Below are positions 1-64,000 of a stretch of DNA of 64,000 bases, in pieces. The notes below the pieces were generated by a model, which saw only the letters and a list, made by a program, of their open reading frames with translations, was not told where the DNA came from and did no database searches. The stretch's first letter is position 1. The number at the start of each line of letters is the position of its first letter. The translations under genes and the position numbers were made by a program. Source of the stretch: Isoetes taiwanensis (taxonomy: Eukaryota > Streptophyta > Lycopodiopsida > Isoetales > Isoetaceae); assembly GCA_021234155.1 (NCBI GenBank), contig JAJEKV010000025.1, forward strand, positions 14,998,390 to 15,062,389, in the 5' to 3' direction.

Positions 1-410
1 ATGGTATGCTAGTTCGGTTACATGTACTCACAATCATCTCAAGTTTTTGTTGTGCATGTTAGAGACATGCATTGTAAGGTTTAATGCCTTTACGGAGTCA
101 TCTATCTATCTACATACCATACACATAGGCTCATATGATTCAATATAATCATGAATTTGAAAATGGAATTTTCAATATGGAATAAAGGACAAGCCAATCT
201 TGTGTCCTTATCTGCTTGTATCTCCAAGAAAACACATCTGCGACAAACTATGCTTTTTTGAATCTGGAAAAGACACAATAATAGTTATCGTGTTGAAGTA
301 AGACCATAATGCTTTTAATAGAATAGAGCATCCCGTCATTTGTCTGTTTGCTACTTGTGAGAAAGCTTATTTGAAGCAAATAAATTAGCATCCCTAGATC
401 AACACCTAAG

Positions 411-498
411 AACATCTAAACCAACAAATTACTTACACTAGCAGCCTGAACCTATATTAAGGGTAACAATTGCCACTATTTTGCGAGCCTTTTTGCCT
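411..498 (+). repeat. Dispersed direct repeat, copy 1
   Basis: Starts AACATCTAAACC and runs through a segment rich in TTACTTACACTA, AGGGTAACAA and TTGCCACTA. The same order of blocks recurs at 1801-1889 with many substitutions and small indels. No coding capacity is seen. Confidence 0.6.
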
Positions 499-1800
499 AT
501 TCAGCCCTCCTGTAATCTAGGCCACCGGGTTAAGCAAAACATCCTCTGATTTAGGGCATATCCATCCATTCATAATAACATGTTTGCAACACGATGCCTC
601 TGATCCTCTGCGGGCCGGAAAAGCGATTCAATGCACTGTGGCCAAGAAGCGTCATCATAGAGGCTGACATCTTTGTTGGAAGTATTCTCGCCCGACATGT
701 ATACAAAATGGTACGCACAAAGAATGCCCATACTATGTTCAGCAAATGCAAGTAGAATGTTGTTTCCTCATGCGCTTTAATCCTTGGTTTTGCTGTCACA
801 CCAAATGGGAATGGAATTCTCTACATTCAGCCTAATCACTGAAAGAAGAGAATGGAGCCAAATAACTTTACGGCATCTTGATCATCTCTCTACTTGTCTT
901 GCAAGCTTTGTTTGATGAAGGTTGTCACACTATTTCAATATAATTAGTTGAGAATATGGCATTCTACCAAAAGATGCTGCAGGTATACGTACATGGTTGG
1001 CCTTTTAGGTTAATGAGTTCTGGATTTCTTGAAGTTTTATTCTTTGTGCCTTGTCAGCCAAATATTGTTGTTATTGCCCTGGCATAACACACACACTACC
1101 TGACATATTCTCAAGTACATTATTGAGATCAAAACATAGATACAAAATATCTAAGTAACAAAGCAGGGTAAAAAATTTTGGCTGCAGCTTTTCGCTAGAA
1201 TATTATATAAAAGAGGTGCAGATTCGGCCAATGACCGATAATGACCATCATTCGATATATTTGAAAGTGGTTCATGACTTGTGGAACTTTGCAAAAAGTG
1301 GCCATAAAGGATGTAAGATTTTACAATGATCATCTTGTTCATGGAGAACTCTTAACTTCGGTTAATGGAAGCGAGAAATAAGAGTAGGAGGAGTGTCCAA
1401 GCATTTGCTTGCCTGCATTAGGCGGCATTCGGCATTCCATCTTAGTTTCTTTGGATTGAGGGTTGAATGCGATGCCCCAATTTAATATAATTATGGACAC
1501 TTTGTCTCTACGGAAATTATCATCATGGAATATGTGGAGTTCTATTATCTCGAGGCTTCGGGCCTTTGGGTGAGATAATGATAACTCCGCGGACCTTAAT
1601 GCATTTTACGGAACTCTTGAAAATGTTCTGAACCCAATGTAGTAAACTATTTAGGAAGCTGTGTGTTGGGCCAATCATTTATCTAAGCACCACCATGGCG
1701 GTAATAAACAGCTGCTATTCGAAATACAGGGCCAATGATGTCAAAAGAAATTCTCGACTAAATGCAAAAGCAGTACCTTGCACATGTAAAAAGGGAAGCA

Positions 1801-1889
1801 AACATCTAAACCCGACCAATTTACTTACACTAATGCAGACCCCATACTAAGGGTAACAAATTGCCACTACTAGGAGCCTCTGCTTGCCT
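1801..1889 (+). repeat. Dispersed direct repeat, copy 2
   Basis: Second copy of the repeat at 411-498, same orientation, about 1.39 kb away. The blocks AACATCTAAACC, TTACTTACACTA, AAGGGTAACAA and TTGCCACTA are shared. It may mark the ends or subunits of an old element whose middle (500-1800) I cannot classify. Confidence 0.6.
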
Positions 1890-3729
1890 AAATGTAAGCC
1901 CCTCAAGGCCTGACGGCTAACCTAATCTTGCATGCGTGAAAATAACTGAAATCACAAGAGCAGAAAAAAAAGCAACATAAATGAAACTCATCTCCATAAA
2001 CGCAAGGATATGCCATTAAGGTGTCACGTCAAAACAAGAGTGTGCCGCAATTGATGCGCACTTACCTATCGATTTTCTTGGATCTTCCGGCAAGATCCTG
2101 GGCAAAACTACTCATAAATCCTTCACCCGTAGAAATATTTCGAGAAATACAGACCCTGAGGAAAAACAACATAAATTAAATCATCCCCACTAAATCCTTA
2201 CGCTATCCGGCGGATTGAGCCTTGTCAAATATGAGTCATAATAGAGCCACCCGATTGGTGTTCTTTTCACGGCCAGAAACTAAGTCTTAGTTTAAGACAA
2301 ATTCACAGACCATTTTCCATGTGATATACACCATCACATCACCCACCAAGGAGCATCCATGAATACTATGTTTACAAATCATTTTAAAATGAATTTAACA
2401 ACCGCACATGCCAAATTAAGCGATAGATAACAAAACTCACTTTTCCTCTCACTCCCTCAACTTGAATCAACTGAGGTAGAACAAAACAAGATAAGAAATA
2501 CATCAAAGGAGGCATTACATGAAGACCATGGCTCATTTCTAATGCTTTTATCAGTCACATAGCTTAGATGGAGGTGTAAAACTTTTACTGGCGTTCTGAG
2601 AACAAAGCAGAAAGTGAAAATGCTCCATAGATCAACAACCTACTTTGATTAAATTGCGTGAGTTCATTCTCTCTAATGATTTGGAATGAAAGCAACATGT
2701 ATTATGATTCCTTCCAAGCGACCATAATTCCTTCAGAATTCTACTTTGTATACTGCATGAATAGCAACTAAGGATGCTCTGCTATGCACCATGAACTATA
2801 AGCTAAGATGCTATTATACCACTAAAAAGGATGATGTCTATCTAGGATTTAAAAAGAGTCTTACTTTCTGGAAACAACCCATATATATAATCCATTGGAG
2901 TCACTACAATGGAAGAGTCTATAAAAAAACACGATTGAAAGTCACATAGTTTGGAAAAGGCAGTACTTGCAAGAAAAGAGCGTCTAAGAGCTTCCATCCT
3001 CATAAAAGTTAGGCGAAACATAAACAAAACAAATGCAGTGTGAGAAATACGACAATGGCTTGAGAAGAAGAACTAAGGCAACCAAAAGCCGTGAGCAAAG
3101 ATCTTCTGAACTTAGCTTGCCGAAATCTGACTGGCATCGGGAAAATGCAATCTAACAACCACTGCAAAAACCACAATGATCTAAAACCCATATGTCCCGG
3201 TGAACCAAAAAAAAACTAGAGATTGATCACCAATTTGATTTTAAAGAAATGTACCCAAGCAGAAAAAAATCGCCGATCCGGGACATAAATAATGTTGAAA
3301 TGGAGCCATTTCACGCCATATAGGTTTATGAATCACCATTTTGGATTTAAATTCCTCTGAACGTGTTGCCTCTGTTCCTCAGGGTTTCATGTTGTGTGGA
3401 AAAGCGACGAAGTTTTGGTATATGAACAATTTCTTGAAGCAACAAATACTACAAAACTCATGCCTGCCCACTGAGCGATAAGGAAGGGACTGCACGAAAA
3501 GCTTTAAATGCTTTAGAACTTTACCTAGGGACCTCTTCAATGTCGTGACATTAGATTCCCGAAGCATACGAGAAAAAGAGTGCCGACTTCGAGTTTTCCA
3601 GTGAATCAAAACAAACACTTCTAAAACAAACCGCTATCACGCTTGAATACCTCGGGTTAACCGGTTTGAAGCTGACTGCCACAACAGAAGTGACCTAGCA
3701 TTTGACCAATAAAACGATTTTAGCGATCA

Positions 3730-3812
3730 CCGGCCTTATCCTAAGGATATTCTAGCATATACCTACAGTTATACCCGGTTCTACATAAACGAGGTTTGCC
3801 CCTAGGGGGCAG
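3730..3812 (-). repeat. Dispersed repeat with GCCCCTAGGGGC core, copy 1
   Basis: Reverse-complemented, this stretch aligns with 25451-25539: both contain a palindromic GCCCCTAGGGG core, then CAAACC, CTTATG or TTTATG, a CTAGAATAT or CTGGAATAT block, and CCTAGGATA or CCTTAGGATA. It could be an end of an LTR or a MITE; no larger element was delimited. Confidence 0.5.
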
Positions 3813-4214
3813 CTTAAAAAAGGAAGAAAGGTTTGAAGATCTATGTATTTCTATGAAACAGCAAAATCCATAGATTTACTAAAGCTGCGGCAAGTGAACA
3901 ATTGAATTTGGAAAAATATTTCATGGGGGGTAGTTTGTCAAAGCCAACATCTATAAATAATTAACAATATTATTAAAAATGTCATTGAAGATGGCATATA
4001 TTCAAAAGCCAACACACAAATAATTAATCTTCAAAAATATATATGTAATCGCGAAGGTGTATAACGATATCTAGTTTACATAATACTGAAACTTGTCGTG
4101 GCGGCCAAGGCCGCTGTGACATTCTCTTCACACAACTTGTCTGCTCACTAGAACATCGGGGCTGAACTGCATTTTGTTAGCAGCAGTGATTACGTTACTT
4201 GCTGTCCGAGCTGG

Positions 4215-5821
4215 TGTGACGTTCGAAATTCTCGTACTCATCGTATATTCACGGACGAATCACTATACAGGAATCTATCTTCATAGCCTTGTATGCCATG
4301 GGTGTGGCACTAAGGAGCATGACTAAGTTATTCGCCTTAACTTAGCCAACCTTAGTTAAGACCCATTTTCCACGTGGCGCCCAACCTATTGTGGAAGCTC
4401 CCTTCCTGCAGGTGCTACCCTGGAGTCAGTGGCATAACATGCAGCCTAACCTATAAGGCCTAAACCTAACCTAACACGGAGTGCAGGAGAGCCTTCTTAC
4501 AGCTTTCAGGCTCCGTTTGAGAAACCATTCTTGTGGCACAGCATAGCCCAGGCGTGGCCTTGCTCCCAGCAGTGGGGCTACCTGAACTTGCCCGAGAGAA
4601 CCATGGAGAGATGCCGAGTTGGGAGGGAGTGCTTACAGCGACAGGTATGTGAGAGCAAGTGCTCTTTGATCATCTGAGTTAGCACTCCGGATGGAGTTTG
4701 AAAATCTGTTGGCAACTTTAAGTAGAGCCATCCTAGAATCCTTATTCAACATCTTGAACCTAATCAAGGAACCCTATGCCTTTGTAGAAATTGGAAGCAA
4801 TTAGATTTAAAATCATTTAACATAAATGTTTATCATGATATGATGTGTACGTGATGTTGGTTGAGTCATGTTCTCCTCTTGTATTGGGAAGGGGGGTGGG
4901 AATACAGAGCCATATGTGGTATGCTCCTAGTGAATCCCTTAGTTCTGTCGGATTTGCTGACTTTGTGCATAGGAACCCAGGGCTATGAGAGCTATGATGT
5001 GACTGACACTACACAGCGGGGCTAGAGGCAATGGGAGAGGGAGGATCCAGCAGAGTGTCCCGGGGGATCCCCACCAGTGGGCTAGGCATGGTGATCACCC
5101 ATTATTGGGCAGAGCATGGGTCGACACCTCCCCAGAATGGATGTCGCCACAGCACTCTCAGGGTTGCAAGTGTGAAGCTTGGCTCTTGTTTTTGGGGGGA
5201 TTGATCGGGTATGAATGGAGTGTGTAGCCCTGATTAGCCGCCCGTGGGAACCTGAGCCGGGAAGGGGCCAGCCCTTCTGCCTCGACGGACGAGGGAGATA
5301 CAGCACGAGTGATCCCAGGCCGCATTGATGCCATGGGATTGCGTATCAGGAAGGCTAGAAGTCATGCGAGCCTGATTGAGCCCATGCAAAGTATGCACAC
5401 CGGGAGAAGTGAGGATGGAGTGGTCAACCCTAGCCATTGTCTTATGCAGCCCTTGCCATTGACACTTATTCCGTGCAGCTCCTATCGAGGCCTAGCGATT
5501 CGGTCCATCCTCCTTAACAATTCGAGCCATGGGCAGGAGCTCTTATGTTTATGGTTTTACGTTATCTTCTTTGCTCGCCCATGGATATGCTTGATGGTTT
5601 ACCCTTTGAGTAGTATGTTGTATTACTATTACTTATGGATTCGTTGTTTACATAACTTTCATTTGATAGGAGCCGCATAGGGGAAGGCGCGAACTGCCGC
5701 TTACGTGTCCCACATACTAAGTTCTCTGAGTGGGTTGACGGAGGCCCATGCGGTTAACGATGGACGGATGGGGATTTCTGGGAGTATGCGATTCGGTATT
5801 ATGACTAGCAGGGGCGTCTGA
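4215..5821 (+). repeat. 5' LTR of the Ty3/gypsy element
   Basis: About 1.61 kb, similar along its whole length to 14106-15732. Shared blocks include the segment after CTATCTTCATAGCC, the CCTAAACC-rich stretch near 4460, the GTTTATCATGATATGATG block near 4827, and the GGATGGAGTGGTCAACCCTA block near 5413. It begins TGTGACG; its end (CGTCTGA, 5815-5821) is a mutated version of the CGTCACA seen in the 3' LTR. Confidence 0.92.
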
Positions 5822-8800
5822 CCAGTATGAAGAATGTTCTTGGTTGACCAAGTAGCAAATATATCCACGGTCATTGAACTAACTGGCTAAGCTAAGGAAT
5901 GGAGTCGAAATTCCAGTCTTGAACCGCGAAGTATCATGGGAGAAATTTTCCCCATTAAAGTAGGAGTTAAATGGTAGATTAAGTATAGTCAGTGGTAGAA
6001 ATAATATAGTCAAAAGAAACCTTCTAAAGTAAATTTGAGAGCTCCAAATTTGTTCATGAACACCTTTCAAGTGAAAAAGTGAGATAATCGGCTCAAAATA
6101 AAACGAAGAAAATAGTGAAATGACCACTACTTATTTAAAAAGGTGGAAATTTGGAGAAATAATTTAAGTGATTGGGGGGAATTATTAACCCATAGTTATA
6201 ATAAAATTGCAGAAAAGAAACAAGCTAATAAACTATGGAAGCACCTCTACTCCTAAAGTTACAAATGGTAGCTTGAACCTCTCTTTTACTGCCAAGCGAA
6301 TTATAAAAGCTAATCTCAAAATTTGCTGCCACAAGGGGTGTCCTAAACGGGCAGCAGGCGAGATCGATCAAAGGCGCGAAGATAGAGCAAGATCGCTGAA
6401 GGAGCCTACATCAAAGGAAGCTAAGTTGGGAAGACCAAACAAATGCTTCGAGAAGGTTGGAAGCTCCGGCTGCGAGCGTTGAAAGCACTCAGGAATTAGG
6501 CGGCGACAAACAAATTCTTGAGAGCCCTGGGCTTCGACCAGGCGACGAACCGCCACTCAAATACCAGAGGCGAATCGTTTCACTCCGCCAGGAGAACAAC
6601 AACGCCAGAGCGAATGATCGCCAGACTTAGAGATTGAATCGATGGCGATACGTTTACAGCGGGGAGAACAGAAATGCGCCGAGTAACCTCGACAATGAAC
6701 AACCCAACGGGGCGGAAGGAAGAAACAAGTAGCAAACGACCTCAGCGATGGAACAACTAACCGGGGAAAGAACCAAGGGCGACAGCGAAATGGGGACCAA
6801 CCTCAAAATTATCCCCGACAACTCCGTAGCGGGAGAACACGGCGGCAAAAAGGGGGCAGCGGTCATCTGGAAAGAAAGAAGGAAAGAGGCGATAGGCTGA
6901 AGCATAGGAGAGTATGTAGCAAAGGCAAGACAAAGGAAAGGAGGCCGAAGAACAAGACCAGGCCTACGCTCGGCAACCATATCAATTTGAGTCAGGGGGC
7001 AACATCAGCGAAGCTACCGGCTAGAAGCAAGACTATATGGAGTACGAAAGAAGAAAGGCAGCATGCAGGATTTATGCTCACGCCAATGGATCCCGGCAAG
7101 GTGGCCGGAGCCGGTGCGAAAACAGCCCTCCACCACCTGGAAACTCGATTCTCCAGAAGAAAGGATGCCATGGGCCGAAATCCGTGCTGATGAGGCACTG
7201 GCGCTCTCATTACCAGCGTACCCGGTCAGGAAGTGATCGAAAGTCTCTTTTGAAGCGCCTACATCAAATGTCTATCCAGGAGTTCAAGAAGATGGGCCCA
7301 CGACTCTGCTGAACCACATCAGCGGCAGTAGGGATCTTCCACCGGGGGCGACCGCTAAGCAGAGAGACAGATCTGCACCCTTGATGGGCAGGCACGAGAG
7401 TTAGTAGAGGTGGAACCTGGTACAACTTTTGAAAGAGGCAACCTCTGGCAGCGATCCACCAAGCAGGCCCAAGACCTCCACTGGGTGAGGAGGAATTAAA
7501 GGAGAAGCCATTAGAAGAGCCCCGATCCCCTTAAAGATATGTAAATATAGGGTTTTCATATTACATTGTTTTACTCATAGAAGTAATTTACTATAAATTA
7601 ATTAAGCATGGGATATAAAAGCAATTGTATATAAATTAGTAGTAGAATCCTTTGCATCTTGCCAAAATACTCTTAAATTGGCTGCAGTGGCATGATCTAC
7701 TTGATTTGAGGGCCAAAAATTAGTCCAAATTTAATTTTTAAAAAGAAGTTGTTAAGAATGCTTAGAAATTGTCTAAATCTCGATTCTTGGCACTTCAAAT
7801 TTGTTAAAAATATCAAAAATAGCTAGAATTATTGTAGATTTGAGGCATAGCTTGGCGTGCGTTCGACGAATTGCATCATGTGATTCACAGGTTTATATAT
7901 ATAGTATATATATATAGTATATATATATAGTATATATATATATAAATACTGCTCTATGTATATAATATATAAGTCCAAAATTCAACCCGGGTGTTGCGTA
8001 AGCAGCATCTGCGTTCAGCAGCGAGAGGCCATCCGTATGATTCACCCGGGTTTGCCCACTATATATATATACTATGGTCATGCCTATATATATACCGGTT
8101 TCTTGTGCTTTCGACCTTTGTGGGGTTTCACTCACGTTTTACGTCCAAAATGCATTGGAAAAGATTAAAACCTTGTGCACATGCTAGCCTCTTGCCATGC
8201 ATTCTAATGTCTTGTAGCACCCCCATTCTAACTTTCCAATCTATTTTGAACATCTTAAGAATTCCCGATGGCGGGAATTAGACCTCCCCAAACCCCCGTG
8301 CCAACCACTAAGGAGGGCATGGATTTATGTTTGAATTATAATTCTTAATTCAAATTTAAGCTTTAATAATGTTAGATAATATTAATGGCCAAGCCTTGAG
8401 CCCAGAACCAGATCCTTAAAGCTAGATAGAGACAACATACGCACTCACTCCTTACAGCAGTTGGCCAAGCTCTTAACATCTTGCTTGCTTCCCAGGTGAT
8501 ATTTCTTGTCTACATATAGGTGAGTATAATTAAGCATTTTCTTAGAAACCCCAGCTAGTGCCAAGACCTTAGAAATTGTGTCTGCGTTGGTATGATACAC
8601 CAGCTTACAGACATATAGGTGCAATATCAATCAGATGTCTTCAGCCATGCTGTATCACTAGATAATTATCTAGAATACATTCTATCTAGAGCAATTGGGT
8701 CCCCACTTTTCAAAGTACATCCAGGTGAATGGTCTCCTTCTACCACCCCACCAACTTGCTTTCCTGCAATTTGCTAAATAGAGTACCAAATGCTTAAGTG

Positions 8801-10200
8801 GGTCATTTGAGGTAAGTGGATAAAGGCATAAATAGGGTTTGTAGAGTAGTAGATATAAATAAATTGTTCTTACGTGGTAGTATTGGTTACCTTGTGCCCA
8901 GAGCAATAGAAATAGGTCAGGAGAACCTTGGGTGCGGATCCTCGAGCCTGGCAGTGAGACTTGCCTAGAGCAGCAGCTCAACACGAATTGAAGCAGAGGC
9001 AGCTTTATGGAGGGAAACTTCAGCAAATCAAAAGGCAAGAGGTGTCACAGAGAAGCCCGAACCACGAAAAAATAAAGAAAGAATATTAAGGAAGGACGAT
9101 TCGCGACGCTCAAAATAGACCTGGGAGCTGCCAAGAGAGGGCTACCCGCAACAGCCAATGGCCATCATGGCACTTATAAAATAGTCCATTAGCTCCTAGT
9201 CAAAGGATATTCTTCTCCAAATTGCCATATTGTCCAGGAAGGGCCGACATTAATTGTCGCTATGCAGTCGCCCACCAACAAGTAGGCGACTCATCAACTC
9301 AGGAGACATCAAAGGACCGGAGGATGAGGCTGAACATGCCACCCCTCCCTAGGAGAGAGACATGAGATATAGAGGCCCCGCCAGTAGTATAGAGATTCAG
9401 ACTTCAAGCAAGCATCGCCGACTAAGGAAGGTATTACAAGCCACGACATGAGGTGAGCTTCGGGAATAGGAATAGCCAAAGCTGCAACAAGCACAAGCTT
9501 CCTCATCTGGCCCGATGCCAGGAGCAGCTGCATCGGCCTGACTGACACCAACTCACCTCAAGATCCAAGCAATCTTCTACTTTAGAGATTGGAGGTCAAA
9601 CTAATCAAGAAGAGGCATCACGAGGGACCAAATACGGCGTATTAGTCTGATCAGGTCAAGATTGGTCTGCGGATGGATGCAAAACAAACTTCTCTCGAGA
9701 AAAAGAAATTTGCCGCGGTTAGAAGTGGTAAAACACTTTCGACATTGTCTCTTGACCTTACCAACAGCGGCATAAAGCGCCAGATGAAGAATCAAATCAA
9801 CAAGACCAGCACAACCAGCATCAATTCAGGTTAGAAAGAATCATCCTGAATCTAATAACCTTCAAAGCGGTTGATTAAACGAAAAGATTCCTGCGCAGTG
9901 GTGAACATTACCGCTGGCTGCTTGGGATCGCGACAGAAGCGTTATGTTATCTACATGGCAAGTCGCAAGAGGACTAATGTTGGCATGAAACAATCGGCAT
10001 CAACATTAAGGCGGCGGTAGAATATGTTCAGCCAGAAAGAAAGCGGGCATGAACCAGTCATACAACTCCGGATGCAGGATTCTTTCAACAAATTATGGAT
10101 CATGGCCTTGCTACTCCGCGCGACCGCGACTACACCAGCTTTAAGCAAGCTAAAGGACTTCTCGGATAGTTAGGTTTCTTAGAATTATGGGTGATAGCAT
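5822..10200 (+). other. Degenerate 5' internal region of the Ty3/gypsy element
   Basis: Between the 5' LTR and the recognisable pol region. Gag should lie here, but no Gag or zinc-knuckle motif survives that I can see. GC-rich DNA at 6.3-7.5 kb and AT-rich DNA at 7.5-8.7 kb differ in composition, so nested insertions are likely. 7894-7946 is a TATATA(G)-type low-complexity run. Short reading frames here are not supported as genes. Confidence 0.5.
7894..7946. repeat. AT dinucleotide-type low-complexity run
   Basis: Alternating TA runs interrupted by TAG triplets (TATATAGTATATA pattern), inside the internal region of the Ty3/gypsy element. Short further TA runs occur at 8060-8095. Confidence 0.85.
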
Positions 10201-11289
10201 CCATGATGGGATAGGGACTAAATTTCGAAAGTAGTTTTGTCTTTTCTTTTTAGAAGATGGACCCAAGAATTGAGCAAAAGCTCAAGGATTGGGAAGAAAA
10301 ATATATGGAGTTTTAACAATTGTATATACATTCTTTGGCAGATATCCAACATATTGGAACCTCTTCGCGGAGCTTGATCACCTCGCTAAGAAGGATTCAA
10401 TAATAGGATAACCGTTGACCATGTCTATTACAAAGATAAGGAATAATCCGACCAAATGAAGGGAAGCAATCTAATAAGTCCGACCAACTTCTTAGATGGC
10501 ATCAACTCAAAGGTGGGACTATTTCAAGAGGGCAACAAGTAAGAAAGGGGAGATCCTAGAGTATAGATTAGATCTAAAACAAGAATAATTATCTAATCAT
10601 ATAGTTTTTCTATGTGTGCCCAAAAGTAATGTCATGTCGACTAAACTTGTGGCCATAAGATTTATGTAAGTAGTTCTTAACTTGTAATTTTGCACCTTCT
10701 AGATGGTGGACATCTTTAAGAGCAACACTCTTAGAAGTCTAAATCTAGGCCAGTAGTTAAGGCAAGGCTTTAGTAATTGGCAAGCACCAATGGAACAAGA
10801 GTCAAGTTCGACATCAACCAAAGCTGGGCAAAGTAGAGCATCGACACCAACTTATGTACTTTGGCAACTATGACCCTCATAATAAGCATGCAATATTAAA
10901 GCCGGGCTAAAGCAATAATTGATTATTATAAGCAAGAGATACTTATCCCAAAGACCAAAGGGCAAGTACCTTATAATTTAAGTTAAGTAATTCAATCGTG
11001 GTAACGATGTCGTAAGAAGGCAATTACTTAAGTGTGCATCATGAGGAATGAGGTCATACATAAGCTACAAGTTGTGGAAGGCCCGACCATAAGAGTAAGA
11101 AGGAAGATGCTACCAAAACAGTTGCCTTGGCCAATTTCTAAGTAATTAAGAAGTCCCATGATATATCCCTTGATGAAATTTGAGAGCTTTTTGCTCTATA
11201 GAAACATAGAGACCGAAATCACTTGCAGGATGCGCGAGCCCATCAAAGGCTCTTTATAGAATCAAGCACTTCCGGAAGCTAGCAGAGCT

Positions 11290-11800
11290 CAAACGGTGTA
11301 GGAGTTGATTGACTTGGGGACCTCCGCCAAGATGGAAGTCTAAAGATGTATATCAACCATGGGCAGCTCAACAAGCAAACGACATAATGGATCAGCCCCA
11401 AGAAGCGGGATTCTTCTACAAAATCGGCGTAAGCTCGGGCAATCAGCAAATAAGGATGAAGGGGAAGATAATTATAAGACTCCTTCAGAACACCTGCATG
11501 GGCACTATGATTTCACAAGAATGCCCCTAAGTCTATGGAATGCTCCACCAACTTGTGGCGCATTTGAGGATCGACATCTTCGGAAGATTCTTGATGATTT
11601 TCTTCATCAATTCTCTTCGACGACATCGCGATCTACAAAGAAATCAATGGAAGAGCATGCAGCCGTGGAGATGTTAAGACGCCGCCACTCATTGGCAAGC
11701 TTTTGAAGCAGCAATTTGTAATGCCATCTCCACCGCAAGCTTAATCCGGCAAGAAGATAGAAGAAGCCATCTACCCCAACATGGAGTTCAAAGCACATAA
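11290..11800 (+). pseudogene. Ty3/gypsy reverse transcriptase remnant
   Basis: Read across broken frames, this encodes the central RT block of gypsy pol: a segment resembling the Q-I-R-I-K-D-E region, then HLHGHYDFTRMPLSLWNAPP, the counterpart of the conserved GHYEF-MPFGL-NAP motif, then a DDF remnant of the YxDD box followed by an E-E-H segment typical of the stretch downstream of it. The catalytic YVDD is no longer intact. It lies 5' of the integrase remnant on the same strand, as in Ty3/gypsy pol. Stops and frameshifts rule out activity. Confidence 0.85.
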
Positions 11801-12096
11801 TGGGCTAGTCTTTGCAAGAGTGCAAGGACGGATTAAGAAAGAGAAACCTTCAAATATTTTAAAAAGAAGGTAATCTCTAATAGCAAAGAACAATTATGCA
11901 TGCAAAGTATAAGAAGTAAGAAAAATCTTCCGGGACACACACATAATAGCCTTATTTCTACCATGCAAAATTTATAAAGGCCTACTTCAAGATTAGAAGT
12001 AGCTACGCCCCGGATAGGATATGAAGAAGCAGATAGTCGGACATATCCAAGAATGTCGCAGCCAGCCGTGGACAAATATATGAACAATCAATTCCG

Positions 12097-12480
12097 GTGA
12101 GTCATCAAGGGCTGTGCCGGACACTGCCGGAAGTCATCGGCATGGGTTTTATAGTTGGCCTTCCAAGGTTTACAAGAAGCTTTGAAGCCTTGATGGTTGT
12201 GGTATATAGCTTAGCAAAGGGCACATGCTTGCCATGCCACACCATAGACAAGCGGCTTTGCTCACGCCGCGGTGGTCTACATAGGAGATCTTTTAGGGTC
12301 GCATGGAATGCCGCAGGGTCGATCATCACCAAAAGAGATCCCAAGTTCTTTAGCGACGCGTTTAGCAAGACTTCTTCAACACGAAGCTGCACCAACTTGT
12401 TGATGAGTTTTGCTTATCATTTGCAGTCAAATCGGCAAAGGGACCGCATCAACACAATTTTGAGAGCACGTTGAGAAACT
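12097..12480 (+). pseudogene. Ty3/gypsy integrase core remnant
   Basis: Shows GMGFIVGLPRF and a following V-V-V-Y-S-L-A-K segment, the counterpart of the integrase core motif M-D-F-I-x-G-L-P ... V-V-V-D-x-L-S-K. Further on come KRDPKFFSDAF (canonical SDRDPKF) and FAYHLQSNRQ (canonical TAYHPQSDGQ). The first catalytic Asp of MDFI is replaced by Gly, and the Asp before RDPKF is also changed. It sits between RT and the C-terminal domain in normal pol order. Confidence 0.88.
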
Positions 12481-12749
12481 ATGATTGGAACAAGTAATCC
12501 AAATGGGCCGAAAAGTACATCCACCTGGTCAGTACGCATAATAATATGAAGCAAGAGTCATCGAAGATGTCTCCTCCATGATCGGGCCATGTTATCAATG
12601 CTTGACCCTAGTTATGTGGCATAATCTAGTGCCCTAGGTGGAAGTTTCTCAACAACGACGGAGGAGCTTTTGGTAGAAGTGTGGGAATATCTTCAAACAA
12701 AGATGGGCACATCCGAAGAGTCTAGCAGATAGACATAAAACTCCTCGAG

Positions 12750-12965
12750 AGTTGTTTTGTTGTGAGAGATAAAGTTTGGCTCAAGCAAAGGTTAAGCAAG
12801 GAAGCCAAGATCGGCAATTGTAAGAAGTCGGCCCCTAGGTGGGCTGTCCGTTCAAGATCTTGGAGAAGAGTGGGCCCCAAGCCTACAAGTTGGACCTCTC
12901 CCGGCCCACCTTAAGGTCTTCCATGTGAGTTTATTGAAAAGGCACGATCCTAACCCCTGAGGAGG
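12750..12965 (+). pseudogene. Ty3/gypsy integrase C-terminal domain remnant
   Basis: Across two frames this encodes V-R-D-K-V-W-L-K followed by G-P-F-x-I-L-E-x-V-G-P-x-A-Y-K-L-D-L and a terminal V-F-H-V-S-L-L-K-R segment. That is the canonical order of the gypsy integrase GPY/F module and its HVSxLK motif. A further open stretch to 13212 may be an untranslated or fast-evolving tail. Confidence 0.82.
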
Positions 12966-13214
12966 TTTGGATACTCCAACTTTGTTGGAAAATGACTTGA
13001 GGATCAAGTTGAAATTGTGCCTGAATTGCTTCTTGATAAGTCATTCAAGAGGACTAGGTGATCTAAATTCCTCCAGCCAGCTGGTCAAGGGAAGCACTTG
13101 CCCTGAAGAAGATGTCCGGGTATTCAGCGGGGATTTGGAAGCAATACCCGAGTTTATGAAGGAGTTGCCAACAGTCATCCTAATTGATCTACCCGACTTC
13201 GCCAGAGGTTAGCT

Positions 13215-14094
13215 TAGTATGTTTCTTAGTTAGCCTTAAGCCCGCTCATGTATTCTAGTTAGTAGAGTGCATGTGCCGTAATCTTGAACGGTGGGCTTAT
13301 GATGGGATACGCCTTTAAGGCATTCTCTAGGCCAGCACGCCACCAAGAGGCGCATTTGACCATTAGGGTCATGGGAGTGAGGATTGAGGCATGGTGGGCG
13401 ATGATGGGACATCGACGGATGCTTCTATGGCGCACGCGATGCGGGCACGACACCGGGCCGTGAAGAGTGGTCATGGTGAAGGTCAGAAAGTGATCATGCG
13501 CCAATGATGGGATCGCGGAGGCGTTCCCCCAGCTTAAAACCCTTGGGGCATGATGCACTAGGGGGGGTACTTTCGGCAGGGTAATGGGTACAAGGTAGCA
13601 CTTGATCATGGGTGATGATAGGATCATCTTAAATGGTCCTTAAGCTCAAATCCGAAAGGGCCATGATCGAAAGTGTAAGGTAGTAGGGTAACCTTGAGTT
13701 AGTAGTTGGCTCAAGGAGGTAGGTAAGGGGGTGGTCCCCTAAAACCACAAACTTATTAACTTATATAACGTAATGTGCTACTTGGGGCCGGTGAAGGGAA
13801 GCATGAAGGAGGGAGCACGTTACGAGAAGATAGGAGTCATAGATTTTAGACTAACTATGAACTCCTAAAGTTGTTGTAATAATATTATGTGTATACTTTG
13901 ATAATAATAGTTGTTATAGCTATATAATTTTTGTATAACTTATAAATTTAGCTTTTATAATTACATAATAAGTAATTAACTGAAAAAGTTGATCTTTTCA
14001 ATAGAGTTAAGTTCATATATTCTTGTTGTGTGCTTTGCAGGATTAGAGTAGGTTCGTCACCTTTAGCGCAATCTTGAGGACAGCATTGGTCATT
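13215..14094 (+). other. 3' non-coding part of the Ty3/gypsy internal region
   Basis: No pol motif is seen after the integrase tail. The region is rich in stops in all frames and contains an AT-rich stretch at 13830-13990. It ends at the polypurine tract. Confidence 0.5.
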
Positions 14095-14105
14095 GGGAGG
14101 GAGAA
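14095..14105 (+). promoter_or_regulatory. Polypurine tract of the Ty3/gypsy element
   Basis: GGGAGGGAGAA lies immediately 5' of the TG that opens the 3' LTR. This is the expected position of the plus-strand primer for reverse transcription in LTR retrotransposons. Confidence 0.9.
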
Positions 14106-15732
14106 TGTGACGTTCCAGGGGAATATACGCTATAAATACGTATATATTCTCGACTGCCACTATACAAGTCTATCTTCATAGCCTTGTATACCATAGATTG
14201 TGGCACTAGGGAGCATGACTAAGTTATTCATATAACTTTAGCCAACCTTAGGTTAAGACCATTTTCCGTGGCCTTAACCTATTGGGCACCCGCCACCACG
14301 GTCTTACCCTATTGGAGTCGTGGCATAACATGTGAACCCTAACCTATATAAAGGCCTAAACCCTAACCCTAGGCCTCTTTTAACGGCTCCAACGGGAACC
14401 TTCTTGAAACCAAAACTCCGTTTTGAGAACCGGGTTGTGGCACAAAGATAGCATGGCAGCCCCAGCGTGGCGCATTAGCGTGGAGTGGGAGCTACCCCGA
14501 ACACTGGGAAGACCATGGAGATGCCAGATTGGGAGGGAGTGCTTCTGGAGCAGGTATGTAGAGTAGTGCTCTTGGTAGATCATCCGAAGTTAGCACTCGG
14601 ATGGGTTGGTATTTAAGTAGCTAGAGTAGAGCCATCCTAGAATCCTTATTCAACATCTTGAACCCTAATCAAGGAACCCTAAGCGTAAGTTAGATATGTA
14701 TGATTAGGTTAAGATGTTCTTATGATGTTTATCATGATATGATGTATGCGGATGTTGGTTGATCATGTTCCTCCTCTTGTATTGGGAAGGGGGTAGAGAC
14801 CTAGAGCCATATGTAGTATGCTCCTAGTGTAGATCCCTTTAGTTCCTATTAGTTGGGCGGCCTGCGGCATGGGAACCCACCGGCTATGGAGGCTATGATG
14901 TGACTCCTCAAAGACTACACAACGGGCTAGAGGCAACGCGAGGGAGGATCCCGTCAGAGTGGGGGCTAGGGGGATCCCATAGTGGGCTAGGCTTATGGTC
15001 GGTCACTTCGCGGTGGGTCGCGAGCATGGGTCCGACACACCTCGAGGCGATGGTGTCATCGCCTCTCAAGAAGTTGGGTGCGTCGGCTCTTGTTTTGGGG
15101 GTTCAGGCCGGTATGAATCGCGGTGTCGCCACGATTCTCTAGCCGGGTGGAACCTCTAGACCCAGGAAGGGGAGATGCAACCCTTCCCGCCTCGGCCCGG
15201 ACCGAGGGGAGATGCAACCACGAGTAGTCCCATGGGTGATGCCATGGGATTGCGTATCCAGGAAGGCTAGAGTCATGCCGAGTCCGATTGAGCCCATCTC
15301 AGCAGTATGCAATGTGAGGGCGGATGGAGTGGTCAACCCTAGCTATTGTCTTATGCCAGCCCTTGCCATTGTTTGACTCTGGGTCGCTCTATCTTGAGGC
15401 CTAGCAGTGGGGCCATCCTCCTTATGAGTCGAGCCATGGGTAGGAGCTCTTATGTTTTATGGTTTATGATTATCTTCTTTGCTCTTATGGATATGTGATG
15501 GACTACCCTTTGAGGTAGTATGTTGTATTGCTATTGCTAGTTCCCGACGTTGTTTATGCTTCCACAGATAGGAGCCCATAGGGAAGGGCCAAGAAGACAC
15601 CTTTCGTGTCCGCCCGCACTAGGATTCTCTCGAGTCTTGGGTTAGATCGGAGGGCCCATGCGGTTGATGGACCGGGATGGGGGATTTCTTTTAATGTGCC
15701 ACCGGCCGTGATATTTAGCAGGGAGCGTCACA
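14106..15732 (+). repeat. 3' LTR of the Ty3/gypsy element
   Basis: About 1.63 kb, opening TGTGACG and closing CGTCACA, so the ends are perfect 7-bp inverted repeats. It is better preserved than the 5' LTR at both termini. Its promoter region holds a TATA-like TATATAAAG at 14345-14353, just before CCTAAACCCTAACCCTAGG. Confidence 0.93.
14345..14353 (+). promoter_or_regulatory. TATA-like box inside the 3' LTR
   Basis: TATATAAAG, about 240 bases into the LTR, is a plausible U3 promoter element. The equivalent place in the 5' LTR (near 4452) reads CTATAAGG, a degraded form. Confidence 0.5.
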
Positions 15733-15737
15733 GCTAG

Positions 15738-16333
15738 TGCTTCCTCACAATTGAATTTTGGATTTAGTGTTTGAAACTCGTTTAGATCTTTAAATTTTAG
15801 TGCTCTCCAGGTCTTTGATTAAGGCTCCCCGTGAAAACTTCTAGTTGTTAAAGACAGCTGCCTATTGGGAGCTGCCTATTGGGAACTCAGCATATTTTGA
15901 TCATGACAATCACAGACAAAGTATTTCGATAAATCAAATACATAGATTGTATTAGCACCTAATACTATGATCCTTGTTTGCATCTTCAAGGCCAACTTCA
16001 ACCATGTTTTTCTCAGCCAACTGCACCCCTTTGACGTTCACATTTTTTAGACATTGCATTTGCCTTTAGAATCGGGAACAAAAGATAAACCCTTCTAATT
16101 GAAAAGGAGCAGCTGATGGAAGACTTTCTTTGGAATGGAGTGATTTATTGACATCTTGCTTACCAGAGAGCATTCATTGCAGAATGGAACCAGTGTTCTC
16201 CAATCTCATTGATGCATGAAGCACTAATGTTTATCTCGGCAAAATCTAGGGTAAAGCACTAGCAAAGGTTAAAGAGGCTATTAACTACTCTGGAAATAAC
16301 CCCTTCATATCTTCTTTTCCAAAAGTTAGGCAC
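15738..16333. other. Non-coding DNA right of the retrotransposon
   Basis: AT-rich sequence between the element's target duplication and the SKI3-like exon. No motif is seen. It is most simply intron or flank of the SKI3-like remnant. Confidence 0.4.
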
Positions 16334-17440
16334 CTTCAAAAGACTGGCACTCCATGCAAATGCACCTTGAGCGAAACACTCCCAAGCATACCCCAGAAGA
16401 GATGCTGCAAGCCCATATTGTGCCACTATGTAACCGGGTGACTTTGCAAGTGCTTCACAGAACATAGACATTGTGTACATTGTACTGGCATCAGAAAAAT
16501 ATCTATATGAGAAGACATAGAAGAAAAAAATATCAAACCTGACAAAATGATGACAGGGAAAGGAGAATAATTCTACTTTGCAGAAGTGCAGATATTGTGT
16601 CTTTCTTTTTAAGATGCAGCACTAAATGCAAATATTGTGTCTTTTTTTTCAAGATCCAGCACTGGCCCATATGCCTAATGTTAAATCAAACTAATTAATT
16701 AACAAAGATCAAAAGTCCTCAAAAAGTCCTCAATCTGTTTTCACTTGCCTTGAGTGTAGCAAGTGAACATTCTAAGTTTATGATATGCGAAGGCAAGTGC
16801 CCGAGATTAAGAAGCACCCAGATTATGGGTTTTCCATCAACACAGTCCATACACCAAATGTGGGTTTCAAGTATCTTACCTCCCACAATTTAGCATAAGA
16901 AGAATAACCTCTAAGGGCATGTTGGATAGTTTTTCACAATATCTTGCCATTCTTTACTAAGTGTCTGAAACAATCCTTCACAAATTAGAGCCAAACCCCA
17001 TGAAAAGGAAGGACGAAGCATTCCAATTTCCAATTACCTGCATAAAATCATTTCCAATTTCCAATGGTATTCCAATGCCAAGAATGCACGAGGAGACTTC
17101 TGAGCACCTACCTTCTTGACAAATGCTAGTTTCCGAAGCTTCTTGACCTTCACAATCCAAGATATCGTGTAAACTCTCTTAAAATAGAATTAAATATGTT
17201 CCTTCAGATTCCAAACTAAGGTACATTCTTTTCAGTTCCATTGCAGTTTTACAATGCAGGTCAAAAGAAATGTGGCAAACAACACCTCAGCAATTTCATT
17301 GTCAGAATCCAAAGCAAACGCTTTTTGTTAGCATCGAGCAGCTTGACGAATGCCTTTATAGAGCTTTCTGTAATACTTAGTCCCCAATGTAAACAAAGAC
17401 TTCAAACCTCGTTGGTCAAGTCTTGCTCTATTCTAACGTT
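16334..17440 (-). pseudogene. SKI3/TTC37-like TPR protein, decayed exons
   Basis: Three minus-strand exon-like blocks resemble plant SKI3 (TTC37), the TPR scaffold of the cytosolic SKI complex that feeds mRNA to the exosome. Block 1 (about 17430-17282) reads KGIRQAARC, a stop, then QKAFALDSDN, a TPR helix pair. Block 2 (about 17160-17030) reads EGQEASETSICQE and, after a frame change, KSPRAF, matching the SKI3 pattern E-G-x-E-x-x-E-x-x-x-C-x-E-A-S-x-K-S-P-x-A-F. Block 3 (16484-16334) has an AG acceptor, then EALAKSPGYIVAQYGLAASL and GAFAWSASLLK, followed by GTGCCT as possible donor. The stop in block 1 and the frameshift in block 2 make it a pseudogene. Family assignment is from recalled TPR signatures. 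Confidence 0.6.
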
Positions 17441-17562
17441 GAGGCGTGGGGCGCCCTTCCAAGAGCAAAATGACCTCCAAAAGTGTTATTCTTGAGTTGC
17501 TTCTTCCCTTAATCGGACTCTTGTATGGAAAGGGAGAGTGCTTTTTGCTTATCATTGCTAGA

Positions 17563-17840
17563 GCGATGCGATAATTAGTTATCGCCGATGCTGGAGTGCC
17601 CGATAATAGTGGTTATACTCGATGCGATAACTATTCTCGGTCCTCTCGATCTTGATAATAGTGATCGATCTTGAAATCTTATAACTAATTATCGATACTC
17701 CTCGATGCGATAACTAATTATCGGTACTCCCTCGGTAATTGTCGATGCGATAACTAATTATCGGATTGCTCCTCCGATGCTGATAACTAATTATCGATTA
17801 CTTAGTGACGGCAGATAAAGGCGGTTATCGAATTCGTCAA
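17563..17840. repeat. Degenerate tandem array with GATAACTAATTATC core
   Basis: About seven spaced copies of a core close to CGATAACTAATTATCG, linked by variable 10-25 base spacers rich in CTCC and GATGC. The core has GATAA and TTATC arms around CTAA, so each copy is an imperfect palindrome. The orientation flips once at the left end (ATAATTAGTTATCG). No coding potential. It may be a minisatellite or a nested set of hairpin termini. Confidence 0.75.
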
Positions 17841-18679
17841 GCGATGTCGCTGATAACGCCCGACCCTATTGGACCGGCGGAGGTTATCAAACTGCTTGTC
17901 TGACTCGGCTCTAACGGGCCTCGTCGGCGTCTCAAAGGCCTCGTGCCAAATACGGTAGAGGGCGTGCAGTAGAAGACCCCGCATTTTGGTTATCAGCCTT
18001 AGCTAGACCGATAACCTTACCTTGTAAGCAAGATTAAACATAGAAAATTACAGTTTGGAATATCAATTCTCAGCCTGGTGGATGCAGCCTAAAATTTCTT
18101 TCGCTATTGCTGCTACTAACCATGGTATCTTGCCTATGGCCGGTTCTGTCTAAATTTTTCCATTTTTCAACACCTTTCTTGTGCCCTTTTTTGCACCTCA
18201 AACCCCATTCCATTCTGCTCAAAGTTTAACTGATTCTAACTAGTTCACACAAAAAGCGCAGGCTATGTCGAAGGCATAGGTTTAAATCCCTAATCAATTT
18301 CGTCCTCTGCTCTTCAATATCGTAGCCCAGCTGTGATCCATGGCAGTGGTTCGGTCAGAAAGCAATGCAGCAATAGAGAAGAAGCATGGAGTTCTAAAAA
18401 AAAATTATTATTTTCGTGTTTTTTGGCATCCACAGATTTCAGGACTTATTTTTCTTTAAAAATTTTCTGACTGATTATACGCATTTGATAAACGCATTTG
18501 GTAAATGCGACATATCCGATTAAATCCTTCTGCACAGGCAATGAACAACGTGCACAGATTTTGTTAGACCTCTCTGCAAAAAGAGAGGAAAAAGAAAAGT
18601 CATACAATGGTTCACCTTTAAATGTTTAGAGCTGGAGCTGGATTGCGGCACCGCGTACATGCTCTTCCTTCAACGACCT
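17841..18679. other. Non-coding stretch
   Basis: No recognisable gene. GATAAC-like pieces of the adjacent array continue sparsely to about 18010. The rest is unremarkable AT-rich DNA. Confidence 0.4.
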
Positions 18680-19389
18680 TCACGGTTTAGAAAAATTGTA
18701 GAAGAAAAACATAGTAGAAAAACGGAGATCATGCCAAAAGCATCTGACCGCCAGAATTGATGCCTTGGGCGGTTTGATTCTTCTATTTGCAAAAGAAAAA
18801 TAAACAATCCGGTCATTTGATTCGGCAAAGTAATTCGCAAGATAAGGAAACGGAACAATTGCACATTTCATCCTTACAAAAAAGAAAACGGAATAATTGC
18901 ACATTTCATTCTTGTCCAATAGGAGAAAAACCTCAGCATTAGAATCTTCATTCAATTTGCAGAAAGACCCATCTGATCTCTTATTCTTCACCAAATCCAG
19001 AAGCTGAGCAAATGTAATTTCACGGATTAAGGAAGCAATTTCTGGTTTAAAACCCGACACACTGAATCTATGCAGCAGCAATGCTTATCATATTGATTTC
19101 GATAGTAAAACGCCATGCAAATCCAAAATGCGAAGACAAAAAAAAAATCCGATTGAATCGACATTAGATTGACAGAAGAATCAATCAATCAATCAATCAC
19201 GAAGGTACCAGAAACCAAATTGTTCTTCGAGTAATTGCCAGACATTCTGTTGGGCGAGGTTTTGATTTGGAGGAGGGGTTTGGATGGATTTTCCTTGGAA
19301 GAGGGGCAAGGGGTAAGGGAAGGAGTCCATTGATAATCTTCCTTAACACACTGCCCCTCAAGTTTATAGTGATCGGCGGCTGAGATCAA
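18680..19389 (-). other. Two short minus-strand frames, function unknown
   Basis: A 133-codon frame (18680-19081) and a 66-codon frame (19189-19389) lie 3' of the Cys-rich gene on its strand. The upper one ends MSGNYSKNNLVSGTFVID; the lower contains ITFAQLLDLVKNKRSDGSF. Between them is a TCAA tetranucleotide run (about 19180-19199). I do not recognise either. They could be exons of one small gene, or chance frames in 3' flanking DNA. Confidence 0.2.
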
Positions 19390-19520
19390 TCTTGTCCGGT
19401 GTTTCGGAGCTATAACATCGGGCTACTCCATAACACCCTAGGATGTTATGAAATGGACGGATCAGAATCGATTTTGATAATGATCGGATGGCCCAAAACT
19501 CGGGCAGTGTGTTAAAGGGC

Positions 19521-19630
19521 GATAACGCCCTGGCCCTCGGGTGTTACTTCAAAAAAATTTTTCGGGTACGCGCACGCCCGAGCCATTTTGATGGCCCTCA
19601 AAAGTAACACCCTCGGCCCAGGGCGTTATC
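19521..19630. repeat. Long inverted repeat (hairpin), 28-base arms
   Basis: Left arm 19521-19548 begins GATAACGCCCTGG and ends GGGTGTTACT; right arm 19603-19630 begins AGTAACACCCTCGG and ends GGGCGTTATC. The arms are complementary with only a few mismatches near their middle and enclose a 54-base GC-rich loop. Flanking ATAACACCC-like pieces at 19409-19450 suggest a foldback or MITE-like insertion just 3' of the Cys-rich gene. Confidence 0.8.
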
Positions 19631-20162
19631 TACTCCTTATCAACGAGGGAAAGCTTGGGCTTATTTTTCTTCAATCGGGCAAGAGCCTTCCAGCAGAGGG
19701 ACGCCGGAACTCTGATACAGAGCAATGCCAAAACATGCAGCAGCACAAGGCCGTGCAATCTGCTGCAGCTCCGGCCATGCATTTGCATATCCGATCCCCA
19801 AAAGATTTGCTGCTTCGCCTTTCCGATTCTGACCCATCTGCCCAATCCCTCGCCGTCCCTGTTCTGCGAGAACCCACATCCCAATTTGGGCTTTTTGATG
19901 CAGAGCCCGATCTGGAAGAGCTTCTTTTCGATCGGATTCTTGACAGGCACGGAAATTTTGAAACCTGTGTATTGGGGCCATACCCATAGCTTGGCGAATT
20001 TCTCGACCCATTTGGGCTTGGCTCGCTGGAAGATGAATCGGCAGCTATTAAAGCATCTAGAGAAGAAGACGATACGCAGTTATCCAATGCCTTTGTTCTG
20101 TCCCCAGCCATAGCCACCATAGCCTCCATTTTATCAATGTCTCCATTTTTTTTTAAAGACAC
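19630..20162 (-). pseudogene. Plant small Ser-rich, CCC-motif protein, frameshifted
   Basis: An uninterrupted frame from 20162 (alternative start Met at 20129, MEAMVAMAGD) encodes a Ser-rich N-terminus, KFPCLSRIRSKRSSSRSGS, then ARDWADGSESERRSSKSFGD and GAAADCTALCCC. This matches a plant family of about 180-200 residues with unknown role, in which CCC normally leads into a hydrophobic segment. Here that segment (LLHVLALLCIRVPASLCWKA, then LARLKKNKPKLSL) is found in another frame ending at 19630. The junction lies in a GCTGCTGC run, as if a short stretch was lost by slippage. It lies about 190 bases 3' of the kinase frame, same strand. Family recognised by motif; no function is claimed. Confidence 0.6.
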
Positions 20163-20350
20163 GTGTCTCTCTCAAGTTTTTTTTTCATCAAAGAAAATAG
20201 GAAAAAGCAAAAAAGGAACATGCTTTAGATAGGAGTGACAGAAGAATAATGCCAAGTCTCTTGAGTGGCAAATAAATGTAGAGAAGAATGTCCCTTGTTG
20301 CCCATTCCTTTCAGCAGGCAATTTCAGAGGGCCTCACTGTTCTGATGAGC

Positions 20351-21212
20351 TTAGCGGGAACACCATATTTGAAGCATGGCCTCTTGCGCCCTTGTACTAG
20401 TACTAGAATAATATTTGGCAACCCAGGGGTGTGCCAAAATTTGCTGCACAGATATCCTTTCCTCCGGATCAGGCTGCAACATCGCCAAAACAAGGCTCTT
20501 TGCTTCCTCTGACACCAACCCAACTGGCCAATGCAAGTGTGAGGCAGCCAAATCCTCGCCATGAAGCAGTTCTTCGTGAATTTGCGCAGTTTCTAGACTT
20601 GAGAAGTGATCATTCCCAGTAAGCACCTCATACAGGATCAAACCCAGATCCCATATGTCTATCTCTGTGGAATAATATCCCTGCACAACCTCTGGAGCGA
20701 AATATCTTGGTGTTCCGACTCTGGATGTAAAACTGGGGAGCAGAACCTGAAAAACGATCCGATATGCCGAAATCTGAAACCCTAACATCATAGGGCTTTG
20801 CTGCTGAGGTCACAAGAACGTTGCCTGGCTTCAGATCCCGGTGGATGATACCCTTTTGATGAAGATCCTGTATAGCTAGAGCAAGATTTCGAATAAGAAG
20901 AGCCGCTTCCTTTTCGCATAGCCTGCCTTTCTTGACGATTACATCAAGCAAGCTACATTCGCACAATTCCATGATCAAGTGCCAGAATCCCTCGTCTTTG
21001 ATTACTTCGTGTATATGCACTATGCCAGGGCTGCTGGCTAATTTCTGCATGATCTCCATTTCCTTGATCGGCTGCTCTGTGTCTCCTACCCAGATGATTT
21101 TGCAAGCAAACTCTTTCTTACCTCCTCTTTTACTTCTGCAGAGAAAAACCGTAGCTTGGCCACCCTCGCCGATTTCCTTAAGCATATCATAGCTCTCGTC
21201 GGATGTTGGCAC
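20351..21212 (-). pseudogene. Ser/Thr protein kinase, single domain, one-base frameshift
   Basis: A minus-strand kinase domain of about 285 residues. The first frame (21212 to about 20730) has the glycine loop GEGGQATV, the ATP lysine in FACKII (residue 38 by hand count), the loop GIIHRDLKPGNVL (HRD 124-126) and VSDFGIS (DFG 147-149). The continuation, in another frame, carries SRVGTPRYFAPEVV (activation loop and APE), IDIWDLGLILYEVLTG and the helix ending QQILAHPWV. The break sits in a T run near 20729-20733, where one extra T shifts the frame. It looks CAMK-like, but no EF-hands or other domains follow. It may be a recent pseudogene or carry a sequencing error. The second copy at 54.6-55.1 kb has a longer N-terminus. 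It is divergent from the PPOX1-like gene. Confidence 0.85.
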
Positions 21213-21383
21213 GATCCCAAAGCCAACTATCCGGCCCGTTGATGCACAAACACATTAACATGCTCGCAGAAACAGAAGCAGAAAGTAACACAGGGTTGGT
21301 GGCATTTAGAATATGACGAATTCCTTGGAAACACAGGTATGGACGAATTCCTTGGAAACACAGGAATGCTTCACAAAGTTTAG
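21213..21383. promoter_or_regulatory. Short intergenic region between divergent kinase and PPOX1-like genes
   Basis: About 170 bases separate the kinase start from the first recognisable PPOX1-like exon. Relative to the second copy (55.23-55.39 kb) it has a duplicated unit of about 25 bases, GACGAATTCCTTGGAAACAC being repeated at 21314 and 21340. The second copy instead has about 240 extra bases holding the kinase's longer N-terminus, so this copy probably lost its original 5' end. No clear TATA box is seen. Confidence 0.4.
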
Positions 21384-23082
21384 ACGATGTATCTTATATT
21401 ACACAATCTGCTGCGGTTTCTATTGATGAAATGCTTATGGGGCCATTGGGTTTTAGCATCGATCAGCTGATGGTGCTCTTCTTCCTTTTTAATAACTTTA
21501 ACATTATTGTCATTCATTCTCATACTTATGTTCTATCTATTTATTGAGCAGGAGCTTGCAGGTTTGAGTGTTGCTTCAGCTATTTCAGAGGTATTACATA
21601 CTTATAACTATGTAAATATCGTTCAATTATTCTATCTTTCACGGCTCAGCACTTGATAGTACCTTGTCTCCAGTAGGCACTTGCCTTTACAATCTTATTT
21701 TGTGTCCAACTCGCTTTGGCATTTCACAGGTGTATCCTGTAGCTGAATATAAACGTGTCCTTGTACTATGTGGTCCCTGGAACACAATGGCGGGGATGGA
21801 TTGGTTGCAGCTCGGCATCTTCATCATTTTGGTTACAAGCCATGCATATGTTACCCCAAACAAGCCATGCATATGCAGGCCTTGTCACACAAGTAAGTTC
21901 TCATTTTGGTTCTCAATGCACATTCCATGTTTCGAGCAGAATAAACCATTGAAGGTCTTTTTTAATTCTCATGGCTTTAAAGTAGATATCATTATGTCTT
22001 CAACTTGACTTTGAAGTGCAAAAGATAGCTATAACTGCCTAGTATTACTATATCCACTGAACTGGCATATAGCAGGAAAGGAAAGTTCCCACAAGTGAAT
22101 GTACATAGAAATCGAAACGGGAGGAAGGATAAAAATGTTCTCCTTCTTTTCACCTTCTCTGGATTTAATTTGAATTGGCAACAAAAAATTATTTACTTTG
22201 TCGTGGAAATCTCCTAAAACTTATAATTTGTTATTTTATGAAGTATATAAGAGATGCCTTGCTTTTTGTTACCTGATCATTTCTGCTGAGGTCAACCAGT
22301 TCGATGACACTAATCATAAGAAAGAGCTAGATGACAGTAAGTTTGGTCATGGCCATAAAATTTGGATTCGATTCCTACTTGAGCAAGGAGGTCGAAGTAT
22401 GAACAGGAATTTGAGCTTTAAAACCTTGTGTGCTGATAACTTATAATACACTTGCAGCATGTGAAGACATGCAACACAGTTGGATAAAGTCAATACTTTT
22501 ATGTTTATGTTCACGAAATTTGCACTCAAGAAACCAGCCATTCTAATGTCTTTAGTCTTCAACATTAAAACCTAAACCTGACAGTTGTACAGGACAAAGT
22601 TTGTGTTTTTAAGTTTGGTCAATGTGATGTTATGATGAAGAATGCTCAGCACTTATTTTAATAGACTGCCCTTGTTATCTAGATTATTGATAAAACGATT
22701 TCTTGGCAGCTGAACAGCTTATCAGTCCCTTTTTATATCAGTCGAGGAGTTGCCACACAATCTTTCTTTAAAGTTTGACCGTTATCGATGTTATATTTGT
22801 GTTTTCATTTTAAAGGTATGTGAATTCACAATAGCGTTATTAAGGGAAAGAGCTTGCCAATATTGATTTACTGCTTGTACTTTCAACTCCATTTTTCCTA
22901 TGCATCTGTCCCGCATGGTGTAATCTGCAAAATACTATTGACATTGGGAATTAGTTTCTTAACTTGAAATCAGCGATCTTGCCTTTGTAAGGCTATTTAC
23001 ATTGGTTCTGCAACACTATCATGCTTTCTCATTGTGGAAGATGCCTCTGCCTTTTAATTTTGTGCTGTTTATGGTAGGTGTT

Positions 23083-24296
23083 TCTATGCATAAGTCAAGA
23101 ATGGAAGTGCTTGTAATGTTTCACAATAACTCTCCCAGTGGAAACTGGTGTCTTATCTGATCTTAGCATTTCATGATGAGCATGTCCTTTCTTAGCTTAA
23201 GGATCTTCAGCTTAAAATAGGGGATAAAAAATGGTGCAGAGTTCGGAATTGTTTCTATTCTTGCTTTCGTTTATTTAGTTCTTCAACATAGTCTACTATT
23301 TTAGAGATATCTAGACGTTAGCAAGCTCAAATGCCCATTTTGCAGTGCCAACTTGGATATGGGCTTATTTAGTTCTTCAACATAGAGTCCAAAATTTAGA
23401 GATATATTAACTTAACAAGCTCAAATGCCCATTTGCATGGAGCCGTATCTTGGATATAGTTTTATTCTGGATTTGGCAACCACAACCCGGTAGACTAGGA
23501 ACTATATGTCCACTGAAATAACGTGATAAATATGCACTGCCTTGCCTGTCTTTACTGATAGATATTTGCAGGTGAACCACGCCCCCCATTTGATGGGCTC
23601 ATTAAGCCGCTAGTTGAGACACCACGCATGGTCTCAGTTGATGTTCCTTCTGCTTGGCATGTTGAAGATGGTGATGTAAATGACACAAAGTTCGATCCAG
23701 AAATGCTGGTTAGTCTGTTTATGCATAAGTCAAGAATGGAAGTGCTTGTAATGTTTCACAATAACTCTCCCAGTGGAAACTGGTGTCTTATCTGATCTTA
23801 GCATTTCATGACGAGCATGTCCATTCTTAGCTTTAGGATCTTCTTTGTCCTGTTGTGTAGTTGGAGAGATACAGGGGATAAAAAGATGGTGCAGAGTTCG
23901 GAATTGTTTCTATTCTTGCTTTCGTTTTAGTTTTTCAACATAGTCTACTATTTTAGAGATATCCAGACATTATCAAGCTCAAATGCTGCAGTGCCAAGTT
24001 GGATATGGGCTTATTTAGTTCTTCAACATAGAGTCCAAAATTTAGAGATATATTAACTTAACAAGCTCAAATGACCATTTGCATGGAGCCGTATCTTGGA
24101 TATAGTTTTATTCTGGACTTGGCAACCACAACCCGGTAGACTAGGGACTATATGTCCACTGAAATAACGTGATAAATATGCACTGCCTTGCCTGTCTTTA
24201 CTGATAGATATTTGCAGGTGAACCATGCCCCCCATTTGATGGGCTCATTAAGCTGCTGGTTGAGACATCAGAAATACTGGTTAGTTTGTTTATGTG
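23083..24296 (+). repeat. Tandem duplication of a PPOX1-like intron and exon 5
   Basis: Unit 1 (23083-23716) and unit 2 (23717 to about 24296) start with the same TATGCATAAGTCAAGAATGG and share intron text and the exon beginning GTGAACCACGCCCCCCATTT or GTGAACCATGCCCCCCATTT. In unit 2 the exon (24218-24279) has lost its middle, jumping from VETS to the final codons. A third, later version of the same intron-exon block is at 27003-27260. Confidence 0.85.
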
Positions 24297-24384
24297 CCAC
24301 AGATAATTTTTGGTAATACGAAAAAATAGTTTTGTAATGGTTATCTGGCAATTTGATTTATATATGATGCTACATTAATGCTAG

Positions 24385-24702
24385 GCAGAGACTGCACCAA
24401 AACTATGTGCAAAATCATTCAGAGGTCCTCATCATTTTTTAGGAGGCATGTTTGTGCCATGCCTTTGCTTTAGGAAAGTTCAGTTTGAAGCTACCTCAAT
24501 ATCCGGCACATCACAGTGTGTACGGATGAGAAAGCCCACGGATATTGATGTTGCCGCACTCAGGAAAAAAATTATGTTTATTTATTTGTTTGAGGAGCAT
24601 GTGGAAAAGGATCCAATGTTGCAACATGTATTTCAACATTGGCAGTTTCAAGACATTGCCAAAACATGTATTTCGGTTTCGAGTGTGGTTTGAAGAAGCC
24701 GG
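24385..24702 (+). pseudogene. Duplicate PPOX1-like linker and FRVWFEE exons
   Basis: A degraded second copy of the exons at 27362-27715. It starts near TAPKLCAKSFRGPHHF, continues with TSQCVRMRKPTDIDVAALRK and EEHVEKDPMLQ, and ends with FRVWFEEA at 24679-24702. The GGRFVPP segment is corrupted (GGMFVPC), a K run adds a shift, and the donor after PMLQ is lost. It is separated from the better copy by the NDR-kinase insert, so the block 24.1-24.7 kb was duplicated about 2.9 kb downstream. Confidence 0.82.
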
Positions 24703-25450
24703 ACATTAATTTTACAAAACGTCCACTCGGGAAAAATCAGTTGACAGAATGCCATTTTTAGTAGTTAAGCACCTCAACAAAAGGGTTAAAACAAGAGTAA
24801 GAGAGACTTCTAGTTTAGGCTCGAAATGCCACGTTCAAAAGTTGTGAGGGTGAATGCTAGAATCTTAGATATTGTGGCTATGTGGTTTTAGATATGGAGC
24901 TTACAAAAATTACATACAAGCATTGGAAGATTACAAACTACTAAACAACAAACTTAGAGTTGCAAGAACAATATCATTATCCAATGCGCCACTTATGAAT
25001 GAATTGTCCATTGTGCTTAGAAAGGATACAACATAAAACATAAAGCAAGTTTGGGAGTCAAAGGACGTCTCTTAGAGAACACTAATGCACCCATCTTTTA
25101 TTCTCCCCATTCTATCTTTTGTTTGGGGAAGAATGAAAAATCAAGAGAGAAAGTGAGAGGCAAATGATACTCAGTTTGTTAGATCTGAGGGTAGACATAC
25201 ACACGTCATATACATGTCGCTCTCTGCACGTATTTAACGTAAGCTTTTGCAGCCTTCAATGATGTGGATATATGCATGTATAGAGTTCCATGATGACACA
25301 TAGCACATTATGTATTGATATGATATAAACATTTTGGGTTATATTGAACATGAATAAGAATTGCCACAATAAATACTTGGCAAGATTGGTGATATACTTT
25401 TATGCTATCAAACCATATATAATCATACATTCAATTTTGAATTTTTTTGG
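24703..25450. other. Non-coding intron-like stretch
   Basis: AT-rich, no family recognised. It lies between the degraded PPOX1-like exons and the dispersed repeat at 25451. Confidence 0.4.
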
Positions 25451-25539
25451 GTTGCCCCTAGGGGGGCAAACCCTCGCTTATGTGGGGTTGTGGCATATCT
25501 TAGGTATAAGCTGGAATATACCTAGGATATCGATGGCCG
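25451..25539 (+). repeat. Dispersed repeat with GCCCCTAGGGGG core, copy 2
   Basis: Matches the reverse complement of 3730-3812 block by block (GCCCCTAGGGGG, GCAAACCCTCG, AGCTGGAATATACC, CCTAGGATAT). It lies 320 bases before the NDR-kinase fragment, so it may be part of whatever element carried that fragment in. Confidence 0.5.
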
Positions 25540-25857
25540 CCCAAACCCTTTGTTGCATATAGAACCGGGCGGTCTCGTGTGTTCTAGATCGGGGATATTT
25601 TCAACCTGGGTAATTGGCATGGCAAAGCAAGCAAGCGGCCTGCTGCGCATCAAGCAAGCAATGGGTTTCACTCATCAAACATTTTGGCAAGCAAGCAATC
25701 GGTCGATTGCGGGGCAAATGGATTTCCAAAGGTGATTTGTGCCCGAATTATATAGCCCTTAGATCTTCTAGCAACTTAGATTTGTGGTTTAATCGTTTTA
25801 GTTGTTAGATTTGTGAAACCACATCTTTATAACATCAATCTTGTAATATTTTAGGTA

Positions 25858-27003
<1,146 letters not shown>

Positions 27004-28401
27004 GTTTATTCTGGATTTGGGAACCACAACCCGGTAGACTAGGGACTATATGTCCACTGAAATAACGTGATAAATATGCCCTGCCTTGCCTGTTTTTACT
27101 GATAGATATTTGCAGGTGAACCACGCCCCCCATTTGGTGGGCTCATTAAGTTGCTAGTTGAGACACCATGCGTGATCTCAGCTGATGTCCCTTCTGGTTG
27201 GCATGTTGAAGATGGTGATATAAATGACACAAAGTGCAATCCAGAAATGCTGGTTAGTTTGTCTATGTGCCACAGGTAATTTTTGGTAATACGAAAAAAT
27301 TACAAAGTTTTGTAATGATTATCTGACAATTTGATTTATATATGATGCTACATTAATGTTAGGTTTCATTGACTGCACCAAAACTATGTGCAAAATCATT
27401 CAGAGGTCCTCATCATTTTTTAGGAGGCAGGTTTGTGCCGCCTCCTATCGTTGAAAAGTTCAGTTTGAAGCTACCCCACCCGGGTACATCACAGTGTGTA
27501 CGGATTAGAAAGCCCACGGACATTGATGTTGCTGCACTCAGGAAAAATTATGTTGGTGCATATTTGCTTGAGGAGCATGTGGAAAAGGATCCAATGTTGC
27601 AGGTAAGCAGCTATTGGGTTATTACTATTGCCTAAACTACCAAAACATGTATTTCAACATTGGCAGTTTCGAGTGTGGTTTGAAGAAGCGGTTGCTGCTG
27701 GTCTATTCAATATTTTCAAAGTCGCCCGATAGGAACTCAAATTTGAGCTTTAGTCAGCTCACTGGTAGCTGGTGCTTTTTTTTATGACGAGTCAAATTGG
27801 AGCTTTACAGATATGCACTTCACTTGTCATGATGTTGTTTTATCTTTGTAGCTGGTGCTTTTCTTTATGATGTGTTAGTGGCGGTTTTGGTCAATAATCT
27901 CTAATAGAAGTGCAAAATGAGGAACAAATTTCTTGTGACATGCTCTTTGTGGTGCAACTAGTGAATAATCATGATGTATATCCAATTGGATATTGTGCAG
28001 AGCTCTGTAATTGAGGGACCGCATGTTCTGGATTAGACTTATGCAGATCTGATGTCAAAATATGTCAATGGGTTTGGCATTCTGACCAATCATTGCTTAC
28101 ATGTTTTGTTACTGTTCATTCCCAGCATGCTCAGGCATTTCTCATTTCTATTGCAGGGATCGTGTAATTCCAAAGCCAGAATATTGGGGTGGGTTTAGAT
28201 TACGCCCTGACATAATTGAATTCTGGCAGGGTAGAGAGTGGCGACTGCACGACAGGTGTTTTAGTGGCAAATATGCTTTCCTTTTGAGTTTTAGCACTTG
28301 GATCTGTACTCATCACTAGTCGATTCCATTTGTAGGTTGATGTTCAAAAGGTCAGAAACCAACGGGACTTGTCATGGAAAATGGAACGGTTGTCTCCATA
28401 A

Positions 28402-30255
28402 TTCTGGAAAGCATGCTTGTTAGATGGAATACAGCTAAAAAAAAAATAGCGTCTATATTCAATCGTTAGCCTACGTTAGTGTATTCCTAGGGAAGTGGGA
28501 TGCTTTATATCTAACACAACTTCCTTTCGAGCTTTTGATATTTTCGAGCCGGTTAGCTGTACCTAGATAGAACATGTATAAAATTGGCATGAAAAAATTA
28601 TCAAGCAATTTTAATTAAAATGTTGTAGAAAATATAAGCACCAGATCAAAACCTAAATGGATGCAAGACCTTGTCTGATGCTTGCACCTTGTCTTTATGC
28701 AATGTAAGGCAAGGGAATACTGTGTCAAATGACCTTAGGCGATAGGTGATAGGTCCTCGTAGATTATAGATCCTAGCCATCGAGTTCAAGTCAATAAATT
28801 ATTAGCCATAATCCACATACATGCTATGATAAACGGGCTATGAATTGTTTATCATGATAAACTGTTTATTGTTTATGAGGCCTGAAACCATTTTCGTGCA
28901 AAAGTTGGTCTGATCAAGCTTTATAGTTGAGAGGAAGAGTAGGAATTACAATTTGGGTTTAGTTGCTCCGGCCCAAAAACTTGCTTCTATCCTCGAGCTT
29001 GCCAGAAACCTCTTCTTTGTTCGTGATTATGGTTATAGCGCCTATGGAGAAAAAATTATCTCAAACTTGTTGGTTGAAGAGGTTAAACCTCGTGCTTGCC
29101 CATTATGGCAAATAAATAGGCTTATTTGTCGTAAATGGGCTCTGATCGGGGCTTAGCCCCCTCACCACAAAGTCCCTCTTGCACCTTGCAATTATGCAAA
29201 GCAAGGCATAGTGTTGTGATTTCAACAAGTGTATGTTTACATATTATAAGCTCATGAACTTTCCAGGCCTTTTTTTCCCACGTTGTATGCGAGCAAGCCA
29301 TGTTTCATCCTAACACAGTAGTCTTAGAACAAACGATGTCTCGAGTTCGAGGCCACCCGGAGTCCCATTCAATGTAAGGTGGTTAGGGGCCGGACACAAC
29401 AAAACAATGTTGATGTGGTGTGTTCGTCATCATATGTCTAATCGGATGCTAGTGGCATGGCTTCCTCTTCCTCTTTCTCTTTAACGTTTAAGCATAAAAA
29501 GGGTTTCCTTGTTGTATTCCCTTCTCTGAAATCTTTGAGTAGGAGGAGGTGGTAATACATGTGGCATAGAGATATAAAATATTTCGTGGATTTGAATCAA
29601 AGACTATGCTGTTTTTGCTTTACTTTTCCTCATTTTCATTGATAAGATGGTTAGGTCAAAGTATTTTTTGTGTATCTTGTCTGCTTATGCATTATTTTAT
29701 AACATGTAACTCAATTGTAGGGCTTCATGTTCAAGGCCCCGTGGGGACTACAATGTAAGGTGTCTCCTATCCTCCTCTTCTGGAGTAGTCGTGTGACATG
29801 TGATCACGGCTGACGAGACAATTGGGGACACTCTCGAATCCCCACCTTGTTGGGAGGAAATGGGTCCAATATCATATAAGCAGTATGCCCTAGCACCTTT
29901 CTTTCTCCTCCTCCAATTCCTCCTCTTCCTCGAATAAATTCTGCCTACAATTGCTCTATCCATTTAATCCATCTGTGAACTTATACCCATGGGAAACGAG
30001 GTGAAATAGCAAGGGCCCAAGTTTCTACTCCTCCTTCTCCTCAAATAAATACTTCCTACAATTTCCTTATCATTTACTTTCTATTGCCATTTCAATTTAA
30101 GAAAAAAGTGATGACAAAAGATGAAAAAACAAAACCGTCTCTGCATAAACAATGTTACAAAATGCATATCAATACATGGCAAGTCTGATCCTTTCTGCAA
30201 GGCCTAACTAAAATGTCAAATGCCATTCCATAATCTAAGTCTTTATGCCATTCTA
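28402..30255. other. Non-coding stretch with a perfect palindrome
   Basis: No recognised gene. A 16-base perfect palindrome GTTTATCATGATAAAC is at 28847-28862. Short shared phrases (CAATGTAAGGTG at 29370 and 29750; CTCCTC- and CTACAATT-rich pieces at 29890-29960 and 30030-30065) point to worn repeats. GAGTTCGAGGCC near 29341 looks like a pol III B-box, but no A-box or tRNA fold supports a tRNA or SINE. Confidence 0.4.
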
Positions 30256-30500
30256 TTTTTTTTTTTTTTTTTTTTTTTTTGAAGAACTGTGTCATCAATA
30301 TATTAAAAGAATGGTAATGTTACAAAGCAAGTGAGGAGGAAGGAGAACTGCCTCTAAGGAGACAAATGATACCCGACACTCCCACAACAAACTCACAGAA
30401 AAACTGCAACTCTACTGCTGTACAAACCGACCATCACCATCTACAACACCCAAGAAGTCCCGCCAAATGGGTCTAAGTTAGATATTGGGGTAAAAAGCGA
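30256..30500 (-). mobile_element. 3' tail of a retroposed element with a 35-T (poly-A) run
   Basis: 35 consecutive T at 30256-30290, read as poly-A on the minus strand. Immediately upstream on that strand is CATTCTTTTAATATATTGAT, then GACACAGTTCTTC, which looks like the 3' end of a plant LINE. No RT coding sequence follows, so it would be a strongly 5'-truncated copy. Confidence 0.55.
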
Positions 30501-32841
30501 CATGTTTAAGCGGAGAAAGCATCGCTAAGCAAAGCACCGACACACCTTTCGATTTCGTAGCGCCTTTTCTAACAATGATTTTGATTGTCGAGGTGTAATT
30601 ATTCCACTACCATTGTTATTTTTATTGAATTGTACAAGCCAATTTGCTCCCCGATTGCACTTCGATTCCTGCATTTTGCAAATTGAAGCATCCTCTTCAA
30701 GGCGCTTGCTCCGACTTCTTTGTTTGTTGCTGCTTTTTTTTAAAGTATCTTCTTTTCTCATGGCTGGTGAAGGAATCATCCCACAGCAAAAGCTGAAATG
30801 GCTGGCGGAAAATGTCACTGCAGATGATGGAACCAGTGTTTGGTCTGAGCCATTCGAAAAAGGCAAAATCAAAATCTACTTTGTTCGCCCTCATTTGAAA
30901 CAAATTGACCTGGACTTTGATCGATTTCTTTGTATGGAGATGGAGGTGTCCCGAATAATGAATTGAGGAAGCTAGTAGCATTATCATTTGCATGGGAAAA
31001 CTGTAGTCGGGCAGAGCATAACCCTGAGGCTCATCGGGTTGATTGGGATGCTTACAAGAAACAGGTCAATGTTTGGTCCAGGAGAAAAAGGGATGACATT
31101 GATGTTAAAAAAGAAGATGTTAAAAGGATCAAACCTACAGTTCCTTCATGCCAAAGTACACCTCTAGCTTCAGGCAGATCAACACCTCAACTTGAATTTA
31201 AGGGGGAAAGCAAAATTTTCCTCGAAGTTTTACGTTTCTAATTTAAGTTTCAACATTTCTTTGATTGAAGAGGAGGTTAGTAAGTTGGAAACGCATTAAA
31301 TGTACAACCCTGATCTAGTAAAATAATTAGTACCATTGAGGTAGATAAGAACTCTTCAAAGGGAAGAGAGGATGATTGAGCATGGAAGGAACGAGATAGC
31401 AAGAATGGATGAGTTGTTTCCGCTTTGAATGCCAAAGCGCACAAGAATGATGGAGACTTGAAGCAGATGGAAGAGTTAAAGCAAAAATAAGTGGTGAAGT
31501 ATATTTTGCTCTAAACTGGAGGCTTGCCTTCCAAAGGTTAGTGTTGAAGCATTACAGAGAAGGAAAAGAAGGAAAGATTAAAACTTCAACCGAATTGATT
31601 ATAGTGAAAGCAGTGAACTACTTTAGAAGCCGGTAGACAATTGATGGACTCGTGATATATCAAAAATGTCTATCATAACTATGAAAAGCAAAAAGTTGCC
31701 CTGTTTCATGGAAGATGCATGTCCGCATGTGGATTGGTCTTCAATCCAAAATATAAATTGAGTATGGCATTACCATGTGAACATGTCTATCACTTGGCAT
31801 CTTTGCATGCTTTTGTATGAAAAGAAGACATGCTTCTCGTGTTTGGAGCTGAAGTTCCTGTGGAAGTTTTTGTGGAACTTGGTCTAGAGGTTGCGTGAAG
31901 AAGACTTGCGAGATTCAGCAAAAAAAAGGCATTTGAGGTAGGCATTACTAGTGCATTTGCTTCACGATAAGTTTTCCAATGTTGTCACACCTGTATTTCA
32001 CCCGCTTTTATTATTTAATAAAGCACAGTGGCACTGTGGCTTCACCGCTTCGAGTCACCAAAAATGTTGGTTCCTATCAAGATCATCTCAAGTGTCACTA
32101 AGTCCAAGAAGGAAAGTGTAGAAGCTTTGCGGAAGGTAAGACTCCGATATTTCTTATTTGTGTTTTAATTAATTTAATCTCATTTAAATTGATTTGTGTT
32201 CTAAACAAACAAAAGTTTTTGTAATTCACCTTAGTAAGGGGCCAGCAAAAAGGAGGAAAAACGCTCACGCGTTGTTGAGAGCAGCTCGAAGAATATTATG
32301 AACAACCCGTACAAAAAGGTTCCCCGCGAATTGGCACAAAGACCCGGGTTGAGGAGTGCAAGCTGCAGAGAAAAGTTCCCATCTTTGCAAATGTAGATGT
32401 TCACAAGCGGTGATGAACAACAAGCAAATGAAGATGATGTTGATGCTTGAAGTTGCTGAAATCTTGCCAGAGAAAGGTAAGGGTAAGGGTGAAGCAGCCA
32501 GTTGAAATGGAGGTAGCAACAACAAAAGTCAAAAGAAGATTGGGAGACCCTCAAAGAAGCTGCCACCTCAAGCACCAAAGCAAATAGGTGATCAAGTTGA
32601 TATGATTGTGAAAATGTTAAATGGTAGTTCAGGGTTACGCTTTCTCAAGATATCAAGTCATTGAGTTAGTTTTCGAACATAACATATTGTAGTGTATGTG
32701 AAATCTTTTGCTTTTAATTGTTTTATGTTGTTTGAGAACATTGTTTGAATATTGTAATTGTTTTTCTTTAATTAATGACTTCTTTTAATTCATGTTTAAG
32801 TCATGTTGATGTTTAAGTTTCTTTTTTTATTAATGTTGCAG

Positions 32842-33404
32842 AGGATTTAGAAAAGAAAAAACTTGTCATCCTAGACATTAATGGAGTTTTGGTCAACACC
32901 TTCCAAAAATGAGCAAGAGTAAAGATTCCACCAGGGCTCAAGAAGTATTACACAGCAGAGAAAGTGGTTATTTGCAGACCTTTTCTACAAGAGTTCTTGG
33001 ATTTCTGTTTTGAAAGATTTGAAGTTGGGATTTGGTCTAGCATGATGAAGCACAACATCATACAAATCCTTAATGATGATCCGCCAAAGACACTACATTG
33101 CTAAATTCAAATTCATTGGGGTCAGAATGAATGTGAGGTGCTGCCTTTTATGTTTCTAGGCAGTGCAACCAAACTAGTATTTATGAAGCCAATTGTCAAA
33201 GTTTACATAGCTGTACAGGATGTTGTGCTTGTGGATGACTCTTTGTACAAGACTTTCTTGTCCCCACCAGACACATGCTTAATAGTTGAGAGCTTTGACA
33301 ATGAGGAAAATGATAAGGTATTCAACTACATAAAAGCATGTTTGCACACTTGGCTTCATTCAAAGAATCCTCAAAAGTGGTTGCACCAAAGACTTCCATG
33401 TTGA
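32842..33404 (+). pseudogene. FCP1-like HAD domain (module copy 1)
   Basis: About 187 codons in one continuous frame interrupted by TGA near 32912 and TAA near 33100. Motif I is LDINGVLV (nucleophile Asp, but Asn two residues on). The FERFEVGIWSS segment is motif II, and LVDDSLYK carries the acidic pair. Plant HAD-like FCP1 relatives with D-L-N-G are known, so the DxN change may be ancestral rather than decay. The second copy (40911-41549, minus) shares GIWSSM and LLLDDSLYKSYLSSP. Confidence 0.85.
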
Positions 33405-33570
33405 TGTGGTCAAGGAAGTAGACATCAACATACTCAAACTTGTTGTTGACCACTTGAAAGAACTTGCAAGATGGAAAGTAGCAATTGAGGGAAGCATGCA
33501 ATTGGTGAAAGATATTGTTGGTGTTGCAACTGATATTGTTGTAAATAAACAGGAGGAACCTGCAAGAGAA

Positions 33571-33700
33571 GAAACAACACACATTGAAGATACTGATCAG
33601 ACACACATTGAAGATATTGATCAGATCCACATTGAAGATACCGATAAACAGGAGGAAACTGCAAGAGAAGAAATAACACAAGATCAGACCCACATTGAAG
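33571..33700 (+). repeat. In-frame 24-base repeat encoding THIEDTDQ
   Basis: Three to four near copies of a unit translating as THIEDTDQ, THIEDIDQ or IHIEDTDK, separated by two copies of a Q-E-E-x-A-R-E-E phrase. It forms an acidic tail to the HAD-like gene. Confidence 0.75.
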
Positions 33701-34204
33701 GTACTGACTTTAAGATGTAAATTAAGAACTTCATGTACTTAAGTTGTAACTTAAGATATAACAGCTGTTTCTTTGTGAAGACTGGATATGAGTACATAGC
33801 TGTACACTTTTGTAACAGAACGGATATCAATGTAAATTCAAGGTTTCAGGCATTTACCTACACTTGTGCAGATCATCATTTGTAAACTTTGTTCATTTGT
33901 AAACTTGCAATCTGTTTTCCATGTCCGCCAAGTCTGTTTTCAGAAGTTCATCAAGTTCAGAATAGTTAACCAAAAAATAGAAAGCATGTAAGCGCACAAA
34001 GCATAAAGTATGAAAAGCGGCACCTAGCGCTTTTTCTTTTTAAAGCCGTGAGGACAAGGAACATTTGTGCAGCAAAGAATTTGTTAGTTTTCATTGATAA
34101 CTAATTATAAAGAGTATAAGAAAGAATATGGCGGGAAAGAGCGGTGGTAATATCTAAAAACTCAACCGCTTCTTCGAAGCAAAGAAAAAAAACGGCGAGC
34201 GTAA

Positions 34205-37189
34205 TTAGCACTCTTTTGGAAGGGATGCCATAACTTTTGGCATGTCTCTTCACTCATCTTGAAACTGTTGTTACCAAGATTCTCCATATCAAACTTCATT
34301 GTCGACAAGGTGGCTATACAAACTAGCAACTGGCTTGTCCAATAGCAACTCAAATTGGAGTGCATCTGTTTGCTTGTAGTAATGGCCAGAAACTATAACT
34401 TCTTCTATACCAAATGCAGTACCCCAAGCATCTTCATATGTATCTAACAAAGTGTGTTTAGTCTCTGTACACCTAAGAACATAAAAGTCAACTCCCTCAT
34501 CATCTTCTGGATGTGCATTTACAGCAAAGTTATCTCCAACTTCTAGAAGAGAACTAAGGTCATCTTCTTCTTCATCATCATCATCTTCATCTTCTTCTTC
34601 TTCTTCTTCTTCTTCTTCTTCTTCTTCTTCTTCTTCTTCTTCTTCTTCTTCTTCTTCTTCTTCTTCTTCTTCTTCTTCTTCCCGACTAATTCTTCGTGGA
34701 TGTTTCTCCGAAAGAATGGAATTCATCTTTGGTTTCAGTTCTCATTGTGAGCCATGCTCCTGTAAACGCTTTGTTCGTGCAATCATCCCTTTACCGCATG
34801 AAAGCAATAGGAACAATAGCAAGAGAGGCACACTCAAACTTTGCAGGGGTTCTTTTGTCACATGGTCTGATGCAATGAAGTTTAGAGCTCCCCACATAGT
34901 GTTCTCCCTCCTTCCTTTCAGATTTGTCTACACTTTGGGGATCAATATGCCAAAAGAACACTGCAATATAAAACGGATTCATGCAACTTCAAATCTAAGA
35001 AAAATCTAAGAAAAACAAGAATTTACCTTCTTATATGAGGGTGCGGTGGATTGTTCATCATGTACCGTTCATGAAATCCACAATGTCTTTGGCACGCTCA
35101 ATTTCCAGGCCTCATACTTCAATTGTTCTCTTGCCAAAATCCTTTTCAATATTGCACCTTGTCCATCATGTTCTCCTTGCCATGCTTAACCGGGCAAAGA
35201 AATTCTACTCATACTCATTTCCTTCACTACACACATAGTTCCTTCCTACATTGCTCCTTTAAACTGGGATGTGCAACCATCAACTCAAAAAATATGTTTC
35301 TTGAACTCAATGTTTCAGGTGCTCTAAGCCGGCCAAGATGTACTTTCAAGCAATGTTGTACAAACTTCGGTGCTATGCTCCGTCATCATCGAAATATAAA
35401 AGTGCATTTCCTTTATAATTCTCCTCTCGATTAGTCCGATGGTCTCGACTTGTCTTCTTCTTTCTTTTTTTATCCGCTCGCTTCTCTTTTTCCGCCTCTT
35501 TAACTTCCATCTCCTCTATCTCGGCTTTGGGTTGCATGTCTATATGTGATATGAACCAATTGAGGCTTGGGTCCATGATGCCGAGGGGGCAAGATTGTGT
35601 CTCTTCCGAATTTTAAAGCGTAATTTTCAGCAAAGTCAATTACGAGAGACAATTGCATCTTCGTGAAAGGTATCCAAACACGCCCCGAATTGCTTTACTT
35701 CGCCCGATTGTGCCACATTGGAGGCATGCTTCATGAATTTGGGCAGACTCTCGTTCTTGTATGCAAATCTTGTTACTTTTGCTGGTTTCCTCCCTCCCAT
35801 TTTTTTCTTGGTAGTCTCCTTCATGTATCCAACTTTGTCTGGCGATTTCGGACCATGAACATTCTGTCGGTTTTGCGGTTTGTTTAAAAGCATGTTACAC
35901 GAAGCGCAATTTTGCCAAACGGTAATACCTTTTCAACCGGTTGTTTCCACTCCACCTTGTAATCGGTTTCCATCTTCTCCTTAGGACAAAAGCAAACCTG
36001 TTTATAACACGATTCTTGGCGGTAATATCTTTAAACATCATAACATTGAAGAGACAAACTTAAGAGTACCTTTTCATCCCATAATCTTTGCATGCCAACT
36101 GCAGACATTGATGTTTGTGCCATTCTTCATCTTCTTCTTTAGAGCAGACCATTTGCCTCCAAAAATCACTAATGGATTTATAAACATGGTTCTTGGCACT
36201 ACAGAAGTTACCATCACCACAAACAAACACAATTATTTTGCTTTCTTTTGTGCATCCCATTTGTATCTGTTCTGATTTTGTTGAGTGCTTGCATCACATA
36301 CTCAAAGTGCATGTGATATTGGCAGCAACAGGTCTCTCTTTCTTTTAAACGCCTCACAAAAGATGGCTTCAGCAATTCAAATGTGCGCTGTGAAATCTTC
36401 ATTTCATTGAATTCCTTTTTGAAGGCCATGTAAAATTGCAACTATAAACAAAGCAGAAATCTGAGTTCAAAAAAAATTAAAAGCGACAATCTAGTAAAAG
36501 CGAACAAAGCGGTAAAACATATAAAGCATAATAATTACACGAGAAATTTCAAGCAGTTGTATTGGATGATCAATTCTTTCACCATCTTTTGTAACAAACT
36601 TTCTCACATGCTTCCTGTATGGTGAGACTCTTGTGTTTTCTGTCCAGAACTTGTAAACAGAATTCTTAACCTCATCAGTTATTGCATCTGATCTCTTTTT
36701 CCTTGAAAACATTGACCACAGACCACATTCTTGTTCTGCCATTACTCTTCTTAAGTTGTCGCAATAATGATTTTCTTGATACATGAAGGATGGACTTTCT
36801 TGCTTGCATTATATCTGTCTTCCTTAGTTTCTTTTGCTGATTGAGTGTCTCTTGAACATTTCTAATGACATTCTTCATGATCTTGCTTTGATCATGATCA
36901 ACAAAATCCACCTCCAGTTGCAATTTCTTCTTCACTCTCTTCACAAATCTATGCACCACCAGTGCCTTATCCCCTTCTTTGTGATATTATTGAAATAATC
37001 GTCCAAACTCTTGGACAATTCTTGAAGCCTTCTCGCACTCAAGCCACTGTAAACTTGAGGCTGGATATTTTCTTTCTCCCTCTCCCTATCTCTTTTCCGC
37101 TATCTAGATTGCCTTCTTCTCTCGGCTTGAATTTCTCAGAAAATTTGAAGTCGCTTTTCTTCATCTAAATCTGATGTTGATTGATCCAT
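34205..37189 (-). pseudogene. Transposase-like gene with DFAENY motif (module copy 1)
   Basis: A roughly 3 kb minus-strand gene in several frames. The start at 37189 gives MDQSTSDLDEEKRLQIF. Then come an N-terminal helical region (NVIRNVQETLNQQKKLRKTD), DAITDEVKNSVYKFWTENTR followed by VSP, MKISQRTFELLKPSFVRR followed by RETCCCQYH, and EEWHKHQCLQLACKDYGMKR. The nuclease-like core follows: DFAENYALKF (35620-35637 encodes DFAENY) and, around 35131-35185, HGKEN and D-G-x-G-A-I-L-K-R-I-L. Then FWHIDPQSVDKSERKEGEHY, a 30-plus residue Glu tract, and a C-terminal domain (DNFAVNAHPEDDEGVDFYVL). The combination matches a widespread, largely unnamed eukaryotic transposase-like family; I cannot assign a superfamily. 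Multiple frameshifts and stops. It is convergent with the HAD-like gene. Confidence 0.75.
34591..34681. repeat. CTT (GAA) triplet microsatellite encoding poly-Glu
   Basis: About 30 uninterrupted CTT triplets on the plus strand. On the minus strand they read GAA and encode a Glu tract inside the transposase-like gene, followed by a mixed Asp/Glu stretch. Length is likely to vary between individuals. Confidence 0.95.
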
Positions 37190-38539
37190 TTAGAATCGTG
37201 TTGTACAGAGAATTGTGTTGTCTGAGAAACCGCGGCATAAAGAAAATTAAATTCGGGGGTATTAATACCGGATCATGCTTCCCGCCATAGTCAAATCCTA
37301 TTAACTCTCTACGCCATCTCACAACAACCTCGCCAAATTGATTATGTACCGAATTTGATTTTGCGGGTAGCCATGTCATCGATCCGGAAGCAATTTGGTA
37401 AAAACGGATCATCAGCGTTCCCGCTCTTCCAAGCACCTCCAAGCACAGCCGGACCAAGCGCTGGCAGCGGCCCGCATCGGTGCTTTTGTACCCCAATATC
37501 TAACTTAGACCCAAATGGCAAACTTCCGCTCTACTAATCCCGGGAACACCAGAAAGCTTTGAAATAGCTTGTATGTGAGTCGAGGGAATCGAGAGGCCGC
37601 AGACGCTTGAATTTCGAAAGATCCACAACCGCCGGCTTCCAAATCAGCCACACCAACCAAGCCACGACGGATGCAAGGCTTGCTGCGCAAAGAAGCAAAG
37701 AATCGCCGCCTAGTCAATCTCACGAAACAGCCCCGACCCAATCAGGCAGCCTGCAAGTGAGGGCATAAAACCGCATAATGCCCACAATCTTCAATGATGA
37801 AGGCCACAACAAAGGCGAGAGGGCTCACACATGGCCTAAAGCCCGACTCACAAGGGCATTCACCCCGATACCACGGCCCGCGACACCCTAACCTTCGATT
37901 GGGGAAAGTGAGTCCATGTCCACGCCCAAACCCGCCATTGAGAACCCGAAGCTGCAGAGACTACTTGCCCGGAAGGGGCAGAGTGTTATGAATAGCCAAA
38001 GACGGTAACAAGCCCCGCACAAAACAAGAAGGCACGACATGGGATGAACCTTCCAAACATGCACCACTACATCATCTAAGGGACTATAGGTATGTGTAGC
38101 GGAATACTCCGCCACTTGTTTGATAGTTCGGTCATTTAAGGTTAAGCATCTTCGCCGTGCTTGAATATATGGCTACATAGAAAAATCAGAAGAATTGAGA
38201 GAAAAATTAGCAAGTTTCTCGCTAGGCAAAAGGGTAATAAAACAAAACTTACCCTAGCAGTAGTATAGATTCCTAAAGCTCGGGTAAAAGCACGTTGTGG
38301 TGTTCCAATTCGGCTGTCCCCCAAAATGTGGCGTTGCATCCGCCACTTTTGTGGTATGAAAGTATAATTATGGCCTTTGCTCAACCGTGGTTATTTTAAG
38401 AATGGAGTCCCAATTTGTGGGGAAATTCTAATTTCAAAACTAAAATTCAAATTCCTATTCTTTGGCCCCCTTCCTCGTTTCTTTGCCTACGCCTCCGTTC
38501 TTTGGCTCCTCCTGCTGCAAGCTCAATCCATTGTGGATA
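37190..38539. other. Spacer between inverted module copies
   Basis: No family recognised. 37.3-37.9 kb is GC-rich with many short frames on both strands, none with a motif. If the two modules are one element family, the element ends should lie here; I could not find matching terminal repeats by eye. Confidence 0.4.
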
Positions 38540-39095
38540 TGGATGTCAATGGGAGGTAATCATCCACAAACCCAGAGCATTTCGCATTTAAGAAAACGAA
38601 GAAGAACCAAGGAAGAAGAAATGTTGAAGAAAAGATGCCAGAGGAAAAGAAGAAGAGAAGAAAAATTGGAGCTTGCAGAATTGGCAGAAGGATCCAGTTC
38701 ATCAAGAAGTGCAAGCAGTAAACGCCGTATTGTCCTTAATTTGCTAACGTCTTTCCATAAACAGAATTTTGCAGTGAATGCTGAGGTAGACAATTCAGAG
38801 GGTGTAGACTTCTACATCCTCAAGTGCACAGAACCCAAATGCACTTGAAGATTCATACAAAGATGGATGGGGACAAAAATTTGGAGTGCATGAGGTTATC
38901 TTAAGTGGACTGTATTATCAATTCTTGGGTAATTTTAAGTACATGTTGCTCACTAAACAACCAGAAGCTTCCGTGCACAGCCATGTGGTAAGATATCCTA
39001 AAATTGATATGGACAAAATAGAAGGCACAAACATGTACAAAATTTCACAGGAGACCCATGAAAAAATTATGGCCAGTCTCCCAATAACATTGTAA
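38540..39095 (+). pseudogene. Transposase-like C-terminal domain (module copy 2)
   Basis: A basic and acidic stretch (RRTKEEEMLKKRCQRKRRRE) is followed by NFAVNAEVDNSEGVDFYILK and CTEPK, then, in a second frame after a shift near 38845, EVILSGLYYQF, EASVHSHVVRYPKIDMDKIE and a C-terminus ending KIMASLPITL, stop. The order and many residues match the C-terminus of the copy at 34205-34726 (NFAVNA, EGVDFY, EVIVSGHYY, SHLV, the K-x-D-M segment). Copy 1 also ends in a K-V-M-A-S-L-P frame just before its stop. The N-terminal part of this copy is missing. Confidence 0.8.
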
Positions 39096-39598
39096 TTCTT
39101 TGACACTTAACCAAATTGATGTAATTCTTTGCAAGTGATTTGTTGTTCCAAAGACCCACGCAAAAGCACACATTTTTATATATATATTAATAATAGTGAG
39201 GATGCACAAGGGTGGTGTGCATGGACACGCATGCCGAAATGAAGATTGATTGTTGTTTAAGAATGTACATTTGTGACATTGGAATAACATTAAATTATTT
39301 ATTTTGGTACCATCACTATCCCAACATTCTTGGCAAAATTATATTGTCAAGGCATTTCCTCGATGTGGCATATGTCAATTCCAATGGTCATACGAAATAT
39401 TTAAGCCCCGGTTACTTAATTAATAAACTGGCGTGTGAGGTTTTTCGCATTACACCGGCGCCGCCTAAGCATAGGGATTTAAGCACTAAGCCCCTAATCA
39501 TAGGATTTAAACTCTTCTACGCTTCACGCCTTCCGCCTTAAGCCGGCATCTTGCCCAAATCCTCTTCTTACACCCATTCCGTCTATTTCCTTTGCAAT

Positions 39599-40078
39599 GG
39601 CCTCTGCATGCAGCGGAAATAAAGCACCAGAGTATGTGCTTAAGCAGGTGCCTGAGGATGCGGACGCCGCCCGCAATATCAGAACACCTATTTTTCGAGC
39701 AGGTTCGGGTCTTAAGAAGCAAATGCATTAATCGAGGACCGTGGAGGAAGAAGAAGGTATTCTTTTGTTTTGCAATTTTTTTTTGGTTTGTTTTTCTTTT
39801 GTTCTAACATTAATGCTTTTTTTGTTTACAGAAGTGGAGCAGGAAGTGGAGCAGGAAGTGGAGAATTATGAAGAAGAAGAGGAGGAGAATTGAGGAAGAG
39901 GAGGATGAAGAGGAAGAGGAAGAGGAAGAGGAAGAAGGAAGAGGAAGAGGAAGAGGAAGAGGAAGAGGAAGAGGAAGGCGATGAAGAAGAAGAAAACAAC
40001 CGGTTTTCAAAGAGTTCATTAAGACCCACCAAAAAGGCAGAGAGGGAGGCGGGAATTGGAGGAGAATGTGTGGAGTGA
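39599..40078 (+). pseudogene. Acidic low-complexity gene fragment, unknown
   Basis: ATG at 39599 opens MASACSGNKAPEYVLKQVPE and DADAARNIRTPIF, then a stop near 39729 and a Glu run. A possible intron (GT at 39755, AG near 39831) leads to a long GAA/GGA tract read as Glu-rich in one frame and Arg/Gly-rich in another. The last part carries KGREGG and ends near 40078. I do not recognise it. It lies between the convergent copy-2 genes and could be a further gene of the same element. Confidence 0.35.
39888..39985. repeat. GAA/GAG/GGA purine-rich tract
   Basis: An almost pure purine run on the plus strand (GAGGAAGAGGAAGAG type). Depending on frame it encodes poly-Glu, poly-Arg/Gly or Lys/Arg. Confidence 0.9.
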
Positions 40079-40139
40079 GCCCGAGTCTGAACTGTAAAGC
40101 CCCAAAGCCCCTCAAGACACCCTGAAGACACTGGCACAA

Positions 40140-40910
40140 GGCCTTTTTTGTAAAATATTTTTGTTAATATAAAAAGTTTTTTGTCTCTAGCACTTTGTTC
40201 TTTGTTTGTCATTTTTTTTGCTCTATCAAATATTCTTTTCGTCTATCAAATATATAAAGTTTTTTGTCTCATCTACTTCTTTTTTGTCTCACATTTTGTT
40301 TTTTCCATTATGTAAAGGATGAATTCATTTGATGTTCTTACTTCTATTATCCATGGGTGGCAAAACATTGAATTCTTGTACAGTCCATATTCTGCTTGAA
40401 TGTAACAGTGCTCTAGCTCAAACACTAAGCACTTTAATTAGTTTCAGCAGTGCTTGTGAGTAAGCACTGGAACACACGAGCACTTATGCAATAAACATCT
40501 AGCTTTAAACAGTTATATAGCATAACAGTAAGCACTGCACCTTAACTGCATGACAGTAAGCACTTGATGACATTAACACTTCTGCTAGCGTTAAGGAACT
40601 ACACACTTAGTAAGCATCAGCTGCGATGACGATAGCGATATCTGCCATTAAGACTCATACCGGACTAGCACTTGTAAAGCAATTTTTTTTAAGCACTTGA
40701 TAAGTTTTAAGCACCCCTTGCAGTCAGCATTGAATTAGATATAAACAATATAGCAAAGAATTATAGACAAGTCTGCATTGAACTATATACACAATATAGC
40801 AAAAACAACCTTAAATTAATATAAGATAAAGATGGTGCATGAAAAGTGTAGGATTCCTTGGCCTAAATAAATGACAATCAGGCCAATAATCATAAATGTC
40901 TCAGGCTTAA
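40140..40910. other. Non-coding stretch
   Basis: No coding motif. 40430-40720 contains scattered AGTAAGCACT and TAAGCACTT phrases (about ten), a short-motif enrichment of unknown meaning. It is the 3' side of the copy-2 HAD-like gene. Confidence 0.45.
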
Positions 40911-41549
40911 TCACAGTAATGGAGGATGACAAAGTTCATCACCATAAACCTTCTCCAATTCCTCATTCACAAGGGTGCACAACTGCAATTGTTTTCCAGA
41001 GAGTCTTTCCAAGCATAGCTTCATAATCTTTCTATCTGTCATAGGCCAGGGCTTGCATCTGTGTGTGTTCTTCACCAGTAACTTCATTTTTTCCTCAGTC
41101 TTGGCCTGCAGTATTTCTTCTATCTTTGGGGTGAGTACTGTTAGCACTTCATCACACACATCCATCTTGAATGCAGGTACTAGCAGAAGTTTCCAGGGAC
41201 TGCTAAGGTAAGACTTGTATAATGAATCATCAAGAAGCAAAGTCTTACCTTTGAATCTTGGGTATGACTCATATATTTTCCCAAGTAGCTTCATCATGAC
41301 TGGACAGCCAGGTTTGTTAGGGTGGTGAAAACTGGTCTTCACACATTTTTCCTGTCCCCATACAAATAGAAATCCGTCCCTCAAATCTGGACATAGTACT
41401 TGCAGCACATCTTCTACATTAGAGAGTTGCATTGATGACCATATACCAACACAACACTTCTGTAACAAAGTCTTCAAGAAAAACACTGCTTCTAGTCTGA
41501 ATATCACTTTCTTTCTGCTAGTGTATGTCATTGTCAATCCTGATTCCAA
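40911..41549 (-). pseudogene. FCP1-like HAD domain (module copy 2), N-terminally truncated
   Basis: A clean 212-codon frame. It starts inside the domain: EAVFFLKTLLQKCCVGIWSS corresponds to RPFLQEFLDFCFERFEVGIWSS of copy 1. It continues FLFVWGQEKC, KPGCPVMMKLLGKIYESYPR, TLLLDDSLYKSYLSSPW and a helical C-terminus ending GDELCHPPLL. The motif I segment (LDxNG) is absent, so it cannot be a complete enzyme, although the remaining frame is intact. It faces the copy-2 transposase-like C-terminus tail-to-tail, the same arrangement as copy 1 but inverted. The truncation point (about 41530-41550) meets the start of the third transposase-like fragment. Confidence 0.8.
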
Positions 41550-41555
41550 GCGTAT

Positions 41556-42064
41556 GTGTTCATTTGCACCAAAAGTTTATTTCTTGAGTTTTTGAGGGAT
41601 AAAACATTGGAAAAATTCATAGGTGAAGAATTAAAAGATTTGGAAGCCAAGAGCATCGTTATAAGGATCCTCTGGGATTCCATGCAAACTGTAAAACTCT
41701 CTACCAGCAAAGACTGCCTAGTAGCCAAGAATAGTTGCCTTGCAATGTCTGTATCACGCCGTGCAGATTCTGAAACAAGTGACAAAATCAGCCAGCAAGA
41801 TCTTGGAAAGGTATTAGGTGTTCACCCAAGAAACCTGCAAAAGGCAAAGAAAAAGAGGGAAGAGATCGATTACAATGGTGGGAAATGGGTTTCTTACAAG
41901 AGGGCTAAAAGATTCGATGCAATTTCAGATGAACAGATAGAAAAGATTCAAAATTTGGATTGAGAACACCAGAGTGTCTCCTAACACAAAGGATGTTAGA
42001 ACTAGAAAATTGGAGAGAAATGTAAGAGAAGAACATGCTGCCCACTATCTTGAGGAATCACAGG
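41556..42064 (+). pseudogene. Transposase-like N-terminal region (module copy 3)
   Basis: Frame 41556-41963 includes LGVHPRNLQKAKKKREEIDY and SYKRAKRFDAISDEQIEKIQ. A shift near 41960 continues IENTRVSPNTKDVRTRKLER and HAAHYLEESQ to a GT at 42065. DAISDE, W-I-E-N-T-R-V-S-P and the H-x-x-x-x-L-E block match DAITDE, FWTENTRVSP and HPIQLLE in copy 1. The nuclease core is not found downstream, so the copy is truncated. Confidence 0.75.
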
Positions 42065-42069
42065 TTAGT

Positions 42070-43864
42070 TTATTTCTGTTATTCATGTTTTCTTAGTTAT
42101 GGTGCTTAGTGTGGTCATGTGGTGGTTATTGTGTTGTACAGTGATTGTGGTATACTGTATGCAGCATGTGAATTGTGTGTAGTTGACTCTGAAATGCAGC
42201 TAAATAATATTTAATGTTTGGAATATTTAGAACATGACAGAATTGAGTATTCCTTTACTGGGTGTGTGTACAGTCTAAAAATATTTGAGAATGACAAATA
42301 ACTAACTGATCCTAAGAAGCACAAATTTTTGTTGAATAAAGACAAATTTTTGTCAAATTCAAGTACAGCTCTGTTGGAAAGTATAATATATTAAAAAAAG
42401 GAGCATATCTTACAAAATTTGGCTTTACAAAATTTGGTTTTCCATTGAAAGCTCTGTAGTCGAGAACAAAATTTACATGCATTTCCTAAGCAAACAGAAA
42501 TCTTTGGTATGGGCTCAACGGTGCATCAAAATTATCGCTTTTACGCACTAAAGCATCTAAGCTTTCTGCAATCATCCCAGAATTTAACAAGATCAGGTTT
42601 GCCAAGCTTACGTGATCCCCTCGGTGGTAAGAACGGAACCGCCCGGTAATTCTAAATGTTGCCGAATTCGAGGCGAGCAAGTGACTAATAACAAATGCAC
42701 CGGGCCGTCTTTTGCAAAGAAGATGTAACATAAGGTCATGGACCTTGTCTCGAGCTCACTTCCCATCAATCCGACCCCAAAATAGCCATTGAAGGCCAAA
42801 GATTCAAATCTGTCAGTATGGGTTTAGGGTGGCCGAAATTCAGCAAAGAAGGGGGATTTAGGCATATCCATCTTGAGGAGATTTGTCACGAGCCCCGGTT
42901 AACATATGCCGAAGGGCCTCTCGCTCCACCGCGTGAGGCCGTACCGTATTTAGCATTTGAACATCCCTACCATTAGGAATGAACTTGTTCGTTTGAGAAT
43001 GAAAACGCCAAAAATTAGACGGCAGAGCAGGATTTAGGACCCGATCCTTTTCTAATGATTAGAAGAGGAATGTAATTATTATCGGGGTGTACGAATTTTA
43101 GAAATGTTATGAGAGAGGCTAGCCTAGGCGCATTTTTATGTCGACGAAATAGGATAAAAGTGATGTGATGTGATCACGAGAACATCTGTTGTATTCTCTC
43201 GTAGAATCTGGCGAATACACGTCAATTAAAAACCGATTCGAAAAATACATCTCGCCCGCCAAGGAAAGTGTAAAACAGAATAAACCAGATATTTCGAGAA
43301 TACGGGCCCAAATACGTCAGATTCAGTTTTTAATGAAAAAAATTCAACGCAAACAAAGGGGTAAATTTTTTCCTTTTGTTTTCTTTACCCTCTCGTTGTT
43401 TTGGTCAGGCTTGCCCAGACTTTAACGGCGCTTCAACCTTCTTTTGGAGCAAATAAGGCGTCGAGTACCTCGCCTTTGCCCCATCGTCGAATTCTAAAAG
43501 GTATGTTTAAAAGTTGCTGCCCCATCGCCGAATTCTAAAGGTATGTTTAAGCCGCCATGGCCAACCTTCTTTTTCCGCCTGCATCAAATCAAACAAATGT
43601 AACATTTTCGGTTTGGGCTTTCGGATTAAAAATCAAATTAGCTCGGGGCCAAAATCGATTGTCGTTTTCAAATTTTGTTGTTTTTCTTTGCATATTAATG
43701 GCGATCAAATCACGAGTAAATCCGTCCCCGTAGTATCGAGTCCCCCGCCTTTCTTTCGGTGATGTCTTGCTGGCTGGCATCTTGCATTGCCATCGCCGGG
43801 AGTTGTCAATTTTGGTGTTGTGCGGTTTTCCCGCCAGAATATTTAGAGCTTTTTGTGGAACCAC
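42070..43864. other. Gene-poor stretch
   Basis: No family recognised. A 78-codon plus frame at 43189-43425 is Lys/Gln/Arg-rich (IRAQIRQIQFLMKKIQRKQR) and coiled-coil-like, without other support. A duplication of about 40 bases (GCCCCATCG[T/C]CGAATTCTAA then GGTATGTTTA) occurs at 43478-43508 and 43520-43550. Confidence 0.4.
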
Positions 43865-44612
43865 CTGTGGATGCACTCCTATTCCTAGTAGAATGGGGTT
43901 GATTATCATACCCCCTCCAATGCCTAGCATTCCTCCTAATACTCCTGCAATGAACGACATTATTGGAAGAACATAACGGATTTGTGATCCCTGTGAATTA
44001 TGAACAAGTAAACAAATCAATCTTTTCTCGTTTCTTTGTCATATCCCTCTATTTATATTCTCTTATTTAAACCATTGAACAGTAAGAGAACTTATTTCAG
44101 CATTGGCCGCACATCTTTGATTGGCGCTGTTTTGAATCGAATTTTGAGAAATGGCCCATGCAGTTACAAGTAGTGCAAATGATATCTGCAAAGCTGTCAG
44201 GAACCAGTATCCAATTCCACAGGGTTGAATGCGAAATAGATATTAGCAAAAACTCAAAAAGAGTAATCAACATGATGCTACAAAAAGAGAAGATCAGAAT
44301 AGACATAACAAACCTTATTTGTCTTGCTATCTTTTAGAATCACAAGTCATCACCACCAGCTCCATAGAAGGAATCCAACTAGGTCCTTTTAAACCATTTT
44401 CTGGTACTAATAAAAGGTTGAGATAAAGAATCGTCTATTTCAACAGAAGAAACAGAATCATGCTCATTGTTTACAGCCAAAACACCATTATCATGATGTA
44501 GAGCTCTTTGATAGCACAGAAACAGAATACGGCCGTATTCTCTGTTCTGCCGTTTTATGTTTTCTTGCCTTAATGTTGTTATTATTGCAATAGAAGAATT
44601 TACAGTTTTCAT
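43865..44612 (-). pseudogene. TauE/SafE-type sulfite exporter family carrier, fragment
   Basis: Minus-strand exons of the plant TauE/SafE membrane family (anion exporter-like). An upstream piece has SLSQPFISTRKWFKRT (about 44380-44430), a typical loop before a membrane helix. The next (about 44110-44330) has FVMSILIFSFCSIMLITLFE, then PCGIGYWFLTALQISFALVT, matching the family's C-x-x-x-Y-W-x-x-x-x-L-Q-x-P segment. The last (43990-43865, AG acceptor before it) has LPIMSFIAGVLGGMLGIGGG and MIINPILLGIGVHPQ, the hallmark G-x-x-G-G-x-x-G-I-G-G-G motif. Frames are shifted between and within the pieces, and the N- and C-terminal exons are absent. Confidence 0.75.
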
Positions 44613-44774
44613 ATTTAAAAAATAGAGATTAAGCTGAAAAGATCAAGTACAGATATGATATTTTATGGAATATTCTAAGAGAATATTCCGTATTCTCCGT
44701 ATGCATATTTAACGTATTCGTATTCCGTATTCATTTTTGGGTCCCCGTATTCATTTTCGTATGCATATTATGTC

Positions 44775-45362
44775 ACTGTGGATGTGATGTGTGATGTGGT
44801 GTCGTGATGGTGTGGTGTGGTGTGGGGTGCGTTATGTCTATGGTGTCATGTGGGTGTGTGCATGTTAATGTATGATATGTGTGGATTCAATTTTATTTAT
44901 TCTCCCCCCTCACCCCACCACACCCCATCATCTATCCCACCACCATAGACTACCACCACATTTCGACCACCACATTACCACCACATGCACCACATTGTCC
45001 ATTACCACCACACCCACCATATCCCCACCACACCCCTCCACCACACTCCCACCACCACCACCACACTCAACCATGTACCCACACCACACCCTCCACAACC
45101 TCCACCACCACCACCACCACCACCCACTCCACCACACCACATCACACCACAATCCACACCACACCACCACCACCACACCCCCACCACACTCCACCACACC
45201 ATACCACACACCACCACCACCACCACCCACCCCACCACCACACTCCACCACACCACATCATGCCACCACACACCACAATACACTACCACCACCACCACCA
45301 CCACCCCACCACCACACCACACCCCACCACCACCACACACCACTCCACCACCACCACTCAAT
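44775..45362. repeat. Low-complexity tract switching from GTGGT to CCACCA
   Basis: 44775-44850 is GT/GG-rich on the plus strand (GTGGTGTGGTGTGG). From about 44905 to 45360 the plus strand is CCACCA/CACCAC-rich. The two parts are complementary in composition, so they could pair. The long frames in it, on either strand, are artefacts of composition. Confidence 0.9.
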
Positions 45363-45475
45363 TGTATGCCTTCAATTGAGTCTTTTCCAGCATCAATTAA
45401 ATATGTCCTTGCAACATTAGAACAAGTTATCATCATTGCTAATAGCATTTGGTTTTCAGTCAAACACACCACCAC
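45363..45475 (-). other. Short coding-like piece beside the MULE left end
   Basis: The minus strand reads ENQMLLAMMITCSNVARTYL followed by IDAGKDSIEGIQL without stops. It looks like an exon fragment, but I do not recognise the family. It abuts the MULE terminus at 45476. Confidence 0.25.
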
Positions 45476-45875
45476 GGCTCGGGATAGTCTTACCCTGGTT
45501 TCGGGGGATCAGGAGGAGAAAATACAGCCTCCTCCGGCATCCCCCGCCATCTCGGACGGAATCCATTTCAGGCCCTCCCCCTCCTCCTCCCCTTTTCCGT
45601 CTTGACACGCGTGAGGGGCCCGCAGAACTGGGTCGTCCACCCCGCCGACACATCCGGGCGTCAGGTGGTGTTCCCGCCTCCGGTATCACCAAAAAAACTA
45701 CACGGCGATTCCGCCCTCTGGAATCACCAACATGTGATCCCGGCCTCGGGATCACTATTCCTGGCCGATAGCGGTATCGAATCAGAGGTGGAGATCCCGC
45801 CTCGGGATCACCGGAACCCGGCCGTAATTCCTTCCTCGGGATCACCCACGATGCGGCCGATATCGGGCGATCCGA
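45476..45875 (+). repeat. Left TIR of the MULE
   Basis: Pairs with 54208-54590 in inverted orientation. It carries several GATCACC / GGTGATCCC half-sites, for example ACATGTGATCCCGGCCTCGG near 45730, which also occur in the internal arrays. Confidence 0.88.
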
Positions 45876-46324
45876 TATCGACGCTAAGTATCCCCTCGGG
45901 ATCATCAGTGGGTTAGGGGACCATGCCGCCCTCAAGGGTTCAATACCCGGATGTGATTCCACGGAGGGGAGCGGAAACCGGACAACTTGGGTACATCGAC
46001 AACTAGGGAGACGCCACGTCGACGGTGGGGATTCTGGAGGAAGGGAATTCATTCTGGCAATGGCTAAGTCCGACATTTGTGCTCAAAGATCCTTTGCCCT
46101 TCAGAATCGCTTCTCGAGCGAAAGGGCATTTTTTGCCGAATCTCATTGAAGTCTTCATTTGCGCTTGACCCCGACGATGGGTTTAAGGTACAAGCGAGCT
46201 AGTGCCATCGGGAACTCGTTTTTTTTTGTATTCAAAGCTTATTTTAAGCCTTTACGTTTTTTGAGGATGGAGGAGTCGATTAACTTAACTGGAATGGTGC
46301 ATTAGAAGAGCTTCGGCACGGAAG

Positions 46325-48560
46325 ATGCCGGACTACTTCAAAGACATCGCAGACCTTGGATCTGACCAAGAGGTTCAATCCCCGAACAAAAAAAAATTAA
46401 GGGCAGAGGCCAGATTCAAAGGGGTTTCGCCAAAGAAGGTTTCCGGGTTGAGGGTTCGGTCGACGGTCAAGGGGAGGAGGAGGCAAGGAGAAAGAAAATG
46501 CAGAACTTGGGTGCCAAAAAGGCGCCGGGATCTGAGGGGAGGCCTTGAAAAGTAATGTGGGAATGCTTCAATGTAAATCCGGCCGAGGAATTGGCAGGTT
46601 CCGACCCTTTGAAAGATTACAGGTATGATCAGATTCTTCGAAGATGGCTTTGCCAAGTAGGTGACTGCACCAAAACCTACAGCAGGAAGGTGGAATTGGA
46701 GAATCACAGGTTCCGGGTGCATGCAATATATGAAAATTTTAGGGTTCCAGATCAAGGGGCCGAATTCCCAAAAATAAAGCTGAGGTCAGTGTAAGAGACT
46801 ATGGGAAGATCAGGGTGCAGAGGACTCTTGATCCCAAATTCAGCCACAATCTCACCAGGAAACTTCAAAGGCAAGTGCAGCAGCTGAACGTGTGGCAGAT
46901 GACCAAATCGACCTCGGCCTTCTCGATGAAACGAAAGGGAGCGAAGTTCATTAATCCAGCAGAGTAAGAAAGGAGGCCCAAGAACTTGAATTGCAGGAAG
47001 AGCAGATAAGGGAGGTCAAAGAAAAGATCAGGGGGCGGTATGACAATTTACCAGACAAGGAATTGTTTGGTGATTTGAGCGCCAATTGGATGATGACGAT
47101 GTGAGCGAAGAGTTAGAGGCTGCAAGGACCCGTGAATTTACCTCCCCCCTCCTCCCAAAACTCCGAGTTCTATTACCCCAGCCCGGCAGCGTGCCCCTAG
47201 GAAGCCGATGCGATTGTGGCAGAAGAGGGATTTTTGCCTCGATGGCCCGAACCATATTATTCACCAAGAAGAGGACAAGGAGCAAGAAAAGGAAGAAGAG
47301 CATGCATCTGAAGATGAATTGGCTCCCCTCCCCAGCAAGATCAAATTGTATTATTTGTATACACTCGAACCCTTATTCTTTGAGAATCTATTATCCTATG
47401 AGAGAGGGATCAGAAGGGATCTTTAGCAGTTCAAATTATCTTTAAATTACCCAATTGTGGTCGAGAGTCCTCTCTTGAAGGCGGGCAGCAAATCATCCGA
47501 TGTAGAATTCCATATCTCTGAGTTAGAAGCCGTCAAATTTACCACTATTGCAGGTGCCCCGGGTTCCGGGATTCGACCATCGATCGCTAGGGTTATTTTC
47601 TTGTAAGTGTAGCTCATGTAGGATCTATTTTTCCTTTGTAGCTAAATTCAGCATTTGCAGGTGCTTGCACACTCAATTCCATAAACGATGTCACCATGTC
47701 CTCCTCCACCCTCACGCTTTTGGCCTGTTCTAAATGGTACCAAACTAGGCCTGTGTGGTGCCTACGAGCAGTTTGTGAAGCTAATTCCGGGATCCCCCTT
47801 TGGTAAGGCCGTGTGGAAAATCTAGCATGCGCAGTTCTACTACATACCGGTTAATGCTAGATAAATTGGGTTTGGGAAGTGGAATTTTTATTGCATTTCT
47901 AGTTCCGGGTTTGAATTGATTCGCGGCTTTGTCCTTGGTAAAGGCCATTGAGACTGTTCATTTTGGTGGTTGATCCTTTGGCATGCCAAACTCAATAAGC
48001 CTTGCCCCTTGCATGCATGTGCATTTCGATTCTTTGATCCCCTCCATGTCTAATACGCCGGTTCATCACTTTGTGAGTGTAACATTTGCTAACTATACAT
48101 TCATAGCCTATCTTCTAATGCATTGACTTGCAGGTTTTTAAGTGATGTATTTAAGAGGTGGAGGCACGAGGCATCAACATTGCATAATGCACCAGTAATC
48201 TTGATGGAAGCTCCACAGCAGCACAACCACCAGGATTGTGGCATCTATATTATTGGTTGTGTGCAGAAATTCATCAGAGAAATCTACAACAAGAAGACAG
48301 ATGTGAGTTATCATTGTCTTATCTTTTGTCTTTTTTGGTTAGCAAATTTATGTACTGTTCATTTATAATCTACTGTCTTCATTCAACCGGGACTGGTTTG
48401 CCAAAGAAGACATGGACAATTTGAGGACAGGGTTCAAGGTGATGCTGCAGAAGTTAAGTGACTGCGTAAATGCAGGAAAATCAACCTTCTACTTGCCCGA
48501 GGGTAGCAACCAATTCACACGGCCCTTGACCCGGTTGATGCTGAATGGTCCATGATCTGA
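46325..48560 (+). pseudogene. ULP1-like (C48) protease gene with C2H2 finger, carried by the MULE
   Basis: 46325-46552 opens MPDYFKDIADLGSDQEVQSP and becomes very basic. 46555-46794 encodes RWLCQVGDCTKTYSRKVELE then NHRFRVH, a C-x4-C-x12-H-x4-H zinc finger. A Glu/Lys-rich coil follows (LQEEQIREVKEKIRGRYDNL near 47000). At 47950-48330 are remnants of the ULP1 catalytic core: a His in a V-H-F segment (47959-47961), HFDSL with the Asp at 48028-48030, and PQQHNHQDCGIYI with the oxyanion Gln and nucleophile Cys (48237-48239). A likely intron (GT at 48303, AG near 48385) leads to a final exon with MDNLRTGFKVMLQKLSDCVN. ULP1 enzymes process SUMO; in MULEs their role is unknown. The frame breaks before the His-Asp part. 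Confidence 0.78.
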
Positions 48561-48779
48561 ACTCTCTCCATAACAGAAAAAAGGTTGTTCCTTATTCAAC
48601 ATGTAAATTGTCTGCTATGTTTGAAAATATGACAGTTTTTCAATGGTTAATTGAAGTGGGAACTTGCTTTCCTTTTTTCTTGTCTGGGTTCACTCTTGAC
48701 TTGTCAATCTGCATCCCATGGTACTCATTGAAAATCACTGAAACCATTCAAGCACTTCATAACAGATGAACTGAATTTG

Positions 48780-49312
48780 AACACCTCTGGGATCCCGAAA
48801 CTTGAATAGCTCTGGGATCCCGAAATTTGAACACCTCCAGGATCCCCAGGGAGCCAAATAATAAAACAACCATTAAAAAAGACAAACCACTAAAAAAGAC
48901 AAACCATTATTATGGTGATCCCGGAGGACGGGATCACCACAATAAGATTCCGTCCTCCGGGATCCCCAGACAGCCAAAAAAAAAAAGAATAGAATTACTT
49001 AGCCATTAAAATCACGTCCATGATTGGTGATCCCGAGGGCGGGATCAACAATGTGGTGATCGGGAGAAGCGGCATCAAGCTGTGTGAGTGATCCCGAGGC
49101 GGGATCACCACAAGAAGATTCCGCCAAAGGGATCACCACATAGCCAAAAAAAAAAGAATAGAATTACTTAGCCATTAAAAAATCCCGTCAGCGGTTGGTG
49201 ATCCCTAGGATCGAGGACGGATCATAATGGTGATCCCGGAGGGCGGCATCAACTGTGGTGATCGCCGATCACCACAAGGAGATTCCGATCCTCCGATCCC
49301 CCAAAGAAAAAA
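48780..49312. repeat. Internal tandem array 1 of the GGTGATCCC palindrome
   Basis: Units of roughly 160-175 bases, each with A-rich spacer text (AAAAAGAATAGAATTACTTA at 48979, 49151 and, varied, 49310) and one or more near-palindromes of the form GGTGATCCCGGAGG...GGGATCACC. The same half-sites occur in the TIRs. Confidence 0.8.
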
Positions 49313-50239
49313 AAAAAATAGAATTACCTAGCCATTGAAAAAGTCGACTTTACCCTTAGAAATTGAAATCATATGGCTTAACGTTGTCAAGGGATAGTAC
49401 AAGGTTGATTCATGAGTCTATATATACCCTTGCCTTTTAGTTGTTCTTGGTAGAAAGTTAGTTGGTTTCAGTTGAGTTCAATAGCGATCGAAGTTCATTT
49501 GCTTTTTGTTCAAGCCAAGTGGCGGATGGTGAGGACCCGGATAACGGCTTGTTGAGAGTAAAGCCATCAATGCCCACGGTCTTGAGGATATTTCGTCCAC
49601 TTGAATGAAATTGGCGGGGAGGATGTGGGGGCTAGATCTCGCCTAACCCAATGAAACATCAAAACGTTCAAAAGTAAGCATGTTGTTGTCTTCCTTCATA
49701 TTCATGTTCTACTTTCATATTAATCTTTTCATGATCCCTCATGGTTCATGGGAGACCGTGGAGAATGGGGAATTGAGGAGAGACCCTAGACCTCATTTCG
49801 ACATTCGTGAGGCCAACCCATAGGGCATTGGTGGCTGAATTGAAGAGGTGTATTATCCAGGCAAGGGTTTGAAGTATTTGCTAGCTACGGACATTGTCTC
49901 GAAGGCAACACCCTAAAAGCCCGCCGAGGAAATGTATCTTTACCACGGAGGCTCGCAAAAGAAGGTTCCGATCAGGGGAAGTTCTAGAGGGTCTGATCCA
50001 TACCTATACGATATCTTGATCACATGATGTGGAGACTACCCTCGGCGATGCCGATGTAATGTTGAGGACGTCCAGTGAGAAGGCATAGCGATGCTTGATG
50101 TTGATTCAGAATGAGTCCGAATTAGAATGTCAATTTTAAGCCATTGTAACTTATGATCCATTTTGAAACATTCAACCATGCAAATGAATAGAATTAAATC
50201 ATTGAAACAATGGAAATAAATAGACCATTAAAATTACTT
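49313..50239 (+). other. Promoter-like region and unknown frame between the two arrays
   Basis: A TATATATACCCTTG stretch near 49420 could be a TATA box. About 105 bases on, a frame reads ADGEDPDNGLLRVKPSMPTV and LRIFRPLE before a stop. Further broken frames contain LISTFVRPTHRALVAELKRC (49775-49850). This looks like a decayed third gene of the element, or a gene on a smaller nested element bounded by the arrays. Family not recognised. Confidence 0.3.
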
Positions 50240-50935
50240 GGGATCAGGAGGACAGGATCAATTGTCCAGTGATCCGGGAGAAGGATCTCTCGTATCCGGA
50301 GGGCCATTATCAATGTTGAGAGGGTGATCGGGGCCGGGATCACCAAGAATGTGATTCCTTCCTCCGGGATCCCTAGACGTCCGACAAATAAAAAAAAGAG
50401 ACCATGGCAAATACCTGACCATTAAAAAATCCCGTCCATGATTGGCGATCGAGGAGGAATCAATAGGTGATCGGAGGGCCGGTATCACCCATGCGGATGA
50501 TTAGTTCTCAGGATCCCGGACATTGACAAATAAAAAAGGAGACCATGGCAATTACATAACCAATTAAAATCCTAGAAAATCGGGTTCCTAATGGTGATCC
50601 CGGAGGTGGGGATCACCAACACGTGATCCCGTCCTCCGGGATCACCAGCTCGCGGACGGGAAAATTTTGAAAACCTTAGAACCTTTAGAGAAAAAAAATT
50701 AAAAAAGAATCCATCGGCCTGATGGTGATCCCGGAGGCGGGGATCACCAACACGTGATCCAGCCCTCCGGGATCACCAGCTCGCGGACGGAAAAAATTTG
50801 AAAACCTTAGAACCTTAGAACCTTAGTAGAGGAAAAATTAAAAAGAATTGCGTCCCGCGATGGTGATCGAGGGGAGATCTCACTGCGTGATCCCGCCTCT
50901 AAAGGGATCACGATATGACGGCAGGACATAGACAC
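50240..50935. repeat. Internal tandem array 2 of the GGTGATCCC palindrome
   Basis: At least five near copies of GATGGTGATCCCGGAGGCGG followed by ATCACC, with repeat-specific spacers (GACCATGGCAATTAC at 50406 and 50543; AGCTCGCGGACGG then GAAAACCTTAGAACC at 50647 and 50779). Same motif as array 1 and the TIRs, in direct orientation. Confidence 0.8.
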
Positions 50936-51019
50936 TTTACCATTACATTACATTTAGTGATATGCATTGAAAGATTGAGAAATACAAGTTCTGAAAGTCA
51001 TGTTTCAGGCCCCAAAATT

Positions 51020-53691
51020 TGGGAATCATGGCGCCTTGCATGAAGCCTCCATCTCAACCTCCTTCCAACTCTTCCTTGCTTTCTTCACCTTTATGTTTTC
51101 CAAGTTCTATCACAGCTTCAGCCGTGACAAACTAGTACCACAATTGACCTCCAAGGTAAGCTCGTAGACTTGATATATTAGTGCTCGTGCAGCTATGTCA
51201 TCAATTTTCTCAAGTCTAAAGTGAGCTGCCTCGGAGAGAATCGAGTTGCAACTAAAATGTTAGGATCTTTTCAAGCCCTAGACATCACTCTAGTAATTCT
51301 GCCTCCAAGGAGGCTCCGAGTCTTCTTCAAGTCCACTTTGGCGCTTGTTTGCAAGGGAGACTCTTCCCCTCCATATTACCTCAAGCACCTCGGATCCCGG
51401 TCTCCACAACTCTCTTGCACGGGTCAGATGGCTTCGTGTGGTCCATGCCCCCACCTAGTGTCCCATATTGGGAACCCAACACCTGTAAAGAGATCTTGAT
51501 CCACAGTAATTGCCAAGCATTTGCATAACTTTTACCTGATGCTTACATAGATTACCCTTGGCTCCCAAGGGCAATCAGGCAACATGCCCAATTCTTGTGT
51601 GCTCGGCCCAGCAAAATCTGAGCCTGTCTAAGAGTGCGCTCGGTTTGCACTTCAGCCTCGCCCTCCCTCGAAGTTGGTAAATGTGACTTGTTCGTCGGGC
51701 AATATTCGAAGCGCCTCTAATTACTCTACTATTTGTTCTTGTGAGGTGTTTACTATAAATCCATGTTCCTTCATAGACCTAGAACATAGCTATATATCAA
51801 TCATTTGCAAGGTAAATTAGACTAGGTAGTGGTATATAAATGTTACCTCGTGTAAGCCATGTATGTGTCTCCACATTGTTAGTGAGAATGTAGAGCAACC
51901 AGTCAATTCTCCTTTCGGAAGTGCACGTTTACATATGCCTAGGACGCTTAACTTAAGGGCGACATGTCTCTATGGCGTATTGGTCTCTTGAGTTGGAGTG
52001 CATGTATATTCTTGTAGCCAATACCCATTCACATATGTTCTTAGTCCACTCCTTACTCATATGGGTAGGCAATTTAGGGTATTGAGGATACTTCCTCACC
52101 AACTCTTCCAACCTCTTGATAGCCTCTTTCTTAACAGACTTCCTGCGTACTCATGACCATACTCATTGTCCCCTCACGGGACCCTCTGCCTTGTACATTA
52201 TATTCCCGAGCTCCTTGAACATTTCATTTCTATGCACCTTACTCCTTACATTTTTACTTAGCCACTTAATCCGGGCTCTTCTCATGCCAAATGCATATTT
52301 GCATGAGCACGCTTGAGAAAACCTACAAGTGCACAATGTCAGTCCATAGTGTTAGAAAGTATGCAAGAAAGTATAAGAAGGGAGAAGGGTGACAAATTGC
52401 CAGGCATTACTTACATTTTTTACGGCCTTGAATTCAGCATCAGCATCGTCAGTAATGATGCAAGAAGGGTGCCAATCCGGATCATCCAGGCATAATGAAT
52501 CCTTTAGTGCTTTCAACCACTTAGTTATAGCCCTAGTTTTTTGAGAATTGGTTATGACATATGCCATTGGCAAGCCATTGCAATGGTCATCGAAGGCAAT
52601 GAGTGTAAAAAGATAGTACCTGCATAATAGAAACCAATAGCTCTCATTGGATCTAGAATTGAAATGCTATAGCCATTTTAAATGGACTATGGAAAAGATC
52701 TAGAATGGAAATGAACCCAAAGTAGTGTACCTCTTGTCATTAGTTTTGAAGGTTGCATCCATGCAAATGGCCCTATTCTTTCCAAACTTCAGCATTGCCT
52801 CTCTTTGGATTGGAGTCATCACTCCCAATTGGAACATGTCACCATGTTCATACAAGAACACAGACTCTAGATGTTGTTGCACCCACATGTTGATGCTAGT
52901 GGGAAGGTCTTCATGTAGCTTCCAAGTGTTTCTAACAACACTCTTCTCAATGTTGTAAACATCCCAGATCTTCAGCATGTCATCCCTACACATACTATCC
53001 TTGCCATGCATATCTAGTTTAAATCTCCACCTCTCCTCGTGCATGTTCATAACACTGGGGTGTGCCAATGCACTCCAGCTTTTCTCTAACCCATTCCCTC
53101 AATTTTTGAGAGATCCACGTGCTAGCTTGAATCGATACCTTTCTCGTCAACAAATTTACCACGGGAAGGCTCACCTTGGAGATTTCTATGCTCAAACCCA
53201 TAATAAGTAACTTGCGCAGCATTCCGAGAAGGTAGAGTTGCCTTAATGGTAAAATGGCATTGGCAGCCCCTACGCACACTCTCACCCCTCTTAACTCTTT
53301 TCCTCGTGTGCCAGTTGGCGTGGTCCATCAAGAACCACGCCGCTGTTCAAAGTCTTGTCTTGGGGACCATATGTGCACCAATACCTATTTTGAGTATTCA
53401 AAATTAGTGCATGAAAGTAGTGCATGTACATCTAAGAATTAAATATACTGCTACAATGTTTTTACTACAGAAACACCAGCAGTGAAACTAGAGGATAGGG
53501 TTTAGAAATACATACCTCTTCATAGTCAAATAAGAATCCCCTGTTGGCCTCTTTAGCACCCTCTCGGGATTGGAACTCCTTAAGTAGAAGCCGCGCGGTG
53601 CCACACAATTTCTTTGCTCTCCAAGAATGAAGTCTTCAATCCGGTTTTGTTGGGAAGTAGAGTCCGGACAAAGCATTTCTCCACCTCCCAT
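51020..53691 (-). pseudogene. MULE transposase, intron-containing, broken
   Basis: Minus-strand pieces in the order of a MULE transposase. The N-terminal exon (53691-53513) has FILGEQRNCVAPRGFYLRSS. Next is a zinc-binding block with RYWCTYG and VRRGCQCHFTIKATLPSRNA, H-R-N, G-E-P (53380-53160). The core follows: HLESVFLYEHGDMFQLGVMT, then AICMDATFKTNDKR (first catalytic Asp), an intron (52732 to about 52622), YLFTLIAFDDHCNGLPMAYV, and PSCIITDDADAEFKAVKN (second Asp). After another intron (about 52420-52320) come VLMQICIWHEKS and NSRDQYAIETC, RRIDWLLYILTNNVETHTWL. Splice borders look normal (GT/AG), but stops and shifts occur in several exons. It lies opposite in orientation to the ULP1-like gene of the same element. 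Confidence 0.85.
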
Positions 53692-54207
53692 CTGAGTGGA
53701 ACTTGATGCTCTTCGGGGAAACGGTGTAGGTTGCCGGGTCTAAAATGCCATTAGGGGGTGACTCACATGTATTTCAGCACCTTGTTGGGAATGGCGAGAA
53801 AGGGAGCTCGATATACGTTCTTACCTCCTAAAAAAATAATCTTAAGCGTATAAATACCCGCTATCTTCTCCTCCAGCCCCCAAACGCCCATAGCTGCCGT
53901 GCCACTTCGAACATCCGTCTGTGCATATGCGCGAGCGCCAGAAATTCTCGAAGACGAATGTGGGATCCCGGAGTGGTTCCGACATCCTGTGTGTGTCCGT
54001 GATCTCAATGGTTGGTCCGGTAATGGTGGGCATCTTCAAAACCGGGCCGCGACGACAACTACATCGCCGCCACCACGATGCCATGCATAAAATACGGGGA
54101 TCCCAGAGGCGGGATCGCCTCATCCTCGGGCCACGCAAAGGTGATCCCAGAGGGCTGCCATCAAAGGCCTCCGGATCCCAGGCCGGGATATCCCGGGCGT
54201 ATATCTA

Positions 54208-54590
54208 AGGCCGATATCGGGCGAAGCGATGGCGACCCGAGGAGGGGATCAGGGGTCGGGATTCGGGATCTTGGAGGAGGGATTCACCACGGTCGTGATA
54301 TCGGAAGGCCATATCGCCACGGCATGGGGATCCCGCAGGCCGGATCGTGTTGGTGATTCCTGACGGGCGGGATCGTCGGGGTGGTACTTTTATGGTGATA
54401 CCGAGTATGGGAACACCCACCGGCGACCCGGTCGTGGCTGGAAGCCGACGTCGATTAAAAGTGTGGCCCCTCACGCGCCAAGACGGTGAAATGGAGGGTT
54501 CGAACGGTTCCGCCGAGCCTGGTGGTGACACCGGAGGACGGTATTTTTACTTCCGGGATCCCCGAAACCAGGGTAAGGCTATCCTGAGCC
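54208..54590 (-). repeat. Right TIR of the MULE
   Basis: Reverse complement of 45476-45875, with indels. The outer 50 bases are the best conserved. The sequence right after it is kinase coding text, identical in phase to 20807 onward. Confidence 0.88.
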
Positions 54591-54593
54591 CTG

Positions 54594-55097
54594 AGGTCAC
54601 AAGAACGTTGCCTGGCTTTAAATCCCAGTGGATGATACCCTTTTGATGAAGATCCTGTATAGCTAGAGCAAGATTTCGAATAAGAAGAGCCGCTTCCTTT
54701 TCACATAGCCGGCCTTTCTTGACCATTACATAAACAAGCTACATTCGCACAATTCCATGATCAAGTGCCAGAATCCCTCGTCTTTGATTACTTCATGTAT
54801 ATGCACTATGCCAGGGCTGCTGGCTAATTTTTACATGATCTCCATTTCCTTGATCGGCTCTGTGTCTCCTACCCAGATGATTTTGCAAGCAAACTCTTTC
54901 TTACCTCCTCTTTTACTTCTGCAGAGAAAAACCATAGCTTGGCCACCGCTGCCGATTTCCTTAAGCATATCATAGCTCTCCAAAAGATTGGGAAATAAAG
55001 CAGAGTAATTGTAGTTGAGAAGCTCTTCATCTGTCTCCTGCGTCTCCATCTCCATACTCAGAATTCTGTAATGCCAACACAATGCAAATGCAGACAT
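54594..55097 (-). pseudogene. Ser/Thr kinase, second copy, truncated
   Basis: Encodes an N-terminal extension absent from copy 1 (MSAFALCWHYRILSMEMETQ, then TDEELLNYNYSALFPNLLES), the glycine loop GSGGQAMV and FACKIIWVGD. A one-codon loss before PIKEMEIM and a stop (TAA at about 54831) end the frame; the rest continues in broken form to the HRD loop region, where the MULE end cuts it off. The extension suggests that the kinase's natural start is here and that copy 1 lost it. Confidence 0.85.
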
Positions 55098-55392
55098 TCT
55101 TATACCCCTGTAGTTGTCTCTGACTCTGCACTTTCCGTGTTTTCTAAAGTATCAGTTCTAAAATATCAGTTCTGACTCTGCACTTTCCGTGTTCTAAAAT
55201 ATCGGGAAAAAGCCAAGATATTTGTTTGCTGTCCGTCCGATGTTAGCACGATCCCAAAGCCAACTATCCGGCCCGTTGATGCACAAACACATTAACATGC
55301 TCGCAGAAACAGAAGCAGAAAGTACACACAGGGTTGGTGGCATTTAGAATATGACGAATTCCTTGGAAACACAGGAATGCTTCACAAAGTTT

Positions 55393-55882
55393 CGACGATA
55401 TTTCACAATCTGCTGCGGTTTCTATTGATAAAATGCTTATGGAGCCATTGGGTTTTAGCGTTGATCAGCTGATGGTGCTCTTCTTCTTTTTCAATCATTC
55501 ATTCTCATACTTATGTTCTATCTATTTATTGAGCAGGAGCTTGCAGGTTTGAGTGTTGCTTCAGCTATTTCAGAGGTGTTACATACTTATAACCATGTAA
55601 ATATCGTTGAATTATTCTATCTTTCATGGCCCAGCACTTGATAGTACCTTGTCTCCAGTAGGCACTTGCCTTTACAATCTTATTTTGTGTCCAACTCGCT
55701 TTGGCATTTCACAGGTGTATCCTGTAGCTGAATATAAACGTGTCCTTGTACTATGTGGTCCCTGGAACAATGGCGGGGATGGATTGGTTGCAGCTCGGCA
55801 TCTTCATCATTTTGGTTACAAGCCATGCATATGTTACCCCAAACAAACTGGAAAATCATTATATTAAGGCCTTGTCACACAA
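55393..55882 (+). pseudogene. PPOX1-like epimerase-domain exons, second copy
   Basis: Exon 1 (about 55393-55474) ends LGFSVDQLM before GT; exon 2 (55537-55575) is ELAGLSVASAISE; exon 3 (55715-55882) reads [20 protein letters not shown] and [18 protein letters not shown]. Here the NNGGDG motif, broken by two bases in copy 1, is intact. However, a TAA follows in LY-stop-GLVTQ near 55865. Later exons are absent because the duplicated block ends at about 56190. Confidence 0.88.
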
Positions 55883-56198
55883 GTAAGTTCTCATTTTGCT
55901 TCTCAATGCACATTCCATGTTTCAAGCAGAATAAACCATTGAAGGTCTTTTAATTCTCATGGCTTTAAAGTAGATACCATTATGTCTTCATCTTGAGTTT
56001 GAAGTGCAAAAGATAGCTACAACTGCCTAGTATTACTACATCCAGCATATAGCAGGAAAGTTCCCACAAGATAATGCACATAGAAATCGAAAAGGGAGGA
56101 AGGATAAAAATGTTCTCCTTCTTTTCACCTTCTCTGGATTTAGTTTGAATTGGTAATGAAAAATATTTACTTTGTCGTGGAAATTTCCAAAAAACTAC

Positions 56199-56288
56199 TG
56201 TTCTAGTGAGCCAATGCTTCAGAACTAGTGTTCTAGTGAGCCATTGCTTCAGAACTAGTGTTCTAGTGAGCCACTGCTTCAGAACTAG
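56199..56288. repeat. Three tandem 30-base repeats
   Basis: Units TGTTCTAGTGAGCCA[A/T]TGCT and so on, ending CAGAACTAG, at 56199, 56229 and 56259. Junctions form AGAACTAGTGTTCT, an interrupted palindrome. It lies at the end of the segmental duplicate and 0.66 kb 3' of the pogo-like gene, so it may be part of that element's terminus. Confidence 0.9.
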
Positions 56289-56952
56289 TCTTTGAATGAA
56301 CTACTGTTTGATGAAGTTATGTTTTAAACGGTTGATTTGTGGTTGATTGGTAGCTCCGCTTAGATAGCACCACCAAGGTGGTTTACTGTTTTAAACAAAA
56401 TGATAAAAAACAAGAAAATTCCACTTTGTGGACGTTTACGTTAAATATAAATGGGTAACGGGACGAGAGGAGGCCTCGATCTGTTACAGCTTGTCGTTTG
56501 AGCTCTGTAAAGGTAAATATGTTTAGCTTTTGCAGACCAAAAATACAAGTTCAAAGTTTCCACAATGTAGGTAGCTAGCAACAAATGAAATTGGAACGGA
56601 TTTGTTGGCAATGAACTGTTTATGAATTGTTTATCCCATATGCACACTTTTATATTGCAGGCAGAACATATGAATTAAGCATAACATTCTCCATACAAGT
56701 TTTAGGCAACATTAACAAAACCTGCCCATAGTTGCAACACAAAAACAGACCAGCCGTGACATAATTTAGAAACAAAAGGAGCTTGCAATTCAAGATGTCA
56801 TTTAATGAATTCCTATGTACCCTGCATCACAAATACAACAATTTTATGAGAGATTCTGTCATCTACATTTGACTTTGCATGAAAGACTTACCCAGCGATC
56901 AAGTGCACCTTCAAATTGTGACTCTTCTTCATCGTGAACTGTAAAAATTGCA
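56289..56952. other. Non-coding 3' flank of the pogo-like gene
   Basis: No gene recognised. It probably contains the 3' untranslated region and one end of the pogo-like element, but no terminal inverted repeat could be matched with the other side by eye. Confidence 0.4.
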
Positions 56953-59166
56953 TCATTCTCTGGCAACTACAAAAGACAAAAATAAATCAAAGATTGATAC
57001 CAAATTCATTTCAATGGCATGCCAATTGAAGCAAACCTTATCCATCTCCTCCTTAACATTGCATGATGAATTTCTGTCATAATCCTCTCTATGGTTGACA
57101 CCTCCCTCAACATTTCCATGCATCTCCAATAGAGGCAAGCCTTGTCTCGATCTAAGCCTATTTCTTGCTATTAGTCTCCTCTGCTTTGCCTCCATATTCA
57201 AGGGTCTTTGCTGCCCAAAAATTTCAGCCACACGAGACTTACCTTGAGGGTATAATTGATGTCTAAGCCTCCTGGTTGATGCCTCAAGCTCCATATGTGC
57301 CTTCTTATTTGCCTCTCTTTCTTCTCTCCTCTCATGTGCCCTCTTCATGGCTTCGATCTTTTCAGCTTTCTTTCTTTGTTGCTCCATCTTCTTGGTGGCA
57401 ATACGTTCATACCTCAATCTAATTTCCAAATCTCGTCTTGCCTTTTCCTTTATTAATAAATGACAAAATTCATCACTTGTGACATGCACTTTTCCTCTTA
57501 GATCAGGGGCTATCATTCTATTGCCTTCCATGTTTAATGCTTGACGGATTGTGGGCTGAGATAAATTAGGGAATGCTGAGCTCGTTGCCAAAAGAATGGG
57601 TCTTCCCTCTTGCATTTGTAGGGCTGCTGCAGATGGACCAGCCATGCATGTGGTACTAGTATGCTCATGACTGCCCATATTCAGGTCATTTGGAATTGGT
57701 CCTTCTCCTAGCATTTGCCCATGCATTTGTGGGGCTGCTATTGATGGGCCAACAATGAATATGTCATTATTTGGCTCTTGCTTGGCCATATCCATACCGA
57801 TATTGCCCTCTTGCCTCATAGGTGTGTCAATCCAAGCTTGAGTCTTGATTGGATGGTATTTAATATAATCATTATGAATGGGCTTGGCCTCAATGGCTTC
57901 ATCATCATTAGACTGTTTTTTATCAACAAATGCACAATCTTCCTCCTCAAGGGCCTGATTGTGAATGGGGTCATCCTCATCAAGTGGCTGATTCACCGCA
58001 TTATACTTTTGAAACTTGGTTGCTACAGCAAGAGGTGTTACTTTCATATGCACAAATGGCCAAATTCCAGTAGCTCTAAAACCTGAAATGATGTTTAATG
58101 GGGTAAGTGACTCTGTGGCTGCCTCGGAAATCATAGCAGCAATGTCTTCTCTTTTTGGCTCGACCTTGCCTCTCCCCAACATGTATCTTGCTCTAAGTTT
58201 TCTAAATGCAATCTTGAAAGGGCCAAAACACGATACATCAAGCGGCTGTAATGCATGGGATGTATGTGCAGGTAAAATGGCAAAGTGAAGTCCCCTTTCT
58301 TTTGCTGCAAGAATGACCTCAAGGTCTACGTGACTCTTGTGCCCATCCATGATAAGCAAATGTGGTTGTTCTGGACTGACACCTCCAGGTACCCTCTTGC
58401 TGAAATGGTCCAGCCATGAGTGAAATAGTTGGCTAGTCATCCAAGCCTGGGGTTGGACAGCCATGATAGCTCCCTCCTCACATCTAGCAATGCAGTCATC
58501 CCTTAGCCTAGCCCTTTTGAAAATATAAAAGCTTGGAAGTTTATGTCCCTCAGCATTGACACATACCAAAGTGGTGACCCATTCGGTGTTTTGCATGACC
58601 ACCTCATGCACATTTCTCACTCCCCTTTGTGCCAAAATCTTCATGCCACTTAACTTACCAGCTTGAATACCTATTTCATCTGCATTCCAGATTCTAGAAG
58701 GTGGAAAATTGAACTGCATGTAAAGTTCATGTAAAGTAACATACCAATACCTCAAATTGCTCTCATTCATTGCCTTGGCTCGGGACACTTCTAGTGTTTC
58801 TATGCTTCTCAAAGACACATTAGGATGTCGACCCTTAAACAAACGCCACCATTTGTATCCTGGGACACCAGAACCACATAGTTCGCCTGCTCTCTCCCTA
58901 AGTTCATCTAAAGTTACTGCAAGACCTCTTTGAGCTCTATCTAATGCCCATTCTTCAAGTTCCTTTTCCTGGTCAGAAGTCAATACTGTTGGACTGTTTT
59001 GTTGCTTGTGAGTAGTTCTACCATAAAGCCAATCCCTTATTGAAGATTCAGGAATCCCAAATCTTCTACTAGCCTCTCTTATGGAAATCAAATTATCACT
59101 CACCATTTCAACTGCATCCATCATTTGCTGCTCAGTCCACTTCCCTCGTCCACGTGCAGCTACCAT
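56953..59166 (-). CDS. pogo-like (Tc1/mariner superfamily) transposase, intact ORF
   Basis: An uninterrupted 737-codon frame starting MVAARGRGKWTEQQMMDAVE. Residues about 8-55 form a Psq/CENP-B-type helix-turn-helix (SIREASRRFGIPESSIRDWL), and about 60-130 a second CENP-B-like HTH. The DDE_1 nuclease domain spans about 150-380: IWNADEIG (Asp163), HLLIMDGHKSHVDLEV (Asp274) and HTSHALQPLDVSCFGPFK (Asp310), giving 35 residues between the last two. The tail is rich in Lys/Arg/Glu (about 570-680, coiled coil). A full frame amid wholly decayed neighbours implies recent arrival or selection. Plant pogo relatives (Lemi-type) are known but sparse. It could be an active transposase or a domesticated gene. 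Confidence 0.9.
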   Translation of the reverse strand: MVAARGRGKWTEQQMMDAVEMVSDNLISIREASRRFGIPESSIRDWLYGRTTHKQQNSPTVLTSDQEKELEEWALDRAQRGLAVTLDELRERAGELCGSGVPGYKWWRLFKGRHPNVSLRSIETLEVSRAKAMNESNLRYWYVTLHELYMQFNFPPSRIWNADEIGIQAGKLSGMKILAQRGVRNVHEVVMQNTEWVTTLVCVNAEGHKLPSFYIFKRARLRDDCIARCEEGAIMAVQPQAWMTSQLFHSWLDHFSKRVPGGVSPEQPHLLIMDGHKSHVDLEVILAAKERGLHFAILPAHTSHALQPLDVSCFGPFKIAFRKLRARYMLGRGKVEPKREDIAAMISEAATESLTPLNIISGFRATGIWPFVHMKVTPLAVATKFQKYNAVNQPLDEDDPIHNQALEEEDCAFVDKKQSNDDEAIEAKPIHNDYIKYHPIKTQAWIDTPMRQEGNIGMDMAKQEPNNDIFIVGPSIAAPQMHGQMLGEGPIPNDLNMGSHEHTSTTCMAGPSAAALQMQEGRPILLATSSAFPNLSQPTIRQALNMEGNRMIAPDLRGKVHVTSDEFCHLLIKEKARRDLEIRLRYERIATKKMEQQRKKAEKIEAMKRAHERREEREANKKAHMELEASTRRLRHQLYPQGKSRVAEIFGQQRPLNMEAKQRRLIARNRLRSRQGLPLLEMHGNVEGGVNHREDYDRNSSCNVKEEMDKVCFNWHAIEMNLVSIFDLFLSFVVARE

Positions 59167-60786
59167 GGTGGTTGCTCTTCACATGTTCAGCAAAAGACAT
59201 AGAATTTTTGATATACTGGGTTCCTCCTGCAGTCTCGATTCTCGCTGGGTCTAGAACTGCAGACAAGATAAATCAGACTGGTTAAGTAACAGATGCAAGA
59301 TTTAACAACCAAAGCTAACCTGCATTTTTCCTTCATAGCACTAACGCAAGCAAGCTGCTGAATATTTAAGAAAAATATCAGAAAGTTACAATTCTAGGTA
59401 ATTCCATTTTACAACCTGTTGCAAAAGAAACGAGAAGGAGAACTTCGAACTCGTACAGTGGTGTTGACAGTGCCCTTTTTACATTTCTTCTGAGGCTGAA
59501 TTGTACCATAAGACTTTCACACTCTCAGATTTCATTCTCTCCACATACATGTTTACGGTTTCCGAGCAAACCAGTTGATCCTCAGTAAAGAAGGCGAAAA
59601 TTTACAGAACAAAAACATTTGCAATATGAAGGAAAACTCCCCCATTCTACCACATATTCAGTAGGATTGGCTCGTTTAGCCTTGCAGATGAGCAAGTCTT
59701 CTCTGTTAGGCTGGTCGCCAAACTTCTGCCTAAACAGTTGGTTGGGTTAAGGTGAGATCAACGTCTTCAACAGGATAATTTCTATATCGAAGCATCTGTA
59801 TAAGTAACAGTTTGTTGGTTGATGTAAATTCAGTTGCTCTGCCCATCAAACTGTTGCGACATAGACAAGCTTTTGCTCTGGGTTCACACGGATTTTGCTG
59901 GCCATATATACATGTATCCAGTCAGTCACTTCCCGCCCATCCAATCCGACATCCTATTACAGTCACCAGTGAGTGTCGTCACGACAGCGCAGCGCCAGCA
60001 AATATTGTGTTTTTGATTATCAGAAAAATAAATTCTCCATCCACCAGTAAATTGTAAATGCCATAAGAATTAAGAATACCCGTGCATTAAATGCTATTAA
60101 GAATTAAGAATACCATTACATTAAATACTTGTAAGAAAGAGCACTAGTCACTTCTATTGTGTGAAATAAACTAGCCTAGCTTGGTTCGGGAAATTTTTTA
60201 GCCTACATCATTAAGTTTCCTAGAGTTTTGAACATGTCCGGCAAGCTATAAAGCTATTCTTTAAAATTGGTGGAAAAAGGAAAAACTCTTAATTATAGTG
60301 TGAAATTTTCGTGCTATTATTTTGCCTATGTTTTAATTTCAGAAAGTAATCGGACACATGGGCTTAAATCTCGGTATTTCCCAAACCAAATAAATTAGTA
60401 TTTTAAACATCCACTAGAAACCAGCAGGCCTATATTTCTCATATCGAAAATAGAGAAATAAAAAATATGAAAAAATAAAAAATTTAGAGAAACCAGCAGC
60501 CTTATAACAAAAAGTACCAACAAGCTATGCTTGTCACATCCAAATTAAATGAAACAAAAAAATAAAAAAAATATGAAAAGACAATCATTCTACAAAGACC
60601 AGCAGCCTATAAGAAATTGTACTATCTATCTACCTATGCCTATCACACCCACACCCAATATCAAAAAATAAATATATAGATAGCAAAATTAGAGAAAATA
60701 AAAAAATACTAGAAACGTGTGCCTGGCGATGTCGGGCATTAATCATGGACGCCTAGAATAGGTAGTTTTCATGGAGTTTGCAGATG

Positions 60787-60871
60787 AACTAAAAAGTTGG
60801 TAAATATAATAATGTCTATGAGTTAATGGACTAAAAAGTTGCTCAATGTAATCATGTCTATGAGTTAATGA
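60787..60871 (+). repeat. Tandem duplication of about 42 bases
   Basis: Two units opening GAACTAAAAAGTTGG and GGACTAAAAAGTTGC, both ending ATGTCTATGAGTTAATG. Confidence 0.85.
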
Positions 60872-61184
60872 AGTGCAAAATGTGAAGGGTTTAGAGTTTG
60901 TGTGAAAGGGTTTAGCCTAGGGATGTCAAGGCATTAGCAAAAACAGTTTTGGAAAATATGAAGAATTCCATGGTTTTATGGAAAACTTCACGAGATTTTT
61001 TTTTTTAATTTAGACAATTCTTGGAAAGTCATTCAGGGTTTAGGGATGTGGGGCATTAGCCATGGATGGGGTAGGAATAATGGAAAGCCTAGAGTTACTT
61101 GACTTAAAAAATGTTGCTTCTTCTTTATCAAAGCACGCATTGACATGCTTTATGAAAGCATCCTATAGTTGATAGAATTACCTG

Positions 61185-61274
61185 CTTCATCTATGAGTTG
61201 CATGTTACATACATCCTTCAAGTTCTTTATTTCATCTATGAGTTGCATGTTACATCCTTCAAGTTCTTTAGAAT
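61185..61274 (+). repeat. Tandem duplication of about 45 bases
   Basis: Two units with TTCATCTATGAGTTGCATGT and CCTTCAAGTTCTTTA; the first has an extra ACAT. Confidence 0.9.
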
Positions 61275-62104
61275 TTATAAAATGGTAAGTCCTTGAATCC
61301 TAAACGCATAGCCGAAAATAAACTATAACTCTATAAAACAATTCCTGCAACATCATTTTTTATTGTGTGATTAGCATGTAGATCTAACACGTTTAATCTA
61401 ATGTCTCCATTTTTTAGAAAATTTAAATTTACTTGATATAATAGTCATGATATCCTATCTAAACACGCAAATCCTAAACCTTAAACCTTCAATCATAAAT
61501 TTATGGTGTGATGACATGGTTGATAGCATTGCATGACGACCCACATGCAAAGTGTGCCTAGATGATAATAAAACATTGTTCTGACAATCAAAACTAATAG
61601 CTTCAAAGAGATGCAGTTAGATTTCTAGGAATATTAACTCTGAGTGGCTTTGAATCTGCAAATTTTGAAGGCTGACATTGAACAATCTCCAAAGTTTTCA
61701 GAATATTAGACACATAATCATAGCCTAGAATTGCATGTCTTTTCAGTAAAAAACAACGTAAAATCCCAAAGATGATACAATTCTGTTAAAGAGGCTATCC
61801 ATTACATTTTGAATTTTGTTTTAGCGCAAATTCGAAATTCTCTTAAAATTCTTATTTTTAGCCTATGGCCTTGAATTGGCCTTAACATGCAAGAACAATC
61901 CATGGATTAACTCCATACCGGCAAGAACAATCTAGAGGGTGGCTCAGACATGCAAAGAAGCTTAAACCATTTATCAGCATCATGCATATTTAGTTAATGG
62001 TTTGCATCTACTTGCACCTATCCTACAGCATAATGTATTTTGATTTATATTATCAGCTTGAGACTTGCAGGTGCATGTTTGATTTTTGTATGCCTCTCTC
62101 AAAA

Positions 62105-63560
62105 GATATCAATAGAATAGAATAGATTTTAGCGTCCACGGAGACCAATTGGCCTATGGGACCCAAACAAAAAAGAGAGCAGCAAGTTTACTCACCGACG
62201 GATTAAAACCCTCAGCCCGCTGGGTTTTCGAGGAAAAATCTTAGCGCATTAAGTATGCCGGCACGCCAGCATAATTGTATAGGGATGTTCAATACATCGC
62301 CCCGTGATGACACAAATGAGTCCGGTGCATCTATAACCTCCTCGGAGGTATGACCCCAACAAACCCATCGACGCCAGAAGTCAATAACTCGATGCAACGG
62401 CGGGCCGGGCACTAGTAATCAACATACGAACATATCGGGAATATGGGCAAATGCCGGGTAGATTCGAGGGCATGAGATTCATCCTCAATGGCTCTGGTGG
62501 CAACACGGCAAAGCCTTTGCTCGTGCTTCCGAGCCCAACGCCCTGTTTCAATCGTGTAGGGATGTGCACCCGTCGCGAATGGAAGCTATAAGTCCAGGCT
62601 TCTTCATGGGCATTTGGGTGTACAAATCGGGTGTGGGCCTCTTTGTGAGCCTAGGGATTGACTTGTCGGGCCGATAGTGTGTCCTAACGCGCCGAAAGAT
62701 CTTCATCCCGAAGGAAAGCCATGGGCGAGTAGCATCCGGTACAGCTTAACCTTCATCTTTCTTTTGTCCCGACTGACGACTGCTTGCTACGTTTACACCC
62801 CGCGGAGAACCACCGAAGCTTGCTTGTCTTTCCGGCCAGATTTCGTTGGGGACCCATCATCGTATGTGGCAAAGCAAGGTTGGGCGGGGTGTATCAGCCA
62901 TAGCGACCATCTTTTGGAAGTAAAACGATATGGCGTTCCAATGCAGCCCGTTTGAGGGGTAGAAAGCCCGTCTCCGGAGTAGGATCTCGGTATGGGTATG
63001 GACTTCACCCCCGTGGCCCGTGCCAAGAAGGCCTTCTCGCACTGCTCGAGGTCATTCCGTGTGTTGAGGGATATCACCGACCCCACACCCGCCCCCACAA
63101 AAGGACCGCTCGACAAGGCCCCAAACAAGTGTGTGCCCCGGTGGTCCCGTGCATACAACCGCCTTGTGGCTTTTGTTCTCAGATATAGTGTTTTCCACCC
63201 CCCGCGGGCCCTTGAACTTGATGGCAGCATCCCAATGGGTGGTAGTTGAGAACTCGATCCCCAAGTACTTGTAGATCGGAGCCACCTCTACCTCTTGTCC
63301 CTGGTAAGTGAATGAGGGAAGCCTTTGGTCGACGGGATGATGCAACTAGCAGCACCCAGTTTTGGCCAAGTTAACTCGCATGCCGCTGAATTGGCAAAAA
63401 GTGTCAAGAGCATCCAGGTGACGTTGCATGTCCTCTGGAGTATAGGCCAGGAGGTTGACATCGTCAGCATATATGAGTTACCGGATTGTGTCATGCATGA
63501 GATGTGCGCCCGCACCTCCATGCTCAGAGAGCCAATCTTCCAGTTGATCAATGAGCTTGC
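62105..63560 (-). mobile_element. 5'-truncated LINE (non-LTR retrotransposon)
   Basis: Minus-strand, frame-broken C-terminal half of a LINE ORF2. It has the RT box YADDVNLLAYTPEDMQ (YADD encoded at 63460-63471), FCQFSGMRVNLAKT, then LPSFTYQGQEVEVAPIYKYL followed by GIEFSTT, typical of the RT-to-thumb transition. Downstream are ETGRWARKHEQRLCRV and EDESHAL (about 62440-62560), a worn version of the C-terminal Cys/His motif of plant LINEs (C-x-x-C ... V-E-D-E-x-H). On the minus strand the copy ends near a TTCTA-type tail (62110-62132). The RT N-terminus and endonuclease are absent. Confidence 0.85.
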
Positions 63561-64000
63561 TCTAAACTATAAAAATGCATTTCTTCAATTGCAGCCATGC
63601 TACTATGGAAATGCAACCATGCCACCATATACTGCTTTCAGACCACTGCCACCATACACTGCATGCAAGTTGTGAAACAGCATAAAGCCGATGTAAACTA
63701 ATTTTTTAAAACATGCGAACAACAGAGCACTATAACCCCAAATTTGGCTCTTTGTGTAATTTTGTGCTGTCTTTTTTGCCAAAAAACAACACCTGAAGAC
63801 CACCCATAGTAATGTTCTGAAAATGCTAGAAACAACATGTAGTTTTTGTATAAAAAGTCTATGCATAGAAATTTGACAGTCTTTTAATAATATTCAATGT
63901 GTTGTTTTTTGGTGTTGTTTTTGGTATTGTTTTTACTAAAAAATAACGTGTCCTTTAACAAAATATCTACATGTGGTTTTTTAAAGTAGTAGTTATTTTT
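63561..64000. other. AT-rich end of window
   Basis: No gene recognised. 63895-63960 is a GTTGTTTTTTGGTGTTGTTT-type low-complexity run. The 5' truncation point of the LINE lies near 63.56 kb. Confidence 0.5.

Follow-up and report, generated by a model that had tools for sequence, protein, structure and literature searches.

In published passages on the Sola superfamily, its members encode a DDD transposase, produce a 4-bp target-site duplication (TSD), mostly measure 2-9 kb and are present in moss (PMC10741241). AAAT is found among the TSDs given there for Sola2 (PMC3627910), and a Sola1 element is described in which the strand opposite to the transposase holds a gene (PMC12477816). The accessory proteins carried by eukaryotic cut-and-paste transposons reveal how an element deals with host control, and the same passages already describe a Fanzor or a methyltransferase as the passenger of Sola elements (PMC3627910, PMC12477816). 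The locus discussed here lies in a window of 64,000 nt from Isoetes taiwanensis (GCA_021234155.1, contig JAJEKV010000025.1, positions 14,998,390-15,062,389 of the forward strand), the whole stretch of DNA that was analysed. The reading that we favor, with a probability of about two in three, is that one interval of this window, copy 1, is a dead Sola-like transposon with a HAD gene, and that an adjoining relative has the same gene pair.

Copy 1 occupies 30469-37512 (7,044 bp) and is flanked by perfect 24-bp terminal inverted repeats (TIRs) and an exact 4-bp duplication, AAAT. The left TIR (30469-30492, plus strand), which starts GGGTCTAAG, agrees at 24 of 24 positions with the reverse complement of the right TIR (37489-37512, minus strand), and the complete 24-bp end reads GGGTCTAAGTTAGATATTGGGGTA. 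The two copies of AAAT are situated at 30465-30468 and 37513-37516. Length 4 alone gives a match at these ends; duplication lengths of 2, 3 and 5-10 fail. Random pairs of sites at the same spacing have any 4-mer in common in 110 of 20,000 cases and AWWT in 3 of 20,000, AAAT itself being seen at one insertion. The longest exact inverted match between the 1.5-kb flanking stretches is 25, compared with a maximum of 12 among 20 first-order resampled sequences, and the second-best match to the end anywhere in the window is 16/24. When the whole window was scanned for pairs of 16-bp ends bordered by a 4-bp duplication, 34 matches were returned; among the 15 listed, two are perfect pairs, namely copy 1 and one in a cluster of GATC palindromes, and 8 of these 15 have GATC duplications, at 45.7-50.8 kb. 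One bounded copy only was found, with neither a second insertion nor an empty site. A convergent gene pair, with a HAD-side gene on the plus strand and a transposase-like gene on the minus strand, is wholly enclosed by the TIRs and the AAAT duplication. Copy 1 is probably a dead, recognizable cut-and-paste DNA transposon that belongs to the Sola superfamily or to a near neighbor, and it appears to have been mobile.

The HAD-side gene begins with an open part in two frames (30760-31240, plus strand; MAGEGII...), read from its translation, whose best Pfam match (0.041) is below cut-off. We infer that this part and the HAD domain make up one gene, and the exon joins of the gene are likewise putative. 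A possible remnant of a RING-like zinc finger (CxxC ... CEHVYHL ... CxxC, in two frames) is located at 31716-31851 on the plus strand. When it is joined across the frame change, its matches to three RING families have E values of 0.033-0.18 and all lie under the Pfam cut-offs; the best of these (E 0.033) reaches 14.3 bits versus the 27 set for the RING profile, the query being a decayed, joined sequence. The FCP1/NIF-type HAD domain (32847-33392) forms, with a repeat-rich tail in another frame, the segment 32847-33720 of the plus strand, and the stop at 33720 is in a different frame from the domain. This part is decayed, with two in-frame stops. With X placed at these stops, it matches PF03031 (NIF) with E 1.5e-15 (57.7 bits versus the curated cut-off of 21.8) over residues 5-167 of 182. 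The match to the dullard-like model TIGR02251 (7e-7) is far under the cut-off of that model, and UBLCP1 (3shq) is matched at E 4.2e-4 by a two-sequence profile and at E 0.44 only by the single sequence.

Motif I of the FCP1/NIF-type HAD family is DxDxT/V. In copy 1 motif I reads DINGVLV, followed by GIWSS and VDDSLYK; the catalytic form is thus absent from this decayed copy, with DINGV at 32871-32894. Because asparagine takes the place of the second aspartate in this motif of copy 1, the HAD protein may be catalytically dead. The change may also be later than the death of copy 1.

The decayed transposase-like gene runs in collinear pieces over 34205-37049 on the minus strand. It is recognized from its translations and from related fragments at 38744-39095 and 41880-42060, and upstream of 36763 it is represented by open frames alone. 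The acidic motifs DFAENY (35637-35620), DGC, which forms part of DGCTSQFK (35284-35258), and GEHDG (about 35179-35156) stand in order in the collinear pieces, and a C-terminal domain follows at 34531-34292, all on the minus strand. DFAENY has a single occurrence in six frames, in copy 1. We take these to be transposase-like motifs, a provisional naming that goes back in part to the first-pass annotation. No Pfam family, transposase or other, matches the transposase-like pieces, and transposase is accordingly used here as a putative label. AlphaFold models of the transposase C-terminal domain (mean pLDDT 46.1) and of the copy 2 HAD part alone (41.6) were too poor for a fold search.

Next to copy 1, fragments of a second unit repeat the pair in flipped order. 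A transposase-like C-terminal fragment with one frame change is located at 38744-39095 on the plus strand; joined across the frame change, it matches copy 1 with a tblastn E of 1.9e-24 against the window. It faces a HAD/NIF fragment without motif I (40911-41576, minus strand; open for 221 codons), which matches PF03031 at E 7.2e-7 (29.5 bits versus the cut-off of 21.8) and has no match in NCBIfam. The HAD parts of copy 1 and copy 2 are 31-32% alike (31% over 164 aligned columns; tblastn E 1.7e-15 against the window), and the transposase C-termini share 67% over 27 aa and 43% over 54 aa; none of 500 shuffles reached the score in any of these comparisons. These results bear out the first-pass annotation, which had described a tail-to-tail HAD and transposase-like arrangement occurring twice in inverted orientation, with both partners alike as protein: a NIF domain is present in both HAD parts, and the stops lie where it had placed them, at 33720 and 40911 for the HAD genes and at 34205 and 39095 for the transposase-like genes.

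At the DNA level, a single 19-bp piece (E 0.4) is all that matches between copy 1 and 37513-43000. The convergent pair is therefore repeated as protein, without DNA similarity, and for this reason the pairing looks old and a recent inverted duplication is unlikely. The HAD alignment is alike at codon positions 1, 2 and 3 to 0.45, 0.53 and 0.35, and positions 1 and 2 are more alike than position 3 in 4 of 4 transposase pieces, a signal that is partly forced by the protein-based alignment.

The third transposase-like N-terminus that had been proposed is retained in part. In an open frame at 41544-42064 on the plus strand, the end (41880-42060) resembles the N-terminal region of the copy 1 transposase in two pieces (56% alike across 18 aa and 45% across 38 aa; E 2.4e-5), and for neither piece did any of 500 shuffles reach the score. 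The upstream stretch 41580-41879 has no match to the compared piece of copy 1, its score being reached by 117 of 500 shuffles. A mutual truncation of this fragment and the HAD fragment at 41576/41580 was considered and dropped, because the part before 41880 is without a demonstrated relation to the transposase. The second and third units are truncated fragments. Ends for them were sought as 16-bp repeats with at least 13 matches and a 4-bp duplication, and none were found with the left arm in 37513-38760 and the right arm in 41000-46500, or with the left arm in 39100-41900 and the right arm in 42064-48000. The same scan recovered copy 1 around its known ends as a positive control and returned nothing in one background stretch. 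The earlier proposal of one mobile element carrying a HAD gene is supported for copy 1, where 24/24 ends and AAAT enclose both genes; for the other two units a complete element is unsupported.

The recurrence of the pair could also arise if related transposons captured different host FCP1/NIF-type genes independently, the HAD gene then being ordinary host sequence with no role in the element. The lower likeness of the HAD parts (31-32%) relative to the transposase C-termini (43-67%) is consistent with such captures, as is the good fit of the general eukaryotic NIF profile to the copy 1 HAD part; the tail-to-tail orientation with the transposase, however, occurs twice, and we consider two captures unlikely. 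FCP1/NIF-type genes are common in eukaryotes and one bounded copy alone is present, so the copy 1 HAD gene might be a host gene enclosed by transposon ends, its recurrence next door being chance. This is highly improbable, as the HAD gene lies wholly within one matching end pair with one duplication and the pair recurs. If a single immobile locus had been duplicated in inverted orientation, the alternative named in the first-pass annotation as one that would overturn its proposal, the flipped order of the two genes would be accounted for; this is rejected as barely credible, given the 19-bp match at E 0.4 as the sole DNA-level likeness between copy 1 and 37513-43000, and ends and a target duplication around copy 1 only in the stretches scanned.

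In the favored reading of copy 1 as a dead Sola-like transposon, the minus-strand transposase would bind the 24-bp inverted ends, excise the element and insert it at an AAAT target cut with a 4-bp stagger. The protein of the second, convergent gene would have an FCP1/NIF-type HAD domain at its end and, perhaps, a RING-like motif and an N-terminal part ahead of it. The adjoining fragments would derive from a relative that carries the same convergent pair and diverged anciently, which makes long retention of the HAD gene as an accessory gene more likely than a single accident. A phosphatase-like gene may then be regular baggage of this transposon family. More speculatively, the HAD protein could be a phosphopeptide-binding helper whose target might be, for instance, the RNA polymerase II tail or the transposase. 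A broader proposal is offered tentatively and is rather doubtful: in an old lineage of plant DNA transposons, selection acting for the element would have retained an FCP1-like HAD protein whose gene adjoins the transposase gene and faces it. This protein, which might include a RING part, would either direct RNA polymerase II or host silencing where the element lies or regulate the transposase by way of phosphorylated sites. An FCP1-type passenger, if true, would connect a transposon with phosphorylation or with the tail of RNA polymerase II, and the exact 24-bp end allows the claim to be checked directly in any genome where the family occurs.

Six of six scans of virus and prokaryote collections gave no relative (viral contigs with the copy 2 HAD part, the transposase C-terminal alignment, the copy 1 HAD part, the DFAENY piece and the 24-bp end; genome contigs with the transposase C-terminal alignment), which says little about plants because the collections consist of viruses and prokaryotes. 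In the literature, the titles and abstract openings among the matches listed, a scope mostly outside subscription papers, include no transposon with a NIF, FCP1 or HAD passenger, and there was no match for DFAENY and two variants or for FCP1 in combination with a transposase and a terminal inverted repeat. An FCP1-like HAD protein would accordingly be a class of transposon accessory protein absent among the literature matches listed.

Compared with FCP1/NIF-type HAD phosphatases (dullard-like, UBLCP1), copy 1 is alike in its PF03031 match over residues 5-167 of 182 and differs in having DINGV for the DxDxT/V of the family and in its place inside a transposon. Sola1-1_Ec32 of the brown alga Ectocarpus is described, like copy 1, as carrying a gene opposite in strand to the transposase; in contrast to copy 1, that gene encodes a ParB-like and DNA methyltransferase protein, and the element measures 21.5 kb (PMC12477816). 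Sola2 elements carrying Fanzor1 are likewise presented as Sola-type elements that bear a passenger protein and have AWWT or AAAT as their duplications, the passenger being Fanzor1, a TnpB relative, rather than a HAD protein (PMC3627910). The passages on the superfamily at large mention no phosphatase-like gene, unlike copy 1. The placement of copy 1 beside Sola is putative and is based on the fit of the 4-bp duplication, the size and the motif pattern. Copy 1 resembles Sola1 of moss and Sola2 of amoebozoa, as those passages portray them, in a 4-bp AT-rich TSD, with AAAT listed for Sola2, in a size inside 2-9 kb and in occurrence in land plants (moss for Sola); if the acidic motifs are read correctly, a three-aspartate transposase may be a further likeness.

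The 7,044-bp interval 30469-37512 (copy 1) is most simply understood, with a probability of about two in three, as a dead cut-and-paste DNA transposon, probably of the Sola superfamily, which carries the gene of a HAD protein with an FCP1/NIF-type phosphatase-like domain as a long-kept accessory. The terminal inverted repeats of the interval (GGGTCTAAGTTAGATATTGGGGTA, 30469-30492 and 37489-37512) are identical at 24 of 24 bases, and AAAT is present on either side, while flanks of 2, 3 and 5 to 10 bases mismatch; copy 1 is thus a 7,044-bp element with a 4-bp target-site duplication. Self-comparison of the window places the inverted match at 30462-30498 and 37519-37482, and the longest exact inverted match between 29260-30759 and 37300-38799 is 25 bases; in 20 first-order resampled sequences it never exceeds 12. 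Random pairs at the same spacing had a 4-mer in common in 110 of 20,000 draws, and an AWWT 4-mer in 3 of a separate 20,000. When the whole window was scanned for 16-bp ends flanked by a 4-bp duplication, 34 matches came up; among the 15 listed were two perfect pairs, copy 1 and one within a GATC palindrome cluster. We also note GCC-AAAT to the left (30462-30468) and AAAT-GGC to the right (37513-37519) of the element, which would make the original target, GCC AAAT GGC, a near-palindrome.

The two genes of copy 1 are convergent. The transposase-like gene is on the minus strand, in broken, collinear pieces from about 37049 to 34205, those upstream of 36763 being open frames alone. DFAENY (35637-35620), DGCTSQFK (35284-35258) and GEHDG (near 35179-35156) would represent the three acidic (DDD) motifs of a transposase; the pieces match no Pfam family. 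The plus strand has an open frame starting at 30760, then a possible RING-like remnant at 31716-31851 (E 0.033-0.18 against three RING families, each under cut-off), the HAD domain, and a repeat-rich tail in a different frame ending at 33720. These parts may form a single spliced gene, and a plausible 3' splice site is seen by eye at about 32840, just ahead of the HAD part. Copy 1 is dead, because stops and frame changes interrupt both genes.

The two HAD-like and three transposase-like parts proposed in the first-pass annotation are present about where it placed them. Pfam NIF (PF03031) matches the HAD of copy 1 (32847-33392, plus; E 1.5e-15) and that of a second unit (41576-40911, minus; E 7.2e-7), with 31% identity over 164 aligned columns. 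The second unit, flipped relative to copy 1, is also convergent; its transposase C-terminus (38744-39095, plus) matches that of copy 1 at 67% over 27 residues and 43% over 54 residues, and the gap between the genes is 1.8 kb versus 0.5 kb in copy 1. A third transposase-like N-terminus had been proposed from 41556; it sits in a plus-strand open frame (41544-42064) just past the second HAD fragment. The segment 41880-42060 holds two short pieces matching copy 1 (E 2.4e-5, against the window). The part before 41880 failed its control (117 of 500 shuffles), and its plus frame has no known relative here. In the five comparisons (HAD, two transposase C-terminal and two third-fragment matches), 0 of 500 shuffles each reached the observed score. 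The third piece cannot share a gene with the preceding C-terminus, so at least one further copy is involved. The second HAD fragment (minus) and the third transposase fragment (plus) lie in open frames that overlap by ~33 bp (41544-41576). No ends were found around the second or third unit under the rules of the whole-window scan.

A recent inverted duplication is a very unlikely origin of the flipped pair, since the sole DNA-level match of copy 1 to 37513-43000 is a 19-bp piece at E 0.4. Codon-position likeness of the HAD pair (first 0.45, second 0.53, third 0.35), and of all four transposase pieces, in which positions 1 and 2 are more alike than 3, is what one would predict had both genes kept coding during their divergence, and serves as supporting evidence only, as protein-guided alignment favours such an outcome.

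Proteins of the NIF/FCP1 type have phosphoserine peptides as their targets, the RNA polymerase II tail being one example; their motif I is DxDxT/V, in which the second aspartate is the acid/base. The copy 1 HAD reads DINGV, so this protein may bind without cleavage, a reading taken from the decayed copy 1, copy 2 being devoid of the motif. A phosphopeptide-binding helper of the element would be the most likely role, albeit on balance an unlikely one. That an old transposon lineage keeps the FCP1-like protein by selection for the element is a tentative proposal, somewhat improbable as it stands. Viral and prokaryote collections yielded no relatives in six scans, structure models of the copy 2 HAD and the transposase C-terminal domain were both too poor for use, and a transposon with a NIF/FCP1-type HAD passenger was not found among the literature matches listed.

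Other features occur in the window. An imperfect 31-bp inverted repeat (45476-45506 and 54560-54590) encloses ~9.1 kb with pieces of a MULE transposase (PF10551, E 2.7e-5, 24.9 bits where the cut-off is 27.6) and of a Ulp1 protease (PF02902, E 0.0012, 19.2 bits, below 20.7); no matching target duplication was found by eye. The stretch 45700-50800 holds a cluster of short repeats, palindromic and with GATCCCGGAGG-like cores. A kinase-like coding segment occurs twice at 89-95% identity (20804-22219, PF00069 E 6.2e-31; 54591-56193), the second copy beginning one base past the repeat end at 54590. A 741-codon Tc5-type transposase-like frame at 56953-59178 (DDE_1 6.9e-23, HTH_Tnp_Tc5 9.3e-8) is open and thus possibly a young element.

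Copy 1 is probably to be filed as Sola by its features, not by transposase sequence. Sola elements have a 4-bp duplication and a DDD transposase, are mostly 2 to 9 kb long and occur in moss (PMC10741241), with Sola1 present in Physcomitrella (PMC9033089); copy 1 shares the duplication length and, at 7,044 bp, lies inside this size range. The duplications described for Sola2 are AWWT and AAAT (PMC3627910), the latter common to copy 1. An Ectocarpus Sola1 element likewise carries an extra gene on the strand opposite to its transposase, a ParB-methyltransferase gene (PMC12477816) where copy 1 has a HAD gene.
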